A program made the translations under genes and the position numbers. DNA of 36,609 nt, taken from the IMG/VR virus record IMGVR_UViG_3300021963_000342, positions 1-36,609 of that record, one strand, 5' to 3'. The notes below the pieces were generated by a model. The model saw only the letters and a program-made list of their open reading frames with translations. It made no database searches and was not told the DNA's origin. Of the stretch, positions 1 through 36,609 are shown in pieces; position 1 is the first letter of the stretch, and every line of letters starts with the position of its first letter. The DNA comes from a virus.

Positions 1-127
1 ACTTTCCTAATCCTATGGCATACGCATACACGTTTCTCACCGGACTCCTCATCGGCGTCCTCGGCGGCATCTTGGTCTATCGCAACAACAAGGCGAAAAT
101 CCAAGCCACCGAGGACAAGGGCAAGTC
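1..127. repeat. Exact 127-bp direct repeat, left copy
   Basis: Every base from 1 to 127 matches 35890-36016, and the first difference is at 128 versus 36017. After that the two sides remain homologous but diverged through the same two genes. The repeat covers most of a 46-residue membrane gene. A length of exactly 127 equals a common largest k-mer size in short-read assembly, which suggests a graph fork and not a biological terminal repeat. A real tandem duplication is the alternative. Confidence 0.95.
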
Positions 128-155
128 CATCCTCGACGCCATCAAGGGCAAGTAA
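15..155 (+). CDS. 46-aa single-span membrane protein (variant A copy)
   Basis: This short reading frame starts MAYAYTFLTG and ends IKGK. Residues 5-22 are hydrophobic and glycine-rich (a GxxxG-like run) and would form one transmembrane helix. They are followed by a charged cytoplasmic-type tail (RNNKAK). The start has no Shine-Dalgarno sequence and is preceded by TAATCCT. The same gene recurs at 35904-36044 with a slightly different C-terminus. It lies directly before the spanin-like lipoprotein, so a role in lysis, for example as a pinholin or small holin, is possible. No family was recognised. Confidence 0.7.
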   Translation: MAYAYTFLTGLLIGVLGGILVYRNNKAKIQATEDKGKSILDAIKGK

Positions 156-184
156 TCGTAAAACGGTATAGACCAAATTACGAT
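155..184 (+). promoter_or_regulatory. Inverted repeat covering the lipoprotein start codon (variant A)
   Basis: The arms ATCGTAA (155-161) and TTACGAT (178-184) are perfect complements around a 16-base spacer. The right arm contains the ATG at 183. In RNA this would sequester the start codon; in DNA it could be an operator. Variant B at the other end of the window has a different hairpin over the same start. Confidence 0.4.
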
Positions 185-911
185 GCGTCTGATTTTGGTC
201 TTATGCCTTTTGCTCGTCGGTTGCTCGACCACGGGTACCGAAGGGACTGGAACCGCCACGCCCCCCGTCGATGAGCTGGCCAAGGTGGGTGAGCAAATCG
301 ACAAGGCCGATGCCCGCATATCGGCCGGCGTCCAGGTCGCCCGCAATGCCAACGCCCAGGGGAAGCCCGCAGTCGTCGAGAAGGAACTGGCGGTGGTAGC
401 ATCCTACCTCCCAGCCCCCGATCCACACAACCTGGCCTACATCGCCAACCGCGTCGAGCGGAACAACCCCGAGGAATACAAGCGGGCGATGGAAGCCGGC
501 GCAAAGCTGCTGGCTGCTATCGAAACCAACTGGGCAAGGGCCGAAGCCGATGCATCCAAGAACAAGGTCGCCCTGGATAACGCCAACAAGAAGATCGCCG
601 AGCTGACCGCCGAGGTCGAGCGGGTCAAGATGGAGGGCATCCGCAACGCCTTCACCGTGGCCGCTGGAGCCTGTTTCCTTGTTGCCCTGGGTCTTTCCAT
701 CATTGGCCAGTACATCCGGGCTCTTGGGGCATTTGCGGTGGGTTCCTCCATCGCCGGCCTGCCCTACCTGTTCGCCTCCCCGTACTTCGTACCAGCCGTC
801 GTCGGCATCGTGGCCTTAGCCGCCGCGTCAGCCCTCGGCCTCTGGTGGTTCAAACGCCCCAAAGCCAATGTCCCTCAAGAAACGAGTACGGATTATCGAG
901 ACGCCCCTTGA
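183..911 (+). CDS. Lipoprotein with C-terminal membrane segments, candidate unimolecular spanin (variant A)
   Basis: The N-terminus is a lipoprotein signal peptide with lipobox LVGC (Cys14) followed by Ser, which is the outer-membrane type of sorting residue. Residues about 115-155 are rich in Ala, Lys and Glu heptads (NKKIAELTAEVERVK) and look like a coiled coil. They are followed by hydrophobic stretches at about 158-178 and 180-225. An outer-membrane lipid anchor, a periplasmic rod and an inner-membrane anchor is the architecture of u-spanins such as phage T1 gp11, although 242 residues and more than one C-terminal span are larger than that type. The neighbours are holin-like genes. Its last 44 bases overlap the next gene. 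A diverged copy begins at 36055. The function is inferred from architecture only. Confidence 0.6.
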   Translation: MRLILVLCLLLVGCSTTGTEGTGTATPPVDELAKVGEQIDKADARISAGVQVARNANAQGKPAVVEKELAVVASYLPAPDPHNLAYIANRVERNNPEEYKRAMEAGAKLLAAIETNWARAEADASKNKVALDNANKKIAELTAEVERVKMEGIRNAFTVAAGACFLVALGLSIIGQYIRALGAFAVGSSIAGLPYLFASPYFVPAVVGIVALAAASALGLWWFKRPKANVPQETSTDYRDAP

Positions 912-1125
912 CGGCGGGAAGCTGGGGGACACCAAGGAGGTCAGCGAAACCTCCTACGTCGTCTACATTCACCCCGAACATTGCTCCCCCCGTAGCCGGA
1001 TGAACACCGTCGTGCACGAAGCCCTCCACGTCGCGGACTTCGACGGCCTGTCCGAGCGCAAGGTTCGCCAACTGACCGCCTACGTCGTCGAATGCCTATG
1101 GCGACAGGGCTACCGAAGGAAATGA
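868..1125 (+). CDS. Small HEXXH metallopeptidase-like protein
   Basis: This is an 85-residue protein with a central zinc-metallopeptidase signature HEALH at residues 50-54, followed by Asp57 and then a helix rich in charged residues ending WRQGYRRK. The HEALH-x-x-D-then-SE/R-rich pattern resembles a small family often seen in phage genomes with unknown function. There is no signal peptide. It overlaps the lipoprotein gene by 44 bases and ends in an ATGA overlap with the holin-like gene, so it is translated as part of the lysis cluster. Whether it is an active protease or a zinc-binding structural protein cannot be decided from sequence. Confidence 0.7.
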   Translation: MSLKKRVRIIETPLDGGKLGDTKEVSETSYVVYIHPEHCSPRSRMNTVVHEALHVADFDGLSERKVRQLTAYVVECLWRQGYRRK

Positions 1126-1502
1126 GTCCCCCCCCACCCCCTTCAAGTCCGCTGGACGGCGGCGATATCCAGACCATCGCCAAGGACGGCATCATCGCCA
1201 GTATCCTGGGGGGACTCGCCATGTCGGCCCGGCTTTTGTTGAGTACGGAGCCCGTGTCCTTGGGCTGGGCAATTCGACGGGTATCCGCTGCGTCCATCGT
1301 CGCGGTGCTGGTCAACTACACGACAAAGGATTACATCGCAAACCACTCGCTCCAGATTGCCGCGGTCGGGGCAACGGCTTATGCCGCACCAGAATGTTTA
1401 GATTTCCTTCTACGCTGGATTAAGGCCAAGGGCGAGGCCGAGGTCGCCAAGGTCGTCAAAAAACCCAATGGCAAAAAGCCCAAAGCCAAGCGCAAGCGAT
1501 AG
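1122..1502 (+). CDS. Holin-like protein, about three transmembrane helices
   Basis: I chose ATG 1122 because it overlaps the upstream stop as ATGA and has AAGGA just before it, one of the few Shine-Dalgarno-like sequences here. An ATG 30 bases upstream is in frame. The N-terminus is proline-rich. Hydrophobic helices follow: DGIIASILGGLAMSARLLL, an RRVSAASIVAVLVNY span, and SLQIAAVGATAYAAPECLDFLL. The tail is very basic (KKPNGKKPKAKRKR). This organisation, including the GGxAR and A-PExLD motifs, resembles LydA/superfamily III-type holins. It would form the inner-membrane lesion that releases or activates the endolysin. Confidence 0.65.
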   Translation: MSPPPPPSSPLDGGDIQTIAKDGIIASILGGLAMSARLLLSTEPVSLGWAIRRVSAASIVAVLVNYTTKDYIANHSLQIAAVGATAYAAPECLDFLLRWIKAKGEAEVAKVVKKPNGKKPKAKRKR

Positions 1503-1791
1503 TAACTTGCTGTGGGCAACGATCGCCCTCATGGCCTGCTCCTTTGTCGGCGCAGTCGGCGTCTACGTGCTTTCGGATTACGTCCTGTCGTCGTTCCAGG
1601 ATACCAATGCAATGGTGATGCTAATCACCGACGCCGGCACGAAGTCGGACGACAAGAACCTGGAGCGCCAACTGACTACGGCCACCCTCGGCCTACAGGC
1701 TTGCCGGGATTTGGGTCTGGCTTTGGCCGTAGGCTGCTTGGGCACGGGGATGGCGGTATCCATTCGCATCTGGCGTCAAAAGGCTTCCTAG
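1468..1791 (+). CDS. Two-span membrane protein of the lysis cluster
   Basis: This 107-residue protein overlaps the holin-like gene by 35 bases in another frame. Hydrophobic helices lie at about 13-40 (LLWATIALMACSFVGAVGVYV) and 80-98 (LGLALAVGCLGTGMAVSI), joined by a polar loop with DDKNLERQ. Both termini are positively charged, which predicts cytoplasmic ends. Two spans in a lysis cluster suit a class II holin, antiholin or membrane partner. The stop TAG at 1789-1791 lies inside the CTAG shared with the oppositely transcribed primase-helicase gene, marking the boundary of the two operons. Confidence 0.6.
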   Translation: MAKSPKPSASDSNLLWATIALMACSFVGAVGVYVLSDYVLSSFQDTNAMVMLITDAGTKSDDKNLERQLTTATLGLQACRDLGLALAVGCLGTGMAVSIRIWRQKAS

Positions 1792-3791
1792 GCCGTTTCC
1801 GACCCCTCCACCTTCGTCCCCTCGTAATACAGGGCCGCCCCAACCTTCCGCGGGCGCAGGATGGCATTGGTCACCATCGCCTTGATGAGGGACTCAGCCT
1901 GGGCGAACTGGAGGTTGTGCTCCCCCGTCAATTCGTCCAGCAGAGCCTTGCGGGATAGCCGAGGCTTGGTAGCATAGTAGGCGTACTGCTGCCCCACCTT
2001 CAACAGCTCGAAGGCCGGCGCCATCGGGGCCACCTCCCAGAGCACCTTGTGGTCGGCGTGCTTAAGCTTGATGGACAGCGTGGGCTTGCCGTCGGGGTGA
2101 CGCATACCGGCTTCCTTGCCGCGCTTCGTAAGGTTGAACGAGAAGATGGGCTTGTCCTTGGACTCACGACGCACGCTGATAATGGCCCTTGCCCAGTTTA
2201 CTAACTCGGCCGAACCAGTCCCGCTATACATCATATCCGAGATGGTCTGCTCTTCGAGCACCTCCTTTGCCTTCGGCTTACCTTCATGGTGAATGATAAC
2301 CATAATGCAGCCCGTCTCCTTGAGGATAGGGTCGATGAGGGTACGCAGGAAATTGGAGCATACCTCCTGCTTATTGATGTCCCCGCCGATGTAGGCGAGC
2401 AACGGATCCACCACAATCATATCCAACTTGTGACGGGTAATCAGTTTGCGGACTAGGTCGGTGAAGTCCTTGCCGGTCTTGCCCGACTCCATGAAGAACT
2501 TCAAGTTATCACGGATAAGGTCGAACTCGGACGGCTTCAAGGCCATCCCCGAGCACACCCCCTGGAACGACTCGGACAAATCCCCCACGTCGCACTCGGC
2601 CTGCACGACGCCGATGCGGAGCGGGCGCACGCACGGGATGCCAAACAGCTCCCGCCCCGTCGCCCACGACAAGGCCATCTGCATGACGAAGGACGACTTG
2701 CCGATGCCCGACTGCCCGGTGATGAGCAGCGACGCCCCCTTGCAAAGGTAGCGGCCGTTGCCCACCATCTTGTTCGGGTCATTCTTGAAGTCGTAGTTCA
2801 GCAGGACGTCGAGCCCGAGGTCTGCTGGCACGTCCTGGCCTTCCGACCAAGCCGTAAAGTCATCCCAGTCGCTGGCGCCGATGTTGAACGCCACAATCTT
2901 CTGCTCCTTGTCCCCACGCATGATCCCCCCGAGGCGTGACCATCGGGAAGGGTTCTTGTTCTGGGGGTCGGGCTCATGGTCTGCCAAGTACTCGTAGACT
3001 CGGTTTCGGCGCTCTTCCCATTGTGCCTTGTCCAAGGCGTCAACCCGAACCCAGGCGTGAACCGACTTGCCGCCCGACTCGACGAGCAGGCTGATGGGCA
3101 GGTTCGACTGCTGGAAGATGGCGAGCTGCTCGTCCTTGGACTTGTTGTCGAACTCGACCAGGACGTGTCGGTACTCGGCGACCGCTGCGTCCGTGCCGGT
3201 GAAGTCGTCCTTCTTGAAGGGGTTGATGCGAATCCACGCCCCCTGCTCGGTGTCCTTGAAATGCTTGGCCGCCTTGGCGTCTGGGCCGAAGAACTTGGCC
3301 AGCCACTCGGCGCGGGTGAGGAACATCCCCTTGGACGCCGGGAACCACTTGCCCTCTTCGGTCTGGCCGGCCTCGTTGGTGATGCAGATGACGTCCTCGT
3401 CCTTGAAGCAATGGATGAGCACGTCGGCCGTGCAGAGCGGGGTCTGGGCCTGCACAATCTCGGCGACGGCCTTCGGGTCGAAGATGAGGCGGCCGTTGGC
3501 GCCGACGCGGCGCTCCTTGCCCTTGGCCAACCATCCGCGGGGACGTTCATGGGGCTTCACGAAGGCGTCGTTCAGCTTGTGCCGCAAGTCCTTCTCAGAC
3601 CAGTTAGGCGAGCAATGGGTGACGTTCCATTCGTTGAGCAACGTCCAAGCGTCTTCGTACCCGAGCTCGAAGCCGTTGGCGAGAATGCTGGCGGCACGAT
3701 AGGTGGCGGGATGCCCGCCTTGGCCGGCGATGGCCGGCGGCAGCTTGGCGAGGTAGGCACGGGCTCCCGTGATGCGGTCTTGAAGGGTCAT
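1788..3791 (-). CDS. Primase-helicase (AEP-like primase plus RepA-type hexameric ATPase)
   Basis: This 667-residue replication protein has an N-terminal helical part. An archaeo-eukaryotic-primase-like region follows around residues 205-260 (VEFDNKSKDEQ and SGGKSVHAWVRV, then RWSRLGG). The C-terminal part is a RecA-fold helicase with Walker A GQSGIGKSS near residue 360, Walker B MIVVDPLL near 460, and an IIHH sensor-like segment. It would prime and unwind DNA at the phage fork. I chose start 3791, not the in-frame ATG at 3827, because it forms an ATGA overlap with the zinc-finger gene upstream and is preceded by GCCACC. It is the last gene of the early operon. Confidence 0.85.
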   Translation of the reverse strand: MTLQDRITGARAYLAKLPPAIAGQGGHPATYRAASILANGFELGYEDAWTLLNEWNVTHCSPNWSEKDLRHKLNDAFVKPHERPRGWLAKGKERRVGANGRLIFDPKAVAEIVQAQTPLCTADVLIHCFKDEDVICITNEAGQTEEGKWFPASKGMFLTRAEWLAKFFGPDAKAAKHFKDTEQGAWIRINPFKKDDFTGTDAAVAEYRHVLVEFDNKSKDEQLAIFQQSNLPISLLVESGGKSVHAWVRVDALDKAQWEERRNRVYEYLADHEPDPQNKNPSRWSRLGGIMRGDKEQKIVAFNIGASDWDDFTAWSEGQDVPADLGLDVLLNYDFKNDPNKMVGNGRYLCKGASLLITGQSGIGKSSFVMQMALSWATGRELFGIPCVRPLRIGVVQAECDVGDLSESFQGVCSGMALKPSEFDLIRDNLKFFMESGKTGKDFTDLVRKLITRHKLDMIVVDPLLAYIGGDINKQEVCSNFLRTLIDPILKETGCIMVIIHHEGKPKAKEVLEEQTISDMMYSGTGSAELVNWARAIISVRRESKDKPIFSFNLTKRGKEAGMRHPDGKPTLSIKLKHADHKVLWEVAPMAPAFELLKVGQQYAYYATKPRLSRKALLDELTGEHNLQFAQAESLIKAMVTNAILRPRKVGAALYYEGTKVEGSETA

Positions 3792-3940
3792 TTGGTGGCT
3801 TTGATTTTTACGCCCGTATATGGGCAATGTTTATGTTTTTCGATGGGAGGACACTTACAATCTGCTGCGTGCTTCTTGTGCTTCAAGCAGTAATAGTCGT
3901 CGCAATCCTTGCATTTAATCCAGATGATTTTATTTTTCAT
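3788..3940 (-). CDS. 50-aa cysteine/histidine-rich zinc-finger protein (AN1-like)
   Basis: This short gene fits exactly between its neighbours. Its start overlaps the methyltransferase stop by 11 bases, and its TGA overlaps the primase start as ATGA. It carries C10, C13, C18, H21, H24, C28, C30, H36, H38 and C39. The core C-x4-C-x2-H-x6-C-x-C with an aromatic residue before the second Cys is close to the AN1 finger spacing (C-x4-C-x2-H-x5-H-x-C). It probably binds one or two zinc ions. The role is unknown; an adaptor for the primase-helicase or for host takeover is speculation. AN1 assignment is tentative, but a metal-binding mini-protein is well supported. Confidence 0.75.
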   Translation of the reverse strand: MKNKIIWIKCKDCDDYYCLKHKKHAADCKCPPIEKHKHCPYTGVKIKATK

Positions 3941-5663
3941 TTTCCACGCGGGCAATTTGTTCGCCGATCCAGCGCATCACGGGGACGGCCATCGAGTTGC
4001 CGGCGCACTTGTAGCGTGGGCCGTCTGGGCATTGGTCGGCGGGCTTGCCCTTCCAGGGGATTTGGCTCCAGTTGTCGGGGAAGCCTTGGAGGCGTTCGCA
4101 CTCGACAGGGGTGAGGCGACGGACGGCCATTGCTGGCTGAACCATAGGGACGTTGCACCCGCCTGTTCCCATAAAGGACTGCAATGTTGGAGATGTGCCT
4201 TCGTAGATGCGGACAGCATCGCGACGGCTGTTCTCGTAAATATGCTCTTGGTTCACCAACGGCACATTACCGCCGCCTGTTCCGAACTTGGCGGCTACTG
4301 TCGGAGCTACTTCCAGCGGGCCGTTGATGCGGGAGTCTTGGGCGTGGTTCTCGTAGACCTGTTGCTGGCAGACGCCGTGGATGTCGGTCTTGGTCAGCGT
4401 GAACATCGGGCCTCCGTCAGCAGCCCCTGTGCCTTGCGGGCCGGCGTTCTCGCCCCTTCCAATAATCGTTCCTTGAATGGCAATCGGCTCCACTACCGCG
4501 TGGGTCGTGCGGGTATCGCCGAGGTCAAAGTTGTTGAGCGTGTTGCTCGCATCGGCCTCGACCCAAGTCTTGTTGTCGGTCGTGGACTGCGCCCGCTTGG
4601 ACTTGCGGAAGGGGATCCCCACCGCGTGCGGGCCTCTGGCAACCAGCGAGTCCATCACATCCGTCTGCTCGATGTGCGGTTCGTACTGGGCGTTCTCGCC
4701 TTGGTTGAAGGCGGCCCGGTCAATGACGACTGGCTTTTGTTGCGGGATTAACCTTCCTGTGTAGGCGTCCTGTCCAGAGTAGGCTCCGGGGTGGGCGTCG
4801 GCACAGAGGGTTCCGACAGTCCTTGGCAAGCCTGCCTCAACGCCTGCTCCAGCATCGGCGGCAACGCCTTGCCCCTTCTTTCGGCGCGGCGCAGGATGCC
4901 AGCACAGGCTTTCGGGCTTAAGAAGAACCGAGGCGGCAACGTCCCGACCTCCAAGACTTGCGACAACGAAGACGCGACGACGGCGTTGGGGTACTCCGAA
5001 GTATTGAGCGTCCAAGACCCGGTAGGCCCACCCATACCCGAGCTGTTCCAACGCCCCGAGGAAGGAACCAAAATCCCGTCCTCCGTCCGATGACAGGACG
5101 CCAGGGACATTTTCCCAGACGATCCAGCGGGGACGGAGCTTGTCAGCAAGTCCAAGAAAGACGAGGGCGAGGTTGCCCCGAGGGTCGGCGAGTCCTTTGC
5201 GGAGGCCGGCGACGGAGAAGGATTGGCAAGGGGTTCCTCCGACCAGAAGGTCGATTGAACCGGGTTGCAGTGGCCAGGATTGGTATTCGGTGAGTGAGCC
5301 ATAGTTTGGTGTGTTAGGGAAACGATGTGCGAGGACGGCGCAGGGAAAGGGTTCGATCTCGGAGAAGCCCACGGCCTTCCAGCCAAGGGGTTCCCAAGCG
5401 ACCGACGCGGCTTCCATGCCCGAACAGACGGAGAGGAAACGAAGAGGAACTTGAGGGATTGATGGTTTGGTGGTCATAGGTTGTTCGGTGCGTTCTTGGA
5501 TTGTGGAAGTGGCGATGAACTGGTCTTGGGTGCTGGCGATGGTAAAGGTCTTGTCGATGTACCACAAGGCTCCAGTCCCGCCTTTTTCATTGGGGCGCAC
5601 GGCTCCACCCTTTGTGCCGGAGTAGTTTCCTCCTCCCCTAACTTTGAAAGCAATAGGCTTCAT
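3930..5663 (-). CDS. C5 cytosine DNA methyltransferase with extended target-recognition modules
   Basis: Diagnostic motifs are present in order (counted from start 5663): motif I FLSVCSGMEAAS near 76-87, catalytic PCQ with Cys146, ENV at 184-186, QRRRRVFV, and C-terminal RRLTPVECERLQGFP and YKCAGNSMAVPV. It methylates cytosine at C5, probably to evade restriction. Between motifs VIII and IX lies a long insert with two related modules (YENHAQDSR...GTGGGNVPLV and YENSRRDAV...GTGGCNVPMV). The first 62 residues look like a further module of this kind placed in front of the catalytic domain. Translation could instead begin at ATG 5477 (MTTKPSIPQV). The 5663 start has GCCACC upstream; the 5477 start has CCT-ATG. 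Confidence 0.92.
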   Translation of the reverse strand: MKPIAFKVRGGGNYSGTKGGAVRPNEKGGTGALWYIDKTFTIASTQDQFIATSTIQERTEQPMTTKPSIPQVPLRFLSVCSGMEAASVAWEPLGWKAVGFSEIEPFPCAVLAHRFPNTPNYGSLTEYQSWPLQPGSIDLLVGGTPCQSFSVAGLRKGLADPRGNLALVFLGLADKLRPRWIVWENVPGVLSSDGGRDFGSFLGALEQLGYGWAYRVLDAQYFGVPQRRRRVFVVASLGGRDVAASVLLKPESLCWHPAPRRKKGQGVAADAGAGVEAGLPRTVGTLCADAHPGAYSGQDAYTGRLIPQQKPVVIDRAAFNQGENAQYEPHIEQTDVMDSLVARGPHAVGIPFRKSKRAQSTTDNKTWVEADASNTLNNFDLGDTRTTHAVVEPIAIQGTIIGRGENAGPQGTGAADGGPMFTLTKTDIHGVCQQQVYENHAQDSRINGPLEVAPTVAAKFGTGGGNVPLVNQEHIYENSRRDAVRIYEGTSPTLQSFMGTGGCNVPMVQPAMAVRRLTPVECERLQGFPDNWSQIPWKGKPADQCPDGPRYKCAGNSMAVPVMRWIGEQIARVENEK

Positions 5664-5702
5664 ACTGGTGGCGTGCTGACTTTGCCACGCCCCCCGTATA
5701 CG

Positions 5703-5945
5703 TCAACCGTAAAAGTTCAACTTCATCAACCGACCGCCAGCCAACTGCCGAAGCCGAATCATCTTAATCAGTTTTTTCTTCATGGCTTCCTTGATGATCT
5801 TCTCCGTGTTTGTGCGTCCCATCTTCCAGAGTTTTGAGTACTGGGCAACGCTCATGTAACCAGCCGGCACCTTATCCACGTCGCCCTTGCGTTGGCGGTA
5901 GACCTCCTCGAGCAACCGTTGGGCCTTTACAGAGGGAGTTTCCAT
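5703..5945 (-). CDS. Small winged-helix-like protein
   Basis: I chose METPSVKAQ at 5945 as the start, since the extension upstream has low-complexity shadow character. That gives 80 residues. The segment YMSVAQYSKLWKMGRTNTEKIIKEAMKKKLIK reads as a helix-turn-helix, followed by a basic hairpin-like end (RLRQLAGGRLMKLNFYG), as in a winged helix. It overlaps the phosphoesterase gene by 19 bases. A run of G eight bases upstream could act as a weak ribosome binding site. It is likely DNA-binding; the target is unknown. Confidence 0.6.
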   Translation of the reverse strand: METPSVKAQRLLEEVYRQRKGDVDKVPAGYMSVAQYSKLWKMGRTNTEKIIKEAMKKKLIKMIRLRQLAGGRLMKLNFYG

Positions 5946-6718
5946 TGTGCCCCCCCGTCGTGGATATGCAGTTGCGGGTGCAGCTCGGTTTCGCAGTACT
6001 CCCCGTAGGCGAAGCCCTGCGACCACGCCAGCGTGCTCTTGCGGGTGTTCGCGTATTCCATAGCCCCCCGTCGGGTCAGCGTCCCCACCGACATCCCGAT
6101 GGATTTGCGGAACGTGCGCCCAGCCTGGATGCTCGCCTTGTGCGTATGGGCGAAGATTACGTTGCCGTAAGTCTCGGCCATGTCGCGGCAGGAGTTTTCG
6201 TTATAAATCGTCCCGTGCGTAAATACAAAGTTAGCCAAGGGCATCGCTTGGAAGACACCAGTATAAGGGTAAAGCTGGGCGTGTAGTTTCAAGGCCGTCG
6301 TCTCGATGGCATAGATGCTGGCCTCCGCTGCCATCGCCCGCAGCTGGTTGTGGCTTCCGCGGTCACGCCACAGTCGGTATTCGTGGTTCCCGCAGAGGAT
6401 TTTCGTGGCCCTCATCTTATTCAGAAAATCCACCCCGCCGTCGAGATCGGGTTTAATCGGATCACCTTCCCCATTTGAGCCCCCCATGAAGGCCGACATA
6501 TCCGTGAAGTCACCCAAGTGGATTCGCTCCTGGGGCTTGTACCCGTCGATAAACCGAAGCACCGCGTCGAGAGCCACGGGGTCGGCGTAGATGCCGTGGG
6601 AGCACCCCACGGCGACAAAGCGGCGCCAAGGCCGCGTGATGTTAGGGACGAAGTCTTGAAGCGACTTTGTCTTCGTACGCCGGCCGCTGGTAGCCTTTCG
6701 GCTTGGGGAATTTTTCAT
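5927..6718 (-). CDS. Calcineurin-like metallophosphoesterase
   Basis: This 263-residue protein has the metallophosphatase signatures in order: an initial GCSHG in place of the usual DxH, then HLGDFTD (GD), GNHEYRLW (GNHE), FTHG and FAHTHK (GHTH-like). These residues coordinate the two metal ions. The basic N-terminus (RKATSGRRTKTK) may contact nucleic acid. Family members act on nucleic acids, nucleotides or phosphoproteins, and phage examples sit with replication genes as here. The substrate cannot be deduced. The Cys in GCSH where Asp is usual is a point to check. Confidence 0.8.
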   Translation of the reverse strand: MKNSPSRKATSGRRTKTKSLQDFVPNITRPWRRFVAVGCSHGIYADPVALDAVLRFIDGYKPQERIHLGDFTDMSAFMGGSNGEGDPIKPDLDGGVDFLNKMRATKILCGNHEYRLWRDRGSHNQLRAMAAEASIYAIETTALKLHAQLYPYTGVFQAMPLANFVFTHGTIYNENSCRDMAETYGNVIFAHTHKASIQAGRTFRKSIGMSVGTLTRRGAMEYANTRKSTLAWSQGFAYGEYCETELHPQLHIHDGGAQWKLPL

Positions 6719-6854
6719 CGAGGTAAGAAAGGATTTTCACGGCTTCCTGGGGCGAGAAGGAGGCGTGGCAATTACGGCCGATGGCACCCCCTAGCTTGCG
6801 TCGCAAGGTCTTGAGGGCACAGTACTGGGTCTTCTTATCGGGAATATAGGTCAT
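6642..6854 (-). CDS. Hypothetical 70-aa protein
   Basis: This is a short basic protein (MTYIPDKKTQYCALKTLRRK to KVASRLRP) with an SPQEAVKILSYLDEKF helix. Its start forms an ATGA overlap with the upstream stop at 6851-6854. Its last 77 bases overlap the phosphoesterase start in another frame, a long overlap for this operon. The phosphoesterase may therefore start later, or this protein may be shorter in vivo. No family was recognised. Confidence 0.55.
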   Translation of the reverse strand: MTYIPDKKTQYCALKTLRRKLGGAIGRNCHASFSPQEAVKILSYLDEKFPKPKGYQRPAYEDKVASRLRP

Positions 6855-7114
6855 CGGTTCAACAGATTAACCTTGGTCAATTCGCCGTTATGGAGTTCCC
6901 AAAAGTCAACGTGGGATCGCTTGAGGGTCGGAAGCACCTTGCGGCGCCACTTGGCCATCGCCGTCGTGAAGCACTCGTCGTTGTCGCCTTCACGGCGGTA
7001 GCAGACGAACTCTGGGTTCTCTACCTTACCGCCGTCCAGGATGACCAGCAGGGCGTGGCATCGGCGGGGCATCTTGCTGACGTACTCGGTAAGTTTAAGC
7101 GGAGGCTTGGCCAT
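6851..7114 (-). CDS. Hypothetical 87-aa protein
   Basis: The start is taken at MAKPPLKLTEYV (7114), because the frame upstream overlaps the coiled-coil gene and encodes Ser/Lys/Asn-rich sequence. The protein mixes beta-type and helical segments (CHALLVILDGGKVENPEFVCYRREGDNDECF, MAKWRRKVLPTLKRSHVDFWEL). It overlaps its upstream neighbour by 20 bases and its downstream neighbour as ATGA. A small nucleic-acid-associated protein is plausible from charge and context only. Confidence 0.6.
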   Translation of the reverse strand: MAKPPLKLTEYVSKMPRRCHALLVILDGGKVENPEFVCYRREGDNDECFTTAMAKWRRKVLPTLKRSHVDFWELHNGELTKVNLLNR

Positions 7115-7265
7115 TGGATTGGATTTGCTTTTTGAGTTGTTCGACTTGTTTGCGGAGCTCCGCGTTGGCCACCTCAAGGCTTTCTATGCGGCTGCGGTCG
7201 TGGACGGCATTGTACCTGTACTTGGCGATGATTTCGGCCAATTCTTCGGGCGTCATGTCGTTCAT
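7095..7265 (-). CDS. 56-aa coiled-coil protein
   Basis: The start at 7265 (MNDMTPEELAEII) forms an ATGA overlap with the helicase stop, so it is preferred over an in-frame start at 7331 inside the helicase gene. Residues 20-50 (ESLEVANAELRKQVEQLKKQI) form a clear leucine-heptad coiled coil. It may be an oligomeric accessory factor for the helicase. Its function is unknown. Confidence 0.6.
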   Translation of the reverse strand: MNDMTPEELAEIIAKYRYNAVHDRSRIESLEVANAELRKQVEQLKKQIQSNGQASA

Positions 7266-8701
7266 CGGCGGGAATTCATTCTCCAGTCGTTGCTGATAGA
7301 TGCCGAAGCCTGGACCATCGTCAAGTTCCAAGCGTTCTTGACCCCGAATTGCCGCAACTTGCGGACTTGCTTAACGGTGGCCAAGCCCAGCGCCTGCCGG
7401 GCCTTGAGACGGGAAATCATCCAAGCGGCCTGCTCCATAGTGACCCCCCTACCCGCGTACACCTTGAACAGCTCAAGGGTGGCCTTCTGGCCGGCTGTCA
7501 TTGGCTGTTCGGACGTGGCGGCGGGAAGCACGAATCCGAAACAAGCGGCCGCGACCGAAAGGTCAATCAACCCAAGCTCCTTGGCTTCCTTGGCCTCCGA
7601 CCGCTTCTCTTCCTGGGCAATGCGGGCCAGCATAGCTGACTCGGCGTCACGGTCGAGCACCTCAGCCTCGGACAGCACGTCGGTGGACTCGGCCACATCG
7701 GGCTTCTTGGCCCTGGCGTAAGGGTGCAAGGTGAAGGCGTCGGCGGGCTGGAATGAATTTTCGCCGCTGATCCACATGGGGTCAAGGATTAGGCAATCGG
7801 TCTTGCCCGGTGCCGTGCGGAGGCCGCGGCCGATCATCTGGCACCACAACGCACGGGACTGGGTCGGGCGCAGCAGGACGACGCAATCGGTTTCTGGGGC
7901 GTCGAAGCCTTCGGTGAACAGGTTGACGTTGCAAAGGCACTTGATCTCGCCGGTCTTGTAGAGGCCGACCAACCGCTGGCGGTTGTAGGTGTTCATCTTT
8001 CCGTCCACGTCGGCGGCCTCAAGCCCTCGGGCACGCAGCAACGCGGCGAATCGCTCGGACGAATCGACGTCGGGCAGGAAAGCGATGATGCGCTTGCGAT
8101 CCCAGCGGGCGACCTCGGCGATGACGGCGTCGGCGATGGCCTCTAGGGCATCGTCATAACCGCGGATGCGGACGAGTGACAGCTCGACGGGCATCTTGCA
8201 GGCCAACGGCCGTACGAGGTGGCCGGCCTCGATGAGCGTGCGGATGGCAATCTCATAGGCTTGCACAAAGCCGACGTCCTCGAGCTTCTGCCTGTCCATG
8301 CGGTCGGGCGTCGCGGTGACGGCGACCTTCGGGCCGGTGAAGATGGAAGAGAAGGCGTTCCAGGAAGCGGCGACGGCGTGGTGCGCTTCGTCGAAGACGA
8401 CTAGGGCGGTCTTGCGATCGTCTTCGGACACGTCCCAGTCGCCGGCGAAAATGGACAGGCACTTGACGTTGCTGATGCTAAAGCGGGCAATCGTGGCTGC
8501 GGCTTGGTCGATGAGCTCCTTGCGGTGAGCGACGAAGACGGCCAGTTTGCCTGGGTTGGCGGCCTGCCAGCGCTTGATGATTTCCGCGGAGATCACGGTC
8601 TTGCCGGCGCCGGTCGGGGCGATGACGAGGGGGTTGACGCCCTTGGCGAGGTGGCCGATGGCCGCGGTTACGGCTGATTCTTGGTAGTCTCGGAGGTTCA
8701 T
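7262..8701 (-). CDS. Superfamily 2 DEAH-box helicase
   Basis: This 479-residue protein starts at MNLRDYQESAV, where NxRDYQ is the Q-motif-like entry of SF2 enzymes. It has motif I APTGAGKT, motif Ia VFVAHRKELIDQA, motif II DEAH, motif III TATPDR, and motif VI QMIGRGLRT. It matches the SSL2/type III restriction helicase-like branch seen in phage replication modules. A C-terminal helical domain with no recognised motif follows. It would unwind or translocate on DNA or branched intermediates, next to recombination genes. A longer frame to 8953 is open, but its extension is low-complexity Ser/Arg and overlaps the next gene. Confidence 0.88.
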   Translation of the reverse strand: MNLRDYQESAVTAAIGHLAKGVNPLVIAPTGAGKTVISAEIIKRWQAANPGKLAVFVAHRKELIDQAAATIARFSISNVKCLSIFAGDWDVSEDDRKTALVVFDEAHHAVAASWNAFSSIFTGPKVAVTATPDRMDRQKLEDVGFVQAYEIAIRTLIEAGHLVRPLACKMPVELSLVRIRGYDDALEAIADAVIAEVARWDRKRIIAFLPDVDSSERFAALLRARGLEAADVDGKMNTYNRQRLVGLYKTGEIKCLCNVNLFTEGFDAPETDCVVLLRPTQSRALWCQMIGRGLRTAPGKTDCLILDPMWISGENSFQPADAFTLHPYARAKKPDVAESTDVLSEAEVLDRDAESAMLARIAQEEKRSEAKEAKELGLIDLSVAAACFGFVLPAATSEQPMTAGQKATLELFKVYAGRGVTMEQAAWMISRLKARQALGLATVKQVRKLRQFGVKNAWNLTMVQASASISNDWRMNSRR

Positions 8702-8702
8702 G

Positions 8703-9131
8703 TTAGGCGACGAAGAATTCCGAGGCGAGGTCGCCGCTGGCAAACGTGGTTTCGGTCTTTGCGGCGAGCCCGTGGCACATATCGCTGACCGTGCAGATGA
8801 GGTTGAAATCGTCATTCCATTGCTTGACGACATAAATCTTGGACAGCCAATGCACCGTCTTGCCGGAACGAACCGCGTCGAAGACCTGCTGGCACTTCGT
8901 GATCGGTTCACCGTGCTGCTTGATGTACTCGGGCTTGAACTTCTCGGCGACAATCTTGTTCAATTCGGCGACGATGGCGCTCTTGCTGGTACGCGGCTTG
9001 ACGCCTGCGGACTCATTGAGGAATTCAAGAGCTTCCTTCTTCCAATTGTTCGGGTGCTTCCAAGTGGAGTCGCGGAGGATGCAGACGGCTTTCTGGACGG
9101 TTTCTTGCGTGATGGTGGTCATAGGTGTCAT
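8703..9131 (-). CDS. Hypothetical 142-aa early protein
   Basis: This soluble, mixed-charge protein (MTPMTTITQETVQK to GDLASEFFVA) has an N-terminal helical part and a conserved-looking centre (WLSKIYVVKQWNDDFNLICTVSDMCHG). Two starts are possible, ATG 9131 (preceded by GCCACCCA) and ATG 9122 (preceded by CCT). It is first after the terminator at 9178-9206, so it may have its own promoter; TTGCGC and TAAGTT with 16 bases between lie on this strand just upstream. No family was recognised. Confidence 0.65.
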   Translation of the reverse strand: MTPMTTITQETVQKAVCILRDSTWKHPNNWKKEALEFLNESAGVKPRTSKSAIVAELNKIVAEKFKPEYIKQHGEPITKCQQVFDAVRSGKTVHWLSKIYVVKQWNDDFNLICTVSDMCHGLAAKTETTFASGDLASEFFVA

Positions 9132-9177
9132 TGGGTGGCGTTAAAGAACTTACACCTGTGCAAGGGCAGCGCAAGCA

Positions 9178-9206
9178 CAAAAAAAGGGGGGCCACTCGCC
9201 CCCCCC
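9178..9206 (-). terminator. Rho-independent terminator in the early operon
   Basis: Read on the minus strand, a run of eight G, a short GAGT-containing loop and six C form a G/C stem directly followed by seven T. It lies just after the stop of the SSB-like gene and divides the early operon into a recombination half and a helicase/methylase half. Confidence 0.75.
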
Positions 9207-9229
9207 TGGAACACTCACTAACACCAGAA

Positions 9230-9673
9230 TTAGAAGGGGTCGGACTGAGGGCCGGCCGGCAGGCGGGCAAAGAAGGTGGCCTCGAAGCCCGTGCCTTCCG
9301 TGCCGTCCTTCTTCTTGTAGGTCTTGGCGCGGACGTCCACGGACAGGGTGCGACCCTTGGCACGCAGGAGCACCTTCTCCAGGAAGGACTCGTCCACTTC
9401 GACCTCGCCGGCGTTGAGGTACTCGTCGATCTCGGACTGGATGGCCGTCGAAGCCATGAAGTCGTTCAAGCGGGAGTGGTTGCCGGACTTGTCGGCTTTC
9501 GTCGAGAGCAGGCCGCCCACCAGCTCGCCGTCGGCGGTCTGGAAGGTCAGCTTGGCGTAGTACTCGGCCTGCTGGGTGTACGCGGCCTCGAAGCGCAGCA
9601 GCTTGGCGACGTACACGCCGGCCTTGCTGACGTACTTGCTTTTCTCGGGATTGGGATTGAAACGTAGTGACAT
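9230..9673 (-). CDS. Single-stranded-DNA-binding-like protein (DUF669-like)
   Basis: This 147-residue beta-rich protein begins with basic, Asn/Pro-rich sequence. It continues with GVYVAKLLRFEAAYTQQAEYYAKLTFQTADGELVGG, reminiscent of the phage DUF669/ssDNA-binding group that sits beside recombinases. Its last residues, PQSDPF, recall the acidic DPF/IPF tail with which bacterial SSBs recruit partners. The context of exonuclease, annealase and resolvase supports a role in protecting ssDNA. The family assignment is from pattern memory and is moderate. Confidence 0.6.
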   Translation of the reverse strand: MSLRFNPNPEKSKYVSKAGVYVAKLLRFEAAYTQQAEYYAKLTFQTADGELVGGLLSTKADKSGNHSRLNDFMASTAIQSEIDEYLNAGEVEVDESFLEKVLLRAKGRTLSVDVRAKTYKKKDGTEGTGFEATFFARLPAGPQSDPF

Positions 9674-9696
9674 GATGTTTGTTGGTTGGGGGAGAA

Positions 9697-10482
9697 TCAG
9701 ACGTCGATGGAGTCAGACGCGGCCCACTTGGGCAAGGAAATAGTTTGCACTTCCGACGGGTACGACGGCCAGGCGCCGAAGAGCGAACACTCGCGGTAGG
9801 TAAGGCACGCGGAGGCCATCAGCTTGCGGCCGAGCTCAAGACCTTCTTCGTCGAGGCGGTAGATCGCAAACGCATAAGGCGGCTCCTTCTCCACGGCGAC
9901 GTAGAAGAATTCCTTCGCCCCGGTGAGGCGGCAGTACCATGCGGCCTGGAGGTGGTACTTGAAGTTGTACAGGTCGCGGGCAAACGCCTTCGGGCTTGCG
10001 TCGGTCGTGGTCTTGACGTCGAGCACGATCGTGCGCTCGCTGCCGGCGACGACGAGGTCGGGGCGGCCTTTGATCGGCGTGCCTTCGTAGGTGCCGGTGT
10101 AGGTGTGCTCGACAAGGCGGGCGCCTTCGACGCCACCGCAGACCTTCTCGATGCCCGCTTGCGCGGACTCGGCGACGGCAAGCACCTTGTCCATCTCGTC
10201 CTTCTTCACGCACTCCTCGTCGGGACGCAGGGTCGCGGCGAAGGCTTCGTAGATGGCCTTGCCCTCCTTCGTTCGGCGGTCGCACTCGGGCATCACGCGG
10301 ACGGTGCGGTCGAAAACCTGCGGCTCAAGGGAGGCGAGGTGGACGAGGCGACCGAAGCGGAGCGCTGGGGTGTCCTCCTGTTCGGCCTTCAACCAAGCCT
10401 GGTAGTGGCTCGGTGAAACCAAAATTTGCTTCGCCCCGCTGTAGTTGAGGGACTTCAATTCGTTATATTCTGTGCGGCTCAT
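9697..10482 (-). CDS. RecE-like PD-(D/E)XK exonuclease
   Basis: This 261-residue protein has the active-site pattern of phage exonuclease VIII/RecE-type nucleases: FGRLVHLASLEP near residue 45, GRPDLVV, then VLDVKTTTDASP (the D...DxK core), and NFKYHLQAAWYC. It would resect double-stranded ends to give 3' tails for the annealase encoded two genes upstream. The start MSRTEYNELKSL is preceded by CCTACC and is ten bases from the tiny membrane gene. Confidence 0.85.
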   Translation of the reverse strand: MSRTEYNELKSLNYSGAKQILVSPSHYQAWLKAEQEDTPALRFGRLVHLASLEPQVFDRTVRVMPECDRRTKEGKAIYEAFAATLRPDEECVKKDEMDKVLAVAESAQAGIEKVCGGVEGARLVEHTYTGTYEGTPIKGRPDLVVAGSERTIVLDVKTTTDASPKAFARDLYNFKYHLQAAWYCRLTGAKEFFYVAVEKEPPYAFAIYRLDEEGLELGRKLMASACLTYRECSLFGAWPSYPSEVQTISLPKWAASDSIDV

Positions 10483-10491
10483 GGTAGGAAA

Positions 10492-10620
10492 TTACTTGGA
10501 GTTAAACCAGTCGGAGATATTTTTGATGACCACGAAGGCCAGCAAGGTTCCGACAACGGCAAGGAAAAGTGCAAGCAAGCAAAGTTGCTTCATGCTCTCG
10601 GGGTCGATGGTGATCGTCAT
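10492..10620 (-). CDS. 42-aa single-span membrane protein
   Basis: This reading frame starts MTITIDPESMKQ, continues with the hydrophobic helix LCLLALFLAVVGTLLAFVVI at about 13-32, and ends with an amphipathic KNISDWFNSK. It starts two bases after the stop of the coiled-coil gene and ends ten bases before the exonuclease start, filling the gap neatly. A membrane peptide in a recombination cluster could be an exclusion or host-inhibition factor. This is inference. Confidence 0.7.
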   Translation of the reverse strand: MTITIDPESMKQLCLLALFLAVVGTLLAFVVIKNISDWFNSK

Positions 10621-10621
10621 A

Positions 10622-10837
10622 TCAGTTATGCTTAAGGATGCGGTAGAGCTGGCGCTGCTCCGGCGTGGCCAAGTTCTTGAAGTGCTCGAGCTCCGCGGCC
10701 TGGAGTTCGTACTGCTCTTTAAGCAGGGTCAAATCCATCTGAAGGCCAAGGCGATCCTCGGCAAGCTGCTGGATGATTCGCTTCATTCGTTCCTCAATGG
10801 GCTTGTCGGCCAAGGGCTGGAATTCGTCGGAGCTCAT
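10622..10837 (-). CDS. 71-aa coiled-coil protein
   Basis: This helical protein has heptads (RMKRIIQQLAEDRLGLQMDLTLLKEQYELQAAELEHFKNL). The start overlaps the stop of the RecT-like gene as ATGA, so expression is likely coupled. It could be an annealase or exonuclease partner. No family was recognised. Confidence 0.65.
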   Translation of the reverse strand: MSSDEFQPLADKPIEERMKRIIQQLAEDRLGLQMDLTLLKEQYELQAAELEHFKNLATPEQRQLYRILKHN

Positions 10838-11610
10838 ACGGTCTTTTCGTATTCGTTGCGGACGGCGGCGAGGAAAGCATCGCGGCGGGCCGGCTTGGTG
10901 AGGGTGGCGTTCAGTTCGGGAGAGATGTCCTCAAAGCCCTGGCCGTCCTCAAGGTGGCCGACCTTGCGGAGCACGGCGACGGCCGCGGCTCGCTGGTGCT
11001 CGGGCACCCAGTCGGAAAGAAGGCCGTGGTAGGCCGTGGGGGCGGCTTTGGTGACCGTGTCCATCTCTTCCACCGTGTAGGTGCCGAAAGCGGCTTCTGG
11101 GGCCATCAGACGCACGCCTTCGCCGATGGCGCGGGCGGTCAGCATCCGGCGGGGCCACTTCTTCCAGTTGTCCTTCATCTTGCCGTCGTTGGCCAAGGCG
11201 GTGCCGTTGGCGATGTACTCCTCGATAGACGCAACGATGCGGGCCTTCGACCCGTGCATGATGAAGTCGGCTTCGACCAGCTTGTCCGTGCGGGTGATCC
11301 AGTCCACGCGGCCGCCGGCCTGCTGGAACTTGGCGAGCAGGGCGTCCGACTTGATGGCCAGTTGCCCGTTGATGAAGTGGTAGGTGCGGGCGAGCTCCAG
11401 GGGGCTCTTCTTTTCCGCAAGGCACTGCATGGCCAGAACCTCGCCCTGCTCGGGCTTGGTGATGCCGAAGATGCCGGACTTGAAGATGGAAGCCCCGAGC
11501 ACCTTGATTGCCATCAAGGGGTCGGAGATGCGGTCATAGACCGCGAGGGAGCCGTTGCCGGCGGGGATGTCGACGACCGAGGGGAGCGGGGTGTCTTCTG
11601 GTGTGCTCAT
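10834..11610 (-). CDS. RecT-like single-strand annealing protein
   Basis: This 258-residue protein has the central pattern of one phage RecT-like lineage: PLELARTYHFINGQLAIKSDALLAKFQQAGG, then WKKWPRRMLTARAIGEGVRLMAPEAAFGTYTVEE. Such proteins bind ssDNA and promote annealing and strand exchange with a partner exonuclease, here the RecE-like protein. The start is preceded by CACCACCACCAA, and the upstream gene overlaps it as ATGA. It probably supports recombination-dependent replication or repair of phage ends. Confidence 0.78.
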   Translation of the reverse strand: MSTPEDTPLPSVVDIPAGNGSLAVYDRISDPLMAIKVLGASIFKSGIFGITKPEQGEVLAMQCLAEKKSPLELARTYHFINGQLAIKSDALLAKFQQAGGRVDWITRTDKLVEADFIMHGSKARIVASIEEYIANGTALANDGKMKDNWKKWPRRMLTARAIGEGVRLMAPEAAFGTYTVEEMDTVTKAAPTAYHGLLSDWVPEHQRAAAVAVLRKVGHLEDGQGFEDISPELNATLTKPARRDAFLAAVRNEYEKTV

Positions 11611-11804
11611 TTGGTGGTGGTGTTAGGGGAGATGGGAGTGGCGACCTTGGCGACGTCGTCCGCGGAGAAGCGCACCACCTTGCCGCCGATGGAGAGGAAC
11701 CAGTAAATCTTCTCCTTCGTCAAGGTTGGCTTAAGCTTGCGGGCGACCGTGCCGTCGGGCAGCAGGACGTAGTCGTTGTTTTCGATGGTGGATTCGGTGC
11801 TCAT
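11607..11804 (-). CDS. Hypothetical 65-aa protein
   Basis: The start is MSTESTIENN at 11804 with GCCACCT directly upstream. It has a short beta-rich fold (DYVLLPDGTVARKLKP, IYWFLSIGGKVVRFSADDVAKVA) and ends overlapping the RecT-like start as ATGA. It could be a small regulatory or accessory protein of the annealase. No family was recognised. Confidence 0.6.
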   Translation of the reverse strand: MSTESTIENNDYVLLPDGTVARKLKPTLTKEKIYWFLSIGGKVVRFSADDVAKVATPISPNTTTK

Positions 11805-11814
11805 AGGTGGCTTA

Positions 11815-12036
11815 TCAGAGTTTCGCACGGATTGCGCTCAAGGCGTTGAACGTGCTGGGCCAGTCAATCATCTCGTCGAGCATACGCTCCTGGTCGATGA
11901 CCCGCTTGGCTTCGCCGCGGTACTGGATGGAAAAGAGGCGCTTGCCGGCGGCACGCTCCTCGCGCTGGATGCGTTGGGCTTCGCCGAATTCGGAGGTTTC
12001 GGTGATGACGACGCGGTTGTGTAGTTTGGTGATCAT
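11815..12036 (-). CDS. Hypothetical 73-aa protein
   Basis: The start is MITKLHNRVVITE at 12036, preceded by GCCACCC. A charged helix EAQRIQREERAAGKRLF follows, then RMLDEMIDWPSTFNALSAIRAKL. The stop is 11 bases before the next start and the gene begins 12 bases after the resolvase stop. No family was recognised. Confidence 0.6.
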   Translation of the reverse strand: MITKLHNRVVITETSEFGEAQRIQREERAAGKRLFSIQYRGEAKRVIDQERMLDEMIDWPSTFNALSAIRAKL

Positions 12037-12047
12037 GGGTGGCGACT

Positions 12048-12473
12048 TCAGAGGTTGTGCTGCTCGGCGTGGGCCAGCAAGCAAAAAGCGTCGGCCGTCT
12101 TCAAGGTGATCTTATTCGACGGGTACCTGCGCTGGGCCTCCTGCTTCAACTTACCCTTCCAAGCCTTGCCCGCAAGGGTCGCCGTCGTGCCGAGCGCCAA
12201 CGTCTTTTGCCACTCCTGCGGACGCACCAGGACGACCTTGTAGTGCCGGAAGTAGCCCACCAGCCAGCCGAAGGAGTACCCCAGCTTGAAGGCCGCGGAG
12301 GACGGGATGAATCGGCCCACGAAGGGCGGCACGTTCTCGATGACCACCGTGCAATCGGCCGGCAGCATCACTTCGCCGATGGTGTCGATGTTGCCCGACA
12401 GCGGGATGGCGCCGGGGTACTTGTACACCCAGCCGCCCGAGGCGCCAGGGTCGATGCAGAGGTAGGTCTTCAT
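12048..12473 (-). CDS. RuvC-like Holliday junction resolvase
   Basis: This 141-residue protein starts MKTYLCIDPGASGG. Its RNase H-fold acidic residues are visible: Asp in CIDPG, Glu in VVIENVPPF, and Asp in KTADAFCLLAHAEQ. RuvC-type enzymes resolve four-way junctions. In a phage this would trim branched DNA before packaging, consistent with the RecE/RecT-like genes nearby. The longer frame to 12569 lies within the next gene and is not used. Confidence 0.82.
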   Translation of the reverse strand: MKTYLCIDPGASGGWVYKYPGAIPLSGNIDTIGEVMLPADCTVVIENVPPFVGRFIPSSAAFKLGYSFGWLVGYFRHYKVVLVRPQEWQKTLALGTTATLAGKAWKGKLKQEAQRRYPSNKITLKTADAFCLLAHAEQHNL

Positions 12474-12799
12474 TCTGGGAAAAAGCAACGGGCGACAATC
12501 GTCACCGGGATTAGGCTGATGCCGGTGTTCTTGCCGGCCATGCGGTTGCGACGCACGTCCTCGCAGCACTTGTCGATGATGTAGTAACGATCGTCGAAGT
12601 GGAACGTCGAACCCTCGGCCTGCGTGGTCAATTGCACAAGGTGCTTGTCCAGTATGTAACCGTCGAAGTCGGACACCTCAAGGTCGGACGGGTAGTTGTA
12701 GTTCTCGCAGTCGTCTTCGACCTTGAACACCCGCACGACGTTCATCGGCCAGAAAAGGACGAGGTCGCTGTTGGGCAGTATGATGTCGAGCGGGTTCAT
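12470..12799 (-). CDS. Hypothetical 109-aa acidic protein
   Basis: The start MNPLDIILPNSD at 12799 forms an ATGA overlap with the upstream stop. It is acidic and beta-rich (VFKVEDDCENYNYPSDLEVSDFDGYILDK), with a basic middle (EDVRRNRMAGKN) and a hydrophobic end. Its stop overlaps the resolvase start. It has no recognisable domain. Confidence 0.6.
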   Translation of the reverse strand: MNPLDIILPNSDLVLFWPMNVVRVFKVEDDCENYNYPSDLEVSDFDGYILDKHLVQLTTQAEGSTFHFDDRYYIIDKCCEDVRRNRMAGKNTGISLIPVTIVARCFFPE

Positions 12800-13128
12800 C
12801 GGCGCTTGCTGCGGCTGATTCCGAGCTTGAATGAGTCGTTGACGCACTTGACCGAAGACACCTTCAGCCCGTGCTTTTCGGCGATTTGGCGAATCGTCAG
12901 ACCGCTGTCCATTTCCTGGAAGACCAGCGACTTGACGTGGCCGTAGCCGGCACGCCCGTTGACCGAAGGCAGGATGATGCCCAGGCGGTACGCACCGCCG
13001 CGGACGGCCGCGTAGGTGATGCCGTACTGCTTTGCGATCTGCACGGCGTTGAGCCCGAGCTTATGGCCTTCCTTGACCACGTCCATCGTGCTGCCGTAGC
13101 CAAGGGTGTTGGATCCGCGGGGCTTCAT
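12796..13128 (-). CDS. Tandem helix-turn-helix DNA-binding protein
   Basis: This 110-residue protein contains two similar HTH units, GLNAVQIAKQYGITYAAVRGGAYRLGI at about 25-51 and GLTIRQIAEKHGLKVSSVKCVNDSFKLGI at about 75-103. Both follow the resolvase/Hin-type pattern (xxxIAxxxGxxxxxVxxxxxxLGI). Two reading heads separated by a short linker suggest binding to a direct or inverted repeat. It is the best candidate to read the dyads near 14.3 kb or the late start-associated element, but that link is untested. Confidence 0.75.
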   Translation of the reverse strand: MKPRGSNTLGYGSTMDVVKEGHKLGLNAVQIAKQYGITYAAVRGGAYRLGIILPSVNGRAGYGHVKSLVFQEMDSGLTIRQIAEKHGLKVSSVKCVNDSFKLGISRSKRR

Positions 13129-13367
13129 GGTTGGCCTTTCTGGATGCGTGCCTTGGCGGTTTCGAGGAAAGCGGCGCGGAGCACCTCGTCCTTCGTCACG
13201 TCCATGCGGATTTGAAGCAACTCCTCGCTGACGTGGGCAAGACGGGCTTTGAGTTCCTCGTAGTCGCTGTTGAGGATGTAGGCGCCGTCCGGGTCGGCTT
13301 TCATCGTGCAGTAGTAATGGACGCCGTGGTTAAGGGCGACCATGTTGAAACGTTGTGGTCGGATCAC
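13125..13367 (-). CDS. Hypothetical 80-aa protein
   Basis: It starts with GTG overlapping the upstream stop (GTGA). The N-terminus (MIRPQRFNMVALNHGVHYYC) is basic and is followed by a helical, charged region (YEELKARLAHVSEELLQIRMDVTKDEVLRAAFLETAKARI). ATG 13343 is a possible later start. No family was recognised. Confidence 0.6.
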   Translation of the reverse strand: MIRPQRFNMVALNHGVHYYCTMKADPDGAYILNSDYEELKARLAHVSEELLQIRMDVTKDEVLRAAFLETAKARIQKGQP

Positions 13368-13663
13368 GACTGCTTGCCCTCCTTGGCGGTTTGGAGTGCG
13401 TAGTGCAGTCCTTGAATGTCCTGCAAAGCAATCTTGTGGCTAGCCCACAGCAAAGTTCTGTCCTTGTTGATGGTTTCGTTTTCCTTGGTCAGCCGCTCGA
13501 CCTCGGCCTTGAGGCGGGCGTTCTCGACCGACAGCGTCCAGACCACCCCATCCGACTTCTCAAGATCGGCTTCAAGCTCCTTCACTCGGGTCATAGCCTG
13601 CACCATCTCGCCCCACTTGTTGACCTCGACCGGCACATACTTCATCAAGTTGTCTTGGCTCAT
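13364..13663 (-). CDS. 99-aa coiled-coil protein
   Basis: The start MSQDNLMKYV at 13663 overlaps the muramidase stop as ATGA. Residues about 25-75 are a long heptad repeat (RVKELEADLEKSDGVVWTLSVENARLKAEVERLTKENETI). It may be an oligomerising structural or regulatory protein. The partner is unknown. Confidence 0.6.
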   Translation of the reverse strand: MSQDNLMKYVPVEVNKWGEMVQAMTRVKELEADLEKSDGVVWTLSVENARLKAEVERLTKENETINKDRTLLWASHKIALQDIQGLHYALQTAKEGKQS

Positions 13664-14127
13664 TTGGTCAGCTCCGTAAAAAGGTTCTGGCAACGTTTTG
13701 CCGCGTCTTGCTTGTGGGCCGGCGCCTTAGACAGGTCGAAACCCGAGTCCTTGAAATTAGCAAAGCCCCATCCGTAGGCCATGTAGATCTGCTCGGCCGT
13801 GGGGTTGGCGAAGCCGGCCTTCTCCAGTTGCTCCTTGCACCAGGACAGATACGACAAGGCCATCATGCGCTGCACGTTCTTGTCGGGCCAGTTCGAGTGC
13901 TTCAACGTCGGCATATCCTTGGTCTTACGCCATTGGTTTGCCGTGATCCACGCGGCGACGTGCATTTGCCAGGCGCCGACCGCCTTGCCGGCGTCTCCGA
14001 CCGCGGAGTAGTTCATGCCGCTTTCAATCTGGCCGACGCAGTTGACGAGCACGACCAGCTCGGCCTTCTGTCTATCCCCAGGGGTCATTGCTGCCAGAGT
14101 TAATGCCAACGTAGATATTGCATTCAT
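13660..14127 (-). CDS. Muramidase/lytic transglycosylase-like protein, probable endolysin
   Basis: This 155-residue protein starts at MNAISTLALTLAAM, a short hydrophobic leader. Glu35 in GQIESGMNYSAVGDAGKAVGAWQMH occupies the catalytic position of SLT/goose-type lysozyme folds (ESG...GAWQ), and AYGWGFANF recalls the downstream N-containing motif. It would cleave peptidoglycan. Being first gene of the early minus-strand operon is odd for an endolysin, because the holin-like genes are in the late operon. Early synthesis with timing set by the holin or by membrane tethering is one explanation, and a role other than lysis is another. Confidence 0.72.
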   Translation of the reverse strand: MNAISTLALTLAAMTPGDRQKAELVVLVNCVGQIESGMNYSAVGDAGKAVGAWQMHVAAWITANQWRKTKDMPTLKHSNWPDKNVQRMMALSYLSWCKEQLEKAGFANPTAEQIYMAYGWGFANFKDSGFDLSKAPAHKQDAAKRCQNLFTELTK

Positions 14128-14135
14128 AGGCAAAA

Positions 14136-14164
14136 ACCATCGGACGAATCTCTCGGCACGTCAA
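14136..14164 (-). promoter_or_regulatory. Putative early promoter TTGACGTG, copy for the main early operon
   Basis: On the minus strand TTGACG (14159-14164) is followed after 17 bases by GATGGT, then eight bases to ATG 14127. The same TTGACGTG at almost the same distance from the start codon occurs upstream of the genes starting at 16425 and 16592. The -10 match is weak, so the shared -35 and spacing are the main evidence. Confidence 0.45.
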
Positions 14165-14249
14165 CCCCCAATATCCCCAGGGGGGGAATTCCCTTTTTCA
14201 AAAATAAAGGTCGGTCTATATTTTAGGCCATATAATACGCCGGCAACGA

Positions 14250-14280
14250 CGCTTTAATAAAGAATTTCACTATTAAAGCG
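14250..14280. promoter_or_regulatory. 31-bp dyad, 10-bp perfect arms (also found at 36063)
   Basis: The arms CGCTTTAATA and TATTAAAGCG flank an 11-base spacer. The element is AT-rich in a GC-rich genome and recurs with 27 of 31 identical bases at 36063-36093. This suggests a protein-binding operator or a conserved hairpin. Confidence 0.65.
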
Positions 14281-14311
14281 CCAGCAAAGGCGGGCTAGAG
14301 TTTCCATAACA

Positions 14312-14325
14312 TTACCGCTCGGTAA
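14312..14325. promoter_or_regulatory. Palindrome TTACCG-CT-CGGTAA
   Basis: A perfect six-base dyad with a two-base centre. It matches the palindrome at 14361-14376 apart from one symmetrical base pair per arm, and their centres are exactly 50 bp apart. Confidence 0.55.
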
Positions 14326-14360
14326 CTTATGCATACTTTTACCCCCTTTTGTTTCCAAAC

Positions 14361-14376
14361 ATTCCCGAGCGGGAAT
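14361..14376. promoter_or_regulatory. Palindrome ATTCCCG-AG-CGGGAAT
   Basis: A perfect seven-base dyad with a two-base centre. Together with 14312-14325 it defines a consensus TTNCCGAGCGGNAA, as expected for a dimeric repressor or activator with two operators. Confidence 0.55.
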
Positions 14377-14379
14377 ACC

Positions 14380-14410
14380 TTGCGTAGATTAAAAGTTTTA
14401 ACCTACGCAA
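14380..14410. promoter_or_regulatory. 31-bp near-perfect palindrome
   Basis: The outer arms are TTGCGTAG and CTACGCAA, and 14 of 15 positions pair across a single central G (14395). It is three bases from the preceding palindrome, so at least four dyads are packed within 160 bp. Confidence 0.55.
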
Positions 14411-14865
14411 ATTTGCGGAGATTAATTTCCAAGCAACTTTTTTACCTATTAGTTTTTTCTCGTTTTTTGGGGTTTTTGGGGGGTCGTTATGAATTCCACG
14501 CACCGTCCTAGCGAAAACCCCGTTTTTCGGGGGTGCCCTCGGGCCCGGTATGGCCGGATTTAGGGCGGCCAAGCGCTCGAGCTTGCGGGCGAGATCGACG
14601 GCCGCGGGCGGGCGGCCCGGTAGCAGGCGGGCAGCGGGCGGGCATGGCCGGCGGCCCAAGGCACCTAGGCACGGCCGCGGGCAATCCTAAACCCCTAGAC
14701 GGGCGCCGGCGGGCATAGGACAGCCAAGGGCGGGCAACCCCTAGGCAAAGGGAAGCTAGGCGCCTAGGCGGGCAGCGCGGCCCGTCCAGGCACGCGGGCA
14801 CCGGAGGCGGCCGCGCGACTAGGCACGGGGGTTCGGGCCCGGCGCGCGTCAAACGGCCGTAGCGG
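14411..14865. other. GC-rich noncoding block with short dispersed repeats
   Basis: No convincing gene is visible. The block begins AT-rich with a GTTTTTTGGGG-type run. It then becomes very GC-rich, with recurring short words such as GGCCGCGGGC, CTAGG/CCTAGG, GGCGGGCA and CATAGGACAG. Several of these words recur at 16.65-16.96 kb. Open frames here have proline/arginine/alanine low-complexity translations and look spurious. Possible roles are a replication origin or packaging region, or a recent insertion. Confidence 0.5.
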
Positions 14866-14895
14866 GCAAAGGAAAGGCCCGCACGGGGCGGGCCT
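14866..14895 (-). terminator. Rho-independent terminator of the 16.6-14.9 kb unit
   Basis: On the minus strand AGGCCCGC and GCGGGCCT form an eight-pair stem with a five-base loop, followed by TTTCCTTT. It lies about 20 bases past the stop of the 14918-15247 gene. Confidence 0.75.
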
Positions 14896-14917
14896 CGAGG
14901 ATCTCCGGCGCCGGCCG

Positions 14918-15247
14918 TCACTTGTCCCCTTCAATCTCGAGCGCCGCGGAAAGCAAAGCGGGCAGCCAAGCGCGGGCCATGTCGCGTTCAATCTCGGAAA
15001 GGCACGCCGGCGGCCCGCCTATGCCCTCGAGCTCTTGCCAAGCCTGGTTTAAGTTATCCGCAAGAGAGCGCCGGGGGTGTAAGTAAAGCTCACCCCATCC
15101 GGCGCCGATTTGCCATTGCAGGCAAGCGCCCATCGGGCAGGCCCGCAAGTAAAAGGCGGCGGCCGTAGCGACCTGGAGCGCCGTCCCCTCGAGCGTGCGC
15201 TCTTCCGGGCCGCCCATGTCGGCCGGCGAGATTTGCAGGGAGATCAC
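14918..15247 (-). CDS. Hypothetical 109-aa protein
   Basis: It starts with GTG overlapping the Gp88-like stop (GTGA), so the two are probably translationally coupled. The sequence has helical segments (ALQVATAAAFYLRACPMGACLQWQIG, IERDMARAWLPALLSAALEIEGDK) and a CPMGAC pair of cysteines. Its codon use is extreme in G and C, like the Gp88-like gene. Its function is unknown. Confidence 0.6.
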   Translation of the reverse strand: MISLQISPADMGGPEERTLEGTALQVATAAAFYLRACPMGACLQWQIGAGWGELYLHPRRSLADNLNQAWQELEGIGGPPACLSEIERDMARAWLPALLSAALEIEGDK

Positions 15248-16077
15248 TGGCGGCCCCCCTCCAAACGCATGACAAATCCGGAAAGATCCTTTTTGGCTTT
15301 GCCCTTTGCCTTGAGCACGCCGACACGGCCGCGGCCGCCGGGGCTCAGTCGGTCAAGAAAGCGCACGTCATGACGGTCAGCGTCAAACGTTGCAAAGCTC
15401 TCGCCGGCGATTGCCAAGCGCTGCCCATCCCGGTGCCCGTCCACTACAGCCGCGACATTGCAGCCGGCCGCCGCGACAATGGCCGCCGTCGGCGCGTTTG
15501 TCTCGGAAAGGGAGAACGTCAAATGATAATTTTCCGGAAGCTCTCCGCGGGCAAACGCAAGCGCACGCCGGGGGTTTTTCGTATAGTCGTAAAATTGCAA
15601 ACCAGGAAACTCTTCAAACAACTCCGGGGCCAAGCTTTCCCATGGCAAATCCGACGTGCCGTTAAGGCGCACGGCCGGCCGCATCCCCTCTCGGGCAGCG
15701 CGGCGCATCAATGCGCGGATCTCGCCGCGTAAGACGTCCAGGAAAGCGGCGCGGTCAGCATGCAGAAAGCGCGTGCGCATGACGCGGGCAATGTTGACCG
15801 TTGCAAATATGCCCGCGCGGCCGGCCGAGAAAAGGCAAGCTTGCGCGCAACCCTTAGACGCGTGCGGGCAAAGATTGCCGACGCCGGCCAGCGTGCCTGG
15901 AGCAAGGTAAAGAATCCCGGTCAGCACGCCGGCCGCGGCGCCTTTGACGGTCTTCGCGTCGGCCGCAATCGATAGCAGCGAACCGGGCATTTTAAACGGC
16001 GCGCGGGCGGCCGGGTGATCGGGCACGCCATCAAAGGCGCGGCCGACGGTGGGGGTGGGGGTGTTTTCGGTTTTCAT
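15244..16077 (-). CDS. Gp88-like phage protein of unknown function
   Basis: This 277-residue protein resembles the 'gene product 88' family of actinophages and other phages in its landmark segments. These are a cysteine cluster CPHASKGCAQAC (Cys69, 76, 80) followed by FSAGR, then TRFLHADRAAFLDVLRGEI, RPAVRLNGTSDLPWES, FYDYTKNPRRAL and NYHLTFSLSE. The three cysteines and conserved Asn/Asp/Tyr suggest metal binding and an enzymatic fold, but no reaction is known to me. It is in its own short minus-strand unit with membrane peptides. The family call is from memory of these motifs. Confidence 0.7.
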   Translation of the reverse strand: MKTENTPTPTVGRAFDGVPDHPAARAPFKMPGSLLSIAADAKTVKGAAAGVLTGILYLAPGTLAGVGNLCPHASKGCAQACLFSAGRAGIFATVNIARVMRTRFLHADRAAFLDVLRGEIRALMRRAAREGMRPAVRLNGTSDLPWESLAPELFEEFPGLQFYDYTKNPRRALAFARGELPENYHLTFSLSETNAPTAAIVAAAGCNVAAVVDGHRDGQRLAIAGESFATFDADRHDVRFLDRLSPGGRGRVGVLKAKGKAKKDLSGFVMRLEGGRQ

Positions 16078-16094
16078 GTGTTAGGGGAAAGGGT

Positions 16095-16199
16095 TTAGTC
16101 GTTAAGCAAACGAAAGAGCGCCGGGCCGCATTTGACCAGGGCGACATTGACGGCAACGGCGACGGCCGCGGCGGTGAACCAAAAAAGAAAGGAGCGCAT
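16095..16199 (-). CDS. 34-aa membrane peptide, paralog A
   Basis: The peptide begins MRSFLFWFTAAAVAVAVNVALVKC and forms one alanine/valine-rich membrane helix, then a short tail ending RLLND. It shares FWFTAAAVAVAVNVALV exactly with the peptide at 16473-16592, and the DNA is about 80 percent identical over some 60 bases. The changes leave the peptide intact, which argues that both are translated. It lies between the 71-aa gene and the Gp88-like gene. Confidence 0.65.
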   Translation of the reverse strand: MRSFLFWFTAAAVAVAVNVALVKCGPALFRLLND

Positions 16200-16209
16200 G
16201 GAAGGGGAA

Positions 16210-16425
16210 TTAGGAGAGAAGGGAGTTTAGTTTTTCAAGCGCGCTAGTACGAGCTGCAAGGGCGGCCACGTAAGACGCGTTTGCCTCGTCAATTGCGGCC
16301 TGCGGCCAAGCCCTAGTCGTCTCTTCGCATTTGCGAGACGCTAGGCAAAGGGCTAAACGGGTAGCCTCGGCAACCTTTCGGGCGGCGGTGATTTGCTTGC
16401 GGATTTGTGCAGGGGTTTTATTCAT
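16210..16425 (-). CDS. Hypothetical 71-aa helical protein
   Basis: The start MNKTPAQIRKQIT at 16425 is nine bases after the -10 of the second TTGACGTG promoter. The protein is alanine-rich and fully helical (AARKVAEATRLALCLASRKCEETTRAWPQAAIDEANASYVAALAARTSALEKL). It sits between the two membrane-peptide paralogs. No family was recognised. Confidence 0.55.
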   Translation of the reverse strand: MNKTPAQIRKQITAARKVAEATRLALCLASRKCEETTRAWPQAAIDEANASYVAALAARTSALEKLNSLLS

Positions 16426-16434
16426 GGCAAGGGG

Positions 16435-16463
16435 ATACAAAGGCACGCGGGCAGGCACGTCAA
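16435..16463 (-). promoter_or_regulatory. Putative promoter TTGACGTG, copy for the 71-aa gene
   Basis: TTGACG (16458-16463), a 17-base spacer and TTGTAT (16435-16440) lie nine bases from ATG 16425. It is within or beside the 56-bp direct repeat. Confidence 0.45.
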
Positions 16464-16511
16464 CACCTCATTTTAATAATTTAAAACCCCTTTGCCTAGG
16501 GCATAGGACAG
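16456..16511. repeat. 56-bp direct repeat, copy 1
   Basis: It matches 16623-16678 at 54 of 56 bases. It contains an AT-rich core (ATAATTTAAAACCCC), then CCTTTGCCTAGGGCATAGGACAG. On the minus strand it ends in the TTGACGTG promoter box, so a promoter was duplicated with it. Confidence 0.85.
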
Positions 16512-16592
16512 TGGGCACGGGCAGCTGACTAGGGCGACGTTAACGGCCACGGCGACGGCCGCGGCGGTGAACCAAAAGAGAAGGGAAGACAT
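16473..16592 (-). CDS. 39-aa membrane peptide, paralog B
   Basis: It begins MSSLLFWFTAAAVAVAVNVALVSC and shares its membrane helix with paralog A. The C-terminal tail (PCPLSYALGKGVLNY) is encoded by the 56-bp repeat, so the tail was changed when the repeat joined. CCT directly precedes the ATG, and a TTGACGTG promoter sits 38 bases upstream. Confidence 0.6.
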   Translation of the reverse strand: MSSLLFWFTAAAVAVAVNVALVSCPCPLSYALGKGVLNY

Positions 16593-16601
16593 AGGACAAA
16601 C

Positions 16602-16630
16602 AAACAAAGGCACGGCCGCGGCCACGTCAA
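16602..16630 (-). promoter_or_regulatory. Putative promoter TTGACGTG, copy for paralog B
   Basis: TTGACG (16625-16630), a 17-base spacer and TTGTTT (16602-16607) lie nine bases from ATG 16592. The spacing to the start codon is the same as at 16425. Confidence 0.45.
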
Positions 16631-16678
16631 CACCTTATTTAAATAATTTAAAACCCCTTTGCCTAGGGCATAGGACAG
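16623..16678. repeat. 56-bp direct repeat, copy 2
   Basis: This is the second copy of the 16456-16511 sequence, 167 bases away. It lies upstream of paralog B and is not coding. Confidence 0.85.
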
Positions 16679-16966
16679 CGCGCGGGCAGGCGGGCAGCTG
16701 AGCGCCGTCGGCCGGCGACCTAGGCGGGCACGGGCAGCGCACGGCCGCGGGCAATGGACAGCGTGCCAGGTCGCGCCCCGTCGGATCTCGGCCGGCGACG
16801 TCGGCCACCTTGGGCCCGAGCTGAGCGCGCCGGCGACCTACCCCCACCGGGCACGGCGACGGCCGGCGACATGGGCAGCTGAGCACGGCCGCGGCGACGG
16901 CGACGGGCACGGCGACGGCCGGCCGCCCTACCCCCGATAGGAAGTCTACTAGGGGGGTCGGGAACT
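16679..16966. other. GC-rich noncoding block, second
   Basis: No supportable gene. Words such as GGCCGGCGAC, CACGGCGACGG, GCACGGCCGCGGGCAAT and CCTAGGCGGGCA recur within it and in the 14.5-14.87 kb block. The two blocks frame the Gp88-like unit on both sides, which suggests this unit came in as a cassette or that both blocks serve DNA replication or packaging. Confidence 0.5.
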
Positions 16967-16986
16967 GCAGGGGGCGTAGCCCCTGC
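16967..16986. promoter_or_regulatory. Inverted repeat GCAGGGG / CCCCTGC
   Basis: Perfect seven-base arms with a six-base loop, at the junction between the GC-rich block and the AT-rich control region. Without a T-run on either side it is not an obvious terminator. Confidence 0.4.
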
Positions 16987-17040
16987 GACCTCGATGAGCA
17001 CCGGGGAGTAAACTCTTTAAAATCTAATAATGGTTAATGT

Positions 17041-17056
17041 GGTGGTTATAACCACC
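17041..17056. promoter_or_regulatory. Perfect 16-bp palindrome, candidate operator
   Basis: GGTGGTTATAACCACC is fully self-complementary. It lies in the AT-rich divergent control region between minus-strand starts at 16592 and the late operon, and contains a TTATAA core that could overlap a promoter. Confidence 0.55.
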
Positions 17057-17096
17057 AATGGGCCATTTCCTTTATCACCCTCTATTAGCAATCAAT

Positions 17097-17192
17097 CTTC
17101 TGACTGCATCTAAAGATGCATATGTCAGAAGAAATAGGGAATGGCTATTTCCATTCCCCTTGCTTAACGCCTTTTGGGCTTGCAAGGGGAAT
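17097..17192 (+). ncRNA. Structured leader with mutually exclusive hairpins
   Basis: Hairpin 1 (17097-17131) pairs CTTCTGAC with GTCAGAAG outside and TGCATCT with AGATGCA inside. Hairpin 2 pairs GGGAATGG (17137-17144) with CCATTCCC (17151-17158). Hairpin 3 pairs ATTCCCCTTGC (17153-17163) with GCAAGGGGAAT (17182-17192), eleven perfect pairs that reuse part of hairpin 2, so 2 and 3 cannot coexist. This is the layout of an attenuator or riboswitch expression platform, 35 bases before the first late gene. It could instead be a DNA-level element. Confidence 0.5.
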
Positions 17193-17226
17193 AGGCCATC
17201 CCATAGAACCCCGACCCCTTAACCGC

Positions 17227-17607
17227 ATGAAACCCAAAACTCACAACGGAGACGACAAGCCACGTCGCCCGTTCCAGCGCAGACAAGACTTCGAGACGCC
17301 CTGGGCTCGGGCGTGGCGCCGATCGCCGGAGCGGATGCGTGAGCACGTCAATCGGATGACCGAGGCACGGACGGCCAAGGCCGAGGAGCGGGCGTCGCTC
17401 ATCCAGGCTTTGTTCGACATGATGCCCTCGGAGCCGATGCGGCCGTACGTCCTCCGCGACAGGTTGATTGAGCTGTGGTCTACGGCCTACGGTGAGGAAC
17501 TTACACTCAAGGCCGCTTGGCTGGAAATCCGCTGCGCCATCCGGCAGGGGCTGGTCGGACGGACGGATGACGGGGACTACATCCCGCGGCATTCGACGGA
17601 GCGATAG
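17227..17607 (+). CDS. Hypothetical 126-aa basic protein, first gene of the late operon
   Basis: The start is MKPKTHNGDDK at 17227; the frame is open upstream but crosses the leader hairpins. The first half is strongly basic (RRPFQRRQDFETPWARAWRRSPERMREHVNRMTEART). The second half is helical and winged-helix-like (PYVLRDRLIELWSTAYGEELTLKAAWLEIRCAIRQGLVG). A DNA-binding regulator is plausible from charge and position. Family unknown. Confidence 0.65.
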   Translation: MKPKTHNGDDKPRRPFQRRQDFETPWARAWRRSPERMREHVNRMTEARTAKAEERASLIQALFDMMPSEPMRPYVLRDRLIELWSTAYGEELTLKAAWLEIRCAIRQGLVGRTDDGDYIPRHSTER

Positions 17608-17660
17608 TTGTTGACAAGGCGGCGGCCCTGGCCATCAATCAGCAGGCAAGGGCGACGCAC

Positions 17661-17861
17661 TTGCGACATATCGACATCGACCACGAAGATTATCGGCAGC
17701 TGAAGGACGGCGCCGCGGAATTGCGTCGGGTCGGTTCACGGTGGTTGCGGCACGCGGCCGAGATCGGAAAGTCAGACGTGACGCTGTCGAACTTGATGGC
17801 CCGCGAAGCCGCGGTCGCGTTGGACGTGGCTACGAGGCTGGAGGAAGTGCTCGAGCAATGA
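17661..17861 (+). CDS. Hypothetical 66-aa helical protein with uncertain start
   Basis: The only standard start is TTG 17661, but the frame is open back to 17571 and its translation upstream (VVDKAAALAINQQARATH) looks protein-like. An ATA at 17604 would overlap the previous stop in the ATGA style used elsewhere. The protein is helical and charged, ending EEVLEQ, and its stop overlaps the next start as ATGA. TTGACA (17611-17616) with ATCAAT 17 bases on could be an internal promoter. Confidence 0.5.
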   Translation: MRHIDIDHEDYRQLKDGAAELRRVGSRWLRHAAEIGKSDVTLSNLMAREAAVALDVATRLEEVLEQ

Positions 17862-18433
17862 GCAAGGCGTCCGACATGGCCGCGATCTACGCCGCGTGGT
17901 GGCGCAAGCTGTCCCCCGGCGAAAGAGTGTCTTTGTGCGAACAAGGCTTCGACCCTAAGAACCCTTCATGGGCCGGCATCCCACTCGCTCACCGCTACGT
18001 CGATAGCGACCGCTCATCCCATTACGATGCGGTCGATGGTCAGACCGACAACACCTTCAAGCCATTCGCAGTCACGCCACGCGGCTACGACGTTGACTAC
18101 GCCTTGGCGATGCGCTGGCAAGCCGAGCAGGCGCAGCCCGAGAACCTTATGAGCGAACGAACCTTCACCTTCCAGGAGATGCTCGACATCCTGCGGAAGG
18201 TCATAGCACCGTGGACGGATTCGCAGAGCCCCGACGTGCGGCTCTTCGGGACGTGCCAATACATCGCCCTCGGGGTGCCTGGGCAACCGACGATGACGGA
18301 GCTGGCCAAGCGGCACGGCGTGACGCGGGCCGAGATCAGCCGTCGGGTGAAGCACATCCAGCGCAAGATGAACTTGCCGCCGTCGATGTACATGAAGTCC
18401 GACCACGCCTGTGCACGGCTCAAACGCAAATGA
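17858..18433 (+). CDS. Helix-turn-helix protein, sigma-like regulator candidate
   Basis: This 191-residue protein starts at MSKASDMAAIY (ATGA overlap). Its C-terminal part has PTMTELAKRHGVTRAEISRRVKHIQRKM, a clear HTH of the sigma region 4 or Sak/Crp type, at about residues 150-178. The N-terminal part has WWRKLSPGERVSLCEQGFDP. Located two genes before the small terminase, it could activate late transcription or assist packaging. It is a candidate reader of the repeated late start-associated element. Confidence 0.65.
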   Translation: MSKASDMAAIYAAWWRKLSPGERVSLCEQGFDPKNPSWAGIPLAHRYVDSDRSSHYDAVDGQTDNTFKPFAVTPRGYDVDYALAMRWQAEQAQPENLMSERTFTFQEMLDILRKVIAPWTDSQSPDVRLFGTCQYIALGVPGQPTMTELAKRHGVTRAEISRRVKHIQRKMNLPPSMYMKSDHACARLKRK

Positions 18434-18663
18434 GCCGACCACGCTACCAAATCTTCATCGGCTACGACTCCAGCGACAAGGGTCGAGTGCGTTACTATTT
18501 CCAAGACACCGACCCTGGCTGTGACACAGGCATGAATCGAGGAGTTAATTACGGGATGGTACTGCTGTACAAGGGACGTAACTTTGTGTTCAAGTTCAAT
18601 CCGCATGACGCCATCGAGTACTGCATCGCCCTCAACGCGGAAGACGCAGTCAAACGCAAATGA
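18430..18663 (+). CDS. Hypothetical 77-aa protein
   Basis: The start MSRPRYQIFIGYDS overlaps the previous stop as ATGA, and its own stop overlaps the TerS start the same way. It is beta-rich (IFIGYDSSDKGRVRYYFQDTD, MVLLYKGRNFVFKFNPHDA). No family was recognised. Both this gene and its predecessor end in KRK. Confidence 0.65.
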   Translation: MSRPRYQIFIGYDSSDKGRVRYYFQDTDPGCDTGMNRGVNYGMVLLYKGRNFVFKFNPHDAIEYCIALNAEDAVKRK

Positions 18664-19292
18664 AAATCACCAAGGTCGAATTCGCCGGACGCCTCGGCAC
18701 ATCCAAGCAACAGGTGCAGAAGTGGGTCGAGCAGGGTATGCCCATCGACTCCATCGAGTCAGCTGAAGCATGGGTCATGGCCAAACGGGCCAAGGGCGGT
18801 TCCGCGGACACCGTGCCGATGAAGCCCGACAAGGACTTCGACGAGACGGTCGAGAAGCAGCGCGAACTCAAGGCCATCGCCTACAAGAAGTACCTTGACG
18901 ACATCGACACGCCCGAGGCGTCCAAGTCGTATGCGACCTACGACAAGCTGGTGAAGACCTTGGTCACCCTCGAGAAGGAGATGCTGGCCCGCCAGATTGC
19001 ATCGAGGGAACTCATCCGCACCCAGACCGCCATCGAGCGCTTCGGCAAGGTGCTCTCCGACCTACGGCAGCAACTCATCCAACTCGGCACAAAGGTGGCC
19101 CCCAAGGCGAACCCAGACCACCCTGGACGGGCGCTGAAGGCCATCGACGAGGAAATCAACCGCATCCTATCCCGCATTGCCGAAACGGCCGTGGAAGCCG
19201 AGCAGGGGGTCACGGAAGGCACGTCTGATGAGGTTGACCCGACCGAACTGGAGATTGTCGAGGACGGGGAGGTCGAAGAAGATACCGAATGA
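18660..19292 (+). CDS. Small terminase subunit, Nu1-like
   Basis: This 210-residue protein begins MKITKVEFAGRLGTSKQQVQKWVEQGMPID, the winged/MerR-like HTH found at the N-terminus of lambda gpNu1-type TerS proteins. Its middle is a helical multimerisation region (RELKAIAYKKYLDDIDTPEASKSYATYDKLVKTL), and its end is acidic (EIVEDGEVEEDTE). It would recognise the cos/pac site and recruit TerL, whose start overlaps its stop. Confidence 0.82.
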   Translation: MKITKVEFAGRLGTSKQQVQKWVEQGMPIDSIESAEAWVMAKRAKGGSADTVPMKPDKDFDETVEKQRELKAIAYKKYLDDIDTPEASKSYATYDKLVKTLVTLEKEMLARQIASRELIRTQTAIERFGKVLSDLRQQLIQLGTKVAPKANPDHPGRALKAIDEEINRILSRIAETAVEAEQGVTEGTSDEVDPTELEIVEDGEVEEDTE

Positions 19293-21142
19293 TTGACCCA
19301 GCCGATACCTACGAGCGGCACCTCCGTGCCATCATGGCCCCAGACCCAGACGGCGACATCGTCGATTGGCTGGAGTCCAACATCAAATCGATGCCCGGTG
19401 CTATGCCCGGTGCCTTCCGCGTAGAGTCCACGCCGTACCTTGCGCCCATCCTGCGGGCAATGTGCGACCCCGAGATTCAGACCATTGTAGTCTTCGGTGC
19501 GGTGCAAATGGGCAAGTCCACCCTTCTGGAGCTGTGGTCTGCCTACATCGCCGGCCGAGCTCCCGGCCCGACCTTGCTGCTCCAGGACGTCGATCAGAAC
19601 GCCAAGGACTGGCGGCTCGACCGACTCAAGCACATCTGGGATCACACGCCGGCCGTACGCTCCCGCATCAGCACGACCGAGAAGTCCAACTGGCACACGA
19701 ACCAATTCCAGCGCTGCACGATGTGGGTGCTCGGGGCCGAGAACAAACGCAACCTCCAGCGTCGTTCCATCCGCTACCTTGGCGGTGACGAAGTCTGGCT
19801 CTGGAAGAAAGGCCACCTCAACGAAGCCTTGCGACGTCGTACCGCGTTCACTTGGAACGGCAAGTCGGTCTTCATCTCGCAAGGTGGCCATGAGGGGGAT
19901 GACATCACAAACCTTTGGAACAACACCGACCGCCGCGAATGGATGTTCCGATGCCTGTCTTGCGACGCCCAGCAGGCTTATGAATTCGAGCAGCTGATTT
20001 ACCCGCCGGAAGCCAAGGGAGGCGATGGATGGGACATCGACAAGGTCAAGAAAGGCGTAAAGTACAAGTGCAAGTCCTGCGGTCATATGCACGACGATTC
20101 ATTCGTCACACGCACGGAAATGAACGCGAAAGGGGCTTACGTCCCCATGAATCCGACAGCCCAGTCCGGCATCGTCGGGTTCCATTGGAACGCCCTGTGC
20201 AGCCAATGGGGTATGTCATTCGGCGATCTAGCCGCAGAAGCCATCATGGCCAAGAAGGCTTTCGACGAGCACGGTGACGAAACGAGTCGTGTGGAGTTCA
20301 AGCAGAAGAGATTGGCCATATCCTGGAGCGATGAGCCGGATGACAACGGAGGTGAAGTGCTACCGAGCGGATACCGCATCATCGACCCCTGGGAAGACGA
20401 AGGTGCGCTCGTCGATGGAAAACTGCAAGCGGCTCCGATCACCGAAGAGCACCGAAAGTCCAAGATATTCGCCAATCTCAGATTTCTTACCGTGGACGTC
20501 CAGCGCGAAGGCTACTACGCCACCCTGCGGGCGTGGTCGTCGGACGGCAAGAGCCGCGGCAAGGGTTGGCATTACTTCAAGACCGACGACGAACTGCGGG
20601 CCTTCCAGATCAAGAACGAGGTCGCCAACTTCTTCGTTTTCCTGGACTCCGGCGACGGCCCCAACACCGATTCGGTCTATCGCCTATGCGCCCGATACGG
20701 TTGGAACGCCACCAAGGGTTCCGGCCAAAATGAGTTCGCTTGGCGTGTCCAGACGCCCTACGGCATCAAGGTGGCCTACCGACCCTACCAGCGGGCTAAG
20801 GTCATCCAGGTCGGTGCCCAGTCGCTCAAGCTGTACGTCTTCTCAAACCTTGTGTTCAAAGACACGCTTACCCGCCTACGCAGGGCAGGCCACCACACCT
20901 ACCCCGAGGATTACGGCGACGAGTACCGCAAGCAGATGCAGTCCGAGCACCGTACTAAGAACAACAACGGCACCCCCATTTGGGTGCCCATCGGCGACCG
21001 AGCAAACCACCTTTGGGACTGCGAGGTAATGGGCATCCTGCCGGCGATGATGGCCAAGCTGATCGGCAAGGGCAAGAACCGCGGTGCCACCCCGACCGCT
21101 GAAGACGAAAAGCCAGAAAAGGAAGCTACGGAATCCGCTTGA
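19289..21142 (+). CDS. Large terminase subunit, GpA family
   Basis: This 617-residue protein is the packaging motor and nuclease. The ATPase part has a Walker A-like VFGAVQMGKSTLLELW near residues 69-83 and acidic GGDEVWLWKKG near 163. A zinc ribbon follows (RCLSC near 222 and YKCKSCG near 260). The nuclease part begins LTVDVQREGYYATL near 400, with LDSGD near 455 and RANHLWDCEVMGIL near the end. GpA-type terminases usually cut at cos sites, so the virion DNA may have cohesive ends even though the genome assembles as a circle. The C-terminal tail is charged. Confidence 0.92.
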   Translation: MIDPADTYERHLRAIMAPDPDGDIVDWLESNIKSMPGAMPGAFRVESTPYLAPILRAMCDPEIQTIVVFGAVQMGKSTLLELWSAYIAGRAPGPTLLLQDVDQNAKDWRLDRLKHIWDHTPAVRSRISTTEKSNWHTNQFQRCTMWVLGAENKRNLQRRSIRYLGGDEVWLWKKGHLNEALRRRTAFTWNGKSVFISQGGHEGDDITNLWNNTDRREWMFRCLSCDAQQAYEFEQLIYPPEAKGGDGWDIDKVKKGVKYKCKSCGHMHDDSFVTRTEMNAKGAYVPMNPTAQSGIVGFHWNALCSQWGMSFGDLAAEAIMAKKAFDEHGDETSRVEFKQKRLAISWSDEPDDNGGEVLPSGYRIIDPWEDEGALVDGKLQAAPITEEHRKSKIFANLRFLTVDVQREGYYATLRAWSSDGKSRGKGWHYFKTDDELRAFQIKNEVANFFVFLDSGDGPNTDSVYRLCARYGWNATKGSGQNEFAWRVQTPYGIKVAYRPYQRAKVIQVGAQSLKLYVFSNLVFKDTLTRLRRAGHHTYPEDYGDEYRKQMQSEHRTKNNNGTPIWVPIGDRANHLWDCEVMGILPAMMAKLIGKGKNRGATPTAEDEKPEKEATESA

Positions 21143-21149
21143 CGTGACT

Positions 21150-21206
21150 AATTGACGTCCTTGAATCGAGATAAGGCTGGCCGCATCTCGGTTAGGGGCG
21201 TCATTG
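21150..21206. other. Nested inverted repeats after the terminase gene
   Basis: TGACG (21153-21157) pairs with CGTCA (21199-21203), and inside it CGAGAT (21167-21172) pairs with ATCTCG (21185-21190). Outside, AAT and ATT can extend the stem with a bulge. There is no T-run, so it is not a simple terminator. It may stabilise or process the late mRNA, or be part of a packaging site next to the terminase genes. Confidence 0.4.
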
Positions 21207-21247
21207 GTGGCTCTGGTGACAGCGTGGTCGTGATGCGGTCAGCCCCC

Positions 21248-21269
21248 TTTACATGGGGCTAAAAACAAG
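21248..21269 (+). promoter_or_regulatory. Late start-associated element, copy 1
   Basis: TTTACA, five bases (TGGGG), CTAAAAAC, AAG, then directly the ATG of the connector gene. It belongs to a family of five with invariant spacing. Confidence 0.75.
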
Positions 21270-21536
21270 ATGGCACGCGCCCAAGGCATTTTTCTTGTTT
21301 TGGAAATCTCCGATATCGAAGATATCGTGGCTACCGCCGTTACTTTGCTCAAGCAGGGCAAGACGATGATGGAATACGCAGACTCCGGCACGTCCGTGAC
21401 CAAGGAGTTCCCCATGACCATCCAGATGACCCTGCTGGAGGCACGCTATGCTCTGCAAGTGAAAGACCCCCAGCGTTATGGTGCAATCGATAAGACGCGG
21501 GTCATCAATATGCTGAACAACTTCCGCGGCCTCTGA
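21270..21536 (+). CDS. Small head protein in the gpW position
   Basis: This 88-residue protein (MARAQGIFLVLEISDIEDIV to NMLNNFRGL) is helical, with an ALQVKDPQRYGAIDKTRV segment. It sits between TerL and portal, where lambda encodes the head-tail joining protein gpW, but sequence similarity to gpW is not evident to me. Its TGA shares a base with the portal ATG (TGATG). A late start-associated element abuts its start codon. Confidence 0.6.
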   Translation: MARAQGIFLVLEISDIEDIVATAVTLLKQGKTMMEYADSGTSVTKEFPMTIQMTLLEARYALQVKDPQRYGAIDKTRVINMLNNFRGL

Positions 21537-23155
21537 TGCGCAAAGAAAAGACCCCCAAGAAGTCGCCCGCTCGGGCGTCTAAAATCCCGAAGATCGCCCC
21601 TGGCGTCAAGGTGAACCCTGCGCTCAAGAAGCAGGCTTCCACCGGCCCTGGCATCTTCTCCAACTTCGAGTCCGCGAAGTTCAGCAACAAGCGCAGTTGG
21701 ATTTGGTCGTCGTGGCCGCAGGACTTCAAGAAGACCATGACGGTCTTCGACCGCATGGAGACGACCCGCCGGATGCGCTGGTTGGAGCTCAATGCGGGGC
21801 TCATCCGACAGGTCATCGCCGACATCGCGATGTACTCGGTAGGCTCGGGCATCAAGGTGCAGGCCCAATCCGGCAACGATGCGTGGGATGACCAGGCCGA
21901 AGCGTACTTCAAGAAGTGGGGTTCCCGTGCGACCGATATCACCGGCCGCTATTCGTTCTTCGAGATCCAGCACATCATCTGCAGGCTCATCGACCGCGAC
22001 GGTGAAGTGTTCGTGGTCAAGACCAAGGGCAAGGACGGTATGCCGAAGCTCCAGATCATCGAGTCCCACAAGGTCGGCAACCCCACGTCGGAGTCCCCGC
22101 CTCCTGGAATGGTGGATGGCATCCTCTTCGGCCCCTACGGTGCCCCAGAATATTATAACGTAATTCGCTCGGACGGCTCCAGCCGCCGCGTGCCGGCCAA
22201 TGCAATGCTCCACCTGTACGAGCCCGAGCTGGCCTCTGGCGCCCGTGCGTACAGCCCGCTTCAGCACTCGATCAACAATCTGATTGATATGCTGGAAATC
22301 CTCTCACTTGAGAAGGTCGCAGTAAAGACGAACACGGACGTCGTACGCACCATCAACCGCGAGAACGCCCAGTTCGACGGCACCCAGTCCGACTTTGAAG
22401 CCTTCGGGATGCGTCCCCAGGATTACGGCAACAACGGCCTCACCGACCCCAACGAGGCGTCCACGTTCCTCGGCGGCAAGACCATCGCCCTCGCCCCTGG
22501 CGAGAAGCTGGAGTCTTTCGAGTCCAACCGACCCAACGCCACGTTCACGGGTTTCATCGAGCACCTCATCCGCGACTCGCTCGCCGGCGTGCTGCCGTAC
22601 GAATTCGTCCACGATCCGACCAAGGCGGGGGGCGTTACCATGCGCTTCGTGGTCGCAAAGGCCGACCGCAAGTTCCAGCACCGTCAGTCGGTGCTCATCC
22701 AGCGCTTCCTCACGCCGGTCTGGGGTTACGTCATTGGCAAGGCCATCAAGGACGGCAAGCTGCCTCCCATCAACACCTTCATGCAAGTGACGTGGACGAC
22801 CCCTCGCCGCGTCACCGTCGATGCCGGCCGAGACGCCCAGCAGACCCGCCTCGACATTGAAACGGGCATCAAGTCCATCACGGACTTCCACCTCGAGAAC
22901 GGCGACGACCCGAAGGAAAAGCTCCGCGAGAACGCCGCCGAGAAGGCGTACATCAAGCAGCTGGCCGACGAGTACGAAATCCAGCCTTCGGCCATCTACA
23001 AGCCCCAGAACCTCAACATCGCCGACGTCAACGCATCCTTCGCCGAGGAAGAACCAGGCGAGACGATGTCGTATATGGACGACGGCGAAGAGGTGAAGGT
23101 CAGCGTAGACGACCCCAACGTCAAACCCAAGACCGCAACCCCCGCGGACGAATAA
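21536..23155 (+). CDS. Portal protein, lambda family
   Basis: This 539-residue protein starts with a basic segment (KEKTPKKSPARASK). It continues with the lambda-type portal core: RRMRWLELNAGLIRQVIADIAMYSVGSGIKVQAQ, RYSFFEIQHIICRLIDRDGEVFVVKTK, ANAMLHLYEPELASGARAYSPLQHSINNLIDM, and LPYEFVHDPTKAGGVTMRFV. Twelve copies would form the DNA channel at one capsid vertex and dock TerL. Length and gene order agree with the family. The protease gene begins three bases after the stop. Confidence 0.92.
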   Translation: MRKEKTPKKSPARASKIPKIAPGVKVNPALKKQASTGPGIFSNFESAKFSNKRSWIWSSWPQDFKKTMTVFDRMETTRRMRWLELNAGLIRQVIADIAMYSVGSGIKVQAQSGNDAWDDQAEAYFKKWGSRATDITGRYSFFEIQHIICRLIDRDGEVFVVKTKGKDGMPKLQIIESHKVGNPTSESPPPGMVDGILFGPYGAPEYYNVIRSDGSSRRVPANAMLHLYEPELASGARAYSPLQHSINNLIDMLEILSLEKVAVKTNTDVVRTINRENAQFDGTQSDFEAFGMRPQDYGNNGLTDPNEASTFLGGKTIALAPGEKLESFESNRPNATFTGFIEHLIRDSLAGVLPYEFVHDPTKAGGVTMRFVVAKADRKFQHRQSVLIQRFLTPVWGYVIGKAIKDGKLPPINTFMQVTWTTPRRVTVDAGRDAQQTRLDIETGIKSITDFHLENGDDPKEKLRENAAEKAYIKQLADEYEIQPSAIYKPQNLNIADVNASFAEEEPGETMSYMDDGEEVKVSVDDPNVKPKTATPADE

Positions 23156-23158
23156 CCA

Positions 23159-24205
23159 ATGAGCAATATCCAGAACGCTTTCGCAAGCCTCACCCCAGTC
23201 CTTATCGAAGGACACAAGGCCAAGGCATACATCGACAAGGTCAACGCCTTCGACCCCGCTTCCCGCAAGGCCGGCGACGACCTCGAGGATATGCTCGAGA
23301 TGATCTTCGGTGAGCCCCCAGAGCTCATCAAGGCCGGTTCGTTGGCCATCATCCCCGTACGCGGCGTCATTGGTTCCGAACTCACGGAACTGGAGAAACT
23401 TATGGGCTGCATCGACGTCGAAGACGTTGAGGAGATGCTTGAGGAAGCCGAGCGTGACCCGAACATCAAGACCATCCTGTTCGACTTCAATTCCCCCGGC
23501 GGCACCGTCACGGGCGTCCCAGAGCTGGCCAACCGCATCTTCAACGCGAAGAAGCGCACCATCGGCTGGACGTGCTCCCAGTCGTGCTCCGGCTCCATGT
23601 GGCTGATGAGCCAATGCGACGAGGTCTACGTCAGCGGTTCCTCGACCGTAGGCTCGATTGGTGTCTACATCCCTGTTCTCGACGAGTCCAAGGCTTACGC
23701 CGAGGAAGGCTACGAGATGAAGCTGCTCAAGTCCGGCTGGGCAAAGGGAGCCGGCTACCCTGGCACCAAGATGTCGCCCGAGCAGGAAAAGCTGTTCCTC
23801 GACGACGTCGCCGAAACGCACGCTTGGTTTATCTCCCACATCAAGCGCAAGCGCACGCTCGCCAAGGATGAGGATATGCAGGGCCAATGCTGGTCTGGAC
23901 GCAAGGCCGCCGCCAAGATGCTCGTCACGGGTATCAAGGATACTCTAGACGACGTGCTAAAGCATATCGGTGCAGACGTCTACGCCAACCTCGAGCGCCA
24001 GGAGCCTGCCGTTGAATCCGCTGGTTCCTACGCCGCGGACGTCAGCCCCGAGCAGGGCGAGAAGGAAGAAGTCGAGCCCATCAAGGATCTGAAGAAGAAA
24101 AAGAAGGACAAGAAGTCCGATGAGGATGATGACGAAGAAGAGGAGATGCCGAAGGACATCCCCAATGATTCCTGCCCGCCCGTAGATACGGACGGCAAAG
24201 GCTGA
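23159..24205 (+). CDS. S49-family (SppA/ClpP-like) prohead protease
   Basis: This 348-residue protein carries the S49 core: IPVRGVIG near 65, LFDFNSPGG at 107-115, then SCSGSMWLMS with Ser144 aligned to the catalytic serine, and TVGSIGV. MKLLKSGWAKGAGYP contains lysines suitable for the dyad. It would process scaffold and capsid during head maturation, like lambda gpC. The C-terminus is a highly charged tract, with a lysine run followed by an Asp/Glu run (about residues 310-335), perhaps an internal core or DNA-mimic tail. In lambda the scaffold lies within this gene; here it is separate. Confidence 0.9.
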   Translation: MSNIQNAFASLTPVLIEGHKAKAYIDKVNAFDPASRKAGDDLEDMLEMIFGEPPELIKAGSLAIIPVRGVIGSELTELEKLMGCIDVEDVEEMLEEAERDPNIKTILFDFNSPGGTVTGVPELANRIFNAKKRTIGWTCSQSCSGSMWLMSQCDEVYVSGSSTVGSIGVYIPVLDESKAYAEEGYEMKLLKSGWAKGAGYPGTKMSPEQEKLFLDDVAETHAWFISHIKRKRTLAKDEDMQGQCWSGRKAAAKMLVTGIKDTLDDVLKHIGADVYANLERQEPAVESAGSYAADVSPEQGEKEEVEPIKDLKKKKKDKKSDEDDDEEEEMPKDIPNDSCPPVDTDGKG

Positions 24206-24208
24206 TTA

Positions 24209-24230
24209 TTGACACTTGGCTAAAAACAAG
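24209..24230 (+). promoter_or_regulatory. Late start-associated element, copy 2
   Basis: TTGACA, CTTGG, CTAAAAAC, AAG and directly ATG 24231. The in-frame TTG at 24216 lies inside the element, so it is unlikely to be the start. Confidence 0.75.
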
Positions 24231-24689
24231 ATGACCCTCGAAAAGCTCTACACCGACCTCAAGGAAGCCTTCACGGGCAAGACCGCTGAAGTCGAAGCCA
24301 AGGCCGGTATCATTACTTCGCTCGAAGCCAAGGTGGCCGAATTGACCGCCGCTGCCGCCGAGAAGGAAACCGCTTTCGCTTCCCTCGCCGAAGCGAACAA
24401 GGAGCTCTCCGAAAAGTTGGCCGCTGCTGAAGCCCTTTCCAAGAAGGCCAGCGAAGACGTCGCACGCATCGCCGCCAACCAGAAGACCGCTGGTGCCCAG
24501 GCCGCCGAGATCGTCGCCTCTGCCGGCGTCGAGCCCGTAGAAATCACCCACGGCGAAAGCGCCGCAGCCACGAAGACCGACGACGAAATCGTCCAAGAGT
24601 GGTCTGCCATGAAGCAAGGCACCAAGGAGAAGCAAGCCTTCTTCGACCGCAACAAGTCGGTCATCCTCCGCGTGCTCAAGCTCTCGTAA
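24231..24689 (+). CDS. Scaffold-like coiled-coil protein
   Basis: This 152-residue protein starts MTLEKLYTDLKEAF. Residues 10-95 are an Ala/Glu/Lys coiled coil (ITSLEAKVAELTAAAAEKETAFASLAEANKELSEKLAAAE). The end is compact and charged (EWSAMKQGTKEKQAFFDRNKSVILRVLKL). Position between protease and capsid, together with this composition, fits a scaffolding protein that is removed from the prohead by the protease. Confidence 0.72.
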   Translation: MTLEKLYTDLKEAFTGKTAEVEAKAGIITSLEAKVAELTAAAAEKETAFASLAEANKELSEKLAAAEALSKKASEDVARIAANQKTAGAQAAEIVASAGVEPVEITHGESAAATKTDDEIVQEWSAMKQGTKEKQAFFDRNKSVILRVLKLS

Positions 24690-24724
24690 TCCCCCTCTCA
24701 ACTTCAACCCCATAAAATACTACT

Positions 24725-25639
24725 ATGTCTAACAGCATCGGAGGCTTGACCCTCCAGCTCGTCGCCGAAGAGTCCCTCCGCACCCTGGTGCCGGAACTCG
24801 TTCCGCTCACCAAGATTGCGGTCACCGACTTCGGCTCCTACGTTGCCGAGCGCGGTTCCGTCGTCCACACCCGCTACGCTAATTCGTTCGCCTCGACGAA
24901 GTACAATCCGGCCAACGGCTTCGTCCCGACCGCCGCTGTCTCGACCGACGTTGCGATCACCCTCGAAGAGCCCGACTACGTCGATCTGGCTTTCACCGAC
25001 TTTGAAGCCTCCACGCTCTCGCTGGAACGCCTCCGTCGCCTGTTCTTCGCCCCTGTCGCCAACGCCGTCCAGAAGTCCCTCTTCGACAGCGTCCTCTCCA
25101 AGGTGACCTCGGCCAGCTTCACGACCGCCGCCTACTCCGGCGCCAAGTCCTCGTTCAACCGCATCGCCGTCGCCAACGCCGCGACCGCCCTCACCAAGGC
25201 TAACCTCCCCCATAAGGATCGCCACATCCTCCTCAGCCCCGATGCTCTCGGTCAACTGGTGCAGGATCCGACCGTCGCCCAGGCGTTCTCGTACGGCAAC
25301 GCCGACGTCATCCAGAACAACGCCATCGACAAGAAGCTCCACGGCTTTGGCATCAGCGAGTACAACGGCTTCCCGACCAGCGGCACGGCCTACACGGAAG
25401 GTCTTAACGGTATCGCTTCCTGCAAGGAAGGCTTGGTCATCGTCTCCCGCGTGCCGGCCTCGCCGACCACGGGCGGTGGCGAACAGATGAACGTGACCGA
25501 CCCCGAGTCGGGCTTCACCTTCGCTCTCCGTTACTTCTACAACTGGCAGATGGGCACGCACAATATGCAGGCCATCTGGCTGACGGGTTCCTCTGTCGGT
25601 AACCCGAACGCTCTCCAGCGTATCGCCTTCACGTCCTAA
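24725..25639 (+). CDS. Major capsid protein
   Basis: This 304-residue protein follows the scaffold, and a strong terminator follows it 56 bases downstream. It begins MSNSIGGLTLQLVAEESLRTL. It shows features typical of an HK97-fold coat of the P22/gp5-like branch: LERLRRLFFAPVANAVQKSLFD, HILLSPDALGQLVQDP, VIQNNAIDKKLHGFGISEYNGFP, and a late LRYFYNWQMGTHNMQAIWL. Codon use is markedly more regular (C-ending) than in neighbours, as in highly expressed genes. It has no start-associated element of its own and probably shares that of the scaffold gene. Confidence 0.85.
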   Translation: MSNSIGGLTLQLVAEESLRTLVPELVPLTKIAVTDFGSYVAERGSVVHTRYANSFASTKYNPANGFVPTAAVSTDVAITLEEPDYVDLAFTDFEASTLSLERLRRLFFAPVANAVQKSLFDSVLSKVTSASFTTAAYSGAKSSFNRIAVANAATALTKANLPHKDRHILLSPDALGQLVQDPTVAQAFSYGNADVIQNNAIDKKLHGFGISEYNGFPTSGTAYTEGLNGIASCKEGLVIVSRVPASPTTGGGEQMNVTDPESGFTFALRYFYNWQMGTHNMQAIWLTGSSVGNPNALQRIAFTS

Positions 25640-25695
25640 TCGGGCGTAGGTTTTTGGAGGGTAGCGCATCCCCTCCACCGCGAAAATGAAAAGAG

Positions 25696-25727
25696 GCCCA
25701 CTCCTTCGGGGGTGGGCTTCTTCATTT
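25696..25727 (+). terminator. Rho-independent terminator after the capsid gene
   Basis: A nine-pair stem (GCCCACTCC with GGGGTGGGC, one G-U pair) is closed by a UUCG tetraloop and followed by TTCTTCATTT. Its T-run merges with the TTTACA of the next start-associated element, so termination and re-initiation are adjacent. It would lower expression of tail genes relative to capsid. Confidence 0.85.
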
Positions 25728-25746
25728 ACACAGGGCTAAAAACAAG
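25725..25746 (+). promoter_or_regulatory. Late start-associated element, copy 3
   Basis: TTTACA, CAGGG, CTAAAAAC, AAG and directly ATG 25747. It comes directly after a terminator, which favours a transcription-start role for the element. Confidence 0.75.
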
Positions 25747-26082
25747 ATGGCCATCCAAGATGAATGGGCTGCGGACGCCGCCGAAATCCTTGCCGAGATC
25801 CCCAAGGCGGTAACCGTGCGGAATACCCCTGGAGGCTCTCCCGTGGCCCTTAACTGCTTGATGTCGCAGCCGATGATTATGCAGGACTTGGAAACCGGCG
25901 GCTTCACGTCCTCGACGTCCTATGACGTAAAGTTCCTGCGCACCGACGCCGCAGCCAACCCTGGACTCATCGCCTACGGCAACATTATTACCTACCAAGG
26001 GGAGGATTTCCGCATCGTGGCCCTCGTCAATCGCCCGCCTTCCGCGTGGGTGATTTGCAAGGTTCAGACGCTGGTGCAATGA
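25747..26082 (+). CDS. Head-closure/connector-like protein
   Basis: This 111-residue protein (MAIQDEWAADAAEILAEIPK) has a beta-rich end, GNIITYQGEDFRIVALVNRPPSAWVICKVQ. That segment resembles head-tail joining proteins (an ITYxGExFRI strand pair then a hydrophobic strand). First gene after the capsid, as in lambda/HK97-like phages. Its stop overlaps the next start as ATGA. Confidence 0.6.
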   Translation: MAIQDEWAADAAEILAEIPKAVTVRNTPGGSPVALNCLMSQPMIMQDLETGGFTSSTSYDVKFLRTDAAANPGLIAYGNIITYQGEDFRIVALVNRPPSAWVICKVQTLVQ

Positions 26083-27056
26083 GCATCGGTTTCCAGTTCC
26101 CGGAGCCAGTCAAAGGTCTTACGTTCAACAACAAGGAGCTCAATCGGGCTCTTATGGTCTATGCCTCACTTTCAAAGCGGAAGATGGCCGACGTCCTCAA
26201 AGACCAGACCCGCAAGTTCTGCATCGATCTTTGCGACTATTTCCCGCCCTTCTCTGGTTCGGCGCCGGCAACCCACAGCGGCGGGGAGGGCGGTTTTGGC
26301 AATCGAGCACGCAACAAGGGCCGCGACGCCGTCAATCGGGATATCCGGCATATCTTCGAGCCCATTGCCCAAGCCCCTGCTGGCGACGTTGCTGCCAAGG
26401 GTAGCCATTCCATCTTCGCAGCCTGGCTTAATGCCAAGATGAAGCTGCCGGAACCTCATTACCCGGAATACATCTTCAGCATCGTCAAGAAAAAGGGCGT
26501 CTGGTTGACTGCCGAAACCGAGTGGGACTACTTCAAGGGTGTAGAGAAAAACCGCGGGAAGTACAAATGCAATTTCCTGCTTACACCTTCCGACGCTGAG
26601 TTGCGCAAGGAACATTTCCGCATTCGTCACGGAAAGAACATCCGCGTGAACAAGGGTCAAGGCCGAGAACGGTACTTCGTGGACGACTGGAAGGCCGTCG
26701 AGCGATATATCAAGAAGACCCAGCAAAGGGTCGGCAAACTCAAGTCTGGATGGTATGCCGCCGGCGAAAAGCTCGGTAAGATGCCAACCTCAGCTTGGAT
26801 TCGGAATCAAGGTTCGGCTACGTCCGTATGCGTACCGATGCTCCAGGGCAACCATCCACAAATCACCATCGGAAACACCATCGCACGCGACCACAGCCAA
26901 GGATGGCACTTTTTCTCAAAAGCCCGCGATCACCGCCATTACTCAATCCGAGTGGCCATCTACCATATGTTCAAGAACTCCAAGAATGCCCGTAAGGTTC
27001 TTGGCGCCAAACAGGCCATCGTGATGCTTGAAAAACAATCCAACGAACTTAAATGA
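26079..27056 (+). CDS. Neck or tail-completion protein, HK97 gp10-like region
   Basis: This 325-residue protein starts at MSIGFQFPEPVKG (ATGA overlap). The C-terminal half has TQQRVGKLKSGWYAAGEKLGKMPTSAWIRNQG, a pattern typical of gp10-like neck proteins (basic helix, GW, proline, tryptophan). At 325 residues it is far longer than the usual 100-150, with a large basic insert rich in aromatic and charged residues. It may carry an added domain. The next gene overlaps by four bases. Confidence 0.55.
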   Translation: MSIGFQFPEPVKGLTFNNKELNRALMVYASLSKRKMADVLKDQTRKFCIDLCDYFPPFSGSAPATHSGGEGGFGNRARNKGRDAVNRDIRHIFEPIAQAPAGDVAAKGSHSIFAAWLNAKMKLPEPHYPEYIFSIVKKKGVWLTAETEWDYFKGVEKNRGKYKCNFLLTPSDAELRKEHFRIRHGKNIRVNKGQGRERYFVDDWKAVERYIKKTQQRVGKLKSGWYAAGEKLGKMPTSAWIRNQGSATSVCVPMLQGNHPQITIGNTIARDHSQGWHFFSKARDHRHYSIRVAIYHMFKNSKNARKVLGAKQAIVMLEKQSNELK

Positions 27057-27496
27057 GCGTCCCATTCTTCTCCGCACGAACCGTCATCGAAAACAAGCTG
27101 ACGCCCTATCTGGCCGGCCTGCTGCCTGGCGTTGCCGTTCACAAGGGCGTCACGCCCGAGATTAAGACCCTGCCTATGGTCACGGTCTATGCGGAGTCCG
27201 CAAAGCCCGCAGAATCCCTTGGAAGCCGTCCTTTGGGGAATTACAACGTCACCATCAGTATCCGCGTGATCTCATCGGCCGACGACGAAACCTTGGACAC
27301 CCACCGGGACAGGGTGCAGTCGGTGGTCAACGCAATGGCCAACATCGACGCCATCAAGGCTCTTTGGACGTACTCTTCGGACGGCCTTCTTTACGACGTA
27401 TTTATCAATGGAGGGGATGAGGAGGGGGAGCACCAGCGCAAGTACGGTAACATGATCCAGTATACGGCCTATGTCGTAGCCCCCCCCGCCCCTTGA
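27053..27496 (+). CDS. Tail terminator-like protein
   Basis: This 147-residue protein begins MSVPFFSARTVIENKLTPYL. It has the mixed fold seen in gpU/minor tail-Z-like terminators: VHKGVTPEIKTLPMVTVYAES, YNVTISIRVISSADDETLDTHRDRVQSVVNAM, GNMIQYTAYVV. It would cap the tail tube and join it to the neck. Its TGA lies inside the TTGACA of the next start-associated element. Confidence 0.65.
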   Translation: MSVPFFSARTVIENKLTPYLAGLLPGVAVHKGVTPEIKTLPMVTVYAESAKPAESLGSRPLGNYNVTISIRVISSADDETLDTHRDRVQSVVNAMANIDAIKALWTYSSDGLLYDVFINGGDEEGEHQRKYGNMIQYTAYVVAPPAP

Positions 27497-27522
27497 CACT
27501 TGGCTAAAAACAAAGAACAACA
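27493..27522 (+). promoter_or_regulatory. Late start-associated element, copy 4
   Basis: TTGACA, CTTGG and CTAAAAAC are followed by 11 A-rich bases before ATG 27523. It overlaps the previous stop codon. Confidence 0.7.
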
Positions 27523-27867
27523 ATGGCAGACGCTATCGAATACGGTGTAGCCCTTTTCTACGGGCTCCGAGACAAGACGTCCATCACCTACATGGTGGTT
27601 CAGTCTGATGACCTTACCGACACCCTGGCCCTCGATGTTGAAGTCGCTGACGAAGAAGGTCGCGTCATCACCGACCACCTCGACGATCGCCGGAAGGAAA
27701 TCAACATTGACGGTGTTCTGAAGTTGTCTGACGCCATCCCGGACATCGCCACTCAATTCACCTACAGCGGCGTTCAGTATATCCTAAAATCGATTGACGA
27801 CAAGGGTAGCAACAAGGACTACCGCAAGGTCACCGTCAAGGGCGTCAAGTACCAGGAGATCAACTAA
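27523..27867 (+). CDS. Tail tube candidate, 114 aa
   Basis: The beta-rich protein starts MADAIEYGVALFYGLRDK and ends TYSGVQYILKSIDDKGSNKDYRKVTVKGVKYQEIN. It sits between the tail terminator and the chaperone, the normal place of the major tail tube protein, and has its own start-associated element. At 114 residues it is short for a tube protein, so the 308-residue protein at 29671 is an alternative tube candidate. Confidence 0.5.
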   Translation: MADAIEYGVALFYGLRDKTSITYMVVQSDDLTDTLALDVEVADEEGRVITDHLDDRRKEINIDGVLKLSDAIPDIATQFTYSGVQYILKSIDDKGSNKDYRKVTVKGVKYQEIN

Positions 27868-27900
27868 GCCCGAAAGGGCTGACCGAGATGGACGCTCGGT
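27867..27900 (+). promoter_or_regulatory. Two hairpins, second one holding a start codon in its loop
   Basis: AGCCC-GAAA-GGGCT (27867-27880) has a GNRA tetraloop. It is followed by ACCGAG (27882-27887) pairing with CTCGGT (27895-27900), and the seven-base loop is the ATG (27888) and next codon of the chaperone gene. This would regulate initiation or processing between the two genes. Confidence 0.5.
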
Positions 27901-28478
27901 ACCTAAAGGCCAGCACAGCCTTGCCCTCACCTGTAAAGGTCTGCGGCAAGGTATTGCTTCCCTTCTGCCTACGGCATAGACTTCTCTTGGAGTCGATTGA
28001 CTCCCCCTTTTTAAAGCCGGAAAACTCCTCTTTCCGTGCATGGGACGTCATCGTCGCGGTACGCATCCTGTCCGGCTACGACAAGCAATGCATCGGCAAG
28101 CCGCTCACGTTACGCGAATGGTTCCAATTTCAGTTCCTGCGCCGTAACCGCACGGTGTTGGCCAAAAACGTCGGACGGATTATTGGCTACCTGTCCATCA
28201 ACTTTTCCTACCCTAAGTTCTGGGAGAAGGAAAGCAGCGGCAAGAAGGTCGAGAAGCTCCCCTGGGTGCTTTCCTGCGTGTCCACCTTGACCCGCAACGG
28301 ATGCACGCTTGAAGAGGCATGGACAATGCCGGAATCCGAAGCAATCTGGATGTCCGTATGCCACGGCATTTACAACGGAAACGAGATCCAAATCCTTTCC
28401 ACGGAGGAAGAGGAGCAGCTCGATAACTTCGACGAAATCGTGAACAAATTCAAGTCCCGCATGGGCGACATCAAGTAA
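27888..28478 (+). CDS. Tail assembly chaperone-like protein
   Basis: This 196-residue protein lies directly before the tape measure gene. It contains SFRAWDVIVAVRILSGYD, PLTLREWFQFQFLRRN, and CTLEEAWTMPESEAIWMSVCHGIYNG, the last being typical of chaperones that coat the tape measure (EEAxxMPxxxA). Most phages make two chaperone forms by frameshifting; here no second frame follows and the next gene starts three bases after the stop. The start codon sits in a hairpin loop. Confidence 0.65.
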   Translation: MDARYLKASTALPSPVKVCGKVLLPFCLRHRLLLESIDSPFLKPENSSFRAWDVIVAVRILSGYDKQCIGKPLTLREWFQFQFLRRNRTVLAKNVGRIIGYLSINFSYPKFWEKESSGKKVEKLPWVLSCVSTLTRNGCTLEEAWTMPESEAIWMSVCHGIYNGNEIQILSTEEEEQLDNFDEIVNKFKSRMGDIK

Positions 28479-28481
28479 CCT

Positions 28482-29669
28482 ATGGCAAGCGACATCACAG
28501 TCACGCTGGGCATCGACGCCAGCCAGATGCAGAATGGCCTCAATGAAGTCGTCAACGCGGCAAGGAAGGCTGAAGGCCAAGGCCGTAACGGGGTTATGTC
28601 ATGGCTGAAGACCTTCAACCAGGGGGGCATTGGTGGATTGATGGCAAAGGCGCTAGGCCCAGAAGCTCAAATTATCTATGAGGCGTTGGCGCCTGTCTTT
28701 GACGCCATCAAAGCGGTCGTCGAGAAGGCCAAGGAGCTCCGTAACCTTTCTTTGGCTACCGACATCCCTACCGGCGAGCTCCGTAAGCTTGAGGTAGTCG
28801 CTGAACGCTCCGGCGTTAGCCTCGGTCAATTGGCCCATTCAGTATCAGAATTCAACAAGAACATGGGCAAAGCCCGCATCTCTGGATCGGAGATGAACAA
28901 CCTATTGAACAAGCTTGGAGTCAGCCAGGAGGAAATCAGCCGAGGCACCTATGACTATAACAAGGGTCTGCGTGACCTTGCAAAGGCGCACAAGGCCGGC
29001 ACCGACGCAGCCACCCTGGCTTACTACGGCAACGTGATGTTCGGCTCGTCCTTTGAACAGCTGCTGCCATTAATCAAGCAAGGTACTGGTGAATTGGACA
29101 AGGCCGGTCGATGGATTTACAAGACCAGCAATATCGCCAACGAGCAGCTGGCCGATATGTCCGACCGATGGGATAAGTTCTGGGCCAATCTCAAGAACGG
29201 TTTTGCCGAGTTCGTCGGCTTTGCCGATATGTACCTCAATATGACAAGGAATGCCGCCGTAACTGCGGCCACCTATGGCATGGCTTTGGTATCCCCCAAA
29301 AATGCCGCGGCAATGCTTAACGAAGGGTTCGTAGGAGGAAAGGAAGCGCGAATTCTTGCAGGCAAAACCATCGCATCTGGACTTCCGCAGGAAAAGGCAG
29401 ACGTATTCCTAAAGAAGCTTGATGAATTGGTCAACGGCGAGGCCGGCAAGAAACTGACTCCGCTTGGCCTTCAGACCGCCCAGGCAGCATCCACGCTCCA
29501 GCAGATGGGCGGCGGTGATATAGTGTCCGCGTATGCATTCAACCCGCAGGAAGAAACCGCAAAAAACACGGCAAGAATGGTAGAACTTCAACAGCAACAG
29601 CTCGACGAACAGCGCCGAGGAAACGAAAAATCCAACCCACCTAAGGGAAGCCTTTACCGCTCAAAATAA
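28482..29669 (+). CDS. Tape measure protein, short
   Basis: This 395-residue protein has the tape-measure opening (ITVTLGIDASQMQNGLNEVVNAARKAEGQ). It continues with SLATDIPTGELRKLEVVAERSGVSLGQLAHSVSEFNKNM, common in this family, two hydrophobic segments (FAEFVGFADMYLNM, AVTAATYGMALVSP), and a Gln-rich charged end. By the usual proportionality of about 0.15 nm per residue, the tail would be about 60 nm, short for a siphovirus. CCT immediately precedes the ATG. Confidence 0.85.
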   Translation: MASDITVTLGIDASQMQNGLNEVVNAARKAEGQGRNGVMSWLKTFNQGGIGGLMAKALGPEAQIIYEALAPVFDAIKAVVEKAKELRNLSLATDIPTGELRKLEVVAERSGVSLGQLAHSVSEFNKNMGKARISGSEMNNLLNKLGVSQEEISRGTYDYNKGLRDLAKAHKAGTDAATLAYYGNVMFGSSFEQLLPLIKQGTGELDKAGRWIYKTSNIANEQLADMSDRWDKFWANLKNGFAEFVGFADMYLNMTRNAAVTAATYGMALVSPKNAAAMLNEGFVGGKEARILAGKTIASGLPQEKADVFLKKLDELVNGEAGKKLTPLGLQTAQAASTLQQMGGGDIVSAYAFNPQEETAKNTARMVELQQQQLDEQRRGNEKSNPPKGSLYRSK

Positions 29670-29670
29670 A

Positions 29671-30597
29671 ATGTCAGACACATCAATTCGATATGGCAAT
29701 GACCTCAGTTATCGCGTCATCCAGCCCGGTTGGGTGATCGAGAGCGACGGCTTCGGTCTGGTGCAGGCCCGCGTGACGTACAAGTGGGACGCAAGCCCGG
29801 AAAACATCCAGCAGTTCACTTCTTACTTCTACCTCGGTGCTTCTTGCGACATCGACGGCTGGTCTTCGCTGGGTATGTCCAAGGCTTCGATGACCCGCGA
29901 GAAGGGCGACATCCTAACGATCGTGGCAGAGTATGTCGGCATCGACCCGACCATCAATGGTGGTAGCCGTACTAACCCCATCATGTCCATGTCGGCATCT
30001 TCTTCGTCCGAGGACATCACGCACCACCCAAACTTCTACAAGATTGCGTGCACCAGCATTACTGGTTCCACAGATCCGCAAGTCCCATTGGCTGGCCCTC
30101 CCCCGACTGCTGGTGGCTTTGAGAAGGACACCGCCATCAATCCGAACCGAGCTTTGTGGACTCCACGCGTTCAGAATACCGGCGCCACCAACAACTGCCA
30201 GTTCGTGGCCTTCCTGCCCGCACAGAAGAGCACCGAGCCCGTCAACATCAAGGCCGGCGTAAAGTCGTACTACAAGCCTCAGAACACGATTCGGATGACG
30301 CAGTACTTCGATACCGAAAACGAAGCCTTGTCCAACGCTTCTTACGTCGGTTGGTTTACCGACGGCACCTACTTCGGTATGCCTCCAGAATATACGGCTC
30401 TTTGCGGTGAAGGTGCTCCGGCGTACCCAGGCAGACTTTACTACATCCCAGAGTATGAAGCATTGGTCAGCCGTTCATTCTTGGTTACTAGTTACTCCGT
30501 AGAGCGCTTCGGCAACATCTGGAAGACCACGGGCGAGTTTATGCTCTCCGGCCTTACTGGTTGGGATCCAGACATCTACCCTGGCCCCACCCAGTAA
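29671..30597 (+). CDS. Tail structural protein, 308 aa
   Basis: This beta-rich protein (MSDTSIRYGNDLSYRVIQPGW; VQARVTYKWDASPENIQQFTSYF; YYIPEYEALVSRSFLVTSYSVERFGNIWKTTGEFMLSGLTGWDP) follows the tape measure. It has few Lys/Arg and many Tyr, Thr and Ser, as in virion proteins. The position fits a distal tail or baseplate hub protein; a tube role is the alternative. No family was recognised. Its stop shares a base with the next ATG (TAATG). Confidence 0.6.
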   Translation: MSDTSIRYGNDLSYRVIQPGWVIESDGFGLVQARVTYKWDASPENIQQFTSYFYLGASCDIDGWSSLGMSKASMTREKGDILTIVAEYVGIDPTINGGSRTNPIMSMSASSSSEDITHHPNFYKIACTSITGSTDPQVPLAGPPPTAGGFEKDTAINPNRALWTPRVQNTGATNNCQFVAFLPAQKSTEPVNIKAGVKSYYKPQNTIRMTQYFDTENEALSNASYVGWFTDGTYFGMPPEYTALCGEGAPAYPGRLYYIPEYEALVSRSFLVTSYSVERFGNIWKTTGEFMLSGLTGWDPDIYPGPTQ

Positions 30598-31556
30598 TGG
30601 AAAACGAGTACATCAGCTCGTTTCTGGATGGCCTATACGGGGACACGACCCGCGGCCGTCAGATGCCCAGCAACGGCGTTCTTTACGACGCCAATGCCGG
30701 CGGCAGCTCATTGTCCCTTCCTGCCGACTTATACGAGCCAGGTCTAAATGACTTCTTGGTCAACGTAAACGGCAACGGCAGCGAGTGGACGGTCAACGTC
30801 GCCAAGGGGACGGTTTTCTACCGATCCAGCCCTAATGTCTTCAATGGAGGCTGTCTTCGTCAATTCGTTGTCCAAGGCTTTGCCGTATACCCGAAAGAAT
30901 CAAAGACGGAAGGTGATTACACAGACACCCCTTGGGTTGAGAAGGGTGGATATTGCGCCATCAGCCCTTTGACCACGACCGGCGAAGGTGAAGAGGCCGT
31001 GACCACAGGGTCGAACCAATACGGCGTCTACCTTATCGCCAATCAGTACAAACTTGTCAGCTCGACTGGAATCCAGTCTGCCACGCCTTACTTGGCCTTG
31101 ATGCCTGTCAATGGAGATGCCTGGAACAAGACAAAGCCTTGGGGCGGTGAGGACGGTTGCGATCTCCAGCGCTGGTTTGAATTCTATCAGTACAAGAACG
31201 TAAGCCTGCTCCAGCCCCCCATTTCCCCCACCTATGAGGTCAGCGGCCAACTTACGGTTTCGCGTGAAGCTGTGCTCCAGAACTACAACTGCCAGCGCAT
31301 CCTTCTGGCCCTAATCACTTGGGACACCGACGCCTTGGTTTGGACGGTAAGGCAGTTCGCCGCCGGCACAATCACCATCCCATATAACCTTTGGTATAAT
31401 GGGGTTTATCCTTTCCCAGTAGAAGACCCGCCTGCCCCCTACCCAGACTGGTACGGATCCCCCCTCTATGGCCCGCAGCAGGAGGATTGGGAGGGCGATT
31501 ATACCGATTGCGACAAGTGGGATGGGACTGGCACCAGCCCAACGGTACCCGTTTAA
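30597..31556 (+). CDS. Tail-tip protein, 319 aa
   Basis: It starts MENEYISSFLDGLYGD, where TAATG overlaps the previous stop. It is beta-rich with many Tyr/Trp (FLVNVNGNGSEWTVNVAKGTVFYRSS, YGVYLIANQYKLVS, QLTVSREAVLQNYNCQRILLALITWDTDALVWTVRQFAAGTI) and a Pro/Tyr/Asp-rich C-terminus. This resembles baseplate-upper or tail-tip proteins placed before the fibre, but no family was assigned. Confidence 0.6.
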   Translation: MENEYISSFLDGLYGDTTRGRQMPSNGVLYDANAGGSSLSLPADLYEPGLNDFLVNVNGNGSEWTVNVAKGTVFYRSSPNVFNGGCLRQFVVQGFAVYPKESKTEGDYTDTPWVEKGGYCAISPLTTTGEGEEAVTTGSNQYGVYLIANQYKLVSSTGIQSATPYLALMPVNGDAWNKTKPWGGEDGCDLQRWFEFYQYKNVSLLQPPISPTYEVSGQLTVSREAVLQNYNCQRILLALITWDTDALVWTVRQFAAGTITIPYNLWYNGVYPFPVEDPPAPYPDWYGSPLYGPQQEDWEGDYTDCDKWDGTGTSPTVPV

Positions 31557-31575
31557 GGTAAGATTTTCGGGGTGG

Positions 31576-31603
31576 TTGACATAGGGCTAAAAACAGAAGC
31601 CTT
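31576..31603 (+). promoter_or_regulatory. Late start-associated element, copy 5
   Basis: TTGACA, TAGGG and CTAAAAAC are followed by nine bases before ATG 31604, in a 47-base gap between genes. Confidence 0.7.
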
Positions 31604-31918
31604 ATGGCCACGCCGTCCTTTACCTTTATTCGGGGTTCAACCTTCTCGGCCAACTGCACCTATGTGCCCGAACCCGGCTGGCCGACCGACCTTACTGGCG
31701 TGACCGTGGCCTCCCGCGTCCGCGACTCCCGCGGCTACGAGCACAAGCTGGTCTTCACGCTGACCAGCCCTACCACCTTTACTTTGTTCTTCGACAACAC
31801 GCAGTCTTGGTTCGCCGGCATTGCGTTCTGGGACTTGCTGTTTATCAACAACGGCATCGCCTACTACTCCCAGGTCGTGAACATCAACATCCTCGAAAAC
31901 GTCACGCCTAACTCCTAA
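31604..31918 (+). CDS. Small tail protein with Ig-like sandwich
   Basis: This 104-residue protein (MATPSFTFIRGSTFSANCTY) alternates hydrophobic and polar strands (VTVASRVRDSRGYEHKLVFTLTSPTTFTLFFDN) and ends SQVVNINILENVTPNS. It looks like an immunoglobulin-like beta sandwich similar to the N-terminal domains of baseplate/BppU-type proteins. TAATG links it to the fibre gene, so it probably anchors or chaperones the fibre. Confidence 0.6.
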   Translation: MATPSFTFIRGSTFSANCTYVPEPGWPTDLTGVTVASRVRDSRGYEHKLVFTLTSPTTFTLFFDNTQSWFAGIAFWDLLFINNGIAYYSQVVNINILENVTPNS

Positions 31919-34900
31919 TGGGATTACAGATTACCATCCTTGAGTCCGCGCAGCTGGGGGTGACGATTGTCGAACCCTTTAATGTTACGCTGACCCCCAC
32001 GGCCCCAGCGACCATCGACATTGAGGTCGGTGTTCCCGGCGCGGCGGCTACGGTTACGGTCGGCACGACCACCACGCTGGCCCCTGGCTTGAACGCCACG
32101 GTCACAAACGTAGGCACGTCCACAAACGCCATCTTGGACTTCGGCATCCCTGCTGGCGAGCAAGGTATTCAAGGCATCCAAGGGATTCCTGGCCCGCAGG
32201 GCACATCGGGGGTAATCTATGCCACGGCACCCCTGTCCTACAACGCTGGTACCCAGACCATCAGCATCAACTTGTCGGCGTATGCCACGCAGTCCTTCGT
32301 CACCAGCCAAGGGTACATCACGGCATCGGCGCTGACTCCCTATCTGACCTCGGCGACCGCCGCGGCGACGTACTACCCGCTGACCAACCCGTCGAACTTC
32401 ATCACCGTATCGGCTCTCGCCGGCTACGCCACGGAGTCTTGGGTTACCTCGCAGAACTACCTTACTACGGCTGACCTTACGGGCTACGCCACGGAATCGT
32501 GGGTGACCAGCCAGGGCTACATCACGGACGCCCCAAGCGATGGGGAAACCTACGCCCGTAAAAATGCGACATGGGAAATCATCGGCGGCGGTTCGTACCT
32601 TCCATTGGCTGGCGGTACGATGGACGCCAACGCCACGATCGTCCTAAGCACCGCCACCTATGACTCCCTCGTAAGCGGTGAAGTCTTCGGCGTCGAGCTG
32701 ACGGCTGACCCTACGCAGAACGCCTCTCTGGGCTTTAACGCGGTAACGGTGCAGGACGGTGCTGGGTCTATGCAGATGCGAGCCGATGGTCTTACGTTCC
32801 CAGACGCCACTACTCAAACGACTGCTGGGCTAACGGATGCCCCTTCGGACACCTACGGATATGTCCGCAAGGATGGCGCTTGGTCTTATTCCACTAAGTT
32901 CTACGAAGTCCAAGTTGGTGCGTGGACAAATATCACCTCTGGCCAGTACCTCATCGCAGATGGGTCTTTCGTTACCAACATCACGGCGGCTGACATCATC
33001 TTGTCTAACGCCGCTGGTGTTGGGATGCGGTTGACCGACGCCAGCATCACCTTTGCGGACGCAACCGTCCAGAGTACGGCTGGCCTATCTCCCGCTACGG
33101 CGGCGACCACCTACGCCCCGATTGCGGCGGCTGTGCCTGTCGGCGGCTCGACTGGCCAAGTCCTTGCCAAGACCAGCGGTACGGATTACGCCCTGTCCTG
33201 GACTACGCCTGCGGTCGGCGACAAGTATTATACGACCTCGACCACCTCTCTGGCCGTCAGTAACGGCACGAAGTCACTTACGGTCGGGACTGGACTTTCC
33301 TACACGACCCAGCAGTCCATCGTCGTGGCCTACGATCCTACCCACCATATGCACGGCGTGGTGACGAGCTACAACTCGTCCACGGGGGCGATGGTGGTGG
33401 ATATCCAACAGCACACGGGTTCTGGCACCTATGCTTCCTGGACGGTCAACGTCGGCGGCATCTCATCGGTCGCCGAGTGGGGTACGATCACCGGCACGCT
33501 GTCTAGCCAGACCGACTTGCAGTCCGCTTTGGATGCCAAGCTGTCCGTGACCACCGCGGCTTCGACGTACGCCCCCCTGGCCTCCCCGACCTTCACGGGC
33601 GACCCCAAGGCGCCTACCCCTGCGACTGGCGACAACGACACCTCAATTGCCACCACGGCCTTCGTCAAGAACCAAGGGTATGTCACTTCCTCGTATGTTG
33701 CGTCGACCTACTACCCGCTGACGAACCCCAGCAACTTTGTCATCCCCAACGGCACGACCTCCATCCAAGTGACTGGTGGCACCGTTCGGTCGATTGATGG
33801 CTCGGACAACTTCGTGTCGCTGGACGGCTCCGCGCTGAACTTCGGCAACGGCTCCACCATCTCTGGCCTATCGGTGACTGGTACGGGCATCACATACGCC
33901 GACTCGACCGTCCAGACCACGGCTGGCATCGGCGACGCGCCCTCGGACTCTCAGACCTACGGACGCAACAACGGCGCGTGGACTGTCGTCAGCGGCGGTA
34001 GCGGTTCCGGTACGCTGACCTATTCCTCGCCCTACATCTACGACACGGTGACAGCGTCGAACATCACGGCGCTGGATTTGACTTCTGGTAGCCTAAACGC
34101 CAGCACCGTCACGGGTGGCAACGCCCAGATGGACTCGACTGGCCTTACCTTGGCGGCATCCTCCGGCGCCGTGATCACCTTTGCCGATGCCACCACGCAG
34201 TCCACGGCTGGGATGCTTACGACCGATAACCTTTCTGGCTTGGCGAATACTGCAACTGCCAGAACGAATCTCGGCTTGGGGACGATGGCGGTAGAGACGG
34301 CTACTAACTACGCCCTTAAGGCATCTCCTACTTTCACTGGCACCCCGCTCTCGACCACGGCGGCGGCTGATACCAACACGACCCAGATTGCCACAACGGC
34401 ATATGTTGTTGGGCAAGCCTCTTCCACGACTCCTGCGGCTACAGGTACGGCGGCAGTCGGTACGTCGCTCAAGTACGCGCGCGCCGATCACGTTCACGCT
34501 AACCCCCTGCCGACTGGTGGCACGACCGGGCAAGTGCTTTCCAAGGTGGACGGAACGAACTACAACGTCCAATGGTCGACGGCTGGCGGTGGTGGCGGTG
34601 GCGTGGACATCCAGACGTTTGGCTCGTCCTCGAGCAGTGGCTCCTTCACTTGGACAAAACCTGCGGGGGCCAAGTGGGTTGAGTTTTATCTCTTTGGTGC
34701 AGGGGCTGGCGGTGGTGCTGGAATGCAAAACGTAACCACAGCAGCCAGATCTGGCGGTGGTGGTGGTGGTGCTGGGTCGGTTTGCTACGGCATTATTTCT
34801 GCCAATAATCTTGCAAGCCAAGAGACAGTAGTGGTTGCTACAGGTGGCGCTGGTGGAACTCCGCAAGCCAGTGGTTCAAATGGTGGTTCTCCAGCCAATC

Positions 34901-35478
34901 CTTCAAGCAATACGACATTCTACTCTTTTCGTGCCGTGTCTGGGAATAGTGGCAATGGAGGAAGCACAACGACATCATCTGGAGGTGCGGGGAGAATCTG
35001 GTCGTTCCTTTATGCCAATACTGCGGCGCAGGCTGGCGGTGGTGCTGGAAATACTTCTACTGGTGGTAACGTAAACAGTTACGCTGGAAACTTCACTATC
35101 CCGATGCCTGGAGGCGGTGGTTCTGGTGCAGCGGCAAGCAGCACAACGCTACAAAATGGAGGACAAGCAGGAGGTCATTCGGTTGTCGCTTCTACATCTG
35201 GACTTAACGTGGCAATCGCCGCAGGAAGCAATGGCATTGCTTCAACCAATACTGCGGCAACCGCTGGAACTTCCGCTACGACTAATTACACACAAGGAGG
35301 AACTGGCGGTGGTGGTGGATTTTATAAAACCGCAACAGGTGGCTCCGTCCTTAATGGCGGTGCTGGCGGCTGGCCCGGTGGTGGAGGCGGTGGAGGCGGT
35401 GCAAGCGATAACGGCTTTACCTCTGGTGCAGGCGGTGCAGGAGCCAACGGCTTTGCCGTCATCATCACCTACTTCTAA
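31918..35478 (+). CDS. Tail fibre with collagen-like segment and glycine-rich adhesin tip
   Basis: This 1186-residue protein has a beta N-terminus, then a collagen-like GEQGIQGIQGIPGPQG near residue 80. Shaft repeats follow: three YATxSxVTSQxY units near 120-205, two TYYPLTNPSNF units, four D(A/S)T(T/V)Q(S/T)TAG units, and PTFTGxP...TxIATTAFV repeats. The last roughly 290 residues start FTWTKPAGAKWVEFYLFGAG and are dominated by polyglycine tracts. This is the glycine-rich domain found at receptor-binding tips, comparable in principle with the polyglycine-helix adhesin of phage S16. The DNA of this tip is visibly richer in A and T than the shaft. It should determine host range. Confidence 0.9.
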   Translation: MGLQITILESAQLGVTIVEPFNVTLTPTAPATIDIEVGVPGAAATVTVGTTTTLAPGLNATVTNVGTSTNAILDFGIPAGEQGIQGIQGIPGPQGTSGVIYATAPLSYNAGTQTISINLSAYATQSFVTSQGYITASALTPYLTSATAAATYYPLTNPSNFITVSALAGYATESWVTSQNYLTTADLTGYATESWVTSQGYITDAPSDGETYARKNATWEIIGGGSYLPLAGGTMDANATIVLSTATYDSLVSGEVFGVELTADPTQNASLGFNAVTVQDGAGSMQMRADGLTFPDATTQTTAGLTDAPSDTYGYVRKDGAWSYSTKFYEVQVGAWTNITSGQYLIADGSFVTNITAADIILSNAAGVGMRLTDASITFADATVQSTAGLSPATAATTYAPIAAAVPVGGSTGQVLAKTSGTDYALSWTTPAVGDKYYTTSTTSLAVSNGTKSLTVGTGLSYTTQQSIVVAYDPTHHMHGVVTSYNSSTGAMVVDIQQHTGSGTYASWTVNVGGISSVAEWGTITGTLSSQTDLQSALDAKLSVTTAASTYAPLASPTFTGDPKAPTPATGDNDTSIATTAFVKNQGYVTSSYVASTYYPLTNPSNFVIPNGTTSIQVTGGTVRSIDGSDNFVSLDGSALNFGNGSTISGLSVTGTGITYADSTVQTTAGIGDAPSDSQTYGRNNGAWTVVSGGSGSGTLTYSSPYIYDTVTASNITALDLTSGSLNASTVTGGNAQMDSTGLTLAASSGAVITFADATTQSTAGMLTTDNLSGLANTATARTNLGLGTMAVETATNYALKASPTFTGTPLSTTAAADTNTTQIATTAYVVGQASSTTPAATGTAAVGTSLKYARADHVHANPLPTGGTTGQVLSKVDGTNYNVQWSTAGGGGGGVDIQTFGSSSSSGSFTWTKPAGAKWVEFYLFGAGAGGGAGMQNVTTAARSGGGGGGAGSVCYGIISANNLASQETVVVATGGAGGTPQASGSNGGSPANPSSNTTFYSFRAVSGNSGNGGSTTTSSGGAGRIWSFLYANTAAQAGGGAGNTSTGGNVNSYAGNFTIPMPGGGGSGAAASSTTLQNGGQAGGHSVVASTSGLNVAIAAGSNGIASTNTAATAGTSATTNYTQGGTGGGGGFYKTATGGSVLNGGAGGWPGGGGGGGGASDNGFTSGAGGAGANGFAVIITYF

Positions 35479-35483
35479 ACCCT

Positions 35484-35702
35484 ATGCCCTACACCGACCA
35501 TAACAACCTCGTCTGGACTCGTTCCGAAGACCTCCTCAGCATCACCTGCGAAGACGGCCGCCAAGTCCTCGGGAACGCCGAGATGACGGACGAGTATCTC
35601 GTCTCCGTATCCTATCAATCTGCCGAACCCATCAAGACGGACGCCGATCGCATCGCCGAACTGGAAGCCCAAGTCAAAGCCCTCCTCGCAAAACTCTCGT
35701 AA
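35484..35702 (+). CDS. Hypothetical 72-aa protein after the fibre
   Basis: It starts MPYTDHNNLVWTRSEDLL with CCCT before the ATG. It has a beta N-terminal part and a helical end (DADRIAELEAQVKALLAKLS). Small genes after a fibre are often fibre assembly chaperones or trimerisation factors. Family not recognised. Overlaps the next start as TAATG. Confidence 0.65.
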   Translation: MPYTDHNNLVWTRSEDLLSITCEDGRQVLGNAEMTDEYLVSVSYQSAEPIKTDADRIAELEAQVKALLAKLS

Positions 35703-35899
35703 TGCAAACCAAAGACAACAAGGGTCGCCCATACGACCTCGAAATCAAACAAGGCCAAACCTTCGTCCTCCATGACGGCAAGCGCGTCCTGCTGAAGTCC
35801 ACCGTGACCAAGGACATCCGCTACCTCACTTCGTGGTTCTCCATCATCGGCACCCTCGCCGAAGTCGATGGCAAGGTCGCCGAACTTAAACTTTCCTAA
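35702..35899 (+). CDS. Hypothetical 65-aa beta-rich protein
   Basis: The sequence starts MQTKDNKGRPYDLEIKQGQTFVLHDGKRVLLKS and ends GTLAEVDGKVAELKLS. It looks like a small SH3-like beta barrel. It precedes the 46-aa membrane gene by four bases. No family was recognised. Confidence 0.6.
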   Translation: MQTKDNKGRPYDLEIKQGQTFVLHDGKRVLLKSTVTKDIRYLTSWFSIIGTLAEVDGKVAELKLS

Positions 35900-36016
35900 T
35901 CCTATGGCATACGCATACACGTTTCTCACCGGACTCCTCATCGGCGTCCTCGGCGGCATCTTGGTCTATCGCAACAACAAGGCGAAAATCCAAGCCACCG
36001 AGGACAAGGGCAAGTC
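35890..36016. repeat. Exact 127-bp direct repeat, right copy
   Basis: Identical to bases 1-127. Upstream of this copy the fibre-side genes continue, which gives the sequence expected to precede base 1 in a closed genome. Confidence 0.95.
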
Positions 36017-36044
36017 AATCATTGATGCCCTCAAGGGTCGCTAA
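35904..36044 (+). CDS. 46-aa single-span membrane protein (variant B copy)
   Basis: Same gene as 15-155, with the first 37 codons identical in DNA and the last residues changed (SIIDALKGR versus SILDAIKGK). CCT precedes the ATG. It is followed by the diverged lipoprotein copy. Confidence 0.7.
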   Translation: MAYAYTFLTGLLIGVLGGILVYRNNKAKIQATEDKGKSIIDALKGR

Positions 36045-36046
36045 TT

Positions 36047-36061
36047 AACGCAAAATGCGTT
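36047..36061 (+). promoter_or_regulatory. Hairpin over the lipoprotein start codon (variant B)
   Basis: AACGCA (36047-36052) pairs with TGCGTT (36056-36061) around AAA, placing the ATG at 36055 across loop and stem. Variant A has a different inverted repeat at the same place, so the hairpin is conserved in position and not in sequence. Confidence 0.4.
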
Positions 36062-36609
36062 CCGCTTTAATTAAGATTATTACTATTAAAGCGTTGTTGC
36101 TGGCTGGATGTGCCACAACCGGGACGGAGGGGACTGGCACAGCCACACCCCCAGTCGATGAACTCGCCAAGGTCGGCGAGCAAATCGACAAGGCTGATGC
36201 CCGCATCTCGGCTGGCGTCCAAGTCGCCCGCAACGCCAACGCCAAGGGCAAGCCGGAGGTGGTCGAGAAGGAACTGGCGGTGGTAGCCTCCTACCTCCCC
36301 GCCCCCGATCCCCACAACCTCGCCTACATCTCCAATCGGGTCGAGCGCAACAACCCCGAAGAGTACAAGCGCGCCATGGAAGCAGGGGCTAAACTCCTTG
36401 CCACCATCAACGCCAACTGGGCAAGGGCGGAGGAAGATGCCTCCAAGAACAAGGCGGCTCTGGACGCCGCCAACGCCAAAGTGGTCGAATTGACCGCCGA
36501 GGTGGAGAGGGTCAAGGCGGAAGGCATCAAGAACGCCTTCACCGTGGCCGCTGGAGCCTGTTTCCTTGCCGCCTTGGGTCTTGCCATACTTGGGCAGTAC
36601 ATCCGCGCT
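36055..36609 (+). CDS. Candidate spanin lipoprotein, partial (variant B)
   Basis: This is the homolog of 183-911, cut by the window end after 185 codons. The signal peptide is longer and different (MRSALIKIITIKALLLAGC, lipobox LAGC, Cys19). From TTGTEGTGTATPPVDELAKVGEQ onward most residues agree, with conservative changes and many silent DNA differences. The central coiled-coil region is the most diverged. The first membrane segment FTVAAGACFLAALGLAILGQYI is present. Confidence 0.7.
   Translation, partial: MRSALIKIITIKALLLAGCATTGTEGTGTATPPVDELAKVGEQIDKADARISAGVQVARNANAKGKPEVVEKELAVVASYLPAPDPHNLAYISNRVERNNPEEYKRAMEAGAKLLATINANWARAEEDASKNKAALDAANAKVVELTAEVERVKAEGIKNAFTVAAGACFLAALGLAILGQYIRA
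36063..36093. promoter_or_regulatory. Second copy of the 31-bp dyad, inside the variant B signal peptide
   Basis: CGCTTTAAT (36063-36071) and ATTAAAGCG (36085-36093) form nine-base arms. The full 31 bases match 14250-14280 at 27 positions. Here it encodes the residues ALIKIITIKA, absent from variant A. Confidence 0.6.

Follow-up and report, generated by a model that had tools for sequence, protein, structure and literature searches.

A five-copy element at virion gene starts in a family of uncultured phages, read as a candidate phage-specific late promoter

Results

The window, that is, the whole 36,609-nt (36.6-kb) stretch of viral DNA analysed here (IMG/VR record IMGVR_UViG_3300021963_000342), is probably a near-complete genome, as its ends overlap with 83% identity across 733 nt. 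Its rightward virion region encodes terminase, portal, protease, capsid, tape measure, and fibre proteins. On the plus strand, a 191-aa helix-turn-helix protein (17858..18433), the proposed late regulator, lies 5' of the small (18660..19292) and large (19289..21142) terminase genes, neither of which has the element in front. The element itself, 19 bases long and near-identical from copy to copy, occurs as five exact matches to TTKACANNNGGCTAAAAAC, all on the plus strand and each at a site with an ortholog in relatives. None of the opposite-strand early-type genes (AAA ATPase, cytosine methylase, helicase, RecT, nuclease) carries a copy, and a Shine-Dalgarno-like sequence is found at just 1 of 23 plus-strand starts checked.

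Copy 1 (TTTACATGGGGCTAAAAAC, 21248..21266) precedes an 88-aa ORF with its ATG at 21270, and the predicted transcription start (+1) at A21267 would give a leader of 3 nt. The same predicted leader length applies to copy 2 (TTGACACTTGGCTAAAAAC, 24209..24227; +1 at A24228), in front of a 152-aa ORF starting at 24231, and to copy 3 (TTTACACAGGGCTAAAAAC, 25725..25743; +1 at A25744), in front of a 111-aa ORF starting at 25747 and matching Phage_attach only below the cut-off (E=0.0049). Copy 4 (TTGACACTTGGCTAAAAAC, 27493..27511; +1 at A27512) and copy 5 (TTGACATAGGGCTAAAAAC, 31576..31594; +1 at A31595) stand before a 114-aa ORF (ATG 27523) and a 104-aa ORF (ATG 31604), with predicted leaders of 11 and 9 nt, respectively. 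The major capsid gene (24725..25639, plus strand) has no copy directly before it and falls within the putative unit opening at copy 2.

The original prediction had placed the element at these five plus-strand positions, and all five were recovered with zero mismatches; with up to three mismatches allowed, still no further site appeared anywhere in the 36.6 kb, and shuffled windows gave a mean of 0.32 matches (maximum 2), with none of 100 shuffles reaching five. The invariant spacing that it described stands if taken as TTKACA-NNN-GG-CTAAAAAC, because the form written with an extra N matches nothing. Three copies had been said to end at AAG-ATG, which is true of copies 1 to 3, and the reported overlap of copy 4 with a stop codon is likewise borne out, the TGA within its TTGACA being the stop of ORF 27053-27496. 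Every copy was also said to precede a structural gene, and each does precede an ORF of the virion region; the proteins near the copies to which family models give a name are limited to portal, protease, capsid, tape measure, and tail-fibre.

Relatives were collected with the capsid protein, since a scan with the window's exact version of the element returned many unrelated chance matches and was dropped. The capsid query yielded 80 loci (57-96% identity), and a second clade was added by capsid search through L109 and G019. Protein similarity served to place the five orthologous gene starts, and the sequence preceding each was then read. The same five orthologous starts carry the element in about 150 contigs from the two clades, whose major capsid proteins are 55-96% identical. 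It is present at all five positions where sequence reaches, with a small number of genomes (G005, G006) departing at the fifth, where the element precedes a different gene. Random placement in relatives, which would have refuted the original prediction, was thus not observed. Scanned with its own version, each genome has five copies, all on the late strand, except for the fragment G006 and G012, which have four. A strict family motif gave 45 matches in 11 genomes, 43 of them preceding a late-strand ORF. A query with the helix-turn-helix protein alone returned 80 loci, and phages found in this way have the element in their late regions.

With T1 of TTGAC numbered as position 1, the layout is TTGAC-N4-GGC-N-A-N4-Y-A in clade I and TTGACT-N3-GCG-T-W-G-N3-Y-A in clade II; in a minor type III, every copy in a genome has an extra base between the blocks and the A shifts along. 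Across the 322 copies left after dereplication, TTGAC hardly varies, and positions 19/20 are fixed as a pyrimidine followed by A. Because TTGAC, the GC block, and, in clade I, A14 served as search criteria, conservation at those bases follows in part from how the copies were found; neither positions 19/20 nor the distances to ATG entered the search. In the 154 dereplicated clade I copies, TTGAC carries 1.5-2 bits per base and G11-C12 about 2 bits, and upstream of position 1 there is no strong conservation. In clade II, A20 is present in 100% of 145 copies. The YA step is not a by-product of the start codon, because it is kept when the ATG lies further downstream: in clade I copies with ATG at position 23 or beyond, YA stands at 19/20 in 91%, versus 1-26% at neighbouring offsets, and in 75 clade II copies with a distant ATG the figure is 99%. 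The ATG starts at position 20 or later, save for three cases, of which two lie at 19 and the third is a call out of register, and in most copies falls at 20-34; position 20 is commonest for three genes of clade II (1, 3, and 5) and one of clade I (gene 3). The distance from element to ATG ranges from 0 to about 21 nt and differs by locus, while internal spacing is constant.

The middle of the element is lineage-specific and is altered in all copies of a genome together, as in GGCTAAAAAC, CGCTAATTCC, GGCGATA, and CCCGCGTTG. Under a permutation that preserves each position's own sequence set, within-genome similarity of copies was 0.68 versus 0.44 between genomes in clade I (0 of 1000 permutations), and 0.86 versus 0.63 in clade II (0 of 500). 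G019 and G020 share the same 15 bases, TTGACTCCCGCGTTG, at five of five starts, L319 has TTGACTGTGGCGGAGG at all five of its own, and in L109-type genomes a +1 spacing is common to all copies. Such joint change points to a single trans-acting reader per phage, an inference from sequence comparison; gene conversion among 20-bp copies is a less likely cause, although no test of it was made.

Copy 3 had been predicted to follow a terminator, and a hairpin terminator (25691..25723, plus strand) does lie between the major capsid gene and that copy, with a 47-nt fold of -26.3 kcal/mol. Across all relatives the fold z-score has a median of -3.2 at the third gene's position, versus -0.1 to -0.9 at the other four. 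Most clade I and type III relatives have a strong hairpin with a T-run ending right before copy 3, and many clade II genomes have no obvious strong terminator there. Hairpin sequences differ among phages while the hairpin persists, which indicates that the structure is kept. The arrangement of terminator followed by element suits a stop and restart of transcription at copy 3.

Among genes common to these phages, the only DNA-binding candidate found is the helix-turn-helix protein, which is kept in relatives carrying the element (160-190 aa, longer in some clade II phages). Family models match it to generic helix-turn-helix families only, none above its own cut-off for the window protein; the Sigma70_r4 profile matched 1 of 19 family members (E=0.08), and no sequence search places it in a sigma family or recognises a region 2. 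A profile search against solved structures gave nothing significant. AlphaFold2 modelled the helical C-terminal domain with confidence but the middle poorly. Region 4 of housekeeping sigma factors gives the best structural matches to that domain, with Z up to 5.3, and LuxR-type domains tie; in the model, the resemblance to sigma region 4 is only weak, and Z values of about 5 may reflect nothing beyond a common arrangement. Foldseek found no match in the PDB at E<0.001, and what it matched in the viral library are phage proteins without characterisation. The recognition helix reads S-x-R-V-K in clade I versus S-L-[QR]-C-R in clade II, and within clade II SLQCRK accompanies GCGTTG, SLRCRK mostly GCGTAG, and SLRCRT GCCTAG. 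At the level of sequence this pairing is suggestive, with few independent changes, mostly one split between the two clades. The protein is likely the specificity factor that reads the element, a role inferred without binding data. Two other candidates were set aside: a conserved ORF (17116..17607, plus strand) that adjoins the regulator in clade I has no detectable similarity in G019/G020 and is no general component of the system, and a two-helix-turn-helix protein (12796-13128) was found only in near relatives.

Discussion

Taken as a whole, the data are probably best explained by a late promoter, specific to the phage and about 20 bp long, with its +1 at A20, serving five virion units, read through the helix-turn-helix protein and used by the host polymerase, the promoter, start site, protein role, and polymerase all being inferred. 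The transcription start is placed at the A of position 20 (T1 then being -19) because the YA step is fixed and a start codon never clearly precedes it. In this model the five copies would open five virion-gene units, an ATG at position 20 would yield a leaderless mRNA, and other placements would leave a leader of about 1-21 nt. The 17858-18433 protein would attach to the central part of the element, which differs by lineage, and, once bound, recruit or reprogramme host RNA polymerase, and at copy 3 the terminator would stop the capsid transcript and the promoter restart transcription. A promoter giving nearly leaderless mRNAs, as originally proposed, remains the best-supported reading given orthologous sites in about 150 contigs, although transcript 5' ends are inferred. 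However, we know of no bacterial promoter that the element resembles. Placing +1 at A20 would make the -10 region NNGGCT or CCGCGT, and it would be unusual for host polymerase to start at such a site, which also counts against the proposal.

It is possible that the element instead acts in RNA, within a long late mRNA, where binding by a phage protein, or cleavage at the Y-A step, would control how the five genes are translated. Its location at start codons, its fixed strand, and the Shine-Dalgarno-like sequence at so few starts are all consistent with this, as is the joint change of copies, which an RNA-binding protein could equally impose; YA is a common RNA cleavage site, and the conserved step could be such a point. 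However, the absence of Shine-Dalgarno sequences combined with variable leader length fits a promoter better, and so does a varying distance to ATG around fixed internal spacing, which is not what a ribosome-positioning signal would be expected to have. In addition, copy 3 would require read-through of the terminator just upstream, and the only conserved candidate regulator found has a domain of DNA-binding type. The translation signal raised in the original prediction is therefore unlikely, and less likely than a promoter, yet it is not excluded. The helix-turn-helix protein also co-occurs with the element as it would if each copy were an operator through which the protein could repress or activate some ordinary host promoter concealed nearby. 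We consider this decidedly unlikely, as the sequence ahead of position 1 is not strongly conserved, sigma-70-like sites number 5 in 13500-32500 versus 5.7 in shuffles with none at a copy, and a gene whose transcription begins downstream of an activator site cannot have that site ending at its own start codon.

The geometry of two recognition blocks and an adjoining predicted start within about 20 bp would also suit an unrecognised single-subunit phage polymerase with a compact promoter ending at +1, much like that of T7. However, no phage RNA polymerase was found with PF00940 in 14 records, where controls were silent too, or among ORFs of the window's early region, which has no unassigned large ORF, and a polymerase of this kind seems very improbable, the least favoured of the readings weighed here. 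Sigma-70 promoters pair TTGACA with TATAAT about 17 bp apart and start 5-8 bp past the -10; as originally argued, the element is not one of these, with no -10 at the proper distance, and TTGACA was rejected as a -35 box, since the -10 would land within coding sequence. Sigma-54 promoters have TGGCAC-N5-TTGC, with GG and GC about 10 bp apart, and a -24/-12 promoter was rejected because TTGAC-N4-GGC has the wrong bases and spacing.

As far as the accessible parts of the published accounts extend, the element is absent from all analogues compared. The original prediction likened it in concept, but not in sequence, to the start-associated sequence (SAS) of cluster K mycobacteriophages, and conceptual is all that the likeness proves to be. 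The SAS is a 13-bp sequence (GGGATAGGAGCCC) with a Shine-Dalgarno core, 3-7 bp before start codons and confined to the non-structural half, its function being untested in what could be consulted of that study (PMC3203893). Both are short and asymmetric, keep to a single orientation with a start codon only a few bases further on, and occur in several copies per genome; unlike the SAS, the present element lies at virion genes without a Shine-Dalgarno sequence, with a fixed YA and concerted lineage differences (PMC3203893). It therefore fails to match the SAS in sequence, Shine-Dalgarno core, non-structural location, and 3-7 bp distance. The promoters of phage sigma factors (phiEco32, TAATGTATA; phage 7-11) are, as here, a few phage-specific promoters before structural genes, with a consensus that shifts between related phages, such that a one-base gap is needed to align the two (PMC4331800). 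However, from what is available of that description, those promoters are -10-like, whereas here the predicted start would put TTGAC at -19 to -15 and GGC/GCG at -10 to -8, and the element phages have no recognised sigma factor (PMC4331800). Late promoters of the jumbo-phage non-virion RNA polymerases (AR9, AACA-N6-TA/G; phiKZ, TATG) are likewise short and end at the start, here only predicted, with pyrimidine-purine at -1/+1; AR9 and phiKZ, however, encode multisubunit polymerases and AR9 leaders span 26-491 nt in the portion at hand, while no polymerase was found here (PMC5312081).

The staphylococcal RinA and Ltr proteins, which switch on late genes, offer a parallel for the regulator. The position of a small helix-turn-helix protein just 5' of the terminase genes meets the RinA/Ltr/ArpU-type pattern by analogy of position and domain type, with DNA binding inferred. 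However, in the accessible text RinA/Ltr act at one promoter via an upstream repeat site, unlike the five dispersed sites ending at gene starts described here (PMC13123087). In Deinococcus-Thermus, leaderless genes have a host sigma-A type -10 motif adjoining the ORF; the position directly before the start codon and the leaderless mRNA are shared, by inference in our case, but the element has no such motif, judged against the part of that report available (PMC12340547). The nearest named relative is an isolate, Verrucomicrobia phage P8625 (capsid 27%), at whose late starts a repeated TTGACA-N17-TATTGG/TATCTG is followed after 7 nt by ATG, together with a GTATCC..GGATAC palindrome. Repeated TTGACA elements with ATG close behind are thus common to both, but the P8625 copies have a sigma-70-like layout. 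A literature search on verrucomicrobial leaderless transcription found nothing, and a host search with the capsid protein in bacterial genomes gave no match.

Phage-specific late promoters are already a known kind, and the layout of this element fits no class that could be tested. That it represents a novel promoter class, in which host polymerase and a small helix-turn-helix protein without a recognisable sigma domain 2 would start transcription 19 bp past TTGAC, producing leaderless head and tail mRNAs from elements that diversify together with their protein, is a tentative proposal that we would not yet favour. Under the late-promoter reading, 5' ends are specified to the base, virion mRNAs should be leaderless, and one regulator should act, in a phage family that is large, uncultured, and mostly unannotated. 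The natural element types and their paired regulators form a ready set for studying how a protein and its site change together and, if the reading is confirmed, the element types would supply orthogonal promoters.

The major capsid gene (24725..25639, plus strand) carries no copy of the 19-base element, the proposed late promoter; an A-rich leader (CCATAAAATACTACTATG) lies upstream of it at 24690-24724. At copy 4 of the element (27493..27511), the stop codon of the upstream open reading frame is the TGA within TTGACA (27494-27496). A Shine-Dalgarno-like sequence was found at only one of the 23 plus-strand gene starts checked in the window. On the minus strand, 12796-13128 encodes a small protein with two helix-turn-helix motifs, which was found in near relatives only.

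The two ends of the window, 1-722 and 35890-36609, share 83% identity across 733 nt. They probably overlap because the genome is circularly permuted, but it is odd that they diverge.

In Verrucomicrobia phage P8625 (NC_029047.1), the nearest named relative, late elements of the form TTGACA-N17-TATTGG/TATCTG recur before the genes at 5448, 10772 and 15594, with the ATG 7 nt further on, and are accompanied by a GTATCC..GGATAC palindrome.
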